Assembly: GCA_002682825.1 (NCBI GenBank)
Contig: NOKP01000020.1
Span: 62,001-126,000 of the forward strand
DNA: 64,000 nucleotides
Direction: 5' to 3'
Origin: Neonectria sp. B-13
Taxonomy: Eukaryota; Ascomycota; Sordariomycetes; Hypocreales; Nectriaceae
How positions within the stretch are numbered: the first letter of the stretch is position 1; each line of letters starts with the position of its first letter. The position numbers and the translations under genes were made by a program. The notes under the pieces are model-generated. The model did not search any database. It worked only from the letters and a program-made list of their open reading frames with translations, and was not told where the DNA came from. Of this stretch, positions 1 through 64,000 are shown piece after piece.

Positions 1-3000
1 CTTCCTTCTACTTATACTATAGAGGTACCCTATAATAGGGATAGTCTTCTAATACTAAGCTAACTTCTTAGTAGTAATTATATAGTTAGCTAGCTTAATA
101 TTAACTAGGATAGTATTAAGATTAATAAGATACTCTAGAATGAACCTTCTTACACTAGGAAGAGCTTTTTCCTTATTATAGTTAGTTTCTAGTCCTTTAA
201 TACTAATATTATCTAGAAAAGCCTTAACTTTATCTAAGAGTAAGTCAAAAAGGATCCTTATTATAATCCTAGTAAACTAGGCCATTAAGTTCATAGTACC
301 TTATAGTAGTAAGTATAGTCTTATTAGGCCTATTAGTATATTAAAGGTTGTAAGATCCCTGCTTTCTACTGCTAGCTTTACTTAATTATATCCTAAAAAG
401 AAGTCTAGTATAGAAAGGATTTTATATATCCCAAATTCAACTGAAAAGTTATTTATTCTTAGAGGAATTATACTATCTCTAATAATATAGGCATTATATT
501 GCTTTACTAAGTTAATAAGGTATAGCCTTCTATCTTTCTTAGCTATAAGCATTTAATAGTTCCTATAAGAAGTATAACTTTCTTTAATAAGCTTATTCTT
601 TAGTTAGGTTTTTAGAAGATTAATAACCCTCTTCTTAGTCCTATAAGGAATTATTATATTACTATAATATTAAGCAATATAAAATATGATTTTAATAACT
701 TAGGGTAGTATAACCCTTAGGTTAACTTTCCCTTTTTCCTTAAAGGTCTAAGATAATACTTCTTCTCAGTTGAAAAAGATCTAACAAAAAACATCCCTTT
801 TTATATCCCTAAGGGTATCCTTTATCTAATCTATAATCACTTTAAGCCTCTCCCTAAAGAGCCTAGAGCCTTTCTCAATCTTTAAGAACTTAGGCATAAT
901 ATAATCAGAATAAGGCAAATTATACTCTAGGTCCCTTTTAACTTCTTCCTACTTCTTCTCCCTCTAGAATAGGTCTTCTTTTAGTATAGATCCATTAGAA
1001 GGGATATTATCCCTTAGTTAGATCTTATCTACCTTCCTTTTATACATTATATTAACCTATATAGCTATATTCTTATAGCTAACTTCTAGTCTTAATTATT
1101 ATACTTTTTCTACTCTAGTTACTATTAGATTATTCTTTTTTATTTAGTCTTTAAGAATAATCTTAAAGACTTTTTAGGCTATCTTTTTATTAATATATCT
1201 CATAAGATACTTAATATTATCCTCCTCTAAACTATAGATATCTATTCTTTCTAGTTTAAAGAGAACTTTCCTACTTAATAGGGCCCTCTTAGTGCTTCTT
1301 AAGTAGTAACTAAGTATTCCTATCTAATTCCCCCTATAACTAGGGATACAATCTTGATATTTCCTAATTAATAGCTTATTAATATCTCTCTAGGAATAGT
1401 TATATAGTTAAAGGTAATCTTTATACTTCTAATAAAAGGTATTCTTAAGATAAAAGGAATTAATACTATAGAGGTTAAAGCTATATATATCTTTTGATTA
1501 ATAAAGATATTACTTAAATATACTTTAACCTTAACTACTCTTACCATTATAATATAGTCCTTTAAGAAGGAAATAGTTCTAGCCTTAATAGGTTAAATAT
1601 TAAGCTTACTAATCTTAATGATATTATTAGAAATAATATTCCCTTCTACTCCTATATTAATAATAGCTTCCTATGTATAGCTATTAGGGTTCCTAAGTCT
1701 TACTTATAGCCTTAGAAGATCTTAGTATAATAAGAGCATTTTACTATCCTAAGGTTAAATTAAGGTTAGATTAACCTATATAACTATCTCATTTAGTACT
1801 TCTAGGTTAGATCTCTTAACCTCTTTCCTATAGGAGACCTTCATTATTAAGTTACTATCTATTACTAGATAGTCTCCTAGAATAAGCTAAAAGTCATTAT
1901 AGGATTTTATAAGCAATTTCCTTCAACTAATTATAATAGAATTAATCCTATACTATTAAGATAATTCATTAAAATAAGCATTAGAAAAGCTTAAATTAGT
2001 CCATTCTATAATATTATTTATTTTAACCTCCCTAAACCTCTTTATCTTATAGGTTAAATTAGGGTCTATCTAGATAGTCTTTATAACTCTATTAGTAAGG
2101 TTAGCTAATTTCTTTACTATAGATCATCTAAACTTAGGGTTATTTATAATAATCTAGGGAATAATAACTCTAATCTTTATAGTTAAGATCCTTTACTTTA
2201 AAGCTACCCTATTCTCAATTAATAAGGTTAAGCAAGAGTTACCTTTAGGTCTATCCTTTATAATAGCTTTAGTTATCTTTTGATCTTCTAGGTTTATCTA
2301 TTTAAGGATCCTAAGGGTTATCATAAGAATAGGCTAGCTTTACTTAGCTTCTTCTAGCTCCTTATTTATCCTTTACCTTTTGATTATAGCTATATTAAAA
2401 GTAACATTATTATTCATAATTCTAGTAGATTCATTATAATTATCTTTATTGATTAAGATAATATTAGACTTTATTATCCTATTAATAAGAAAGTCTCCCT
2501 TAGAAAGCCCTATCCTTCTACTAGTCTTATTAATAATTATATCTTTAAATAGAAAGTCTTAACTTCTCTTTATAAAGTTAGTTATTAGATCTTACTCTTC
2601 CTAATTAAGGTTCTAATTTTAGATAGTAGATCCTAATATTAATCTATTAAGAAATCTTATAGTAGGTAACTTTAGGAACTTCCTTATCTATATAATAATA
2701 AGTTTCTTAACTCCTCTAAGGAATCCTATTTTCTAGACAAGCTTAAGGGAGAGAATAGCTTCTCTTTATCCTACCTAGGCTATACTAGCTTCTAAGTTAA
2801 AATCATAATAGCTAGCTTCTTTATTCTTCTTTAACTTATAGTATTAGTTAGAGAAGTAATTAATAATACAGTAGTAAAAACACTTTAACTATCTCTACCT
2901 ATAGCTAGCATTAATAAGGATATTCTAATTGTCTACTCTAAAGGATCCTATGTATATAGAATAGTTACTATTAATAGAAAGGTTAAAAAACCTTTACTTA

Positions 3001-4150
3001 TTAAGATTCCCTTAGAGAGCAGCTATTAGGCATACCTCTAAGTCCTTATATCTCTTTAAGACATTAATACTCATATTTTAGACTATTTAAGTAAAAGAGT
3101 CAATTACTATATCTATGTTTAGCTTGTTTAGGGACTAGATTCTTAATTCCATATCCTTCTTAGGGGGTTATTTATCCTAATCTAATTCTCTCTCCTAAGA
3201 TTCCTCAATTAAGTCTTTAAAAGATTGATCCTATTCTAATAAGCATAAGATAAGATTAACCATTATATTATAAGGCTTAGATTATAGTTCTTAGACTAGG
3301 ATATTCTTCTATTAATATACCTAGATAATAACCCTATAGAGAAGAATATAAAAGATAGTATAAGAATTTCCTTCTTTGAACTTTCTACTATTATTAAGAG
3401 TATTATATAACTCTCTATAGATCTTAAGCCAGATAAGGATCTCCTTATCTATTGCATTCCTTATAAACTAAGTATTTATCTTAAGGACCTTCTAAAGGAG
3501 TTAGATCTATTATTCTTTATTTCCTTCCTTAAAATCTTTCTAAAGCTTTGCCTTAATTATCTCCTAGGTACTACTTTCATAGGCTTTTAGTACCTTTATT
3601 CTAATATCCTTATAAATAAAGTACATTATTAGTTAAGCTTTCTTTTTATTTAAGTAGACCTATTCCTTAATATAGTTTTTAAATATCCTTAGGTAATTAG
3701 TAATATTAGTTCCCTTAAAGATATAATTGAATATATAGATAGGAAAGAGAGTATTAGGTTCTTTACTTATCTTTCCTCTCTTTATTATATCTAAAGGCTT
3801 TATACCTATCTTATTAATCTTAGTATTAGGTTTAATTAATATCTAAATTAGTAAAGAGTTCTTATATAAGAGTATAATAAGTATTAATAATAACTTTATA
3901 TATTTATCTAATCAGTTCAGGTTCTAGTATATTATCCTTATAAGTATTACATAAGATATCTCCTTTTTCTTCTTTCTTCTTTTTCCTCTAGTAATAGTAG
4001 TAAAATTAAGTATATTATCTATAAAATCCTTACTCATCAGAGAGCAATTCTTTCCTCTAAACATAGCTTTTACTAACTATACTAAAACAAAAGCTTAACT
4101 ACTATTATATTTCTCTTAGGGAAATAAGAGAGCAACCTAGGAATAAAATG
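1..4150 (-). mobile_element. Decayed Ty3/gypsy retrotransposon (pol), RIP-like
   Basis: This stretch is extremely AT-rich and has no usable ORF. Reading through the stop codons on the minus strand gives a recognisable gypsy-type reverse transcriptase over roughly positions 1-1000. It shows an RLYLINLVKQYNAYIIRDS-like segment, a DFFLGYN segment (the family usually has DFFSGYDQ) and the catalytic box near 205-220, which reads FLDN where the family has FLDD. Most stop codons are TAG or TAA where Gln or Trp would be expected, which fits C-to-T and G-to-A change by RIP. Positions about 1000-4100 read as a continuing low-quality polyprotein that I can only call probable gag/protease/pol linker. RNase H and integrase would lie beyond the left edge. 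The family call is good; the element boundaries are guesses. Confidence 0.75.
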
Positions 4151-5679
4151 AATAATAAATAAATAAAAATACAGGATAAAAATCAGATTGACTATCCAAT
4201 TTAGACAGTCTATCTTTATAATTATTATAAAAATCTCTCTAAATAGGTTAATTCTCTTAATATTTCTCAGCCTACCTATTAATCTCTCTTCTATTCCTTC
4301 TCTTTCTTAATAAATCCTCTCTTACCCTCTCTTCCCTTAGCTCTAGACTTCTTATAATACAAAGGGTTATTAAAGCTAAAGTAGCTAAATACCTATCCCC
4401 TATTAGAAACTACATAATAATCATCCTAGTAATACCTTCCTATTATATAAGCTAATATATATTCTCTCTCTACTTATAACTTAATAGAGGAAAATAGTAT
4501 ACTTTCTCTTATAAAGATTCCCTATAATTATAGAAATCCAAAGATATTATACTATAAGATCCTTCTAAGTTCAAGTATACTCTATTTTCCTTTAGAACTT
4601 ATAGAGTAAAGGAGTAAGTATAATAGTAGATAGTATATTTCAGAGTTTAGGTATCCAATATTATCTTGCTTCTTATAATAGTCTTAGTTAAGCCCTATAT
4701 CTCCCTTTTCACTAGGTCAATTTATCATTACTTTTTCAGGTCCATAGGTCTAAGATCCTTTCAGGGAGATCTCAATCCCCTCTCTTTCTCAATTCTTATT
4801 ATCTTTCTACTTTCCTTATGTTTAGTAGTAGTAGCTTGAAAGTATATCAATTGATCCCTTTGACCAACTAGATCAATTGACTTACTACTCTACTATAACC
4901 TCCAAATTTAATAGTAAAAAGGAATAAGAAATAACACCCTAAATAGATAATAGTTCCCTAGGGAGATACATAGAAATGCATTATATAGGTATCTCAGTTA
5001 GTCAGCCTAAAGCTACACTAGATAGTATATATATAGTTAGACAGTCTAGTATTTAGTACCTCCTAATAGGAAAGTATTTCATAAGGTAGATTATTAAGTC
5101 AAAAGTAGAAAAGAATATTAGTAAGGCATTAAAAAGGCCTATAGTTAGCTTAATAATTAGTATTATAGAAGATAGAGATTTAACCTAGAATTAAGTAAAG
5201 ATTTTAAATATAAAATTGTAGAATAAACTCCTAGAAAATAAAGGCAAAGTCTAGAGCTTTAAGCTTAATAAGCTTATATCTCTTATCTCTCTGCAGAAAG
5301 AATCTCTTAAGTCTCTTATCTCTCTTAATAATAATACTCAAAAGAAAAAGACCCCCCCCTTTCCTCCTTCCCTTCTTAACCTCCCTTATGGCTGCCCTTC
5401 CCCTTCTACACCCAATTACATCCCTACTAGCAACCAGCTAGCCCACTTAGTCCTTTGCCCCTACCACATCATTAGTAGGATTCTCCTTTCTAGGTTATAA
5501 TAAGTATTTTACTAATTGTTATTTTCTGAATAGTTCCTTTAGGGATAAGAGTCTAGAGTATAAATATTCCTTAGGAAAGTTTCTTATTTCCTTTAAAGAC
5601 TTTCTATATTCTATATTTAAAGCTTTTTATATAAATACTATTAGCTTTATTTTTATATTACTTAATATTAAATAGAGGC
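4151..5679. other. AT-rich interval without a gene
   Basis: AT-rich sequence with stop codons in every frame. A less AT-rich patch at about 5340-5480 contains a C-run and several CCC/TCC blocks, so it may have escaped mutation or belong to another insertion. No coding similarity was recognised. Confidence 0.6.
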
Positions 5680-6625
5680 TAGCTAGTATTAAACTTATTA
5701 GTACTTATTATATTATAGGTACTTCTTCTAGTTATAGTAAGAGTCTTAGTATACTAATAGTTAGTAAATTAGATATACTTACCTTTAGGCATAAGTTTAT
5801 ACTTTTATCCTAATTTAGGTTTTTAATACTTGCTTTTAAAATGTCTTAATCCTTTATAGTTCTAGTACTTAACTTAAGAGTAGTCTTATTATATAGTTCT
5901 AAGTTCTATAGAGCTAAACTAAGTTCTATAGGAAGTATTATTGTTTTCTCCTTTATTATAAGAATTATAATAGTTATTATAGTTATTACTTTTATCTAAG
6001 TAATAAGGGTTATAGAGAGTATTTCTATCTTTTCCTTTAGTAATTGCTTTTTCTTTATATCTTTTATACTATTATTTATTAATTTTTACTACTATAGTAA
6101 TAAAGTCTATAAGAGTATTAGATCAATTAGCTTTATATAGCTTATTCTTAACTTTCTCCTTAAGTCCTTTATAGAAGATTTCTATAAGGATATTATTATT
6201 CTATTTAAGGTATAAAGAGATTTATTTAAATATAATAGTATAAATAATAATAGATTAAGTTTATTTAATCTTATAGATATTAGTAACTACTTATTATTCC
6301 TTATTGATTATTCTAAAGTTATCTTTAAGTACTATTTTAAAGTTATCCTATTCTAAGAAGATATTTATAGTATCTTAATCATATATATCTTCTTTATTCT
6401 TAAGGAAGTCTTATATAATAGGTTTAAACCATATTATAGTATTTCCTTTAAGATATCTATTAGTAAATAAAGCTTATATTTTATCTAATATAAGTTTAAT
6501 TAGAAAGAATCAAAAGTATACCTTTATCCTAATAAGAAAGAGTATAATATCTTTTGAATTTCCATTAAATAAAGTAAGAAGGAATAGCTTAATACTTTCC
6601 CCTAGGTCCCTAGCTTCTCTAGAGC
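5680..6625 (-). mobile_element. Decayed Ty3/gypsy gag remnant, RIP-like
   Basis: Minus-strand translation with stops read through resembles the gag capsid domain of fungal gypsy elements. It has an F-NG-S-D opening (near 6560), an N-R-YLKG-WF-PII segment like the family's YL.G.A..WF.P, and an EIFYKGLKEKVKNKLYKA segment like the family's QFYEGLKEEVKDEL. Stops again replace Gln or Trp codons. It lies upstream, on the same strand, of the reverse-transcriptase remnant at 1-1000. The two could be one element split by about 1.5 kb of other DNA or two independent insertions. No LTRs were identified. Confidence 0.65.
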
Positions 6626-6859
6626 ACTCTTCTATAGATAGTATAGTTAAGGTTATAAGTATACAGTTTCTTAACTTATTAATAATTATATATAATTATA
6701 CAATCTTAGTAATCATTTTAACTATACTTAAGGGCATTATATACACTAATAGAGAGTTTCCTTTAGCAATCAAATTAATAGTAATAAAGCATAATATAAA
6801 TATATCTAATAGTAGGTATTACTTAGGTTAATATAATAATATACTAAATAAGAGCTATT

Positions 6860-7090
6860 AATATATAATAGTTAGACTTAACCTAAGGGTCTAGAGTAAG
6901 TCTAAGGCATATAGTTTAATGATTAAGTAGATTAGAATATTATAATAAGCAATATAGATTATAATAATAATATGCAAAAGTAAGTTATTATATAACTAAG
7001 TAGAAGTATTAATAGCTAAGGAGCTTAAAGCTTTTATCTAATATACTAAATAAATATAATTATATACTATAGTAATTATATAGGCTTACT
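6860..7090 (+). repeat. Mutated copy of the repeat at 20515-20740
   Basis: The two sequences align over about 220 bp almost without gaps, from TAGTTAGACTTAACCTAAGG here against TAGTCGGGTCTAACCTAGGG at 20520, through a shared GATAGCTAAGGAGCTT-like tract, to the ATATAC-containing end. Most differences are C or G in the other copy replaced by T or A here, which is the RIP signature. No coding capacity is visible. The element type is unknown. Confidence 0.8.
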
Positions 7091-7244
7091 AAATAGTAGT
7101 AAGTCTATTATTATAGCTTATTGTAATAGAATGAGCTAAATAGTCTAGCTTATATAGTTAGGGTAAGTTTAGGAATATGAATATTATAAGAAGTAGGTAC
7201 ATTATGGTTCTACTAGTTATAACTGCCTAGTCTTAACCTAGGCT

Positions 7245-7335
7245 ATAATAACAATGTCCTAATCCACTCAATCATTAAACCACACGCCTTAGATCTACCC
7301 TATACCCTTAGGTTAGACCCGACTGTTATATTAAG
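7245..7335 (-). repeat. Inverted partial copy of the same repeat
   Basis: The reverse complement reads AGTCGGGTCTAACCTAAGGG and continues through a GGTTTAATGATTGAGTGGATTAGGAC-like tract (positions about 7260-7300), matching the start of the repeats at 20520 and 6865. This copy is less mutated than the direct one next to it. With the direct copy at 6860-7090 it forms a head-to-head pair, so the intervening DNA may be the interior of a terminal-inverted-repeat element or a nested insertion. Confidence 0.75.
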
Positions 7336-7584
7336 TTAGACTTTTAAGTTATAATTTATAGTATAGAAATAAGGCTTAAATGCTTTTTTAATTTATTATA
7401 TAGATTATATAAGAGCTTATATATATAGTTTAATAAAGGCTTATTAAGCTATAATATAATTTAAATAGTAATTATCTTATATAATTAATAGTATAATTAT
7501 TATATTATATAGAAAGTTAAATAGAATATAAAAGGCTTAAAAAGTATAAAACTTTATAAGTTAGACTTTTATCTTAAGAGGTTT

Positions 7585-7660
7585 TAGCCTTTTCTAAGAT
7601 CTAACTTTTCTAAGATTTAGCTTTTCTAAGATTTAACTTTTCTAAGATCTAGCTTTTTTT
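7585..7660. repeat. Short tandem repeat, ~18-bp unit
   Basis: Four imperfect copies of a unit resembling TTTTCTAAGATCTAAC lie head to tail. The copies vary between TCTAAC, TTTAGC, TTTAAC and TCTAGC, again mostly C/T transitions. It lies in the AT-rich block and has no visible function. Confidence 0.75.
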
Positions 7661-8316
7661 ACTAATTATAATAGTAAAACTTATACTTTAACTTTATAAT
7701 AGAAACTTTTATCTTCTTAAGTTATTATTACTTTAAGCTTAAGTATTAAGCCTATTATACTATTATTTCTTCTATTTTCTTTTATATTATTTAAGCTTTA
7801 GCTCCTTCTCTAAGTATATACTACTAAGGACTATTATATCTAAATATAAAGTATAATATTAAACTATATAATAGCTTTCTATTTAAGGGGGAGGGGGGGG
7901 GCAGAGGGGATTGGTAAGTAAGTACTAAATCTTATAAAGTATTTAACATAGAATATAAGGATAAAGAGTACTTTAATAATGAGTGAATAGGATAGATCCA
8001 GGTTCCATTTTCAACATTTAAAGAGCATTTAACTAATACAATAGAAGTATAGTATTGACTGATTTTCTCAAGGATGCATTCTAACACCAGCCTCTCATCT
8101 TAAACACTTATGTCAGGCTCAACACCAAGCGATAGGTCCATTTCAAAGGTTTTGAAAATGACTCGCTGTCGTTCTATCCCTTCAAGTGTGGTAAGGGCAC
8201 ACTTGGGCTTGGCGCCTCACAACCCCCCTATCAGGTCATGGTACAAAGGAGTGACCTAGAGCGCGTTCCAAAACAATGCCACCTAATTCCTCATACAACG
8301 CGTTCTCTGCATCCCT
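7661..8316. other. End of AT-rich block; no gene
   Basis: AT-rich sequence continues to about 7990 and includes a G-run at about 7888-7902. Composition then changes over a few tens of bases to ordinary balanced sequence that leads into the piggyBac fragment. No gene was recognised. Confidence 0.6.
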
Positions 8317-9270
8317 ATGGGTTCTCAACTGCCCTCCAACCAAGCAGTCAACGCGTATGATGATAATAGCTTCATCCGCGTTGACTATCACAGCCGCCGT
8401 GAACGCCCTAAGGATAATACGTGCTGGCCAATTGAAAATCCGGTTCCGGATCGCGGTTATGACTTCAAGCCGATAGACTTGGGTCCAGACCGGGCCTTTG
8501 GGATAGCAGCCTTGCCTCAGCAGCCGCTGTTTCTTTTCCAGGAACTCATACTTATTTCCCTAGTAGAAAGCTGGGTCAGATACACCAACAGCTGGGTCAG
8601 ATACACCAACAGCTGGGTCAGTCATCTATTGCAGCAGCACGAAGCCGGCAGCTGCAGATTGAAGCCGCAGACTCTGTTTATTGGACTGGAAGCCGAGCTC
8701 TGTTGCCGAAATCTACACATGGCTTGCAATCGTGATTTATATGCAAATGTATATAGAACCGAAGATCAAGGACTATTCAAGGGTCCTAAAGGCGGGGTCT
8801 ACGTCCCATATCACCCTGTGACTAAAGTCATGCCTTTTAACCGGTTCCAACTACTTCTCCGTCTTTGGGACTTTACAACTGTCGATCAGGCACCCGACTC
8901 AAGCTTCTACGGCCAGACCTACAGCCGGGTTCACGCCTGGTCTAACCACATACTGTATACATCTACCGTTCTCTACAGTCCGGGCACATCTATCGCTGTA
9001 GATGAGTGCATGGTCCGCTTCCTCGGCCGGTCTCACGATACAACAACCGTCCCTAATAAACCTACGCCAACGAGCTTCAAAGTGTGGGCTGTGGCCCAAC
9101 GAGGTTATTTTCTGCGGTGGATTTGGCACAGGCCGGGCTGGAAGTTCGGGCCCGTAGGGATCTGGCCGGCTCGACGGCTGCGGCAAGGGACACAGCTACG
9201 GCGGAGCCGGAAGCAGATACGAGAGAGGAAGACGGTTTATCTGAACCCGACCCAAGCCGTATATAATTAA
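8317..9270 (+). pseudogene. Truncated piggyBac-type transposase
   Basis: An open frame of about 317 codons. Its middle and C-terminal parts match the piggyBac (DDE_Tnp_1_7) fold: a MPFNRFQLLLRLWDF segment, then PGTSIAVDECMVRFLGRS carrying the first catalytic Asp in the VDECM motif, then a VPNKPTPTSFKVWA segment. The frame ends shortly after this, so the later catalytic Asp residues and the C-terminal zinc-binding region of a full transposase (usually 500-600 residues) are missing. The first 80 or so codons show a small tandem duplication and little family similarity. No terminal inverted repeats were found. It is most likely a dead fragment, at the edge of the AT-rich block. Confidence 0.8.
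8570..8620 (+). repeat. 21-bp tandem duplication inside the transposase frame
   Basis: The unit GCTGGGTCAGATACACCAAC plus A occurs twice perfectly, followed by a partial third copy. Translated, it gives SWVRYTN twice and then SWV. Being a multiple of three it keeps the frame open. Confidence 0.9.
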
Positions 9271-9702
9271 TCAGAAGGAGATTGATGCATAAGTAGTAGC
9301 TAAAGCATCTAGAAGTAGTAGTCAAGGAAGGTTAGCGCTGCTGAGGGAAAGGCACTATAGAATATATAGTAAGACCGATTATAACTCAAGAACCTGTCAA
9401 ATCATTATCTATATATCTAAGGAAAAGGATAGAGATTGAATTTCATTGATTAAATGCGTAGTTATGTTTTTATCTATATTCTGGTCTTGAAGGTTAAGAT
9501 TCTTAGTCCACTGACTTGTTTAATTCACTCGCTTATTATGCACGTTAAAAAAATAAAACTTGAAAGATTATATATCCTAAATTGCAGCTAGTATTTTTAC
9601 CAGATATCTCTGTTGGTTTCTAACATAAAAGCCTCTCTTACTGGATTATATGTGTCTTTTAGTAAGTTCTAAACCCCAACCTTCCTTTATATACTAACCA
9701 AG
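9271..9702. other. Intergenic, no gene seen
   Basis: Moderately AT-rich sequence between the transposase fragment and the isomerase pseudogene. No ORF or motif could be supported. Confidence 0.6.
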
Positions 9703-9726
9703 TTGTATACACGAGCTAGAGCCATT

Positions 9727-10290
9727 ATGTCAGCCATAACGTCGTCCCCAGTTCGGTCCCGCATCTTCGGTGTCTCCAATAAGATGTACTTTTCGACCTC
9801 TCAAGCCTACTTGTCTACGGATGTCTTCCTCAAGCTTCTGACAGCATCGCCGGAACGCGGCTCCATTTTGGCTCGTGCCAGCATCTTCATCGTACCAGAC
9901 CATGTCACCGCTTCCAGCATCATCTCACGAGTCATAAGAATTAGGGCCTCTGAGGATATATCAGTTCCGGCAGAGGGGGTTGAGGCGCAGGCTCAGTCAG
10001 TCCTGAGGACGCTTCCGAGCCCGGGTGATTGTATCTCGGCTTATGAGCCGCCAAGTTGGACCATTGGGACAAGCTAGCCGGCACAAGTTGGTCGTGTCTG
10101 TGACATAGCCCAACGAATCCAGAAGTCCTAGGCAACTCGTGGACGCTGTGAGAAAAGACGAATCTTGTATGGTGGCAGTGCTGGTCCCGGATTGTTCTCA
10201 AGATTGGGCGAGGCTGTCGACGGGTTTGTTTCTTGGGATGTTTGAGCACGACCAAGTGCGGTTGTATCGAACACTGTGTGAGGTGGTAGA
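9727..10290 (+). pseudogene. Triose-phosphate-isomerase-like pseudogene
   Basis: The frame from the ATG at 9727 begins with an N-terminal FGVSNKMYFS segment, typical of the fungal TIM-like paralogues used on sugar phosphates other than triose phosphate. It continues as SIFIVPDHVTASS and then jumps to ISAYEPPSWTIGTS, the family's AYEPVWAIG block, so the central third with the catalytic His and Glu loops appears deleted. In the same frame, after two stop codons (10075 and about 10126), RRILYGGSAGPGLFSRLG is the phosphate-binding loop. A one-base shift then leads to GLFLGMFEHD, matching the last strand (GLFLGRFAHD). It is therefore a decayed isomerase with an internal deletion, two stops and a frameshift. 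It lies next to a sugar-type regulator, transporter and dehydrogenase, which suggests a former role in polyol or tetrose-phosphate catabolism. Confidence 0.82.
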
Positions 10291-10542
10291 TTGTATAAGT
10301 CTATCCTCAAATTACACGAGGAGCCATCAGGTCATGCAAGCTTGGCTCGTCATCGTAGGTAGACGCGGATGAATCCGAAGTCAAGTCATAATCTGGTTCC
10401 CGAGCCTTGATCGTGGTAATCAAGACCCAACCCCCAAGAAGACATTACGCTGTCGTGAAGAACTTGGGTTTGTATCAGTAAGGATAACTGTACCCTATTG
10501 ACCCCTTTGTGGAATACCTGTCTGTTAATTACTTCGTGACTG

Positions 10543-12751
10543 TCAGAGGGCTTGTCCGAAATCTGACCAGCCAAACGAGTCCAGCAGTTCGCCTGGATCT
10601 GTCAGCCAAGAGACCTCAATCGCTGTAGGATCAACAGCCATTTCTCCATCGTCCCGAGGGCTCCGAGGGTTCCCCATCAACAGATGATCAAGAATATCGG
10701 CGCAGCGGGCTGCTAGTCGGTTTCCGACGAGGGCATTTCGGAAGATGTTGCGGGCCATTTCAACATCAGCCTCCCAGCTAGGCAATCTCGGTGATCCCGC
10801 GTCACCTAAGATAGCTAGAGCGACGGCAAGAGCAGCGTGAAATAAGAAATACCTAGAAGAGTTAGTTGAGTTTAGCTGATCGATCCGCTTTTAGATGGCA
10901 TGGCGACCTACGTGGAATACCAAGCCACGAGCCTGGTGATGACTCCATGAGTCGAGTAATGGTGAATGGAGAGAATGGTTGAATGAGCGGCCTCAATGCA
11001 AATGTCTCGACATTTGTCCCCATTGGCGCTAGAAGTCGACACACCCACGTCATTGGTCCGTTTGATGACGCTTCTAAGCAGATTCTGTCTGAGGATGATG
11101 ATTTTCAGATTCCAAAATCGCCACCACAGCCGTGCCTTTGCAAATAAGTACCATTGTTCGTTGCATGATGCCACACCATCTAGCTTGAAATATGAGGGCA
11201 ATTTTTCAGTCCATGCATCGAGAGTTTGAATCATTTCCATTACGTTGTCAAAGCGGATTGCCGGTGTTGAGAGGAGGCGGTTCGAGAGGTTATTTGTCTG
11301 TATGTGAAACTCACTTTGAGCCTTCATCCCTGAATAGATGGTCGGCTCTAGGGACTCGTTTAGGAATACTGTTGTTTTCGGCGTAAGCAACTAGTTGGTG
11401 TTAGTTTGGGAATGCTAGCAGGCCGGAAGATGCTCACTTCGTCGTCGATGTTCAAAATATGTTGAGTATCCATAGCTTCCCGTCCTGGCAGGAGAATCGG
11501 CCTACCAAAAGTAGTTGATGAACCGCTGTCGTGCATATAAAGGCCCCACCAAGCTCTACGACGTATCTCGCGTTGCATGAGGCTGATATTCCATTTAGGA
11601 AGCTCGCGATGTAGTCCCAGACTAAGTGCTATTCGAGTTGCTAAGCCCAGAAAATTCCAGGCAGTATTCGGGTTGTTGCGCTTCTGGCTGAGGTTGCTTA
11701 ATAAGACTAGCGCTTGCAGAGAGGTGAGGTTCGCACTCTCAAATATTGACTCATCTTCCCCAAGAGATAATGCGCAGCGATAGAGAGCATCACCAGCATC
11801 TGCGAATTCGTACTTGGAGCACCAAGCTCCGATGGCTAGGATGACATATAAGAGCATCCGCCATGAGCGCTGCTGCGGCCTTGGAATCATTTCATGGTAC
11901 TGAGCTCTGAATGTTGGTTCATGTACGAACGGATAGGAAAGATGATAGTCGTTGAAATAGTCATCTATGAGCTTGTGCTTGATTTGTCGCGATATGATGG
12001 CGTCGGATAGACGGGAAGATGATATGATTTGTTCGAATTCTGCGGACGTAGTACTGCCGGGACCGTGCGACAGGCGAGGCGACCTAGGAGTTCCAAGCCA
12101 AAACAACAGAGAGCGCAGAAAGAACACGCCAGCAGTTGAGCCTGGACGCTTGTTAGGAAGATGTAGAGTCGTCGGCTGGGAGGGTGATGCTCACCTAGAT
12201 AGCCAGTTCCCGTTGGCTCCACAGAGAGTGCAGCCATACCATCGGCTAGGTCGTTGAAAGAAGTGGCTTCTTCGCGCCAATCGAAACCGTTCGCCTCATC
12301 TGGTACAGCCTCCGATATTGTGTCATCCTTCTCGCAGGGCGGCGGACCTGGTTCAAGGGGCGTCTTATCAGCCGTAGTCGATGGTGTTGCGGCAGAACGA
12401 ATGTGCAATGATGCTAATGCTTGATCAATGTCCACGCCAGGCAGCAGCTTTGCAAATAACTGCTCCAAATCGTAGAGGCGCTTCTCTAAACTCGTGACAT
12501 AACTGGCATTCATGAGTGACACATAATCAAGTTTTGGAAGCGAGATGCTCACGATCGCGTGAGTGGGGATCGAATGATCCTGCCACTATACTGGCATTCC
12601 CTCAGATTCTGAACACATGTGCTGCACCTCGGCCGCTCTCTCGAGCACTATATGGCACGCGTTAGAGTAATGGACGGGTACGCGTAATGTGAGGGAAGTC
12701 GAGGCAGACCTTCAGCTTCTTGAGACGGCACGTGTCGCACTGATCCGACAT
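10543..12751 (-). CDS. Zn2Cys6 fungal transcription factor (sugar-type cluster)
   Basis: Six exons fit in frame: 12751-12710, 12647-12553, 12502-12195, 12141-11438, 11390-10921 and 10852-10543, giving about 642 residues. Exons 1 and 2 together encode a complete Zn2Cys6 cluster: CDTCRLKKLKC is created by removing intron 1, then CSTCVQNLREC. A linker RSPLTRSYVTSLEKRL follows, formed across intron 2, with a short dimerisation helix (YDLEQLFAKLL). The Fungal_trans middle homology region starts around residue 190 (GVFFLRSLL, then DYFNDYHLSYPFVHEPTF) and runs to about residue 450. The family consists of nuclear DNA-binding regulators, usually acting on CGG triplets. It is flanked by an isomerase pseudogene and a sugar transporter, so it probably regulates the cluster. 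The first exon is only 42 nt and could be missed by automatic annotation. Confidence 0.88.
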
Positions 12752-13468
12752 TGTGAGTTAGCATTCATTGCTGTGCTGCGGAAGAGGGACGGACCGCAAG
12801 AGGGCTCTTTCTTGAAGTAGAAGCATCCATTAGTTCAATTTATGAATAGAACTCGAAAGAACTGCTATAGGGGGGTCGGTTTTAGGCTATAGCTAGCAGA
12901 TATCTCCAGTGACAAGTTGATCGTGAAATTCCCCAAGTGCTTCGAATCGAGGAAACTTAATCCACAATAGGGCGGTCTGCATCGGCAGAATCGGAATATG
13001 TACGGCCCGATCGGCTGAGCCAGTGGTGAAGTGGTTTCCTAGAGCTAGTTCAGTTTAACCACTCTAGAAGATGCCCTTCCTGTCTCTGCAGTTGGTACTG
13101 GCTTATTAGTTATCCAGTTTACGCTAATACCAAGGCTCTCTAGCATTGACTGGCTGACCCGAAAGGTCAGTTGGCGTGCTCACTTATTAGTTCTACAGTT
13201 GAGTAGTTACCACCCACGTTAGCTCAGGCGTCAATGTGTAACAATCTGGAACGCCGAGTATTCCTGTATGCGCAGCTTCCAACGACAGTAGAAAGCTGGA
13301 ACAGTCTTATTCTTCTACTTGAGTCGGGTTTACTTAATATACTTCCTACTGTTTTTTGTCCAATCCACTTCCTTAGATGCATCAACTGTTGTAATGAAGC
13401 TTCCTCAGTCCTTGCGGAACGAGCCGGATGACATAACCCAACACAACCTCCACATCGTTGCTTTGAAA
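12752..13468. promoter_or_regulatory. Upstream region of the regulator gene
   Basis: About 700 bp separate the start of the regulator from the 3' end of the sugar transporter, both on the minus strand. A perfect 6-bp inverted repeat with a 5-base loop (CTGACC-CGAAA-GGTCAG) lies at 13154-13170; it could be a hairpin or a binding site. No gene was recognised. Confidence 0.4.
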
Positions 13469-15544
13469 TCACGGAATCTGGCTCACAATTCCATCTTTCT
13501 GCTCCATGCCACTCGCTGCTTCGTCCACTCCAATCTCCCTGGCGATGCGTTCGAGACGCTCACGATCTGCGGCGCTGTCCTTGTCGTTGAAGACGGCGTC
13601 GATCTCCTCGAGAGAGAGACCCTTGAGCTCGGGTAGGAAGAAGAAGGCCCACAAGAAACCGAGGACACAGAAGCACATGAATACAATGAAAGTCTTGTAG
13701 CCGATGTTATCCAGCATAACAGGCGTCACCTGGGCGACAGTGAAGTTCATGATCCAGTTGACTGCTGAGGACAGGCCGATTCCCTTCGCTCGCACGTCCA
13801 AGGGGAAGACCTCGGCAACCACGACCCAGCCGACCGGACCATAGGCGAATGCATAGTTGGCGATGTACCAGTAGATGAGAAAGACCGCTCCGTTTCCGGC
13901 CGCCTTGTATTTATGGAAATCGTGCCCGTAGACGGCGATGATTGCGGCAACTCCGGCATGGCAGATGGCCATGTTAGCCTCGCCCCAGCAGAACATGGGC
14001 CGGCGGCCAATGTTATCGATAAACAAAACAGCCGGGATGGTGAAGACAAAGTTCACAATGCCGACGACGCCAGTGGCGAGCAAGCCAATAGTGCCTCCCG
14101 AGAGACCGATCTGTGCAAACACGGTTGGTGCGTAATAGATGATAGAGTTAATTCCCGTCCATTGGCCCAAGCCCTGGGCAGCTGCACCGAGGAAGAGGCG
14201 ATGCAAGAGAGCCTTGGTTGTGAAGATTCGCTTGTACTCGAGGAGTTCGGTGTGAAAGCTAACATCGCTGACACCGTAGCGCTCCATGGCAGCTTCTCGC
14301 TCCGAGCGACGCTTGGCGAGCAATGTTCGAAACTCGTATTGGACCTCGGGGGAGTTTGCGGGCTTGCGCCTGAGGTACACGAGGCTTTCGATACACTCTG
14401 TCTCGCGGTCATGGAGCATGAGCCACCTGGGGGAAAAGGGAAGAAATACGGAGCCAACACAGAGGATGATGGCGGGAATAAGTTGAAGTGCGAGGGGGAT
14501 ACGCCATGCGGCGCTGGACTGGCCGGGGTAGGTGGTTCCCCCGATATAGTTTGTGCCGTAGGAAATCCAATAGGAAATCAAGATACCAACTACAAAAGGT
14601 GTTAGTGAGCTTCTGAGAAATGATAACTTTCAGCCTAGGCAAATACTCAGGCTTGACTAGTATGACTGACAGGTGATAGAGAGTTGCTGTAACGCAACGA
14701 GTGAACCTCGGATGCCGGGAGGTGCGAGCTCAGCATTCCACATAGGGACAAGCATGGAGAGGGCACCAACGCCCATTCCAGCAAACCAGCGACCGGCTGT
14801 TGTTGTGGCATTGTTAGTATATGAGAATACCTCGGTCGGGACCGACTTGAATCTCCTACTCACAGTAGACATATCCGACATCGTAATTGGCGCCAGCCTG
14901 AAGAGCCGTACCTAGCATGAAGACAATGCACCAGGCCGAGATAGAGTACTATGAACGAGAGCAAGATTAGCAAACGACGCCAACTCTTTTCTAGACACAA
15001 ATCAGGTAGCTGTGATCATCCTTCTGTTGATGGCGTGGAGTTGACTCGGGGGCGTGGGATTTGCTGTCTTAGGGCATGTCGGAAAGAGAGGAGTGGTGTT
15101 CACCTTTCTGGAATATTTGTCGGCGAGAGGGCCAGCGATCAGGGCTCCGAGGAAGGCTCCGAGTTCCATACGTCAAGTGTGTTAGCGTAAGCCAGTCGTA
15201 TTGCGTTTGCTGCTTCACTTCATGAACTGGAACTTACCGAGAATGGCAGTGAGCATGCCCTTCGTAACTGAATCCGAGAGCTGTTGTGAAGGGAAGGCTC
15301 GTCAGCCTGGAGAACCTGTCTCGGAGGTTTGCAAACTTACAGTGCTGTTGAAACGGTACTCGAATTCAGCCATGACCTGGACCTGGCTGAAGACACCTTG
15401 GTTGTAGCCATAAAGAACGCCACCAAGCGAGGCAAAGACGGCGATTCCGAGACATCGGCCATTGTTGATGAGCCCGCGCCAGCCCACCTGGTTGTGTGTA
15501 GCCAGCACAGCGTGAACTGCACCGCTAGATGTGTCTGCTACCAT
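13469..15544 (-). CDS. MFS sugar transporter
   Basis: Plasma-membrane sugar/proton symporter of the MFS sugar-porter family. Six exons fit: 15544-15341, 15280-15238, 15156-15104, 14948-14864, 14796-14671 and 14589-13469, about 543 residues. The start chosen is the ATG at 15544 (MVADTSSGAV); an upstream in-frame extension exists but looks like a 5' leader. Family signatures appear in order: GGVLYGYNQGVFSQ in TM1, LADKYSRK after TM2, SGRWFAGMGVGALSMLVP, QQLSITFGILISYWISYGTN, PFSPRWLM, GQWTGINSIIYYAP in TM7, GRRPM, GPVGWVVVAEVFPLDVRAKG, and PELKGLSLEEID at the cytoplasmic tail. Intron 2 lacks an AG at the position that would keep the conserved ELG residues; the nearest in-frame AG (15157-15158) removes three residues. 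Its neighbours (regulator, dehydrogenase) suggest a pentose, polyol or hexose substrate. Confidence 0.9.
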
Positions 15545-17194
15545 GATCAATGGAATGAGGGAGAAGGGTATCGGTGCGAAGATGTGACAATGCGACGTAG
15601 GCAAAGAGGTGGGCGAAACTGATTGATGATGGGGAATAGAGTTTGACAAGTTGTTGGAAGAGTTGAACCCTTAAGTAATTAGAAGCTGGCAAGCACGTCT
15701 TCCGCATCCAGGACAGTGTGTCGAGGAGAAAGTGGAAAGTGAGACCACCCATGTCATGCATTCCCCGGACTTTGCGCATAGGGTCGAATAGCTTCGGATG
15801 ATAGCTGTCCACCCAATCGGAGCACCGGAAAATTACCTTGTACATATCAACGTACCTAAATGATTAAGGTGACCAAGTACAGAGTAGTCACCTAGTGGAT
15901 ACTTGACCCCAGTCCGAGGTGGCGAATCGAGGGTTAGAAAGGCTGGGTTTTTTCCCCTCGGGCTCTTACCAAGTAAGTCTCCCCGCAGGACCGAATAGCG
16001 TCGGGTAACACCTGACCTCCAATCAGAGTGGACCAAGGCTCGCAAAACGGGTCATGACACCATCGACATGTGTCGAACCTCGACGCTAGAGACCTTCCGG
16101 TCCATCAAATACCGGGATGTGAGTGAGCAAGCTGTTAGTGGTGTCCCTCTGGTTGTCGTAAGGTGTGCACTAGATGTGCTTTCTGCATCTACAATTGCTG
16201 TTAAGCTTGCAGATATAACAATTTTGGTGTTAATCCCATCTAAGGTTGTGTACCTATACAGAAGGATCGTCAGTACTTAGACGTTATGTACAAATAGGTG
16301 AGAGCGGATATATTGAGGTTATATCTGTACCCTGTTGGCTATTATTCCTAGTTAGGCACACCTAGTGCGCTTTGTGCAATCAAAGGGATGGGGGACTAAT
16401 GAGAAGAAAGGAAGTGTGATGAGTACCTAGCAAGCGTTATTCCCAGTTCTCATTACTTCCTACTCATATTTGGCTGACACATTGTTGACACCCCTCCAAT
16501 GTCTCTGATTAACTGTCGTTTGACGTAAAAGAAAGCCAAACGCCAGCGCCATCGGCCACACAGCCCAACTATGCGGGACATTGCGCCCTCACTCGCCGCT
16601 CCAGCCTGCGTGCAGGTCGAGCCAACCTGCCACCACTCACCACACCCAACACGGATATGCTCCGCTTGTCATGACAACACCCCCCATAAAGTAGTGATGC
16701 TGGGGAATGCGGGGTTGGGTCCACTACATTATCCTGGTGGAATATGCCCTCGCGTGACGGAGAAGGCATGTGCTGGGGGGAGAATAATGTGAGTGAGGGT
16801 ACTCGGAGCTCTGTCGTCCGAGGAGCGTCGCACTGCGCTGGGCATGGGCATGGGAACGGGGCGATGGATTCGGGGGTTGTTACGGGGTTTGCCGACCGCT
16901 ATCCCATGCCTAGACCCCTCCGCGTGGCAAAAGCCGAGTTTACGTTCTTTGTCCTGCCTCTAACGCATCCCCCCGCATCCTAGAGAAACCCACATCCGGC
17001 TATTCATAAATTCTCTTCCTCTCCCACTCTCTCTCTCTCTCTGTCATACACATACACACACTCCTGTCTCCCACTTGTCTCTCTACCTTCTCTCTCTCTC
17101 TTCGCCCTCTCGCTTCTTTCTCTATTCCCCCCCTCCTTTACCAACCCACAACTATTAACCATCTCTCGACTAATCAGTCCGTCCGCCAGCCACC
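15545..17194. promoter_or_regulatory. Divergent promoter region, transporter / dehydrogenase
   Basis: A 1.65-kb intergenic region between divergently transcribed transporter and dehydrogenase genes. The last 180 bp before the dehydrogenase ATG (about 17005-17160) is a strong pyrimidine tract with CT and CA repeats, a common fungal core-promoter/5'UTR feature. Several ORFs of 60-80 codons occur here, but none has recognisable similarity or supported splice signals. Confidence 0.55.
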
Positions 17195-18221
17195 ATGAGC
17201 AATTCTACCCTCGCTGCACACCCCAATCCTTCATCACCTGTCCTATTTCACTTTGGTCTCGCCGGCAAGAACGCAATTGTGACCGGAGGGACCCGTGGCA
17301 TCGGTTTAGAGGTTGCGCGAGGACTAGCCGAGGCTGGGGCCAGCATTGCCATTTTGTACGCGTCCACCGCCCCTTGCAAGGCCGACGCCATCGCCTATTC
17401 CATATCCAAATCCACAGGACAGAGCGTCAAGGCATACAAGGCTGACGTCACATCGGCTACCGAGATCAGCGACGCCATCAATGCGATCACTGCCGAGTTC
17501 TTCAAGGGTCGCCTTGACATCGTAGTCGCCAATGCGGGAATCGCCACGCACTATGCGGCGGAGGACTACACCCCTGAACAATTCCAGGAGATTATGAATG
17601 TGAACCTCAACGGTGCCTTTTACACTGCTCAAGCTGCCGGCCGCATCTTCAAAGAGCAGTTCAGCAAAGGTGAAAAACAAGGCAAGGTGATATTCACAGC
17701 AAGTGTCAGCGCCATCTTAGTCAATGTGCCTCAGAAACAGTCGGCATATAATGCCAGCAAGGCGGCCGTTGTTCAGTTGGCAAGATGCTTGAGCGTCGAG
17801 TGGGTTGGCTTTGCTCGTGTCAACTGCGTGAGCCCTGTAAGTTTGATCCCATACCGAAATGGAAGGAAACATGCTAACCCAAATTCCAGGGATTCATAGC
17901 TACAGACAGTAAGTCACACTAGACCCTCCCCACTCTCCTCCTGCTTTCTGTAGCAGATTCAGACCACACGACAAATTTGAGCTAACATGAGGACCAGTGT
18001 TGGAAGTACACCCTGTGGAGTGGCGCAATAAGTGGTTTGGAATGATTCCAGCCAACAGGCTATGTGAGCCTGCCGAGTTAAAGGGAGCCTATGTGTTTCT
18101 GGCAAGCGATGCCAGTAGCTATATGACAGGTATGAAGGCTCTCCTTTGAAGAGGAGAACTGAGACTAAGAGAACATATAGGTGAAAACATTATTATTGAT
18201 GGTGGCTATACGCTTCCGTAA
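17195..18221 (+). CDS. Short-chain dehydrogenase/reductase (polyol type)
   Basis: NAD(P)-dependent oxidoreductase of the classical SDR family. Four exons fit: 17195-17836, 17890-17908, 17998-18129 and 18181-18221, giving 277 residues. Exon 2 is a 19-nt micro-exon. The nucleotide-binding motif TGGTRGIG is at residues 30-37, NAG follows in VVANAGIA, and the catalytic Ser (TASVSAI), Tyr and Lys (YNASK) are present. The C-terminus, TGENIIIDGGYTLP, is typical of the fungal branch containing L-xylulose reductase, NADP mannitol dehydrogenase and the Sou2-type sorbitol proteins. Substrate assignment is inference from that resemblance and from the transporter and regulator upstream. No signal peptide is visible, so it is cytosolic. 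The ATG lies in a CACCATG context after a pyrimidine-rich leader. Confidence 0.88.
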
Positions 18222-18349
18222 TTAGTGTTAACTGCCCATTATAAGTACATGAATTGATATATTAAATAGAACCATTTTGTTCTGACGGTGATATTTATAA
18301 CACACGGTGCGAATAGGGAGGGCTAGACTGAGTTCTTTACGCAGATATG

Positions 18350-19020
18350 TCAGGGATGCTCTATTACATCCTCAGCCTGCTGTTTTACGCCCTGAAACAT
18401 ATCTAAGGGAACAGTAGGCTTGTAGAAGCCCTCTTTGCTCCACGAACGAAGACGTTGAGCCATTGTGGTGATGATATGCCGCAGTCGATTTCTGACAGGT
18501 GTGATCATCCGTCCGCGCTGCTAAAGCTTCTCTCTAATTCCGCAGAAGAGGAAGGTATATTGAGAAAGTCTATAGTCATGATCCCTACTGTTGGAAATCT
18601 CTGAAGGCTCTGTTGCCACCACCCGATAGAGTCCTTCTCGACAACCGCAGATTGGGTAAGCACCTCGGCCAAATAGATAGTTAACTCGTTGCTGACGGCC
18701 TGTGCCGTTACAGACGGGTTGCCCTGTCCTGGCCTATCCCTACGGCCTCTGCAGGCCCCAGTGGTACTCGTCTCAGGAGCATTGGCTTGCCGACGTGCCC
18801 TCTTGAAATCTATCCTCCGCTTGACGTAGTCGCAGGTGTCGGCCTCATTATCGATATCCTGGACGGGTTGGCCACCGAAGTCCACACGCTTGTATTGGGC
18901 GTCATAGAAGTCTCGCAAGAGTGTGTTGTAATGCTTCTTCCACTCGCCTTGCTTACGAGTTGGGTTGCCCTCCCAAAGCTCGTCCAATGCCTTCCATCTC
19001 TTGCAGTGTTTGTCGACCTA
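18350..19020 (-). pseudogene. hAT-family transposase C-terminal fragment
   Basis: Minus-strand frame with the hAT dimerisation domain: IGWWQQSLQRFPTVG followed by DFLNIPSSSAELERSFSSA, the signature of the family C-terminus. Upstream of it, [19 protein letters not shown] is a plausible remnant of the preceding helical region. After SSADG the frame needs a shift to continue as MITPVRNRLRH and QRLRSWSKEGFYKP, the usual end of these proteins. The RNase-H-like catalytic part is absent. It abuts an ABC-transporter fragment on the same strand, so it may have inserted into that gene. Confidence 0.8.
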
Positions 19021-19109
19021 AACAAATGTTTAAAAGTAAGCCATAGTCTAGGATATAGGGGTAAAGTTTCATTTCAACGTCAAGTATTGACCACACCTCG
19101 AGTTGGGAG

Positions 19110-19590
19110 TGCATACCTCGGTTATAAATGGCCTCTTCCTTGAACTCCTTCTTCATCTGCTTCTGTGGGATACCATTATAGTGAATATCAGTTTCCGGGC
19201 GGAATTTCAATCCATTTACGTCTCCGCTGATTGTTTTCAAGAGCGTGCTGCATCCAGAGCCCGGCCGCCCGAGGACCAAGAGGAGCTCACCGCTTCGAAT
19301 TAGGCCGTCAAACTGGTTAAGAATCTTCTTGGGCGACTTCTTGCTAAACGAGGAGAGCTCATCAAGATGTAGTGGCGCAGATAAGAGAGACCGACGGTTT
19401 TTTGGATCTGGAAAGCATCCCCCGAGCTAAGGATGTTGACGTTGTTGAGCACGACACCGATCTGCTTGTTACCGATTCCCTCCTCGCGATGCAGACGAAG
19501 GAATCTGTGTAGCCACTTGTGTACGTCGAATTAAATGCTCGCCGGGTCTATCGCTGGGTCATTCTCATCCATCATGACCAGTGTAGAAAC
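19110..19590 (-). pseudogene. PDR-type ABC transporter N-terminal fragment
   Basis: Minus-strand sequence reads like the start of a pleiotropic-drug-resistance ABC transporter. The N-terminal segment NDPAIDPASI-stop-FDVHKWLHRF is followed by [19 protein letters not shown]. The Walker A region reads [19 protein letters not shown] and [16 protein letters not shown], and then [16 protein letters not shown] and EEAIYN lead to where the family has YN-E-D-HFP. At least one in-frame stop and one frameshift separate these blocks, and everything after Walker A, including all membrane segments, is missing. It ends where the hAT fragment starts. Confidence 0.85.
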
Positions 19591-19599
19591 GCGGCTTGC

Positions 19600-20510
19600 G
19601 CCGCCACCGACATCGGTTGACTGCCTTGGCGACAAAGCCGTGGCCAGGCATGTTCTCCACGACCTCATCAAACAACCGTATTAGTCATCTAGCTGTGCGT
19701 ATCAAGTAAATCTGCGGGATGGAGTACCCTGCACCTTAGACAACAATCAATCAACACACTGCTGCTGCTGCTCATTATCGATTTACCTGATCTTTGATAT
19801 TTTTAGCACACTAGTGCGACCCCAAGCCATTCAGTTATTTTCAAGCCCTGCCTTAGTAGATTACGCAAAGCCTTCTCTAACTTTATGACCTACTGACTCA
19901 GCAGTAGTCAGGATTTTAGACATTCCCTCTTTCTCTACTGTGCTGAACTATAGCAATCATTATAATTTTGGATAATCCTGAGTGTCCTTTGATTGTTTAT
20001 ATATAGCTTTTATACTAACTATAAGATATCTACTAAATTAGTATAGAATACTCCTTATTAATAATATGAATAGAGTAGTAGCTCTTAGAATCCTAAAGTA
20101 ATAAATATAATAATAGCTTAATTAATATTTTCTATTAGATATTAAATTCCTAAGTATTTCTTAGATATCTTTTTTTAGAAAAGAAGATTCTTAACCTAAG
20201 TTAAGTAAATAAGCTATAAGAAAATAATATACTTATAATACTTATCTAGTTTTAAACTTTTTAATGAATAAGATACTAAGGCTAAAAGGCCCTTACCAGA
20301 AGAAGTCTACTACTTGAAATCAAACCTAAGTCTATCTTGTACGGATGGCTTGGCAGAGAGTTAGCGCATTATGCTTGCTCAGCCACTTCTGGTAAGTCCA
20401 GGCTCGAACAACAGTGTTAAAATCATCATGAGCTTGTATCATGGCTATAGGAAGTTACCGACCCCTGCCCGGCCAGGAAGCAAGACAGACCCATTATTGA
20501 GACAGGTTGG
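19600..20510. other. Intergenic, AT-rich from about 19980 to 20280
   Basis: No gene was recognised. The 300-bp AT-rich patch resembles the block at the left end of the window in base composition and may be another RIP-affected fragment. The flanks are ordinary. Confidence 0.5.
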
Positions 20511-20514
20511 TATT

Positions 20515-20740
20515 TGTGATAGTCGGGTCTAACCTAGGGGTCTAGGGTAGATCCAGGGCGTATGGTTTGATGATCGAGTGGATCAGGACGTTGTAGTAAG
20601 CAATGTAGGTCACGATGGTAATGTGCAAAGGCAAGTTATTGTGTAACCAAGTGATAGTGTTGATAGCTAAGGAGCTTTAAGGCTCTTGTCTAATGTACTA
20701 AATGAATGTGTGTATATACTTTGTAGTATTCTGTTGGATC
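20515..20740 (+). repeat. Less-mutated copy of the 220-bp repeat
   Basis: It matches the AT-shifted copy at 6860-7090 and, in part, the inverted copy at 7245-7335. It retains most C and G residues lost at 6860-7090, so it is the copy closest to the ancestral sequence in this window. Function and class are unknown. Confidence 0.8.
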
Positions 20741-20760
20741 ACGGTTTGGAATCGTGATCC
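20736..20760. repeat. Perfect 8-bp inverted repeat
   Basis: GGATCACG and CGTGATCC are separated by nine bases, just after the 220-bp repeat. It could be a hairpin, a terminal structure of that element, or chance. Confidence 0.6.
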
Positions 20761-20869
20761 ACCTGTGATTGGTAGGAAATTAGTGGGGGTAGGCATGATG
20801 TGCACGCACCACGTGACCGGGGTCAACCTGGGCCGTGACACTTTATACATCATTAGTATTATTGTATTT

Positions 20870-21621
20870 CTATGCATTTTTCTCTCTGTTTTTACTGCCC
20901 ACTTAGAATTGCACTAAGTCCTATAATACACAGTCCCAATCCTAACCCTAAAACCACCTTTAATGCTATTTAAGTATCTGATATTAAGTCGTTCTGCGAT
21001 CAGACGAGCGATACTATCGACAGTGTAGAGTCAGTCTTTGGGAAAAGACAGGACTATCTCCAAGAACAATTTGACTAGGGTAGGCCAACCTAGGCATGAA
21101 AGTAGTTTATCGTGCAGAATCCATAAAGAGATGAGCAACTCATTTTGATTGGTGACTCCCTGACTTAAACACTTAAGATTGCGGATTAAACTTAGTGGCT
21201 GTAGTAATGGTGGCAATTGGACTGTTAGTACAAAGTTCCGAATACGACCACCTTGGTGTGATCCGAAAGCTGCCCCACATATCTGCAAGAGGAGGCATCC
21301 TAGCTTTTCAATTATGCAGCTTCTTATACACAAGAACCTACAGAGAATCAATCGCAAAATGAAGTTATCAACCCGGGTTCAGCAATTACAGGTGTTTCCA
21401 TACTGACAAGCACGTGCAATATATCACCATGCAGACGCGAGCTACGGAGAATAGTAACTCCTAGCCTCGAGTAGTGCTGAGCTTCCCCTCATTTCAAGGA
21501 GTCAAAGCTCAGTCGATCCATCTTCCGGTAAGAGCAACCAACTCACATCACCTTTTGCATCCTCTTATTGCGAGTTGTTTTCCTTTTTTGAGCCTTACTT
21601 AATTCTGCCTCTTCGGTCACA
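20870..21621. promoter_or_regulatory. Upstream region of the reductase gene
   Basis: No gene seen. The region just before the ATG at 21622 is pyrimidine-rich (about 21540-21615), as expected for a fungal promoter/leader. Confidence 0.4.
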
Positions 21622-22722
21622 ATGGACGATCTGCCAACTGTGATCCCTCGGGGGTCTTGGGTCCTTATCGTCGCAGCTGGCGGCTACACGGGCTGTCATA
21701 TTGTCATTGAGTTTCTTAACAGAGGCTTCAACGTCCGCGGGTCAGTCCGAAAGATAGAAGATGCTAAATGGCTTCTAGAGGACCCATCTATCAAGCCTTT
21801 TACCGATCAAGGCAGTTTCGAGCTTGTGGAGGCGGACCCTTTGAAACCTAATGCCTTTAACAATGCAGTCCGGGGAGTCTCAGCTGTTATCCACGTTGGA
21901 GTCGTTAGCGACTTCTTCCAAGACCCGAACGTCTCTATCCCGACCGCAGTTGAGTCAGCCTTAAACGTCTGTCGAGCTGCTGCTAAGGAGCCATCGATCA
22001 AGCGGTTCGTGTTTACTACGACCTTCTGGACAGCTACCCTACCCACACCTGGCGACACATCGACAATTGCCAAGGACAGCTGGAACGAGGAGACAGTCAG
22101 AGCAGCCTGGGCCCCGCCGCCGTACGAGCTGAGTCGCTTGCTGCAAGTCTACTTTGCCGGAAAAACCGAAGCAGAGAAGGCCGTGTGGAAGTTTGCAGCG
22201 GAGAACGATGTGCCATGGGAACTGAACGTGGTCAGTCCGTGCTGGATCATGGGTGATCTACGACACGTGAACAACGTGCGTACCGCGACGCTGCAGTTCA
22301 TGCAGCAATTGTTTTCGGGAAAGACGGATGGCTTCGTGAACAACGGTATGCCAGCGGGTAAGTCAGCTTGAAATTCTAACAGTAGTGACTAGACTGACCT
22401 TGTAGTGTACTATTCGCACGTCATTGACAATGCTGTTGTCCATTTTGCTGCAGCAGTCGACCCGGACGTTAGAGACTCGCGAATCCAGCTACGGGCTAGA
22501 TCGTTCACGTGTAATGATATCCTGGCTATCCTACGCGATGCGTACCCGGATGAGGACTTTGCGGAGGACTTTATCCCTGGGGACCCCAAGTTAGAGTATC
22601 ACATCGAAAACGACATTGCGCTGTCTCTAGTGCAGAAATGGGCTGGGAGGGGTTGGCTTAATTTGAAGCAGGGGATTGTTGAGTCTTTTGACTTCATGAA
22701 CAAGGCTGGGTTGGTGGATTGA
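21622..22722 (+). CDS. Gre2-like NAD(P)-dependent reductase (extended SDR)
   Basis: Two exons, 21622-22357 and 22406-22722, give 350 residues, the usual size for the aldehyde/ketoreductase (Gre2, dihydroflavonol-reductase-like) branch of extended SDRs. It has an IPRGSWVLIVAAGGYTG N-terminus, NVRGSVR cofactor region, EADPLKPNAF, AVIHVGV, an active-site YFAGKTEAEKAVW (Tyr and Lys present) and an NVVSPCWIMG segment. Two positions differ from the family norm. The glycine motif, usually TGANGYIG, is VAAGGYTG, and the strand that normally carries the catalytic Ser reads FVFTTTFWTA. It may have altered cofactor binding or be losing function. There are no internal stops. Neighbouring DNA on both sides lacks supportable genes, so context gives no substrate clue. 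Confidence 0.8.
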
Positions 22723-23960
22723 TTCTGCAGGGCAGCGTTTTCTTAGTAAATGTCTTAATATCTTTTATGATAGCTCGCCAAGAAGAGAATAGTGTGCCGC
22801 TCGCCATGGAGAGAAAGCTTGTCACCACATGGCTCAAGGACAACCCGGACTGGGAGGCCGGTCTACGGGACGCTGATTAGGACCATGGGTCGCATGACGA
22901 GATGATACCGTCGTCGCCGGCACAACGTGATAATTCTAGGCGCTGGAGCAAAAGGGGTGCGGACAGCTGGGAAGGAGGATAGCTTTGCCAACGATTCCGA
23001 GGGCAACCTTGAAGAAATAAGAAAGTTGATCCAGCGTAGTCCGGGAGCAGATCACTTCAACCTCTTTGAGAAGGATGGGAACAAATGGTAGCTTATAAAT
23101 TTAACGTCTCTAATAGCTCCCTCTGTAGCTGAGTTCTCACCGTACTGCATCTTTCGACAAACAACTTCCCCTTGTTCGCGTTCATACTCGGGCTCCTACG
23201 CCACGCACATAAAGCGATGTGTGTGATCTAGGTCTTAAGGGCTAGTGACTGCATTGGAGTCTTCGCCTACTCGGATTTGTTGGCTGTGGCCAATGTCTGC
23301 GACGACGACCTGTGAAGGATAAGCAACTACTCCTACACATAAATCAAGGTCCTCATTGTTAAAGCCTTGCCTGCAATGGTGTGCAACGGAGCATATTAGC
23401 TGGCGTTTCCCCAACTTCCATTGGTGGAGAATACCGTGGCCGTGCAGCTTAAGGACGACGAATTTGTGCTCCTGGAATCAGTCTGGAATTGCGATTTAAC
23501 CCAAATCCGCCATTCACAATTGACCATAAGGGTTAGCATTGAGAAAGAGAGTTTGTGGTGTTTTGTATGAACATCTAGATATAACTGTGGTAGTAAACAT
23601 GTGCTTCCCTGTTATTTTCTGCTCCCTGACCCCTTATGGCTGCCCGAACTTAGTGAGTTTCCCCAATGTGAACAATGGGTGCCTACTTAGCATCTCGGCT
23701 GTGACTTGAACTATGTGGAAATGCAGGTCAAGTAGCCAAGGTTATAGGTGCATTCCAGGTAGCATGTTGGCTTTTCTGCGATACTAGGAGGATGTTAAGT
23801 ATTCTGAGAACTGACTGCCTTTTAAAACTTTCGAATTACTGAAAGGACCGCTATAGTACCGGCAACTAGTACCTTGCTTATGCTTACAGTTATTGGGGCA
23901 CTTTCACATAAAGTCTAGGAGGGAGAAAACATATCAGTTAATATTATCCTGTCCTTAAGG
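22723..23960. other. No supportable gene; short ORF remnants
   Basis: Short coding-like stretches occur, for example MERKLVTTWLKDNPDWEAGL near 22806 and VIILGAGAKG near 22930 (a possible Rossmann-type GxGxxG start). Each is broken by stops and none connects to a recognisable protein. Probably decayed gene material. Confidence 0.4.
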
Positions 23961-23974
23961 GTTAGCGACGTATA

Positions 23975-24118
23975 CTAACAAGGATCTGTGACAATTTCGA
24001 TTGCATTCTCGGCGCGGATTTGATTCCCTCCCGCATTGCCGATGTCGTGATGAGTGGGGGTAGCAATGCAACCAGCCGCGAAGAAGAGTGCTACGGCAGC
24101 TATGGTAGTTGTTTTAAT
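23975..24118 (-). pseudogene. Small secreted-protein-like ORF lacking ATG
   Basis: The minus-strand frame encodes about 47 residues. It begins IKTTTIAAVALFFAAGCIA, which looks like a signal peptide, followed by a short mature part TPTHHDIGNAGGNQIRAE ending in DPC. The codon where Met would be expected is ATT, and no in-frame ATG lies between it and the upstream stop. A TATA-like box lies about 120 bp upstream on the same strand. It could be a small secreted protein that lost its start codon by one G-to-T change, a gene with an unseen 5' exon, or chance. I do not recognise a family. Confidence 0.35.
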
Positions 24119-24237
24119 GAACAATATGATGAGAGTAGTATGAGGGATGGCGATGTTTGTTTAACACTGTGTTTGACACTTGGATGAAGGTGCTTGAGCC
24201 TGTGAGACCAAAGAATTAGGTCATGGGGACCTTGGTG

Positions 24238-24245
24238 TATTTATA
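24238..24245 (-). promoter_or_regulatory. TATA-like box
   Basis: TATAAATA on the minus strand, about 120 bp upstream of the signal-peptide-like ORF that ends at 23975. The call is by sequence only. Confidence 0.35.
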
Positions 24246-24299
24246 CTCCTCCTCGGGTATGAAAGACCATGTTCTATGAACGAGCTTGACGGTGACTGT

Positions 24300-25220
24300 T
24301 GGGGCGACGAGATGCGTAAGCTTCTATAACAGGATCACTGCAGTAGTAAGGAGCAAGCTTGGATGCAATGCAGACGACACAGTTGAAGGAGGAAGATGGC
24401 GTGGTATTCCGAAACAACTAGATAAATATTTCTTACAGCTAACTGCATATGGAGGATCTCGTGGCTTAATTAATTATGAGGCTTTACGGCTCATCAGTTG
24501 ACAACATCTGAGACACTGCAGCATACCGATCAACTACACCCGCACGTAAAGCAGTTAGCCAGGCTAAATAATCAAAACAAAGACATGCAATGTTACACCG
24601 AGACTGGAGGTTGGGACCCTACTACTTGGCTGCAACGACGATGCTATCGGCCAAAACCGGACTCTATTCTCTCTCACTTAAGTACGATAGTAATGAATTA
24701 AGACTCAAGGGCTTAACCATACCACCTAGCTTTTATATGCCATTAAGCAGCTTCTCAAAGTCAGTGTAGCACTGAGGGGACATGTGAGGAAAGTCCTCGT
24801 GAAGGAATTAAAGCACAGATGTAGTGCTATTTATGACACTAACTCCATCTTGAATCCCGAGTATGAGTAACCTATGACGCCACCGACTTTACCAAGGCAA
24901 TCTCCTATTACTCTTTCCATATTTCCAAACGGCATTTCTAATACTCAAATCTCTAAGGCGCACATCAAACCATAGTGTGAGTCTGTTCCAATCAACAATT
25001 CTAAAGGGCTATAATATGCACGTCAAGAATTTCAATAAACTTCACGAGGCGATCAAGGAGAAGTCTAGAGAGAAATATAGCAGGGGTTATTTTGAAACGA
25101 GGCGCCTACACATGCTTCCGCCTCTGATAATGGTGTTCTATTCTTAGCCACTGATCGATCTTGCGAAGGAAACACCACCTGCACATCCTCAATGGGACAG
25201 AAGGAACTATGAACATCTTC
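24300..25220. other. Intergenic, no gene seen
   Basis: Only short unrelated ORFs; no domain, splice pattern or repeat was recognised. Confidence 0.5.
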
Positions 25221-25231
25221 ACGATACCCTC

Positions 25232-26570
25232 ATGAACCATGTTTTGTCCTTTGTTGGAGTTGAGGAGGATTACAATTTCATACTTGGGATTGTTCATAGC
25301 GGTCTCGGGCTAGGCTACAATGTGGCGATGGGAGAGGCAACAAATCCTCTAAACGGAGAGGAACTGAAACACAAAGGTGTTATCTTCGAGAACTGCGTTG
25401 ACCGAGTCATGATCGACGTCAGTTTGGAACTGAGAAAAATACCCACGGCTACTGTTCTCATCTTGTACACGATTGCCCGACGTGATTACGCCGCAAGGTA
25501 ACTTCAAAGCGAATTTGACGACGTTGAGATTGGTCGCCTTGAAAGATGGCGAGGAGGGACTTTCAACCAAGCTACGAGCTATGCATGGAGGGCTGTACCC
25601 GCAGTCTCAGCTCGTCGTTGCCGATGACCCGATAGTGGAAATCGCTGCACGCACGTGGATCGATGAGAAATCGGGTCTGGATCGAAGCAAGCTACTACAA
25701 ACCCCCTATAACGAGTGGCTAGCAAAAGCCGGATCAAACGTTGTCGCCGCTATCGAGCAGCTTAATGACGATTCTCTGCCAAATAAATTCGGGGACTCTG
25801 TACCGGTAGACAGCGACGAGAAGCCTGATATTCCAATAGATTTGGATACGAAAATCAGATCGTGGTTAATGTACCCCTTGTCTCTCGATGGCGCAAACAG
25901 AGTGAGGGTAATGAGAGCGAGGAGGAAGTTGCATGTGCTCAAGATATCAGCGTGCTAGGCGAGACATCTTGGAAAGACTACGAGAGACAATCTGACAGCG
26001 GCGCCAACGAAGAGCGCGTAGCTCTCAATGTAGCAGGCAAAAGGTTTATATTTGTCAGCGAAGCCGAAGCAAAACGTCTATTCCCCATTGCAGCAGCCTA
26101 TAAAGCAGCCGAAAAAGGCAACGAGGAGGTCCTTGGGGTACCTTCTTTCCATGGGTGCCAACGTCAACGCTTCAATGGAATTTTATGGTACCGCGCTTGC
26201 GGCGGCATGTGCAAAAGGCCACGGTGCCATTGTCAAGTTGCTGCTGGACGGAGGGGCCGACGTTAACGGAGCAGGAAAATTTGGCTCCCCGTTAGAAATA
26301 GCGTCTGCAGACGGTTATAGCAACATTGTTGAGAGGTTATTCATGGTGTTCACAAGGAATAATGCGTATTCTGGCACTCTAGAGAAGGTATTCACTAGTA
26401 ATGAACTTCATCAGGCGTGTTAGAACGGACACGATACTGTTGTTCAGTTACTACTGGACAAAGGGGCCGACGTTAACGGAGCAGGAAGATTTGGCTCCCC
26501 ATTGGAACTAGCGTCTGCAAATGGCCATAGCAACATCGTCGAGATGTTATTCATGTTAATACAGTAGAGC
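25232..26570 (+). pseudogene. Broken ankyrin-repeat gene
   Basis: Three overlapping frames appear to be pieces of one gene. The first two (25232-25501 and 25473-25958) are unrecognised. The third part contains KRFIFVSEAEAKRLFPIAAA followed by ankyrin repeats in another frame: LGYLLSMGANVNAS, GTALAAACAKGHGAIVKLLL, DGGADVNGAGKFGSPLEIAS. A stop at about 26421 interrupts a further repeat (VVQLLLDKGADVNGAG, LELASANGHSNIVEML), and the frame closes near 26565. The shift at about 26130 and the internal stop mark it as a pseudogene. Ankyrin arrays of this type sit at the C-terminus of fungal NLR-like proteins, and a NACHT-ankyrin remnant lies 3 kb downstream. Confidence 0.7.
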
Positions 26571-26601
26571 TATTATGGCTTTTTCAAGCAGAGAGCCTTA
26601 C

Positions 26602-26841
26602 ACTACAGAGAACCGAGCAGACCTCGAATTAACCCGGCTCGCTCAGCGGCAAATGGAGGGTTTAGCAGCCTTTTCCTAGCAATAGGGCAAAGCGAACAGG
26701 GTTAGCGGTTACTCTACCTATGTTAACACTAATACTAAGGCCAACAAACAGCGTAGGACTGAGGTTTAGCGTGCGGAACTCCGCATCTTAGGCCCTGCAT
26801 TAGGCCAACCTAGGCGTTCCCCCGTCATTAGCAGAAGCTGA
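26602..26841 (+). pseudogene. Decayed coding remnant, family unknown
   Basis: One frame stays coding-like for about 75 codons (RADLELTRLAQRQMEGLAAF, then GKANRVSGYSTYVNTNTKAN and AELRILGPALGQPRRSPV). It is interrupted by three TAG codons, at least two of which sit in Gln-rich context where CAG would fit. This suggests C-to-T decay of a real gene or transposon. I do not recognise the family. Confidence 0.35.
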
Positions 26842-27531
26842 CGAAGTGGGGATGCCTAACATTTACCAATGAATACCCCAGTCAGTCTTGGCTTAGGAGG
26901 AGGGTACTAAATAGTAGCATGTTTATGGCATGACTCAACTCTTCCACAATATGCATGGGTTAATAACATACCACTTTCAATCCTCATCACTATGTTTAGT
27001 GCGCTTTTAACCTTTAGTACATATATCAGTGTTGATTTATGTTGAAGAGAGCTTACAGTTGCCTATGCAGCATTTGTAGCCTTAGGCAACCGGGCCCCTT
27101 ACAGCTCGAGATGCCCTCATCTAGCTAGCTAGTTAACAATATAATCAATACACATCGTTAACTTTATAACAATTTATAAGCCATTCTGTTTCACCCTCTC
27201 TATGCTGCAGCGCCATATGTAGCAATTCTAAACCAATCCACTACTTTACTCTAGGCAGGCGAAAAGTTTAAAATCCATTGAGTTTAAATGTTTATGCATG
27301 CCGGAGCTAAGGGGGATAAGCCTAAAATCCGTGGCACAGGCTCAGCCGAAAGTGCGCAAATCCGTAAACGTCGAATAGATGAACGTGAGATAATGATGAG
27401 GCTGTTCCACATGGAATATAAGTAGATGGCAAGCCCAACATCTTACACAACTATCATTAGCTTTCCCCATTACACAACCACCATCAACTACAGTCCTCAT
27501 TTCCCAAGCTACTCCAGTAGCCCACTTCATC
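26842..27531. promoter_or_regulatory. Intergenic / upstream of NTF2-like gene
   Basis: No gene seen. A TATA-like TATAAGTA at about 27417 lies some 115 bp before the ATG at 27532 and is a plausible core promoter element. Confidence 0.4.
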
Positions 27532-28020
27532 ATGGCCTCCACTCAATCCACAACAGACATCAGAGAGCGCATTGAAGCTACAACCAAAGACTTTATGGCT
27601 GCCTACGAAGAGGGAGGGGCTCAGAACGACGCCGCCATCATCAATTACAATGTTACACCGGACTGCATCCGCTATATAACTCCCGCATCCGTGACCGAGG
27701 CCCTTAACTTGCGGGCTGGCTTTTCCTTCGACACCGCGACATACCAAGACACCTTCGCAAAAGATATCGCCGCCTTAAAGTTCCGCAACAGCGTCATTTC
27801 GAACTTGATCATCGATGCCGAGGCCCGCCGGGCTTCGTTCACGTCTGTCTCGGACATTCGAGTCGTACGTGACGGAGAGACGTACTTGGTCGAGTTCGCT
27901 TGGTTCTTGTACTTCAATGAGGATGGGTCCAAAGTTAACAAGGTGATTGAGTTCTGTGATAAGGATGCGGTCTTGAAGATGGCGAATGAAGCTGGCAATG
28001 GAACCTTCCCGGATGCATAG
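27532..28020 (+). CDS. NTF2-like (SnoaL-type) small protein
   Basis: Single-exon gene of 162 residues. The N-terminal helix (IRERIEATTKDFMAAYEEGG) followed by a DAAIINYNVTPDCIRYITPASV turn and several strands (ISNLIIDAEARRASFTSVS, TYLVEFAWFLYFNEDGSKVNKVIEF) is the alpha+beta barrel pattern of SnoaL/NTF2-like proteins. Members include polyketide and meroterpenoid cyclases/isomerases as well as many proteins of unknown role. The catalytic residues differ between members, so I make no reaction claim. There is no signal peptide. The gene is intact although its neighbours on both sides are pseudogenes. A second NTF2-like gene is at 56949. Confidence 0.7.
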   Translation: MASTQSTTDIRERIEATTKDFMAAYEEGGAQNDAAIINYNVTPDCIRYITPASVTEALNLRAGFSFDTATYQDTFAKDIAALKFRNSVISNLIIDAEARRASFTSVSDIRVVRDGETYLVEFAWFLYFNEDGSKVNKVIEFCDKDAVLKMANEAGNGTFPDA

Positions 28021-28202
28021 CTATAACACAGCTTGGATGGGTCATTCTGATTAATATAGATCCTCCATGTGTTAGAGCAGGCAATATCAAATATCTTAGC
28101 CTCTCGGAGGTATTGTCATCAACCCTCCGCCGAGCCTGTGCAATTCCCCCCATCTCTGATGTTTAGGTTAAGTATAATCCTAGGACATTGTATATTGAGA
28201 GC

Positions 28203-29285
28203 CTATCTAGAACTAATCTTTGGAGGCGGGATCGTCACGGTAAAGGCGAACTCCGCCGACCAGCTGGATTCGCTTTCCTTCTGCTTCGTATAAAGGTTGC
28301 TGGATCTGTACAGGTCCACGACAGTAAGGTTGCCATCATCAGGGGGGAAGCAAATTGTATGGGTTGTGAAGACGGTTGCAAAGCCGGTGTAATCCTGGAC
28401 GCGGACCCTTTCTTCAGCCGACAATGGAAAATATGCCAGCGACGCGTTTCCAGTGACGAATAGTCCATGCTGGTTACGTCTCGGCATGATCTCATTCCTA
28501 CCTTCCATCCTTTCTGCGAAGATAGGGTAGTCGACTGGCCGACTAGTCTTGGCGATGTCATTATCAAAGTCAAAGTTTCCGGTCGACATGTTTACGATCA
28601 GTTGCCTCGGCTCCGCCAGCAAGTGCGTGAGTTTGAAATCCGAGAGCAGCATCGTAGATGCGAACTGAGACAAGGCAGATACTGCCAAGAGCGCGCAAAT
28701 GATGAAGAACCCTGGGAGGAAGCGCCGGTGGACGGCTGCTCTCAGGAAGGGCAACACCATTGATGACGGTCCCGAACCGGCTTCTTGGAGGATTCTGAAG
28801 AGGTGCGGTCTTTTGGATCGGTAATTGCCCCACGCTTCAGTCCGAGGGACGCCATCATCATGCAACACGTAGGTATGTGGGCGGTGATTGCGAACCGAAG
28901 GATGGCTGTCATTATCGTGATGAAATGCGGCAGGCGGTCTCGCAAAACCATATCTGTAAGGGGGTTGATGCCCAGGTTGGACTCTGCATTGACTCCCCAA
29001 TACCACATCAATGCCAGGAGGACAGTAGGCGCAAGAAGGCCTATGATGCCGACGGCAAAGGTTAATATCTCAACAAAGCCGAACCGGGCTCGAATCTGCT
29101 TCCATGTGGACTCCTTCGGGCGGCGTGGGCGATTATGAGCTGTCGAAGAAGAGGAAATCTGGTTAGATCCATCATATTAAAAGTACAAAGTGAAACAGGA
29201 AAGGAGAAAATCTTTGATCACTTACCGGGGGAGCGGTGAGGGTGTTGTCTCATCCATCTCACTTCGGAGGCATCGCTGCACATGC
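28203..29285 (-). pseudogene. Fungal multi-pass membrane protein, truncated/frameshifted
   Basis: Minus-strand pieces match a common but uncharacterised ascomycete membrane-protein type. An N-terminal LTFAVGIIGLLAPTVLLALM transmembrane segment is followed by an extracytoplasmic loop, a second hydrophobic segment (ILRFAITAHIPTCCMMMASL) and, in another frame, FLPGFFIICALLAVSALSQF with TMLLSDF. The shift between frames at about 28800 has no good splice signals. The protein stops near 28203, well short of the usual 500-700 residues. A possible short first exon with a GTAAGT donor lies at about 29225, but its phase does not fit cleanly. It is called a pseudogene on these grounds. Confidence 0.55.
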
Positions 29286-29404
29286 CTCTTTCACTCTTGT
29301 CGCAGAGGCGTTTGGAGGTCATGAGAGTTGTCACTGCCAACCCGACGACAAGATTTTGAGTTCCACATTCAGCCAGATAATCCAGCAATGCAAATAAATC
29401 TATC

Positions 29405-32390
29405 TTGTCATCGATGCCCTGGACGAGTCTTCAGACCTCGAAGGCTTGTGTGCATGGCTAGTTAACACCAACCTGTAGCTTTTCGACCATGTCCATTGCC
29501 TCGTCACCAGCCGGACAACACCCCAGATCGAGGCGACACTCAAAAATCTACGAGCTACTCAAGTTAGCATAGAGAACAACCAGGGGGATTCCGTTATAGC
29601 AAATTTCCTTGAGCATCACCTGAAATATGATGGGAAGCTCAATCGTTCCCCTCCCGAATTCATTGGTGAGATCCAAACGACTCTTGTCCAAGGAGCCAAG
29701 GGAATTTGCGTGGTTTGTCCATCAGCCATTTTTATTCAACACGTTCTAATGCCTGCGTTTGGTTCCAATGGGCAACCTGTATACTCAAGAGTCTACGCGT
29801 CTGTCGTTCACAGCACGCTGCGAGGAAGATTCTCAAGACATTACCCCCAACCCTAGACGATCTCTATGAGCGAATGTTGACAGCAATTCCTGACGAGGAG
29901 GACAAATGGGCAGTTTCTGTGATATTGAGATGGCTTAGTCTTGCGCGCCGGCCATTGAGAATAGAGGAAATCATTGACATCGTCGCCACCGATTTTCGCC
30001 AGGTCAACGACTATGTTGCGCAATCAGTTGATTCGTTTAAGGGCTGGCTGGCAGATCCACCTGTCGTGGGAGGAGCAATGTTCAGCAATGAATGACGCTT
30101 TATGGATGCAAATGCTATCCTGGAGATCTGCCCAGGCCTTTTTGAATCGGTGCCGGGGACATTTCCCCCGAACTGCCCGGAGTGCGGTGGCGATGCTCAT
30201 ATATTGGAGTCTCTCATTACTCCATGGCTGAGTATCTGAAATCTAGTCGAGTCTTACATGGGCCTGAAGCGAGGTTCGGCCACAATCCGTCCATGGCGCA
30301 CGCACGATTGCAGTAGGCTGTCTTGCCTACCTGATTGACGTTGGAAGCGAAGGCCGAAGCTAGATGGACGCAGATCGTCAACCATTCTTAGACTACCCCC
30401 TTCTTAATTACGCTTCCGCCCATTGGCTCCATCATTATCGAGAGAGATCTGCCAGCCCAGGAGAGCATGACCAGGTTCTCAATCTAGTGTGCCGTGGCCT
30501 TTCCAAAATTCTATTCACTTCTGGTGATGCGATTACCGCTGCCATGTCTAAGAGCAGCTTCGACACCCAGCCTGATTACTATAAAGACGGTTACCCATAC
30601 CTGACACGGAGATGCACCAACGGAACCGTGGGAAGTCCTTTGTATCATGCGTCACTCCTTGGACTTCGATTACTGACGCAATGGCTTCTACATGTCGGGC
30701 GCGACCCAAATGTTGAGGCGATATGCACGGTACGCCGCTTTGTGCTGCAACAAGGCGAGGGTGGGATGCTATTATAGGGGACCTGATTGAGAATGGGGCA
30801 GACGTAAATCTCGAGGACCATATGCAGGCTCCTTTGCACACTGCAGTAAGGCAAGGGTATGTCGATACTGTCGGGCACTTGCTTGAGGGGGGGGGGGCGG
30901 TGTTAATCAACATCTGCACCCTTCTTCTTGTAGCACGTTCTTGGGATTTTGGGCAGCCGAGCGTGAGCATGACCCGAGCCAATTCTGGCCTGACTTCCTT
31001 AAGAGTTTCGTTTTCAGACCATTCCCACCAGGCAAGCTAATGGCAAGCACATTTCACTGTTACATACTCATGAGCACGCCCCTTCTTTGCGCTATGAGCA
31101 GGGGAGATGTGAAAATCGCCGGCATCTTACTCAACTCTGGCGCGGATATCACCCAAGGGGGATTCTCCTTTTTCAGCTACCACCTGGTTATTGAGGGCCA
31201 GGTAGCACTTTTCTTTGTCCGAGCTGACGAAGAGCATAAACCTTTAGATTCTGCTTGTACTTCGTTTTACCAGGGTCATACTCGCGATTCGGACGGGTTT
31301 TGCGTTCCGATATATTCGATAAATCCGGCACTGATTTCAAAACTTCTCTCATACGGAGCAAAGGGGACGACTCAGACATTGATTCGATTAGGGGGCTCTA
31401 TTCACTCCTACAAGGACGAGAGTCTCCAGTCGCTGCTGGCACATTTAGGGAACATCGGCTTGCCGGACGAAGTTTTGGACACTGCGGTGAAGGGGTTCTG
31501 GAACAAAACGGAAGTGTTCAGCACAATCATCAAATCTCTTCCGGACGACTTCGCCGTTGAAGAAATGACGCTCTGTCATGCTGCTCGACATTGCTCTGCC
31601 GATGTTTGCGAGCTATTGTTTGAGCACTACCGCGTCTTACCCAATGAGAAGCTCCTAGTACATTGTGCAGCAAATATGCATTACGGTGTCGATAACCTCG
31701 GGTTTTTCTCAGAAAGTCGGCGACGTCCCTTAGCATTGGACATGTCATTATTTTAGCTGCTGCAAAGGACACCAGATTGGGAGCTACTTTGTTCAACATC
31801 CCAACGCATTATCAGCCGAGGCTCAGCATTGTAGAGGACCTCATCATTGCCGCAGCAGAAGAGAACAACGAAGTGGTTGTAGAACTACTTCTTCGATTTG
31901 GAACCTGCGCTAGAGATCAGCAAAGAACTACTCATCACAGCGTTTCGGTCGAGGCGGATTTCTCATGGCATTCCCGCGATGTTGCTCCTGATTTTTAACA
32001 TCACAAATCGCTTGCCTCCCAGTTATTGGGAGAGTTTTCTCGTACATTTGGCGGAAGCCCCCAGGCTTCCCGAGAAAAGTTTGAAAGGAAAAGAGGTTTC
32101 AACTACACTACTGATGTCGACGAAGACGTGCTTATTGCTGCCGCAGTTGGTGGTGCCGAATTACTGGATTTCGCAGTGTCCGCTTCCGGAGACGAAGTAC
32201 AAGCTACGTAAATGTGCAGAATATCCGTGTTACTAGCCTCTCCATGCGCTGATGAGGCATTCAGCGATCTTTTGGCGCTTCCCAGAGGAATGATTGTGAC
32301 GCCAAATGGCCTAACCTATGACGAAGTGCCCATTGGCATCTGTTATCGTCGAGGGGACGTCCATGAGGCGTTGGCAGCGATTAAAAGATA
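29405..32390 (+). pseudogene. NACHT-ankyrin NLR-like pseudogene
   Basis: Forward-strand fragments follow the order of a fungal NACHT-ankyrin protein. ALDESSDLEGLCAWL near 29415 is a Walker-B-like DALDE segment, then VHCLVTSRTTPQIEATL, then EFIGEIQTTLVQGAKG. In another frame, FQWATCILKSLRVCRS and KILKTLPPTLDDLYERML, RWLSLARRPLRIEEI form the typical post-NACHT winged-helix region. Ankyrin-like repeats follow from about 30640 (GTPLCAATRRGWDAI, LIENGADVNLED, PLHTAVRQGYVDTVGHLL) to 31200, with degenerate repeats to about 32390. Stops and shifts interrupt it repeatedly, including a run of G at about 30885-30898. The P-loop region was not found. These genes act in fungal self/non-self recognition; this copy is dead. 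Confidence 0.75.
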
Positions 32391-32399
32391 ACTAACAAC

Positions 32400-33013
32400 C
32401 TTCATGACACACCATCTGGTTGGACGGCTGAAAGGGGATTGTGGGAAATGATGTGGAAGGAATTGCAGCGCCATCGAAATATGGTTTCCGACTTTGTGGA
32501 GGATTATAATTATCAACTAGGTGGAAGTGAGGGAGTGAATTTTGGTATATAGCCAATCTCAATACAGTGTTTTGTAAACAAAGCTCATGCACCACGGCAG
32601 ATACATCGCGGTAGCCGAGAGCAGAGCGGAGGTGGTCTGACGACGCCTTCTCGTTGAACCCTTCACGTCGACCCCATTTCTCGAGGCGGACCTTGGCAGC
32701 CAGGACTTTTTAACTAGGCTTTAAAATTGAGATTTTCAGCTGCAATCTGGCCTCTAAGTCCACATCAGAGGATAGTAAGTCTCAAGGTGTTATCACTCAA
32801 CATCCTCACATGTACCTGTGTGTTGCCAGACTTAGCCTCTTGATACATGGTTGTTAGGATTGACAGGAGTGGTGTAAATGCACACGACTTCGGGCTTGTT
32901 CTCTCGCCTACCATCACTAATAAGGAAGCAAAATAGGACCCGAACTTGTAATGAAATACTGTTATTTAAGGTTCGAGCTATACCGTTCAACTCACGTCGA
33001 CCTCCCCTTGGGA
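32400..33013. other. Intergenic, no gene seen
   Basis: Contains the 3' flank of the acetoacetyl-CoA synthetase gene. No ORF or repeat is supportable. Confidence 0.5.
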
Positions 33014-35359
33014 TCACAGTTTCTCCAGACGCCTTGCCATCTTTTCAACTTCCACAAACTGGTAAAAGTAATCGAGGCTGGACGGGTTCGCCAACGCCTT
33101 ACTCGCCTTGATTTTGAAACCCGAGATAATCTGCTTAACAGGTAATTCGACCTTTTTATGGGTTGCAGTCATCTGGCTCAACGTCAGCGGTGTGTAAAAC
33201 AGATTAAAAGATACATTTTGTCTTACCGGTATCTCTGGTGCTTCGAAGATATACTTTGGTATGTGTCTCCTGCTTAGAGCCCGGCCAATAGCCGCCTTGA
33301 TCTCAGAGATAAGTCGGCGGGTGAGACGACAGCCATCACGCATGACCAAGAAAAGAATAACAGACTCGTCTGCGTCGTTTGGCCTTCTTTGAGCCACGCA
33401 CAAGCTGTCATCCACTTCCTCAGAAAAGGTGGCATCCATAACGGAGTAAATTTCAGAGCTCCCGAAACGGACTCCAGATGGATTCAATACGCCATCAGCT
33501 CGACCCATGAAATGAATGTTTAGCGTTTGGGGATGTATCATGCACAAGTCACCATGGGTCCAGGTGTGCTTAAAGCGAGCGAAGTAGCTTGAGTGGTACC
33601 TCGAACCTGGCAGAGCGGGTGCCAGGGATGACGAGTCTCCCCAAAAGAAGCATGGCATGTTTGGAAATGCTGCTGTTGCGACAAGCTCACCCGCGGTCCC
33701 TAGCGGCACAGGCGTCCCAACTTCCTCCCCAGCGGAATCGTAGATGGATATAGGGACACCTAGAGACGGACCCTGAGTCCCGCCCACGTACACGGGAGAC
33801 AAGGGGTTACCTGTGCCAAAACATCCTGCCTAATAATAACGTTAGGAAAAGCTTCACAGTCAATCCAAAGGATGGGGGACCCATCTACTCACAATGTCTG
33901 TTCCACCGGACTTATTTATCAAGTGAATCGAAGAGGGGAATCCGAAGTCATATACCCACTCGAACAATTGGTCAGAGAGCACCATCCCGGTGGACGTGAT
34001 CGTTCGGAGCGCACTGAGGTCGGCTGTATCCCTGGGACTAATGCCGCTCTTTGCCATTTCCTGCATCCATCGCGGGCTTGTACCAAACACAGTGACGCGT
34101 TGCTGACCAAGAATGTCAACCATGGTTGTCTTGTCTGGCATGAAAGGCGATCCGTCATATGCTACAATCCGAGCGCCGAGGATCATGTTGGCTATTTGGA
34201 GAACGTACATGATCCATCCCGTAGTCGTGTATTGAAAGACGGTGGAGTCGGCTGACACGCAATCGTGGAGGCGCCCTTCCTTGATGAGGTTGAGAAGTAC
34301 TCCTCCAACAGAATGGACGATAGGTTTCGGTGTGCCCGTCGTGCCAGAAGAGTAGCATATGAGGAGCGGGCTATGGAATGGAACACGAACAAAAGGCGGG
34401 CGTGCATTTGGAGGAGCCAGAGAAAGAAGGGTCGACAATGTCTCGGCACCAGAAATGGCAGACAGATGCGCAGGTTTCTCAACCCGTTGCATGACGATCA
34501 GGCCAGACAGATTCTTGCACGACTTCATCCCCTCCATGACTCGGCCCATCTTAGCAGTGAGGTCCACCGTCTTTCCATTGTATACGGTAACATTGTCAAA
34601 GAATATAAGCTGAAAGGAGTCAGTCAAAGTTGAGGGTGAGACAGTATGTTTTGTAGTGTCTTGAGCTTGCCTTGGGGTCAATCTGCACACTTCTTTGCAA
34701 GATTCCGTCGACACCCATGTCAGTGGACGCACTGACAAAGATAGCACCTAGCCATGTGGTCGCCAGAAATACGAGCAAAGTGTGGATAGAGTTGGAGCCG
34801 ACAACTATCACCCGATCACCTTGTCGGACACCGCGAGCGCTGAGGGCTGCTGCCAGACGGGCAGCATCTTTGCGCAACGTAGCCCACGAGAAATGGCGCA
34901 CGTCTGTGTTGCCCTCGCGTATCTCTGTGAAAGAAATCTTGTCGTCTTCCTTTCCAACGACGCCTTGATAGCTTGTAGGGTCGGAGGCGTTGCGGGAATA
35001 GAGGATGTTTTCCGCCCAATTGAGACTGACGCCAGGGAACCAGCGAGGGACACTATCAATTTCGGCCGACTCGTCGACAACACTGGAAGGAAATCCGGTG
35101 TAGATTATATTTGCCCAGTGGAAAAGCTGTGCGTAGAAGGCGATGCGATTCTTGGTGGAATATGTGTAAAGATCTTGGAATGACTGGACACGTCAGCTTC
35201 GGCACCTCAATGACGTTACTCAACATCGTGGATCTGGCGCCTACAAACCTCAAGCTGGATGTCTTGGTTCTTGTTTATGGTCTGTATAAAACAGTGCATC
35301 TGAGTCGCCTTTGGGTTGCTTGACTCCCAGAGCTTGCGAGGCATGATCTGACCCATCAT
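33014..35359 (-). CDS. Acetoacetyl-CoA synthetase
   Basis: Activates acetoacetate to acetoacetyl-CoA with ATP (ANL adenylating enzyme family). Five exons fit in frame: 35359-35249, 35183-34671, 34609-33893, 33829-33227 and 33172-33014, giving 700 residues, close to the family length. Start MMGQIMPRKLWESSNP is characteristic of this enzyme. Other markers are FQDLYTYSTKNR, ENILYSR, the P-loop-like YSSGTTGTPKPIVHS, the TTTGWIMY motif, INKSGGTDI, ADGVLNPSGVRFGSSEIY and the end segment KKVELPVKQIISG. Intron 2 has a GC donor (GCAAGC) and AG acceptor. The last intron has a length divisible by three and no stop, so automatic annotation could retain it. It is tail-to-tail with nothing and lies 0.6 kb from a P450 on the same strand. 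The enzyme would complement a leucine-type degradation route that yields acetoacetate. Confidence 0.92.
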
Positions 35360-35976
35360 CTTGTCACCAACGTCCAGATCTGGATGCAAAAAAAGATCAA
35401 CATCATGGCAGGCACGTTGAGCTTTAATAATAAATAAGTGAAAGAACGGGAGATATTACGCTAAGCCAATGCCGAGCGGGCCGCGGCGCTAGGCGACCAA
35501 CCGGTCTGCTCTTGAGATGGAGCTGAAAGCAGCTCCGGCGGCTGATTCCTCGGGTTTTCGGTAATAAGCCCAGGCAAAAGTGGTCCGAGACTTGGCGGAA
35601 TTCTGTCTCAGTTGGACGTCCGCATGCATCATTGGCGGAACAACAAGACCGGCCGCTTTTGCAGCGCATAAGATGAGCGAGCAATGTGCCGAGATCTATA
35701 CAGTGACGGAAACTGTGCTGGAAATGGCAGAAAGCATTTATGTCGTGCCGGGCAGGAGTGGAATTTAGACGTTGACGAGCGTGTCCTGCAAAAGAACAAG
35801 CGGGTTGTATACCCTGAACCAAACTATTGTATGTCTTCACACGTCCCAATCAATCTTACATGGCTAAGTGGAATTCTGCCTTTTATTTTGTGTTTCGTTT
35901 CTTCTTAGGTAAAAAGGCAATTTTGTTATAAGCCAATGATGGCTAAACTAATAACTCGTCCTAATATCATTGCTCT
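35360..35976. promoter_or_regulatory. Upstream region of acetoacetyl-CoA synthetase
   Basis: About 600 bp between the synthetase start and the P450 stop, both minus strand. No convincing ORF; a GC-rich patch (GAGCGGGCCGCGGCGC) occurs at about 35476. Confidence 0.4.
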
Positions 35977-37981
35977 CTATTTGCCGTGGTCAAACGTCAT
36001 TCCCTCTGGAACCTTGAGCCACTGCAGAGTCTCTGGGTGCAGATATTTCTGGCAGTTCTGAGCTTCTTTCCTCATAATAGTTGCTTTGGCCTCGGATCGT
36101 GGCTCGATAATAGCTTGGAAGTCTGCTGGTTGGACGGTAATACCGCCGACCAAATCCTCCGGGTCATAAATCATAGGACGCCCATCTTGGCCTTTGGCAG
36201 GAGAAAAGTCAAACCCCCAGAGGAATCGCGAGATACCCAAGAAGAGAGATCTCTCGGCAATGTGGATGCCCTGACAAAGGCGACGTCCTGCGCCAAAAAC
36301 GAAATTATCACGCTTTGTGACGTCTCCGACGGCAGATTGATAAAGAGTCGTGTTGTCGCCCTTGAAACGGTCCGGATTGAACACGCGCGGGTTTGGGGAT
36401 CGTTTTTCGTCCATATGAATTGACCTAAATTGTGATTTATCAGACTTGTATGCCATCAACCTTTGGAAATATAATACGGACCAGACGTTATTGATGACTG
36501 TAGCTCCTTTTGGGATGTAGTATCCCTGATAAGTGTCCTCCTTGATAAGAGCATGAGGCACACCAAGGATGACTGTGGGCATCCAGCGGACACTTTCCTT
36601 GATACAGCAGCGAATGAAAGGCATTTGGTCATAGTCTTCCATAGTCGGCAGGCGATCGGGACCAACTACACGGTCGATTTCTTCTTGGCCTCTCTTTTGG
36701 ATTTCAGGCCAAATGAGAATCGCCAGGATGTAGCCATAGAGTGTGGAAGCGGTTGTATCTGATCCAGCTTCGAGGAGCGACCCACTAATGTAACCTGCAG
36801 CGTCATCGGAAAACTTCTCATTCAACTGCGATTTGTAAATGTCGTCGCAAAAGCATGGCTGTTAGGTGTAGTAGTGTTAGTAAACGATCTGTCCCGGATA
36901 CTGGTGAGATAAAATGAAGCACATACTAGTCCAGTGCCGTCAACGATAGCCTTCTTCGCCCTCATCCAGTGGGCTACATATAGCTTCTTCTCAACCTCAT
37001 GCAAACGCTTTGCATAGTTGACATTTGGCGCCAGGAAATCCGGGAGCTTTTGTAGGACAGGGTACAGATCCGCTAGCTGGGCACTTGAACTCCCGGATAA
37101 CTGGCCCCATTTCTCGAAACACTAGGAGAAGTCAGTTGTAATGCGCACAAGAGAAAGTCTGCAGCGGATAAAGTACACGAAAGAGCTGGAGCAGATTTGG
37201 ATCTTGGTTATTGGTGCATCGGTAGCCAAATATCATCTGGGTAGAGAGAGAATAGGTGAAACGTCGAATGTGGAGCAAGAAAAGTTGCGGAGTATCGAGT
37301 AGATCTGCTAAAAGGACCTTGTTCTCGAGGTCTTGGTAGGGCACATAGGTTACGGCAGCGGTGATGTTTAGGGCTTTGTGGATCATGCGATGAATCATGC
37401 GCCAATTGTTGCCATATCTCTGTCATCTGTGTTAGCCGCGGAAAGAGAAGCTGATAGCTAACACTCCTTACCATAACAACAAGTCTGAGGTTGCCACTTG
37501 CAATCCGCTGGCCGATGAACATATCAGGTCTGTCGGAGTACACGCCGCTCTTTTTATCCAAGAGGTCTTTGACCGTCTCATCAGAAGAGAGGACCACGCA
37601 AGTCTTAGTGCCGAGGATGAGTGAGTAGATTGGTCTGCATGGCTATTGTTAGCAACAACCGGGGGGGGGGGGATGCTTGTCACAGGTCAAAATCTGGGGT
37701 AAGATTACTGACCCATATTCTTTTGCCCACTTCTGGAACTGCAGATGGGGTCTTTTCGTCGGCATCTGGAGGAGCCAATGAGACTCCAGGGCTTTTAGGG
37801 GCGGGTTCAGGGGCTGGACGTAACTTACCAGGTGCAGGTTGCCAAGAAGTGGAATCGTTGGTGGGCCAGGAGGGAAGCCATGGGGCCGCCGGCCAACTCT
37901 GCTGACTTTGTACAGCAGCAACAGGGCGGAAGCAGCCACCAAGCTGAAGACGATCAAGGCGAAGTTTGAGACGAGAGCCAT
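35977..37981 (-). CDS. Cytochrome P450 monooxygenase
   Basis: Membrane-anchored haem monooxygenase, about 520-530 residues over roughly eight exons. The N-terminal anchor (FALIVFSLVAASALLLLY) is followed by a proline hinge FPPGPPTIPLLGN. Further family motifs are the I-helix AGSDTTAS, ExxR in KESVRW, PERF-like NPDRF and the haem loop FGAGRRLCQG with the Cys ligand. All introns read by hand keep the frame, including one in NNVW/SIHMDEKR. The general shape resembles fungal O-methylsterigmatocystin-oxidoreductase-like P450s, but that gives no substrate. Intron 2 contains a run of about 12 C. The gene starts 0.7 kb from the E1-beta gene and is transcribed divergently from it, so they may share regulation. 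Confidence 0.9.
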
Positions 37982-38685
37982 CTTGTGGTTAGGTCCGAGA
38001 CTATGGGTTTAGTCGACCTAAAAACGACTGCGACCTTTATCACCGCTGACTTTATACGTGAACTATCTCTGTCGCTGTCGTGACGATGGCTAGGGTATCT
38101 AGGGGACGTCTGGGGTGCGTGCAAACGCGGGGAAGCAGCCCCGCCAGGAGCGGGCGGCAAAGAGACTAAAGCAACTATTATTCATCGTCAACCAACCGCG
38201 CCCTTGCCTTGTTCTAAATCCGGTAATGCCGATGTCAGAGTCTCGTGCCCGAAGCCGAAGCCGTTGCGGAGCCCGAGCCCGAGCCCGAGCACGAGAGACA
38301 GGCTTCGCACTGCTTCACGTAATTACTGTGAAGCTTGCTTATCAACGAGCGCCGGCCATGCCATAGCCGTCGCGCGGCCAAGCAGCCGCGGATCAAATGG
38401 CCCGCCCTGGGAGCCGAGAGAGTGCTATGTCCCATGCTACCAACCACGCGCTGCCACCCTCGGCACGAAAGAACCCCCAATGCAAGCAGAGTATTGAACT
38501 GCCATTGAGATCTGTCACTCGATGCCACGGGCCTCACGGCTGTGATCGGAGACGGCGCTTGTTCTAAGATGACAATGCTGTTGACGCTGCCTCATCAATC
38601 TCGTCCGCAACTCTCTTCTCCTTTCCCCTCTAGCTTGTCTCGATTGCGTGTTGCTGCCCCCAGTTGATCGATTGAAGTCTCGAGG
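37982..38685. promoter_or_regulatory. Shared divergent promoter, P450 / BCKDH E1-beta
   Basis: A 700-bp region between two divergent ATGs. It contains a CCCGAG/GCCGAA hexamer array (38245-38296) and CG-containing triplets compatible with Zn2Cys6 factor binding, such as CGG and CCG pairs. No gene was recognised. Confidence 0.55.
38245..38296. repeat. CCCGAG-type hexamer array
   Basis: Reads GCCCGAAGCCGAAGCC, a short spacer, and then AGCCCGAGCCCGAGCCCGAG. It lies in the P450/E1-beta divergent promoter. Related arrays occur at 52261, 56612, 47718 and 48611. Confidence 0.8.
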
Positions 38686-39994
38686 ATGGCGTTGCTACGA
38701 AACACCATGTTGCCATCATTTAACTGGACGAAAAGCCAGTTGCTGTCTTCTTGTCGGTCTTATGCAACCCAGACCGCCCAAGGCTCGGCTCCCCGATTAA
38801 ATCGACCAATTGACTTCGGGACCACTCGGCTTCTTCACCACGACCCGGAAACACTAGCGTCTGCGCCCGAGTTACCCAACGACGGGCCATCAACAAGGCT
38901 GAACCTGTGCCAGTCGGTCAACTCAGCCTTGCACACGGCCTTGGGCTTGTCGGATCGCGTCCTGTGTTTCGGCGAAGACGTGGCCTTTGGCGGAGTCTTC
39001 CGATGCACTACGGGGCTGCAAAGCGAGTACGGAAGACAGAGGGTCTTCAATACGCCCATCACAGAACAAGGCATCGTCGGAGTCGCCATTGGGGCTGCTG
39101 CCGAGGGCATGAAACCGGTCGTCGAGATCCAATTTGCCGATTACGTTTATCCAGCTTTCGATCAAATCGTCAATGAGGCGGCCAAGTTCCGTTACCGTGA
39201 AGGAACCTCAGGTGCCAATCTTGGAGGAATGGTGATCCGCATGCCTTGCGGCGGCGTGGGGCATGGAGCGCTGTATGCGGACCTGGGACTTGGGACCTGT
39301 AACTCCGAGTTGTAATGTTGATGCTGACCAGTGCTACAGATACCACACGCAATCACCCGAGTCTCTTTTTTGCCATGTTCCCGGCTTTCGAGTTGTCGTG
39401 CCACGGTCGCCTTCTCAGGCAAAAGGTCTCTTGCTCGCAAGCATCCTGGACAGCAAAGACCCCACCATCTTCCTCGAACCGAAGATCCTCTATCGCGCAG
39501 CAGTCGAGATGGTCCCAGATCAAGCCTACACACTCCCTCTCGGAAAGGCAGAGGTCTTGAAACCAGGAAATGACTTGACAATCATCTCATATGGTCGGCC
39601 GCTCTATACCTGCCAGGCAGCTATAGAAGCCGCTGAAAAGGACCGGCCGGGGCTGAGCGTCGAGCTAATTGATCTTCGAACAATTTACCCCTGGGATCAA
39701 GAGACAATCCTAAACAGCGTGAAAACGACCGGCAAGGCCATTGTTGTCCATGAGAGCATGGTGAACTATGGAGTCGGTGCGGAAATTGCTGCTACGATAC
39801 AGGACCGCGCATTCTTCTCCTTGCGTGCGCCAGTGAAGAGAATCGCCGGCTTGACAACCCATACTGGCCTCTCATATGAAAAATACATTTTACCAGACGT
39901 TGCTCGTATGTGTACGGTCATTTCACTATTTATCAAGATACTGACTGCTTTCCCAGGTGTTTACGATGGCATCCTTGAGCAGATTGAACATTGA
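38686..39994 (+). CDS. Branched-chain alpha-keto acid dehydrogenase E1 beta subunit
   Basis: Beta subunit of the thiamine-diphosphate-dependent E1 of a mitochondrial BCKDH complex. Exons 38686-39272, 39340-39905 and 39957-39994 give 396 residues. The N-terminus is rich in Ser, Arg and Leu with few acidic residues (to about residue 30, [10 protein letters not shown]), consistent with a mitochondrial presequence. Family signatures are LNRPIDFGT, the E1-beta [13 protein letters not shown] segment, [77 protein letters not shown] and [15 protein letters not shown]. The resemblance is to the branched-chain rather than pyruvate E1-beta. Adjacent genes encode E1-alpha and E2, so all dedicated subunits are clustered; E3 is not in the window. 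Confidence 0.92.
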
Positions 39995-40403
39995 GCGACT
40001 TCAACTTTGCACATGACACAACCTACGAGATCAACTACCCCCGTCACCAAACTTTTCCATGAATATGACTTGTATGGCTCAATGTTGATTTGTCTGAGAT
40101 TTGTCGGGAAGCAGTTAAATTTGTCAAGCAGTTTAATTAGAAAAGTCGACTTGTCCACGCTTCCTTTCCTTTGGTCAACGAAGGGTGTTGGTCTTATGTT
40201 TGGTCCGGGTCGATGAGGCGCACTGGTAGACAACAATCTTCATAACCCTTTAATAAGATCATTCACTACACAGTGTCTGTCGGCACATCATCTGATGCAA
40301 CTAACTCACCCTCGATGGAGCGGACAGCCAGATACCAGTCTGTCGGCAAATGAACAGGAATGCTTCTCAGTCTAATCCAAGTATTTACCCAAACTGGTAC
40401 AAT
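39995..40403. other. Convergent intergenic region E1-beta / E1-alpha
   Basis: About 400 bp between two convergent genes. Presumably both 3' UTRs; no other feature seen. Confidence 0.5.
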
Positions 40404-42018
40404 TTATAGCGCATCCAACCCCCCAACATGGTTCTTGACGTCGTACTCAGCTGGGTACTTCTTCATGAGCTTCCGCAGATTCTCCCGCTGATACTCAGCT
40501 TCTTCAGTCAACTCGGCGTAAACATCTGTGAAAATCTCTTTGAGCGCCGGTTTCTTCTCCTTCTCGGCGGCGGTCAACTCTCGAATGACACTTCTACGAA
40601 TATCTTTTCTGGTATGCACATCGAGCTCGTCGGACCAGAGCCCTTTGCGCGCCAGGTATTGGCGCAACCTAGAGATGGGATTACCTTGCGGACCTTTCCA
40701 GAACGCAATGTCATCGGGATTTCGATACGCCGTGCTGTCGTCGCTCGTGCTGTGGTGGGAAATCCTGTAGCTCATGAATTCGAGAAGGATGGGGCGCCCT
40801 TCTACTGCTCTTCGCCTGGCCTCCTTGGTAGCCTCATAAACGGCAAAGATATCGGTTCCGTCAACCCGAAGAGCCTCAATGCCGTAAGCCATGCCGCGGC
40901 AAGCAATGCCGTCTCCTCGGTATTGCTCCTCGGCCGGTGTTGAAATAGCATAGCCATTGTTGCGGCAGATGAAGATCACCGGGCTTTCCATAGTCGCGGC
41001 CATATTCAATGCGCCATGGAAATCGCCTTCACTGGTAGCTCCCTCACCAAAATACGTAACTCCAACTCTGGGTTCCCGAGTTGAATCCGCCTGGTCCTGT
41101 AGCTTCAAGGCATAAGCAGCACCCACAGCATGGGGAATTTGCGTTCCGAGGGTAGACGCAACGGAATGCTAGGGCCAAGTCAGCCTTTTGTATGATATTT
41201 GACATGGGATATCAGCTGCATGAGTGAGTCGGAGGAACGAAGGCTTACAATTCCGGTCTTCTCTCTTCCCGTGTAGTGATTCGGCATGTTCCGGCCCTTT
41301 CCAGGGTCATTGCAATTGGCAGTTAATTGGCTCATAAAGTCCTTCAACTTGAAGCCGCGCTGTAAGAACACACCTTGTTCCCTGTATTGGCAAGTAATGA
41401 TGTCGCCTTTCCCAAGAGCAGCGGCTGATCCAGTCATGATGGCCTCTTCGCCCGCAGAAACCTGTGGTTTGTTGCTTAGCTTGTATCCTCGGCTCTTCCA
41501 AGAGTTTTGAGCAACCAACCATGTAAAAGCTGACACGGCCGTGTCTTTGTGCGTCGAACATGATGCTGTCCATGATGTTGACTGGGAAGAAACGAGTCAG
41601 CCAATGATTGCACTCGTCGTTGCTGAGGACGCACTCGTAAGCATATTCTTGTACCACTGGACGATGTCGGCGTCTGGAATCGCGGTGCTCAACTGGGACG
41701 GATCTTCGATCTCGTTGCTTGCATTCAGGATGCTATAGGTGGGTATTGGCGCCATTTGAGATGGCATCACCCATTCCATTTTCGAGGTTAGGGGACTCTT
41801 GATTGCGCCAGGGAAAGGTGGACTGCTGTCTCTTAGCAAACCATCGACGATGTCGGCGTCAAGGTCCAGGGTTTTGTTTCTTACCGAGTCGCCTGGGCCG
41901 ACGTGCTTGAGGTCGATAAGCAGCGCCCCCAACTAGGCGGAGCCCGTCGGTGACAATAGTCTGTCAGTGCTCTTGGCCGAAATCGCTGTGCCAATCTTGA
42001 CCGGACCATTTCAATCAT
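40404..42018 (-). CDS. Branched-chain alpha-keto acid dehydrogenase E1 alpha subunit
   Basis: Catalytic, thiamine-diphosphate-binding alpha subunit. Exons 42018-41885, 41831-41635, 41581-41520, 41461-41249 and 41168-40404 keep frame and give 456 residues. The chosen start (ATG at 42018, or 42009) yields an Arg-rich presequence, MVRSRLAQRFRPRALTDYC then RCLSTSS, as expected for mitochondrial import; the first exon would be missed if only the long ORF were followed. Signatures include GAIKSPLTSKMEWV, IPTYSILNASNEI, QRHGRVSFYM, CQYREQGVFLQRGF, the ThDP motif GEGATSEGDFHGALNMAAT to CRNNGYAIST, and YRISHHSTSDDSTAYR, whose serines correspond to the phosphorylation loop. It is divergent from E2 across 350 bp and convergent with E1-beta. 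Confidence 0.92.
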
Positions 42019-42368
42019 TAGTGAGCTGAGAGCGTTTGGTTGACTGATGACAAACCCCCAAAATAAAGCCTTTTCAGATATAAGAACGTTTATAGAATGA
42101 AAGGAATGGCTGTTCGTAATGTGGCCCGTCCAAATATGTATCTTTCTATCCTTGCTGTGGAAATAAGAATTGCTCCGGCTTCAGACAATCCAAGACCGCG
42201 GCAGCAATGACGGGCCGCGGCTGAGCCCGGCCCGCCGAAAGGAACCCCAAGGACAAGCGCACGGGATTCTTGGGAATGAAAAACATACTTTACTCGCTTC
42301 GACTTTGTCATATCCCAGACTTGCATCATTCTACCCCCTTCTTGGTCCTTTTCGAGTCAAGATTCACC
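42019..42368. promoter_or_regulatory. Shared divergent promoter, E1-alpha / E2
   Basis: 350 bp between divergent ATGs of two subunits of one complex. It includes a GC-rich patch at about 42195-42240 (GACCGCGGCAGC, GGGCCGCGGCTGAGCCCGG) with CGG/CCG triplets that could be Zn2Cys6 sites. Such an arrangement favours stoichiometric expression. Confidence 0.55.
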
Positions 42369-44347
42369 ATGTTTGGCCTAAGACGGTCCTGCACACGAAC
42401 CCGGCTTCAGCCACAGCTGCTCCGGCCTCGCCCCGTCAGCATCACCCGCCCCAATGCCAATCTTATGCAGACACGCTCTCTCCGAAGCTCTCGGTGTCAC
42501 CTGGCAATCAAACCATACCTACTTGCGGATATTGGCGAAGGTTCGTTACCCATTTCCCGTCCACCAAAGATCAAGCATTGACCGTCACAGGAATTACCGA
42601 ATGCCAAATCATATCTTGGGAGGTGAAGGACGGCGATGAGGTCGAAGAATTTGATCCAATCTGCGAAGTTCAATCAGATAAAGCTTCGGTCGAGGTGATT
42701 GGTTTCCCGGTGCATCGCTGAATGTGAAAGAAGTTTGAGGCACCAAAGCTAACGACCCGGCTGTCTCACAGATCACATCACGCTTCAGTGGTACCATCCA
42801 CAAACTTCACTACAATGTTGGTGATGTTGCAAAAGTCGGCTCTGTACGNNNNNNNNNNNNNNNNNNNNNNNNNNNNNNNNNNNNNNNNNNNNNNNNNNNN
42901 NNNNNNNNNNNNNNNNNNNNNNNNNNNNNNNNNNNNNNNNNNNNNNNNNNNNNNNNNNNNNNNNNNNNNNNNNNNNNNNNNNNNNNNNNNNNNNNNNNNN
43001 NNNNNNNNNNNNNNNNNNNNNNNNNNNNNNNNNNNNNNNNNNNNNNNNNNNNNNNNNNNNNNNNNNNNNNNNNNNNNNNNNNNNNNNNNNNNNNNNNNNN
43101 NNNNNNNNNNNNNNNNNNNNNNNNNNNNNNNNNNNNNTTTGATCCAATCTGCGAAGTTCAATCAGATAAAGCTTCGGTCGAGGTGATTGGTTTCCCGGTG
43201 CATCGCTGAATGTGAAAGAAGTTTGAGGCACCAAAGCTAACGACCCGGCTGTCTCACAGATCACATCACGCTTCAGTGGTACCATCCACAAACTTCACTA
43301 CAATGTTGGTGATGTTGCAAAAGTCGGCTCTGTACGTGACGCACTTGAACCTGGGCAGGTCTTGACACTAACGAGCGCAAGGCCCTTCTTGACATGGACG
43401 TTCAAGGGGACGAAGGAGAACCGGAACAAGCCGCTGGTGCAGCATCACCAGAAAAACCCGAAGCTATGTCAACTCCAGGGCTGACAAAGAATGCAACACA
43501 GCACCATGACACTCACATCGGCCCATCCAGTTCCGCAACGACTGGCATGGCGGGAGGACAAGACAAGCCGGCCGAGACAACCCAGTCAGACTACAAGGTA
43601 CCGCTCTCTCCTATCCAGAAACGGATGTTTGAGTCTATGACGAAGTCGCTGTCGGTGCCGCACTTTCTCTACACTCATGCGGTAGATCTGACAAGCGTCA
43701 TGGCCCTCCGCAAGACGGCATTGTCCGATGGCTCCCTCTCGTCCCACTTGCAAGATGAAGCGGGATCTGTCACTAAAATCACACCTCTTTCATTTGTGAT
43801 CAAGGCTCTGTCGCAAGCTCTGCTCTCCAACCCAATCCTGAACTCGGTCCTGGATACCGAAAGCGATCCAACGGAGCCGCAGCTGATAATCAAGCCGTCC
43901 CACAATATCGGCGTGGCGATGAATACGCCGCGGGGGCTTGTAGTGCCAGTGATACGAGATGTCCAAAACCATTCCGTGGCGTCACTTGCGAAGGAAATCT
44001 CCAGAATGGGTAACCTAGCCAGGGCGGGTAAGCTGAGGCCCCATGATATGAAGGGCGGCACGATCGTGGTCAGCAATATTGGAAGCATTGGTGGACATGC
44101 AGTGGCTCCGGTAATTATGACGCCCATGACGGCCATTGTTGCAGTTGGGAAGGTAGAACAAGTCCCTGTATTTGAGACTGGCGAGGACGGCAATGATGGC
44201 ATTGTGAAGAGAGATCGAGCAGTCTTGAGCTGGAGTGCCGACCATCGGGTGCTCGATGGCGCGACGGTGGCGAGATGCGCTCAGCAGGTTGAGAAGTGGC
44301 TGGCGGATATTAAGGGACATGATGTCCAGGCGGTTGTACTGCCCTAA
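42369..44347 (+). CDS. Branched-chain dihydrolipoyl acyltransferase (E2), no visible subunit-binding domain
   Basis: E2 core of the BCKDH complex. Using one copy of the duplicated segment, exons 42369-42540, 42591-42694, 43260-43331 and 43382-44347 fit in frame and give 437 residues. A presequence-like N-terminus is followed by a lipoyl domain (PYLLADIGEGITECQ to VGDVAKVGS) with the lipoyl-lysine motif SDKASVEI. A low-complexity linker of about 75 residues follows. The catalytic domain begins VPLSPIQKRMFESMTKSL and includes PHFLYTHAVDL, NTPRGLVVPVI, GGTIVVSNIGSIGG and the active-site DHRVLDG near the C-terminus. The peripheral subunit-binding domain that normally sits in the linker (TPAVR...G.G..GR) cannot be seen. 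A 289-base run of N interrupts the gene at 42849-43137. Confidence 0.88.
42650..42848 (+). repeat. 199-bp segment duplicated across the N gap (left copy)
   Basis: Identical by eye to 43138-43336. It contains the end of E2 exon 2, intron 2 and exon 3. Because each copy ends or begins exactly at the gap, the simplest reading is that two contigs overlapping by 199 bp were joined with Ns instead of being merged. Confidence 0.9.
42849..43137. other. Assembly gap (289 N)
   Basis: Unsequenced placeholder within the E2 gene, flanked by identical 199-bp copies. Probably no real sequence is missing. Confidence 0.9.
43138..43336 (+). repeat. 199-bp segment duplicated across the N gap (right copy)
   Basis: Second copy of 42650-42848. 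This copy continues correctly into E2 intron 3 (GTACGT donor at 43332) and the long last exon, so it is the one to use for the gene model. Confidence 0.9.
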
Positions 44348-44749
44348 ATGAATAAATAAAAGCGGAACTTTTAGGAAAAAGAATCGTGGTTTACTGCGAA
44401 ATATTAAAATCCCATACGTTATGTTAACATAATCATAATATTCAAGGTGAAGGGGAAAAAAAATTGAAAATAACTATCAGCGGAAGCAGTCATTGTGATT
44501 TCAACCGTCGTGTTGACAATGGAAGAAAGGCGCTGGCTGTGTTTGAAGTATGACTGGATCTGGCTAGATAAGTTACCCCGCATCTTCTACACAACGCATC
44601 CACAGCGACTAACTTAGCCGCTACTATCCGTATTAGCTGTGCTTTTGATTTTCCGGGGCTACCGGCGTACCCCATACTTTTGCAAACCCTCCACGGTTCC
44701 AAGCTTTGGGAAATCCGCCTCCTTTCATATTGACAAAACGACCCTTGAG
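44348..44749. promoter_or_regulatory. Region between E2 and the Zn2Cys6 regulator
   Basis: 400 bp carrying the E2 3' end and the upstream region of the regulator. The regulator frame stays open upstream to about 44636 but contains no ATG there, so this part is taken as leader. Confidence 0.5.
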
Positions 44750-47224
44750 ATGGCATGCAAGACCTGTCGCGCCCGCAAGATTCGATGCGACCAAGCGCGT
44801 CCAGTCTGCCAGAATTGCAGGCTGCGCGCGAGCCATTGCATATATGCTGGCGAGAGGCGCATCCGTCGTAGCACACATGATGGCTTCTCCACTCGTCGTC
44901 CCTTTCTGTCCGCCACATATCCTCGGACGCCGTCGACAGCCCCCGAGAGCCGGCCTCGTCCAGCAGCGATGGCTGAGGATGGCGAGCCCAGCGAGGAATG
45001 GATATGCGTTGGTGGCATCAATCCCTTTGATAACGGCACCGACACTGCCGTGAACGGCTCAGGCGACGGAGCACACGTGCAGACAACGCTGCAAGCGCGG
45101 CAGAGTCAGACTCGCGACGTGAACCTGGCCGTACAATCTCCGTACAACCCAGACCTCGATCGTCCGTTTGATCTATTGGATCGAATTCTCGAAGGCGACC
45201 CTGGCGTGGAGGTCAGAGGATGTCATCCCGCCGTGTGGATGCGTACCGAAGACGGGGATGAGTACACGGGCCCGTCATCCGGCATCGCCACCATATCTGA
45301 CTTGGGATTGAACTGGCTTCATCAACATGTCCCCGATTCCGACGAGTTGTGCGAGTCCATCCAGGACATCCGGAACACGCTTCTTGCACACCTGAGGCAA
45401 GCAAAATGCACGCCTCTCCCTTGCCCCTCGTCTCCTTCGACTTACTCGACGGGCGATCGCTTGAAGACGATACCCCCTTCGGTTATCAAGAAGTACGTTG
45501 ATGCTTACTTCTCAACTGTCCAGACCATATTTCCCGTGCTGGACCAACGTCAGTTTGAGCTTCAGCTGGCGCGCTTTGGCACCGACCCAAGCTGCAAGTC
45601 ATGCTCTTGGAAAGCCCTGCTCAATGCCGTCTTGGCTTCAGGCTGCCGAGCAGCACTGTCCCACGAGACGGCCGAGTCATTCCAAGAGTCGGGTCGCGAA
45701 TCTTGGGGGTACTTCCAAAACGCTCTCTCTTACGAATCCAACATTGTTCACAGCGCCACAGACCTGATGGGGGTCCAAGCATTCGCTGTCATGACCGTCT
45801 TCGCTCAAGGGCTGTCCAGCCCACAGCGACTAGAGTACACCCTGTGCTCAATCGCTTCACGGCTCGCTCAAGGCATCGCACTGAACCGCCACCCGTCTCA
45901 AGAATGGAATTTGAGCGAAGAGGAAAACTTACACAGGGCACGCACGTTCTGGGTCATATATTGCCTCGACAAGACTATCAGCCTGCGCTGCGGGAGGCCC
46001 TCAGCCCTAGATGATGACGAAATCAGCTGCCCCTTTCCTCGAGGCGTCCGCTTAACCCATCATTGCGATTCCAACAGCAGCTCTGCGGAAGAGGTTGCTG
46101 ACTTTGATTGCTTTCTGTCACTGGCCAAGTTTGCCCGTATCTGTGGCGCCGTGTCCCGACGACTCTACTCAGCTACCGCGCTCAATATGCCTTTTGCTCA
46201 GCTCTCCGGTACCTTGGAACGCCTCATGCAGGACCTTGAGGCATGGAAACAAGCCATTCCACCCGACATTCAGCCTGGGATCCCATTTGGTCGGATTGCC
46301 GATTCCAAGGGGTTGACTCGGTTCCAGCTTGTCGCTTTACATTCCTCTTACTACTATATCATATGTGCCATGTGCCGTAGGTTCACGCCAATGTTCACAA
46401 ACGAAATCCCCTCGCCAAACACTACTCAGAAGACAATGAACTTAAATATAAAGGCAGCGAGAGCCATAGTACTGCTCACCAAACATCTTGACGTGGAAAG
46501 CTTCACTCCTGGATGGTAAGTCGCTGGATGTGCTTTCTTGATACGAATCACAGCGAAAACAAATTGCGCTCTCCTCCAATAAGCTCATTCAACTGACATG
46601 TGTCCCGCTAGGCTCGGCTTCTATTATCCCTTCACGGCCCTTACCACACTTTTCGCCCATGCAGTCACCAGCCCTAACGACACGTCAACTCGCAATGACA
46701 TCGCATTAATGGAAGTTGTCGTTGGATTCTTTGGTCGGCTGGAGTACATCACCTCTGGGGAAGCCGCCTTTACAAAGACGACTGAGTTTGTGCGTCTGGC
46801 TAGGCGCATCGCCGACCGATGTGCAGATGCCGCACGGTCCGAATCTCATCGGCGAGATTCCCGGGACAGTGCCGCGGCAACAAACACAGCCGTCCCGCCG
46901 GCGGCTCGGCCGGAGATGGACGCAATGCCGTTGGATCCGACCAAGGAAATTCGGGCTGGGGACAGAAGCGGCTTCAATATGCTGCCCGATGAACTCCTGA
47001 GCAATGGAAATGGTGACGCCGTCCCTGGGAGAGATGCCGCGTCTGTCCGCCGGCCCGCCGCAGAGCCGGCCGCTGGCAATACCAGAAATGGAAGTCACCA
47101 TGACGATATTTCCTCCCAAGCCCTGTTTACGGATGTCATGAACCTCTTAGACAAGAATGGGTTCGATGTCACTGATGACAACTGGCTCGAGAACTGGACT
47201 CCTCCTCAGCTGACTGGTTCCTAA
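44750..47224 (+). CDS. Zn2Cys6 transcription factor, likely regulator of the BCKDH cluster
   Basis: Exons 44750-46515 and 46612-47224 give 792 residues. The Zn2Cys6 cluster is at the extreme N-terminus: MACKTCRARKIRCD, then CQNCRLRASHC, with a basic stretch ERRIRRS after it. The Fungal_trans domain runs from about residue 245 (IKKYVDAYFSTVQTIFPVLD) through SWKALLNAVLASGCRAAL, FQNALSYESNIVHSATDLMG and FWVIYCLDKTISLRCGRPS to about residue 530. The C-terminal 150 residues are low-complexity and end in an acidic segment (TDVMNLLDKNGFDVTDD), a possible activation region. The start is the only in-frame ATG before the zinc cluster; a further upstream exon is possible. It lies immediately after E2 on the same strand, so a cluster-specific role is a reasonable inference. 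Confidence 0.9.
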
Positions 47225-47796
47225 GTTCCCATGGAGGTATCATAACGGTCTATGGGTCACACGTGTGCTACTGTACAAACACACATACTCATCCATTCCT
47301 TTCAAAGAGTACAGCGCCTAAGACTTGTCGTGTGAACGAATACCACGAACAGCATGTTTTCTCTCGCTCTGGTATACCAGGCTCTGAAGAGTCGATGGCA
47401 GCGGAGCACTCACGTTGGATTGATGCAGCGATGCACTCACGTACTCGAAAGCTGAAAGTTATGGATTTCCACGGCACTTGACGCTTCGACAGTCAGTTTC
47501 TATCGTGTATCATTAATGGTGTGCACAGAAAGGGGCAAAGTCTCCTGAAAATTAGGCATTGGCTCTTTCCGACACGTTTATTCTTCTCTTCTATATACAT
47601 ATATATTTAGAGAGAGAGAGAGTGTGTGTGTGAGAGAGAGAACGAGTTCCTAGTTCAAAACAGTTCTGACAGTTGCAACAAGACTTAATCATTTCCCATG
47701 CATTTGTTAAGCCGAAACGGGCCCGATTCGGGGCCCGTCCCATGCCCGAACCCGAGGATATGGACCAGCCAATGAAATCAACATAAGTGTCCCACA
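47225..47796. other. Convergent intergenic region with microsatellite and CCCGA motifs
   Basis: Contains AG and GT dinucleotide runs at about 47610-47641 and, at 47718-47757, several CCCGA/CCCGAG units (GGGCCCGATTCGGGGCCCG, CCCGAACCCGAG). GGGCCCG-ATTC-GGGGCCCG is nearly palindromic and may form a hairpin. No gene was recognised. Confidence 0.5.
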
Positions 47797-48396
47797 TTAC
47801 ATTGCGGCCAAATCAGGCATGCCCCTCGGTCCAATTTCCTTGCGCTTCATCAAAACCTTTTCGTCTTCTCCCTTGCGAAGTGCGTCAATCAAGGCCTCGG
47901 CGTCAAAATCAGCGCCGATGGGGTTCTTAGAGAATTCGTCACTCAGCATGAAAGCCGTTGCCTTTTCCACTGTGTCGAAATTATCAACTTGGGTTTCTAG
48001 CATGTTACCATCGGGGTCCTTGTAGTAGATGCTGGTGGTGGGTCCGTGGTTGACGCACCAGACAGGGGAAATGCCCCGGTCCTTGCGCTGGCGATACGAC
48101 AAGAGGAGATCTCCCAAAGTCTTGAAACTAAAGGCGATGTGCTCTAGGCCGCACGAATTGGGCCTTTTGGCTTCCGTTTCCGGGATCCCAATCAGCGCGA
48201 TGCGGTGGTGCTCTTCGTCGAAGGTAATGAACGAGATCATGTCATTGGCATATGTGACATTGCCACCAAGAAAGCTGGTGTAGAATTCTTGCATGGGCTT
48301 CAGACTGCCCGTCCTTAGGACAACATGAGCCAACTCAGCAGGTGGAAGGACCTTGGAGCTGGGAGCATCAAAATCGGGTGTGATTGATTGCGCCAT
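47797..48396 (-). CDS. VOC-family protein, extradiol dioxygenase-like
   Basis: Single-exon gene of 199 residues with the vicinal-oxygen-chelate fold. Candidate metal ligands are His24 (AELAHVVLRT), His86 (CGLEHIAFSF) and Glu134 (DPDGNMLETQVD), the 2-His-1-Glu set of extradiol ring-cleaving dioxygenases. The segment YYKDPDGNMLE is the usual VOC signature. Fungal proteins of this shape are often annotated as biphenyl-2,3-diol 1,2-dioxygenase-like, but the fold also covers isomerases and glyoxalases. No signal peptide is seen. A neighbouring FAD hydroxylase and a fumarylacetoacetate-hydrolase remnant make an aromatic ring-cleavage role plausible. Confidence 0.8.
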   Translation of the reverse strand: MAQSITPDFDAPSSKVLPPAELAHVVLRTGSLKPMQEFYTSFLGGNVTYANDMISFITFDEEHHRIALIGIPETEAKRPNSCGLEHIAFSFKTLGDLLLSYRQRKDRGISPVWCVNHGPTTSIYYKDPDGNMLETQVDNFDTVEKATAFMLSDEFSKNPIGADFDAEALIDALRKGEDEKVLMKRKEIGPRGMPDLAAM

Positions 48397-49233
48397 GTCG
48401 GGTAGTGATATCCAAAGACTTGAACGATGATGTATGGAAAGAAGGGTAACTGCTCTGCTGAAGACAGAACGCGAGCCATATGTACCTACACAAATACGTC
48501 TAGATCAAGAATTTGACGTCATACTGGACTAAGACCATGCGACCCCATCAGTGGCATTGGCCATCTCCCCGAACTCTCCTTACCCCCATCCCCCTCCCCC
48601 GCACCCCGGTGATGGAAGCCGAAGCCGAATCCGAGGAATCTACGGTCAAGAGTTTGGAAGAACGCGGTTATTTTTCCTTTGTTGAATTGAACAGCGATCA
48701 TCATGGGGTCGAGGCCGCGCCGCGTGGGCATTTCATCCTCGATCTCTGTACCATCTTCTGCTAATCCTTCTTTTCTCCCCCTTATTACAATTCTTGTCGC
48801 ATTAAGTAGCTGGTTGCAAATGAAGTCATACGAAATCTCTTGTTTTTTCTTATCCAGAGGTTGGAAAAGCATCTATCTTCGAGGGACATGAGGGTCTACA
48901 AGGTGGCGGCACCGATGTTGCCACTGAGCTAGCTAGAGAGCTTGAGTGGCGACAGCCCTTTAACAGGCAACCTAGATGACGCTGTTCATAATTAGTTACT
49001 AGTATCTGGATGTCCGCTTCATCGAAGGCGAGTTGCTGCTGGCGCAGAGTCAAAAAAACACAGTTTTCTTCCCAACTTTGAGCATTTTAAACCCCAATGC
49101 TTCCACGGTTGTCAAGCTATTCATAATAGGCACTCGGGTTGCGTTATGTATTGACATGAGATGGACCGTATGACAACTCTAACCGCAACTCGGAGACCAT
49201 GTATCAGAACTACATGCCAGACGAGCAAGCGCT
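48397..49233. promoter_or_regulatory. Upstream region of the VOC gene
   Basis: Contains a short GCCGAAGCCGAATCCGAG array at 48617-48636, about 220 bp upstream of the VOC start. An ORF on the minus strand at 48519-48872 has no recognised similarity and no support. The 3' end of the large regulator gene follows. Confidence 0.45.
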
Positions 49234-51983
49234 TCACACACAGAAAGCCAGAAGGTCCAGGTCGTCAAGGGAAATTCCGCCACTTTCTCCAAACACACCG
49301 CTGTCGAGAGCCACGCTCCTATCACTGAACCAGTTCTGAGAGTGGAATAAACCCAAATCATTCTCCTGGGAGAAGAAGCTTGGGGCAATCGCGTGGCCTG
49401 CCATCACCGTACCCCCGTCTGGTGTCACTACACTCGGAAAGTCCTTGCATGAACCTGCTTCTTCTATTTCAGTCGACTCTCTCGTGACCTCATCGCTCGT
49501 CGACGCTTCAGCCATTTCCATCCCGGTCGTACATAAGGGGTCGCTGTAAGCATCCTTTTCTGCATTCAACTCTTGATCGGGAGCCGTGTCCTTGGTCACG
49601 ACGCCGCGTAAGAGTCTTGGTAAAGCCTGATCTGTTGGTAATCGACCCGTGCCCAAAGACACATCAAGGATAAAGGCGATACGCAGATACCAAAATGGCC
49701 TGGACATGAGTACTTTGAGAAAGTCATTGATGTCTGTGCCTCGAGAGGGATGGCCAGCGCCTGGACGTCGGGCTGTCATGGCGTGTTCAATCCTCACGCG
49801 GCCGACGATGGACTGAATTGTATCGCTAACCCAATCAACCCCTTCATAGTGCTGCCTATATGTTTCCATGGCTTTGGTGAGTATATGGAGACAATGGCGC
49901 TTCAATTTGAGTTGTCTTGCGGGATTCTCCGGCGGCGGTTGAGACAGTATTTCCACATCAATGATGTTAAGTAATAAAGGCAACGCGGTGCAGTTGATGG
50001 CACTAATGGGTAACCAACGAGCCAGCCGAAGTCGAAGAAGCTTATCCAAACAGCCTGTTGTGCCCATGGCGGCGTTCTGAAGCTCTAGGCGATTATTATT
50101 GAGGACCAATACATCACTCGACACCAAGTTAGCGGACTCGACAGTCAGTTCAAGAAGTCTGTAATGAGTCAAAACAATCTTCGAGGAGCTAGACGAGGAA
50201 TGTTAGCTTCAACAAAATCATGCAAAATGAAAAGAGCATACACGCACTAATAGTACATTTTTAACACGGTGGTGAATAGTACCACCGAGTCGTGCTGCCC
50301 TGTTTGATGATCGGCAAACGATTCGCGAGACTGCGGAAACCGTGCTTTGGCCTCCTCGTGCCACCTTTCAAGGGCAATCTTGCAGTTTTGAATGCATGCG
50401 CCATCTTTGACTCGAGCCTCACTACTACTGAACCCGTCCTGGACAGGAAACATGGACTCGAGGGCTCCGGTAAGAAGAATGCACAACTCTACGAGAAGCT
50501 GGAGAATTGTCGCTAGCTGCATCTTGACTGCTGGCTCATGCACCGTGCTCCGGTGGGTTTCATTGGCCAAATCAGAGGAGCCGAGAGTAGAACTGTGCAG
50601 GAAATCAAAATGTCGCCGGGTGATCTGGATTTCGCGGCGCAAGTTGAGGCTGAGCATGTGGTCCCGAATGATACAGCACCACCATAGCCTTTTGAGCGTG
50701 GCTTGATGTTCGACATCATCCCCAAAACACTCGTAACGGTCGGCTTCGGCATCTTTGGCGTACTGGATGGCAATTGAAAGCCAGGGGACGTACGGCTTAT
50801 GGACAAGCCGGCAGGGTGTGATTCCCCATGACGCTAGTAAAAGTGCGGCCTGAGAGATGGCAATCGAAGACGACTCCGCTTCAAGATCGAACAAATGTTT
50901 GGCTCGCCGGTGAAATGTTGCGCGGGCTTGACGCATATTGGAAAGGCCAAGGCAACTGATCGTTTCGTGAGATATGAACTTCGGGTAGATTAGCTGCGAG
51001 TAGTCCAACCCTTTGAGCAACTTGCGGATTCATCTTACATTGCAACATGCAAACAACATGGATTGAAAGAGGAGCAGGGAGACCTTCTGGCCGGAGACGC
51101 GAGCATTCGGGTCTTGACAGAAGGTATCCCAAAAGTCACCCTCGTTGAGGATTGGGAGAATGGGATGTAGATGCAGAAAGTATTGCCGCATAAACTCATT
51201 GAGAAGTGGACGGCATGGAACGTGAAGACAGCCTTGCATCTCGAGAAAGCAGACATCATGGGTTGGAAGCAGTGAGAGGTTACTGATGCTTAGGAAAGGG
51301 TAATAGGAATACGTGACATAGGAGGAATGGTAAAGCGTCGGGAGTCCTTTCCAAGGTGGATCGAGAATCTCATCGTGGAAAGCTGTTGGAATGTCTAATG
51401 CCGCCGAGTCCATGTTCACCTGCGGCATTTCATCGACCTCATCGGCGCAGCTTGTTTGAGGAATGAGGGCACATGATCCCTGAAACTCATCGTCATTGAC
51501 GACAGGGGACAGCGGAGAGCAGTCGCCGATCTTAAAAGGGTCTTTATCAGGACCGGTCTCGGCGGCTGTGGCAGTATCGGTTTGCAATCCGTTGGTGGGC
51601 TCCGAGGCTACACCACTGTTTGCTTCGTGTTCGTTGCCGTGGCGGTTCGGGGAGGTGGTCTTGTCTATGCGTAGGTCCGCCTGGGGTAGGGTGGTTTCTG
51701 GGCTCTGTCGACGGGATACATGCCTGTCATCGGTGAGAGATCGTTCGTGAACCTTCATGCGCCATCTAGATGATCAGAAAAGCTGTGCAGACGGGTTGTT
51801 TCAAGATGTTCAATGATGGACTCACTGTCGACGCTTCGGTTTGGAGACTTCGCATTTTTCGCCGTCAAGATGGCAGTTGGTGCACGACCCCCTGTGAAGA
51901 GACACGTCGCATCTGATCTTTCTTTTTCGGCAATTTAGGCATGCATGCGTTGCGCGCTTGCGACCGTTTGTCACAAGAATCAT
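49234..51983 (-). CDS. CTF1-like Zn2Cys6 transcription factor
   Basis: Exons 51983-51826, 51765-51039, 50993-50248 and 50188-49234 keep frame and give 861 residues. The zinc cluster (residues about 15-45) reads CLNCRKRKIRCDV and CTNCHLDGEKC after a basic RKR. A low-complexity linker of about 150 residues follows. The middle homology region has PLLNEFMRQYFLHLHPILPI, SLLLFQSMLFACCN, FHRRAKHLFDLEAES and AISQAALLLASWGI. These segments resemble cutinase transcription factor 1 beta-type regulators, a group that includes fatty-acid and hydrophobic-substrate activators. A further conserved block is LKRLWWCCIIRDHMLSL. It lies between the VOC gene and the FAH fragment and starts head to head with the latter, so it may regulate the aromatic-type genes. 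Target assignment is inference. Confidence 0.88.
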
Positions 51984-52259
51984 TGCGGAGCACCCGACTA
52001 GGGAGGGTGTGAGTTCTCGGGGTGGTATGCAGAGTATCGGGTGCTAGAGTTGCGTGGTAGCACAGACGTGAATGAAATCATAAGTGGCGTGGCTAGGAAG
52101 TGCTTGTTCAGGACTGGAGTGCGACCGCGGCTTGGACGATAACCGTCTACTTACACACCAGTCTTTTTGTCTGAGACGTGATCAAAAAGTGAACTCCCAC
52201 GTGAAGTTCTGCCATGGTTGCCACCGCTGGTGTCGATATCAGGATGTGTCGATCTTACG

Positions 52260-52296
<37 letters not shown>

Positions 52297-52453
52297 GTGG
52301 GTGTACGCAATGTGAGGTCTCGGCCGAGAGGCTCAACCTACCTGGGTAGAACCAACATGCAGTGGCGAACCATAGAGGAAGGACTTTCCACTCTTCAATT
52401 GAGCTAATAGACTAGTAGGAAACTCTCATGGCAGCTGTAGGAGTGCTGAGCTG
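51984..52453. promoter_or_regulatory. Upstream region of the CTF1-like regulator
   Basis: 470 bp containing a perfect CCCGAG array (52261-52296). No gene supported; ORFs across the array are artefacts of its repetitive composition. Confidence 0.5.
52261..52296. repeat. (CCCGAG)6 array
   Basis: Six perfect head-to-tail copies of the hexamer CCCGAG, about 280 bp upstream of the CTF1-like regulator start. Confidence 0.95.
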
Positions 52454-52747
52454 ATGATGACTGCCGCCTCCGCTATCCCAGACCCGAGGATGTTGAGGAT
52501 GGAGTGTTTCGTAAATGGGCAGAAGAGGCAGTCAACCCTAGTTGAGGATCAAATATTTGACATCCCAAAGGTCCTCGAGCACTTAACTCAAGGAAAGACT
52601 GTGCGTAAAGGAACTGTAATTCTAACTGGTACTCCGAGTGGTGTAGCAGCGTTCATGAAACCCCCACAATGGCTGCAGGATGGGGATGTTGTGGAAGTCA
52701 GCGTCAATAAGATTGGGCGCATTAGCAATAGAATTAAATTCGAGTAA
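52454..52747 (+). pseudogene. Fumarylacetoacetate-hydrolase-family C-terminal fragment
   Basis: The frame encodes LVEDQIFDIPKVLEHLTQGK, then GTVILTGTPSGVAAF, and QDGDVVEVSVNKIG to the stop. This is the C-terminal quarter of the FAH fold, including the conserved VILTGTPSG loop. Family members are 280-330 residues; the metal-binding Glu-x-Glu and the N-terminal half are absent, and upstream DNA is regulatory or repetitive. The ATG at the start gives an unrelated leader. It is probably the remnant of a ring-fission-product hydrolase that would have followed the dioxygenase, unless it is the last exon of something disrupted upstream. Confidence 0.75.
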
Positions 52748-53357
52748 GGACTTTGAATTATCAATCAAGCCCACAGCCATGAAATCTAGGACCTAGCTAC
52801 CCGAGCCGAACAGGCCGCGTTGTCTCGGCCCTTCTAAATTAAGACTACCAGTACTTTGACCCATCATACTCCTTGACGTGCCTCTGACTGATAGGTCGAT
52901 TCCTTCCAACTGCGCAGCAGACGCTGTGGTAACGAGGCAGCAGAAACAGAGGGGGTGATGCCTATAGCCACCATGCTGAGAAAATGACTCCGGTCCGGGG
53001 CGCAGGCCGTTCGGCGTGACCCGCTAGACTCGGGTATCGGTTGAAATGATTTGACTGGATGCCCGATGGCCTTACCTCTTGGGGATCGACGGCATACTAA
53101 TTCAGTAGTCCGAGTCCGAGGTCTTCTGATTTGGTTTGGGGTCGGGTGGGTGCAGCATTCCCCAGCCACGGAGCAAACGACACCCCCTTTCCCCAACCCT
53201 TCCCCACTTGGTGTTCAAGCTTGAGCCAGTAATTCATGCCAGCCTCGAGTCTCTCCATGGTTTTATATCTGCCCTTCCCGTTGCATGCCTGTATTGAAAT
53301 ACATCACACTTAACTCCCACAAGTAAACAGATTCTCAACGTCCGGCCTACATTCGAC
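52748..53357. promoter_or_regulatory. Upstream region of the FAD monooxygenase
   Basis: 600 bp including a GTCCGAGTCCGAGG repeat at about 53106-53119, GACTCGGG at about 53027, and a TATATC-like sequence at about 53266, roughly 90 bp before the ATG. No gene was recognised; a 110-codon minus-strand ORF has no similarity I know. Confidence 0.45.
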
Positions 53358-55213
<1,856 letters not shown>

Positions 55214-55884
55214 GTAGAAATCTGTAAGCTGGTTGAGTACGATATCTAGCGGTTTGCGGAGCCTATACCTAAGTTCATTCTACTAGCCCTCGGCTTCAAG
55301 CGAGAAGCCAATCAACTCCAGTCAGAAGCGTTTCTTGAGGCAAGATGGTGTGGCAAATTTCAATAATCTGGTTGCTCTACCTGTTGATCATTCATTTGTA
55401 TCAGAAGTGAAACCGTGCCTTCCTACAACCCGCTCATTCAGTGCCCCGTGACTAGAACAGATCTAGTCTCTTGCGAATGGAAAGTTCAAGCCCACGTCTT
55501 CATGCAAGCCTTCCTATTTTCCTCTAAACTATAACTTCAATCAGTGACATAGGCCTGTAAATCGAGGCACCGGTCTCGGTCATGGTACGATCCATCGGTG
55601 GTATTGCTTGTCCCGCCGAAACCTAGGCAGCTAGAAATGGGGGTGACTTTACCCCGGGCGGTTCGCTTGTTTAAACGGCTCTGATCGGTTGCTGCTGGGT
55701 ATCATTATCATTACCTGATACTCACTTTTACCTTCTTACACCTTAGACTTGAGCGCTGCTAACACCGCTATAATACTATACCTCTAAATTCATTGCCGAT
55801 ACACTCTTTGGAATCGCCAAAACCGGCCGGACCCATCTACCCCCTCACCAAATCACCCGGCTCAGTGTCGCACGATTGAATCAG
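55214..55884. other. Intergenic, no gene seen
   Basis: 670 bp with the 3' flank of the monooxygenase and the lost promoter of the nitroreductase pseudogene. No ORF is supportable. Confidence 0.5.
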
Positions 55885-56415
55885 GGCGATCGTCAAGGAG
55901 ACAACTCTTCACACGACCTCAGCATTCAACTCCCAATCCTATCGTCTTCTTGTTGTCTTTGGAGCCCAACACGACAAGCTATAGGGTATAACTACCAACA
56001 CCCTTTAAGGCATTGTTCCCAAGGACAGCTGGCCACGCACGGCCGATCGTATAGCCATATTCAAAAATACCGCGGGCACTGTCCTCTTCTTCGATGACGA
56101 TGACAGCATCCATCAGATGCAAGCTCAGTTCCCGGCTTTCGCGGACAAGTTCCCCATTTTCACCACGCACAGCCTGGCCATGCAACAGTAGCTTTTGTAG
56201 ACCAGCCTTGAACTTGAGGGACTTGGGACCAACCGACCGGTACAGCATTACAATACACTCATAGATGACAAAGCCGCCATGACGTGGGATATACCTGCCA
56301 GTTGGAAGCCGAATGCCCAGTTTGTCGTTGGTGGACGCAGTGGAGAGCCAGACGAGAAGTGATCCAAGCCTATCAAGGAGGACGTTGAGGTATTTTGGCG
56401 CTCAAGCCCATAGCA
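55885..56415 (+). pseudogene. Nitroreductase-family pseudogene
   Basis: One forward frame reads like a fungal nitroreductase (Frm2/Hbn1 type) with stops read through. Segments are VKETTLHTTSAFNSQSYRL, FGAQHDKL, ADRIAIFKNTAGTVLFFDDD, then FPIFTTHSLAMQQ, TSLELEGLGTNRPVQHYN and TWDIPASWKPNAQFVVGG. In-frame stops occur near 55982, 56003, 56189, 56198 and 56359. The two at about 56190 replace residues that are usually polar and Trp, consistent with G-to-A/C-to-T change. About the first 25 residues and start codon are also missing. The family reduces nitro groups and lipid or quinone substrates with NAD(P)H and FMN. It is not functional here. Confidence 0.85.
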
Positions 56416-56948
56416 CCTGAGCGGAGACATAGTAATCGGATTTCTGTGTTACAATCTAGAGCCATGCGCCTACTTTACATGCTACAAGTATCATTCATGT
56501 TCCCGTTCGTATGTCTTGGTTTCGTCAGCGAGGTTATCCAGACTTTGGCCACAGGCCTGACCAAGAACGGTCCCGACCGTCATTGAGCTCCCGGCGGTGG
56601 TCTGTGGGCCAAGCCCGAGCCCGAGCCCGAACCCGAACCCGGACCCGAACCCGGACCAGACCTGGATAGCCCCAAGGGACGTCGCTCATCGTCGGCGTGC
56701 CTCAACCTCCCGTCGAAGTCCATCATTTCTCAATGTGCACATGTAGTATAGAGTGATAATATAGGAGGCCCTGATGCCGCTATATCTGTCTTCGTAATTG
56801 ATCTTCTTATCCATGCTAGCCATTCTATTCATTCTTGATTCACATCTGCTCGACTTCTTGTTTCTTTTGCTGCATCCGCTACGTCTTGGTTACCTCGTTC
56901 GTTGTAATATTTTGCGATCGAAAAAGCACCTAGTCGCTGTTCTTAACC
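56416..56948. promoter_or_regulatory. Upstream region of second NTF2-like gene
   Basis: Contains a CCCGAG/CCCGAA/CCCGGA array (56612-56657) about 290 bp before the ATG at 56949, followed by a pyrimidine-rich stretch. No gene was recognised. Confidence 0.5.
56612..56657. repeat. Degenerate CCCGAG array
   Basis: Reads AGCCCGAGCCCGAGCCCGA, then CCCGAACCCGGACCCGAACC. Copies decay from CCCGAG to CCCGAA and CCCGGA along the array. Confidence 0.85.
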
Positions 56949-57536
56949 ATGAGCTACGTTACCGAAGCCACCGCATGGTTGTCTGATGACATTAATGATC
57001 ATGTCAAGGCTCTCATCGCAAGGTTTTACGAGCTTGCGGACTCTAAACAGTCAGACGCGGGCCACCTAATGGCATCTGAGGTTTTCACTAACGACGCCGT
57101 GCTGATCTCGCCTCAAGGGAAGATGGCCGGGTTTACAGGTAATGCCAATCATCTACACTTCTGTCCCGTCCCACTCTTAACCTCTTTCAATATAGAAATA
57201 TCAAAAAGTAGAGACACCGCTTGGTCAGTTGTGGCGTCAAGGAGGCATACTATCAGTAAAGCATTCGCAGGTGGCGCAAAGTCTCCTGAATTAGCACTCC
57301 TTGGAGCTGTCAATATGGGTTTCACCAACGGGAAAGGCGTGACGTCTCCATTCGCGGTCCATATCAAGCTCACCGACCTCAATGCCCCTCCATCTCAACT
57401 TCGCATAACTTTTATGGAGGTCTTTGCAGTAAGTATGTTTACCCTATTTTCTTAGCCGGCCAAGTACATAAGTTGAGACTTTGTTTTACCTTAGGATGGA
57501 ATGGTTATATCGAAAGCATTAGCCAGCAGTAGCTAA
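56949..57536 (+). CDS. NTF2-like (SnoaL-type) small protein 2
   Basis: Exons 56949-57138, 57196-57428 and 57495-57536 give 154 residues. The N-terminal helices (DDINDHVKALIARFYELAD) lead into HLMASEVFTNDAVLISPQGK and then strands SWVVA-like AWSVVASRRHTIS, INMGF-like and PSQLRITFMEVFA, the order of an NTF2-like barrel. The insertion GGAKSPELALLG and the absence of a clear catalytic pair prevent a functional call. In aromatic-catabolic or polyketide clusters such proteins act as dehydratases, isomerases or accessory proteins. It shares no close similarity by eye with the NTF2-like protein at 27532. It lies downstream of the FAD hydroxylase on the same strand, with a dead nitroreductase between them. 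Confidence 0.75.
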
Positions 57537-57740
57537 AGCATAGATGAAATCAATTGGGAGGTCTTGGCATTTTTGGCACCGCAAGATCTTATGGACACGC
57601 CTCTGGAGAGGCATCAATCAATTTCTTCATCTGACGATAAAAGATGAACCTAGAAATTCTCATACATGTTCCATATATAAAATACAGAAACAATATACTC
57701 TTAGAGCATTAGCATCCTTCCAGCTAATATATATTTAGCT

Positions 57741-60263
57741 TTAGCAACCTGAAATACCCAGGGCCGCTGCTGTCGTAGAACCAAGGCCGACCCAAGAGCG
57801 CATAGCATTGATAATGGACACGTCCCGGTGAACACGCGTGTATTTCCCCGCCGTTAAGACGCCTCCTCCATAGCCACACTAGGTTAATCAGTTAGCAAGA
57901 ATAAACACAAGAGAAGCATTCATAGTAACTCACAGCCGAGGCCACGTAGGCTTGGTCATAGGCCATGCCGAGACATCCGCTTGCGGATTGGCTCCCCGTA
58001 TACAGCGCGCAGTCACTCTGGCCATCAGGAAAGCCAGAGGCGCCGTTAGATGCAAACATATAGCTGCTCAGCACCAATTTAATTTTCCAATCGCCATCGG
58101 TGCGACTAAATAGCTGGACCTCAAAGGACCGATGCTTGGAAACGTCCTTGTCCTTGACCAAGACGCTTCCTGTGTCGCCCATATCTCTGCTCGAAGAGCC
58201 AGACGATTGCTGGTCGTGGTCATCGTTCTGGATGGCGAACCGCGATGCGGGAATGACCCAGGAGCCACAGGCGGGAAACTCTTTAGGATAATCAGAGCTC
58301 CAGATCTTGATCTTGGCAATGTCGTTAGAAGAGAGCCCGGCCGCCGATAGGAGGTTGTTGAAGTTGGTGTACCAACTCCACTCGCTGCCACCACAGGCAA
58401 GCAGGTCCTTCTCACCACCGAGGATGACCTCGTTCCATGAGATGAAGTCGGCAGGGAAGTCGCCTCCCCCTAGCTTCTGCTTGACGCGCTTGTAGATCTG
58501 CGCCATCATGGCTGGGCCAATGTGCTTGGCAGCGTCGACGCGGAAGCCAGACGCACCAAGAGACAGGACATCGACGAGGTATGTCGCAATTCTATCTTGG
58601 ACATATGGCTTCTCTGAGTTCAAATCCGTCAGTCCTACGAGCCAGCCCTTGGTGATGACTTGCCCATCTGTCCACGAGCTGAGCGATCGCTCACAGTGGA
58701 AGTCTGTGGGACCATACGGCACGGCCGGGAATTCGAGCGTCGGCCGTGTACCGGAGAAGGGGTTGATCAAGTATGTCTGACCCCAAGTGTAGAACGGCGA
58801 CCCGGCTGTGCCGTTATGTCCCGTGTAAAGGGAGCAGTCAGTGTTGCGGTGGTTTTGGACATCGTTGCCGTTGCCCGACATGTGGTTCAGTACGGCGTCA
58901 AAGTACACGCGGACCCCAACGGCACGACAGGTCTGGATCATGCCACGGAGTTCAGCACGCGATCCCATACGTGATTGCAGCCGGTACGAGACGGGCTGGT
59001 ACACGAAATACCACGGCCGGAACTGGTTGTCTGGCTCGTAATAGTTGGATCCCCAGACATGTTCCTGCGGCGGCCAGATCTTGAGACCCATATACCCAGC
59101 CTTGCTCAGAAAGGAACACTCTTTCGCAATGTCTGCATACGGCCAACCGAAAAGCTCAACAATGGCACCCTTCTGGCCATCACTGAAGGAGCTCTGCCCG
59201 CCGGCAATGGCGGCATTCTCCCAGAGGAAGTAGAGCGGATCCAGGGTCAGTACCGACCCGCTGCTACCGTAGACGACGATGTTGAGTCCACCCTTCGTAG
59301 ACTGGGTGGCCTGATGGACGTTGCTGCTCTGGTTCGCGCCATTGAAACTATACGTGAGCGTCTCGTCTGTTCGCGACAAGCAGTTGACCACCACGGCTGC
59401 CGACGTCTTTGATGAGCTGTACTGGATGTCTGCATAGCCTGTCAACGAGCGATACGACTGAAAGGTGTCAAAGTAGGCGGTATCCCCCTTGGGCGGCGTT
59501 TGCCATCGCCGATTTTCAGACGAGTCTGGGACCGTGTAGGTGGTACCGGAGGCGCACGAGTCCTTTCCGTTGAAGTTCCCACATCCACTGGGCGCTGTAG
59601 CCGCAGCTTCGGTTGGGATTGTTGCTGAGTAGAACGGCGGGATGGGGCTAGTGGACACTGTCCCACCCGAGCCTGGAGGAACAGTAGAGGATGTCGATGT
59701 AGTGGTGGTAGTGGACGTCTGTTTGCTAATGGGGGAGGTACTAGTCTTTGAAGTCGAAGCGACTATTTGGTGATTGACATTGTTGCCCGGATCATAATAC
59801 CTGCCACCTGGTTCAGTACCTAGACTCCCTTATAGTATGGTGTGTCACACTCACGTTGTGCCAGAGACTGTATAGGCAATGTAAAACTGTGTTGCCGACG
59901 CTGCCTTTCCCGAGAAAGCCCACGTCTCATAACCGCTGCTATCTGGTCCGGTTGAGTAGGACGCTGAGATGGGCGTGCTCATCCATGTTGAGCCCGCCGC
60001 CCAGTAAACCGAAACAACCTTCGTATAGGCAATGTTTTGGATCTAGCATGCTCAAACATCAAACCGTTAGCAAATATATGGACCTCTTACAGTCATCCGC
60101 TTCCTCTCACCTTGATGGATCCTGCCAACGTGGAGTCAGTATATGTATAACTGGTCAGGGACACCTGGGTTGCACGCTTCTTGAGCGCCGAGTTGGATGG
60201 AGCTGCCAAAATTCCTATGGCTAGGAGCAGCCAGACAAACAATGCGTTGGGCAGAAACCGCAT
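57741..60263 (-). CDS. Secreted alpha-amylase, CBM21 + GH13
   Basis: Starch-degrading endo-enzyme of about 781 residues. Exons 60263-60111, 60042-59855, 59800-57934 and 57878-57741 fit in frame. A signal peptide (FVWLLLAIGILAAPS) and a KKR dibasic site precede a CBM21 starch-binding domain, residues about 35-130 (GSIKIQNIAYTKVVSVYW, ATQFYIAYTVSGTTYYDPGN). A Ser/Thr-rich linker follows. The GH13 domain starts near residue 215. Its conserved regions are DAVLNH (region I), GFRVDAAKH with the nucleophile Asp (II), SWNEVI with the acid/base Glu (III) and a NDDHDQQ segment at the place of the usual NHD (IV). CBM21 before a GH13 of this animal-like amylase type is an uncommon but known fungal arrangement. 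The last exon is short and easily missed. Confidence 0.92.
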
Positions 60264-62430
60264 GGTGACTGGTCTCTATCTAGTGGTATCACAGATTGGT
60301 AACGAGCTTTGTTTCGAAAACTTGAGAAGAGGGTTGTTCGGCAGAGTGATGTCGCAATGGTTCCGATTTATATAACTGAATCAAAAGCATCTGCTGTCAA
60401 AATGCATTTCGTCTACAGGAACAATGTCCACCGCAGCATTCCAATATCCGGCCACATTATCATGCTCAACCAGGCTTCGGTCCGAATTGTGCACATGCAT
60501 TGGCCAAGGCCTAGACCGCCATACCCCGGATTTTGGACCACACAACCACGGCCTCTAACCCCACACAGCCTCGAGCCCGAGCTGGGTAGAACAGTTTTGC
60601 TACGCCTAATCAGAAGCGTCTCTATCGACAAATAACGGCGAAACAACCGGCCCTTTGTCGGCAGTAGCGCCGAGCCGGATGAAGACTCTCCGCGTCCTCA
60701 TGGGGCAGGGTGACGGGGAACCGGGACTGTTGGTTGTCCGTGGAGGTGCGGGGTCATCGAATATTGATGTTGGTATGGGGAAGCGATTGTTGCCGCAGCA
60801 GTCGCTCCTCTCGTGGGACGACGTTCACGGTTCGTGGTGATGAAGCTCTCCTCGGTTAGTATATAAGTGGATTTCGTGTTAGCGAGAGCCTGCTTCTAAA
60901 GTCCAGAAAGCTCTAAGAGATGTGTTGCGCAAAGCCCCGTTCGTTCTATTCCAGAAGTGAGCTGGTTGGATGCTTCTTGAATGACTTGCAGAAGATCCGT
61001 GAATACTGTTAGCTCTGCAGTGTATGCTTCTGCCTGTTCACGATTTATGGTGCACTTATTAAGCAAACATGTGTAAAATAGGCTGCTTCCTCGACATGTG
61101 CATGAGGTGCTAAGAAATTAAGTGTATACGCAAAGGGACGAGAAAGAATTAACAGAACAGGGGAGGCGGAGACTCCGCTATTGCCAAGCCTAGCTGTAAC
61201 TAAACGGACCGATCCCAGATAATATATCCGTATATGGGGTCAAACCAAGATTTAAGCGAGCATTAACATTCAGCTATCCAGAATAGTTAAGGCTGGTTGG
61301 CGGGAAAATTTCCCCATATCCTAATTCTTCAATTGCCTGTCGGCCCGAAAACCCCTGTCTGATGATGAAGGTACGGCTCGGGCCTTATAGTAGTTTATTT
61401 GGACTGAGCCATTGTCGATTCGTCAATGAGGGCGTAGGCACTAAGTGCATGGGGAAAATCGGCCTGAAAGTGGCGTTCTAAACTGGTCATTAATTGTGAT
61501 GTTGTTGTTTGCTCGTGATGCTTGATGTTTAGGGCTGCGATAAAGACTGATGGGACCAGAGTGCTACGCTGAAGCGAAGAGTCTTAAAGCAGGGTTGCAC
61601 ATAAGCCAAGAACCGACCCTAGAAGTGCTAAAGTACACATCGTGGCTCGACAGTATTGCTATTAGGGGATCATTACATGCATTTGGATCATAGCGATCTT
61701 GAGTTATGAGCACAATCCCTTGCCTTCCCTGAGGCCTTCCGGACAGTTGTAGAGTAAGGTGCGCGTATGGTTGTCCTTCCAATTATGTGGAGGCTGCCTG
61801 ACTGCGACCCTAAGGGGCTCGCTGTGAATTTAGACTGTGAACACATCTTTATCAACTCAGTCCTCAGTGCCCGTGAGCAGATCATTTGTGTCATATGTGT
61901 AACATGGGCGGACCGGCCGACGAGGGCCACTTCGGTTGCTCACAGATCACCCTGCCTTTCAAGGGCCCTCTAGTCAAGATGAATAATGACGAGAGCGTCA
62001 GTATTACGACTATCGAGTTCGGGACCATCCTTGAGGATGCGGAGGATGTCTGCAATATTCGGGCGGACATTAATTCTCTAGGATGGTACAATGAGGGTTA
62101 ACCATCTACCTCTTCATAGACAAAACGCATTTACATTAATCAACGGCAACCTGAGGTGAAATAAAAGTAGGATGACTTAATACGGCTGCATTACCTGTCT
62201 TATGACGCTATGTGAGTCTTGGCTCAATTCGTCGCTGTTTTTGTAGATTCAAGATCCGGAGTGCATTACCCCATATCCAAGGACTTAAAAATACAATTGA
62301 GTAAAATCATAGTCGCTATAGATTGCAACTTATTTGACTTCATTAATTTGTGGATCGCAATTTTTTCAAACACAGCGCCTATAGCAACCGCAATCAGTTT
62401 GGTTGAATGATACAAGATCAGAACATCTAT
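60264..62430. other. Long intergenic region, no supportable gene
   Basis: About 2.2 kb. The first 350 bp is the amylase promoter and includes CTCGAGCCCGAGC at about 60570. Overlapping ORFs at 61767-62101 (plus) and 61564-61930 (minus) have coding-like lengths but no recognised motif or clear splice structure, so they are not called. Confidence 0.5.
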
Positions 62431-63207
62431 TTACTCCATTAACTTATAACATTCTGCTGCAATCTTTCTGACCTCTTGAGGATAGCTTCTAGACTTTTCA
62501 CTAATTTCTTTAATACGAGCTGCCCATTTTTCCCAGTATCGAGGCAGGAGGCCATTTTCTTCAGCTTGTTTACCCCAGTTTTTCACTTCTTCTAGGTGTA
62601 AATCCTGCTTTAGCATTCTCCCAGCCACCTTAAGCCATGCAAGGACTCCGCCAATAAATACTTCCACAGGCCAGCCATAAATAAGCTTAATTGACTCATA
62701 TCCCCAGCTTGCTGTCACACCGCCGAGACCACGAACATACATTTCGGCTTCCAATGTTGCAATGTCTACATAGTGCTCCCTTAAAGCGTCTTGAGCCGCT
62801 TCAGATAGTGGTGTAAAGCCGTTCTCCCATTGCCGTATGCCGTGTATATGAAGTCTATACAAGTCACTCCACATATTGCCAAAGCCTCGGGGTTGTGACC
62901 AGTTGATCCCTCTAGCAGGTGGCAACGTTTGAATAGCGCTAAGAAGATTGAATAGTTTCTCACGTTCGGCTTTCAGATCAACTAAAGCTTCGCAAAGAAG
63001 ACCCATTAGACGGTAGACTTCATGGGGAGGGTCTCTCCCTTGGAGAACTGGTGCTGTCATGGCTGCAGCAGTGTCTTCGACTGTTAACTTGTTGCCTAAA
63101 AATAGTCGTAGACCGTTGGCCTCCTCAGGGTGAAAACCACCGTCTGATGCTAGAGCTTCCCTATCAGTCGCGACGCGGTGTTTAATCCATTTTGTTGCAT
63201 AACCCAT
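62431..63207 (-). CDS. Hypothetical protein, probable DUF3632 family
   Basis: Single-exon gene of 258 residues, all-helical by composition. A Lys-Leu-Thr-Val-Glu-Asp-Thr-Ala-Ala segment (NKLTVEDTAAAMTAP) followed by LLCEALVDLKAEREKLFNLL and SAIQTLPPARG fits the pattern of the fungal DUF3632 proteins, which have a similar opening before a conserved bundle with a Leu-Pro turn. Further segments are LREHYVDIATLEAEMYVRG and YPQEVRKIAAECYKLME at the C-terminus. There is no signal peptide, transmembrane segment or catalytic motif. The function of the family is unknown. The gene stands alone, with no neighbour to suggest a role. Confidence 0.7.
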   Translation of the reverse strand: MGYATKWIKHRVATDREALASDGGFHPEEANGLRLFLGNKLTVEDTAAAMTAPVLQGRDPPHEVYRLMGLLCEALVDLKAEREKLFNLLSAIQTLPPARGINWSQPRGFGNMWSDLYRLHIHGIRQWENGFTPLSEAAQDALREHYVDIATLEAEMYVRGLGGVTASWGYESIKLIYGWPVEVFIGGVLAWLKVAGRMLKQDLHLEEVKNWGKQAEENGLLPRYWEKWAARIKEISEKSRSYPQEVRKIAAECYKLME

Positions 63208-64000
63208 TTCAAATTTTCATGATAGAGTTGATTGTTGGTGTGGTTGCGATAAATTGGTTGCGATTCAATTTCTTGGTCCGGTTTTATGATGCTTGATTAA
63301 AACGAACTGTTGGGTTGTTGTCTTTAAATACACTGATGCCATTGTCCCTTCCATTTTTGGCTCGCCGGATTGTGGAGTTATGTCAGCCCGAGGCTAAGCC
63401 TGGGTGGGAAGAATGTCCGGGATATTAATCAGGCAACCATGAGTCAATGCGGTGCTATGAAGATGTTTGATCCCCTACTCACAAAGCTTGCCGCTAGACT
63501 TTGTGTCTCAGACCATATTGCTGCTGCACAAAGAATATGTAAAATTACGCGGTGGGTCGACTGAGCCACCGACTAAGAAGGACTCTTATCTATGTCTCTT
63601 ATCTCTAGGCGGCGGCTGTCTCCTCCGCATAAGTAGCAAGGAGGTTTATTGAGCTTCTTTCACAGTGTCCAAACATGCCAGTCGTTACAGCTATAATGAT
63701 GGTTGCTTGAGAGTTGGCTGCTAGTTAACACCACCTTCAATTTGTAAGAGTTGGGGTGACGTTCCTAACCTTCAATAGACTAATCTAGCATAGCTGTCCC
63801 TCCATCAGAGGATATAACGTGCGCTGCTCAGACCCGGAAAATGTCTTCAGCGGACGGCTATCCTCGCAGCTCAAGCCGCAGCTGTCAAAATGAGCCAGGG
63901 CGATGGTGTAGATGGACGCTTCCTCTTGACAGTGATCTGAGTCAATTTGTCTGGCATATTGCCCAGACGTACCTCGACCCGGAATAACTTGTTTGTCAGA
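63208..64000. other. Right edge, only a small ORF
   Basis: Contains a promoter region for the DUF3632 gene and, at 63841-63987 (plus), a 48-codon ORF starting MSSADGYPRSSSRSCQNE and ending AQTYLDPE. Its ATG context (AAAATGTC) is acceptable, but there is no other evidence that it is translated. Confidence 0.3.

Follow-up and report, generated by a model that had tools for sequence, protein, structure and literature searches.

A second, clustered BCKDH-type gene set in Neonectria sp. B-13 with an E2 that lacks its E1/E3-binding domain

Gene content of the locus

The window, i.e., the 64,000-nucleotide stretch of contig C40 of Neonectria sp. B-13 analysed here, carries adjacent genes for E1-beta, E1-alpha, and E2 of the branched-chain keto-acid dehydrogenase (BCKDH) type, flanked by acetoacetyl-CoA synthetase (AACS), a cytochrome P450, and a Zn2Cys6 regulator (Table 1). 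An earlier note on this DNA had read the locus as three adjacent BCKDH subunit genes beside these partners, with divergent promoters; Pfam matches to each gene and the two intergenic regions of the gene models bear this out. The best solved relatives of both E1 subunits were BCKDH subunits (2bff/1dtw), presumably the human structures, and alignment to a solved subunit showed that E1-alpha retains the phosphorylation loop HHSTSDDS. Judged by eye, the N-termini of E1-alpha, E1-beta, and E2 are basic and Ser/Arg-rich, those of the two E1 subunits looking mitochondrial. AACS scored above the cut-off of the equivalog model TIGR01217 (551.3 bits; cut-off 520.9) and under that of subfamily NF002937 (607.9; cut-off 639), and is 97% identical to a Dactylonectria estremocensis protein (P0241). 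Its exon 33014-33826 matched no Pfam family by itself, while the adjoining exon, 33860-34744, is AMP-binding. The best match of the P450 among solved structures was a CYP2R1 chain, and it may resemble fungal phenylacetate hydroxylases (CYP504). The VOC protein and the P450 are compatible with chemistry other than leucine-type catabolism. Upstream of the open stretches of the second regulator, a Zn2Cys6 motif can be seen by eye. No E3 match was found on C40, and neither isovaleryl-CoA dehydrogenase nor methylcrotonyl-CoA carboxylase was found among the window ORFs scanned. The promoters contain several CGG/CCG pairs, none convincing as a common regulator motif when inspected without statistics.

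Table 1. Features of the cluster and its surroundings, in window coordinates.
Feature	Position	Strand	Details
AACS	33014..35359	-	700 aa, 5 exons; AMP-binding match at 33860-34744
Cytochrome P450	35977..37981	-	543 aa, 7 exons; PF00067 match at 35977-36858
Divergent intergenic region, P450/E1-beta	37982..38685	.	704 bp, from gene models
BCKDH E1-beta	38686..39994	+	396 aa, 3 exons; Transket_pyr (PF02779) and Transketolase_C (PF02780) at 38671-39991
BCKDH E1-alpha	40404..42018	-	456 aa, 5 exons; E1_dh (PF00676) at 40404-41165
Divergent intergenic region, E1-alpha/E2	42019..42368	.	350 bp, from gene models
BCKDH-type E2	42369..44347	+	437 aa, 4 exons; E3/E1-binding domain absent, lipoyl and catalytic domains present
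N run inside E2	42849-43137	.	flanked by exact 199-bp duplicate, 42650-42848 = 43138-43336
Zn2Cys6 regulator	44750..47224	+	Zn_clus (PF00172) and Fungal_trans (PF04082), matches at 44621-46516
VOC-superfamily protein (glyoxalase/extradiol dioxygenase-like)	47797..48432	-	PF00903; solved match 3b59
Second fungal regulator	49234..51770	-	three open stretches, one of them with PF04082
FAD aromatic hydroxylase	53301-55210		FAD_binding_3 and Rng_hyd_C; 0.8 kb past duplicated block

Paralogues, linkage, and a second copy

A search of the genome found other BCKDH-type genes on three other contigs: E1-alpha on C94 (51% identical to the window gene), E1-beta on C13 (60%), and E2 on C1 (45%), this housekeeping-like E2 keeping its E1/E3-binding domain (PSBD). 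Since the window genes are thus not the sole BCKDH copies, the window set, as judged from sequence, is a second BCKDH-type complex besides scattered housekeeping-like genes, as the earlier note had proposed. Phylogeny agrees with that proposal, placing the window genes in separate paralogue clades: among the matches listed, E1-beta falls in a clade of 56 of the 122 rows (SH-aLRT 100) and E2 in one of 51 of 122 (SH-aLRT 99), which marks them, at the sequence level, as members of a fungal paralogue family. The C13 E1-beta was considered as a member of the 56-row clade and lies outside it; its nearest rows are Blastomyces, Emmonsia, and their kin, at up to 69% identity. The clustered E1-beta/E2 pairs found in other fungi fall in the paralogue clades, and among the matches listed the window's gene order was not seen at a housekeeping locus. 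In A. terreus, the three E1/E2 locus tags given in PMC7842363 are widely separated.

Linkage in other fungi was read from equal contig size and from locus tags. Among the matches listed, E2 and E1-beta occur on equal-sized contigs in 22 of the 50 E2-clade rows; for the remaining 28, no E1-beta row shares the contig. Where locus tags could be compared (11 pairs), those of the two genes differ by two in 8 pairs and by one in 2, and one tagged pair, from F. solani-melongenae, differs by 138. The two rows of Penicillium pancosmium are on contigs of unequal size, and among the matches listed no E2 row lies on the contig that carries a second E1-beta of D. macrodidyma (P0144). The window AACS belongs to an 11-row clade (SH-aLRT 99), of whose 10 non-window rows six are on contigs that also carry rows of these E2/E1-beta clades (one such contig is 60,662 bp long) and four show no BCKDH link. 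The AACS rows listed for Thozetella and Plectosphaerella are on separate contigs from BCKDH and outside this clade. The association of AACS with BCKDH noted earlier at this one locus recurs as shared contigs elsewhere, and AACS appears to travel with the second BCKDH set in several fungi. No description of a fungal AACS-BCKDH cluster or of a BCKDH E2 without PSBD was found in titles and abstracts of the open-licence PMC literature.

The cluster itself is present twice in the assembly, which had been overlooked earlier along with the trimmed form of E2. A block at 31715..52463 (20.7 kb) recurs inverted on contig C92, mostly 93-98% identical by blastn; it extends beyond 33014-47224 to take in the VOC protein and the second regulator, and the FAD hydroxylase lies beyond it. 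When eight gene pieces were compared between C40 and C92, no stops were found and dN/dS was below 1 throughout (0.096-0.419), being 0.10 for E1-beta and highest for the E2 piece (0.42). On C92, E1-alpha and the start of E2 fall within N, and the VOC gene has indels. C92 might instead come from a contaminating strain or be the alternative haplotype, in which case the cluster would be single-copy. It is a small contig with gaps, the two copies are each about as distant from D. estremocensis as from one another, and the assembly shows further oddities; however, similarity to the window ends at 31715 and 52463, and the C92 block has transposon genes near one edge and an N run with a repeat-like stretch near the other, so that we regard this origin as possible but rather unlikely. 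It is compatible with any of the readings below, and would leave the results on paralogy, linkage, and PSBD untouched.

Loss of the E1/E3-binding domain from E2

The window E2 matched PF00364 (lipoyl, 42170-42718) and PF00198 (2-oxoacid_dh, 43352-44344), both above cut-off, while PF02817 (PSBD) gave no match at E <= 1 in it or in its two nearest E2 relatives, P0001 and P0002. We aligned 44 rows chosen from the 120 listed (P0016, P0040, and P0118 excluded) and found PSBD in 42, one of them shortened; the exceptions were P0001 and P0002, in which 13 unrelated residues fill the 36-residue slot. A structure model of P0001 is disordered there, whereas a control E2 with PSBD folds that domain. The lipoyl lysine and the catalytic SADHR..DG, both invariant alignment columns, are conserved in the window gene model, and the trimmed form recurs in two named species as well as in the window, at identities down to 82%. 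Among the matches listed, PF02817 was missing from 5 of 120 E2 rows (P0001, P0002, P0016, P0118, and P0040); P0016 and P0118 retain part of the domain, and P0040 has a close relative, P0090, that carries it. A regular expression for the PSBD motif flagged 17 of 122 E2 rows and was too strict, and Pfam and the alignment were preferred.

The E2 gene contains an N run flanked by an exact duplicate (Table 1), which is an assembly artefact. The missing domain could be suspected to be a product of this gap. We rejected that reading because one exon that stays open throughout (43382-44347) contains both the linker and the catalytic domain, and because C92, whose copy is unbroken across the stretch matching the N run, shows an identical form. 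A PSBD encoded elsewhere in the cluster was also sought: no motif occurred in six frames of the window, using a strict pattern that misses genuine domains too, and a whole-genome PF02817 search gave three matches, none on C40 or C92 (the search was exon-wise, and an intron-split domain could escape it). The window E2 has lost its PSBD, and this loss in it and its two nearest relatives is, on present sequences, a new observation. The gene set had been called complete; E1-alpha, E1-beta, and E2 are indeed all present, but the description needs qualification because E2 lacks the E1/E3-binding domain and no E3 was matched on C40.

A candidate catabolic module and its relation to known systems

These findings are consistent with a dedicated second mitochondrial BCKDH-type catabolic module that is passed on as a unit together with an AACS, a P450, and a regulator of its own, an explanation we consider about evenly poised between right and wrong. 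A 2-oxo acid, branched or similar, would be decarboxylated by E1-alpha/E1-beta. The acyl group would be transferred to E2, which has a single lipoyl domain, and converted to acyl-CoA by the E2 catalytic domain; the shared cellular E3 would re-oxidise the lipoyl group. Part of the carbon would end as acetoacetate, which the AACS paralogue would convert to acetoacetyl-CoA; leucine-type carbon would be the simplest substrate. The module may have moved between fungal lineages and been doubled in Neonectria sp. B-13. That AACS is linked to BCKDH in fungi of separate lineages suggests a catabolic unit for which no description was found in the open-licence PMC literature searched; it also yields a hypothesis, at the level of genes, for the role of the second complex.

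The main rival is an aromatic-ring catabolic module, in which the P450 and the FAD hydroxylase would hydroxylate, the VOC protein would cleave the ring, the BCKDH-type complex would convert the short 2-oxo acid so formed (4-hydroxy-2-oxopentanoate, for example) to an acyl-CoA, and AACS would recover acetoacetate. The VOC gene lies within the duplicated block, and a gene with FAD_binding_3 and Rng_hyd_C follows just past it. According to PMC7842363, BCKDH E1 and E2 genes of A. terreus are strongly induced on salicylate, the authors leaving open a role of BCKDH on 4-hydroxy-2-oxopentanoate. However, the FAD hydroxylase is outside the duplicated block and the VOC protein matches the catechol 2,3-dioxygenase family weakly (21.5 bits vs. 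a cut-off of 320.2), and we judge this module unlikely. The idea, raised in the earlier note, that the complex supplies a secondary metabolite with isovaleryl- or isobutyryl-CoA fared worse: no PKS, NRPS, or terpene synthase was detected in the 27 of 28 window ORFs of at least 200 aa that were scanned, and the linked partner, AACS, consumes acetoacetate. Although the dedicated paralogue does cluster with a P450 and a regulator, and Streptomyces avermitilis has a second bkd cluster that is reportedly tied to avermectin, such a supply seems decidedly improbable. A backbone synthase could sit outside the 64-kb window.

The trimmed E2 might no longer work in a complex, the cluster decaying or E2 having another task, as its lost PSBD and top dN/dS among the eight pieces might suggest. 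Its intact lipoyl lysine and SADHR..DG, the absence of stops, its recurrence in two named species besides the window, and the low dN/dS of E1-beta argue against this, and we think it highly unlikely.

In 2-oxo acid dehydrogenase complexes, which work by a swinging arm, E1 and E3 are anchored by the E2 binding domain. Since the window E2 lacks PSBD, E1 and E3 cannot be anchored in the usual manner. The catabolic module favoured here might form mixed cores with the housekeeping-like, PSBD-bearing E2, or its E1 might contact the linker and core directly, as is the case for 2-oxoglutarate dehydrogenase E2. We tentatively propose, while thinking it somewhat less than probable, that a mobile fungal catabolic module with a private PSBD-less BCKDH, using hybrid cores or its own mode of holding E1 and E3, represents a natural new 2-oxo acid dehydrogenase architecture. 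A natural BCKDH-type E2 without the anchor, with partner genes under purifying selection, offers a test of whether the anchor is needed.

Compared with mitochondrial BCKDH (1dtw, 2bff), the window E1-alpha and E1-beta align over almost the full mature length, and the HHSTSDDS loop and the E2 lipoyl and acyltransferase domains are shared; the window differs in its PSBD-less E2 and in its genes, which form a cluster and are paralogues of the housekeeping-like ones. The bkdFGH genes of Streptomyces avermitilis are likewise a second clustered BCKDH set, reportedly a bacterial operon tied to a polyketide (avermectin), and we know of no AACS link to them. The window E1 is of the alpha/beta family, in which, to our knowledge, no N-terminal segment binds E3. 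Eukaryotic 2-oxoglutarate dehydrogenase E2 (E2o, DLST), like the window E2, has no discrete PSBD (PMC9681731), its partner E1o binding E3 by its N-terminus. The clustered paralogues of Fusarium, Penicillium, Zalerion, and Dactylonectria macrodidyma share the E1-beta and E2 clades with the window, their genes being linked, and partly share its AACS clade; unlike the window E2, their aligned E2s retain PSBD.

A second set of BCKDH genes

Domain matches and exon models bore out both the BCKDH set and the gene order of the earlier note, i.e., genes for acetoacetyl-CoA synthetase (AACS, -), a P450 (-), E1-beta (+), E1-alpha (-), E2 (+) and a Zn2Cys6 regulator (+), on C40:62001-126000 of an assembly of 60.9 Mb in 123 contigs. 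The P450 and E1-beta genes are divergent, as are those of E1-alpha and E2, and beyond the Zn2Cys6 regulator lie a VOC-superfamily protein and then a second regulator. A run of N inside E2, with an exact 199-bp duplicate on its flanks, is an assembly artefact, since the copy on contig C92 is gapless through the same stretch.

The proposal of a second dedicated complex also held. Other BCKDH-type E1-alpha, E1-beta and E2 genes, 51, 60 and 45% identical to those of the window, occur on three separate contigs (C94, C13 and C1, respectively). Quick trees, with support by SH-aLRT alone, covered E1-beta and E2 and were rooted on the C13 and C1 proteins, respectively. The window E1-beta belongs to a clade of 56 of 122 rows (SH-aLRT 100), and the window E2 to one of 51 of 122 (SH-aLRT 99, in a tree where long branches meet). 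Since the C13 and C1 genes fall outside these clades, we take them, with that on C94, to be the putative housekeeping set; among the 122 rows of each tree, the C13 protein neighbors E1-betas of Blastomyces, Emmonsia and kin, and the C1 protein neighbors E2s of a mostly Dothideomycete group.

Linkage was also seen in other fungi. Among 50 E2 rows from the best 120 proteins (window excluded), 22 share a contig, judged by equal size, with an E1-beta of the window-type clade; the remaining 28 are not negatives, the rows being drawn from those 120. Locus tags were two apart, leaving room for one gene between, in 8 of 11 comparable E2/E1-beta pairs (Zalerion maritima, Fusarium duplospermum, F. ambrosium, F. 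oligoseptatum, Fusarium sp. AF-6, Pseudogymnoascus sp. 03VT05, Penicillium angulare and Neocosmospora mangrovei), one apart in two (Trichoderma virens FT-333, Exophiala xenobiotica LTR72) and 138 apart in one (F. solani-melongenae). The window's AACS clade has 11 rows (SH-aLRT 99). Without the window, 6 of 10 lie on a contig matching BCKDH rows in size (D. estremocensis, T. olida, P. pulvis, P. lividum, Penicillium sp. IBT 35674x and, on 60,662 bp, Zalerion), evidence that is weaker for chromosome-sized contigs. The other four (P0243, P0244, P0245, P0295) had no such match, and the listed AACS of Thozetella and Plectosphaerella is on a different contig and outside the clade. Among the matches listed, the closest E2 and AACS proteins are those of Dactylonectria estremocensis and Thelonectria olida, which we take to be Nectriaceae. 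Penicillium rows adjoin Sordariomycete rows in the E1-beta and E2 trees alike, a nesting which suggests that the gene set may have been transferred between fungal lineages.

The trimmed E2

The model of the window E2 comprises lipoyl and acyltransferase domains, but a profile search for the peripheral subunit-binding domain (PSBD, PF02817) gave no match in it even at E<=1. PF02817 was likewise not found in the E2s of D. estremocensis (P0001) and T. olida (P0002); homologues P0003 and P0004 and the C1 protein scored 47.9-52.6 bits. In an alignment of 44 rows chosen from the best 120 proteins (window E2 left out, but 94% identical to P0001), 42 carry the domain, with 36 residues in 41 and 27 in one, and its slot in P0001 and P0002 holds 13 unrelated residues. 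Outside the alignment, three more listed rows lack a Pfam match: two have a partial domain and one has a domain-bearing near relative. In the AlphaFold model of P0001 (same sequence), residues 126-180 are coil at pLDDT <50; in that of the control P0004 (same sequence), helices 192-200 and 219-232 are at pLDDT ~90. Since P0003, which keeps the PSBD, is sister to the trimmed group (support 91), the loss is, on the E2 tree, derived.

Genome-wide, in an exon-wise search, PF02817 matched twice on C1 and once on contig C46, and had no match on C40 or C92. Lipoamide dehydrogenase matches from an exon-wise search lie on contigs other than the cluster's, all below the family cut-off.

The copy on C92 and the surroundings

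The AT-rich block of the window resembles islands of repeat-induced point mutation. Elsewhere in the assembly, C114, C54, C50, C55, C57, C63, C70, C74 and C105 each gave equal-score match pairs, inverted on the same contig, with the two positions summing to the contig's length + 1 on C114 and + 200 on C54; these are probably palindromic assembly errors.

Features of the window and of the edge of the C92 block
Feature	Coordinates	Strand	Remarks
AT-rich block	1-8000		GC 0.22-0.28 vs about 0.42-0.56 in the rest
DDE_Tnp_1_7 transposase	8290-9267		At edge of AT-rich block
Gal4-type dimerisation-domain regulator, sugar transporter, SDR, epimerase/NmrA-like gene	11360-22368		Perhaps a second small metabolic cluster
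Open stretches, weak winged-helix and ankyrin matches	29670-31756		End at edge of duplicated block; may belong to an NLR-like fungal gene
Duplicated block	31715-52463		Again on C92, inverted
FAD-dependent aromatic hydroxylase	53301-55210	+	PF01494 and Rng_hyd_C in two open stretches; just beyond duplicated block
Second DDE_Tnp_1_7 transposase	L041 53-2293		Adjoins C92 block; 75.6% DNA identity to 8290-9267; Helitron-like gene adjacent

The C92 copy is mostly 93-98% identical, dropping to near 87 and 89% in two short stretches. It also has two inserted stretches with Tc1/Tc3-type and Tc5/pogo-type transposase domains. E1-alpha and the E2 start fall in N, and E1-beta has lost 64 bases to N. The eight gene pieces compared (AACS, P450, E1-beta, the E2 catalytic part, VOC, one of the first regulator and two of the second) all lack stops, with dN/dS of 0.096 to 0.419; the C40/C92 alignments hold 1 inserted and 30 deleted bases in VOC and 3 deleted bases in the P450. 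AACS identities among C40, C92 and D. estremocensis are 96.4, 95.7 and 94.6%; each copy differs from D. estremocensis about as much as the two copies differ from one another. This near-equal distance would allow C92 to be read as another haplotype or a strain mixture, which we consider possible but doubtful.

Possible roles of the cluster

The N-termini suggest a mitochondrial location, and BCKDH-type chemistry would be expected because the E1 is closely similar to BCKDH E1. With AACS as the linked partner, and with a scan of 27 of the 28 window ORFs of at least 200 aa turning up neither a PKS nor an NRPS, we favor a catabolic use; the supply of a secondary-metabolite pathway, suggested earlier, found no support. 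Catabolism of aromatic rings would fit the VOC protein, the aromatic hydroxylase past the block edge and the induction of BCKDH genes by salicylate reported for Aspergillus terreus (PMC7842363, excerpt), and seems unlikely as the cluster's role.

For the favored catabolic BCKDH-type complex, the parts worth following are the AACS linkage and the trimmed E2. Mixed cores that include the C1 E2 might take the place of the missing E1/E3 anchor, or E1 might touch the E2 linker and core directly. According to excerpts of two reports (PMC9681731, PMC8146983), mammalian E2p and E2b bear the PSBD, and eukaryotic E2o is without it, E3 being held by the E1o N-terminus.
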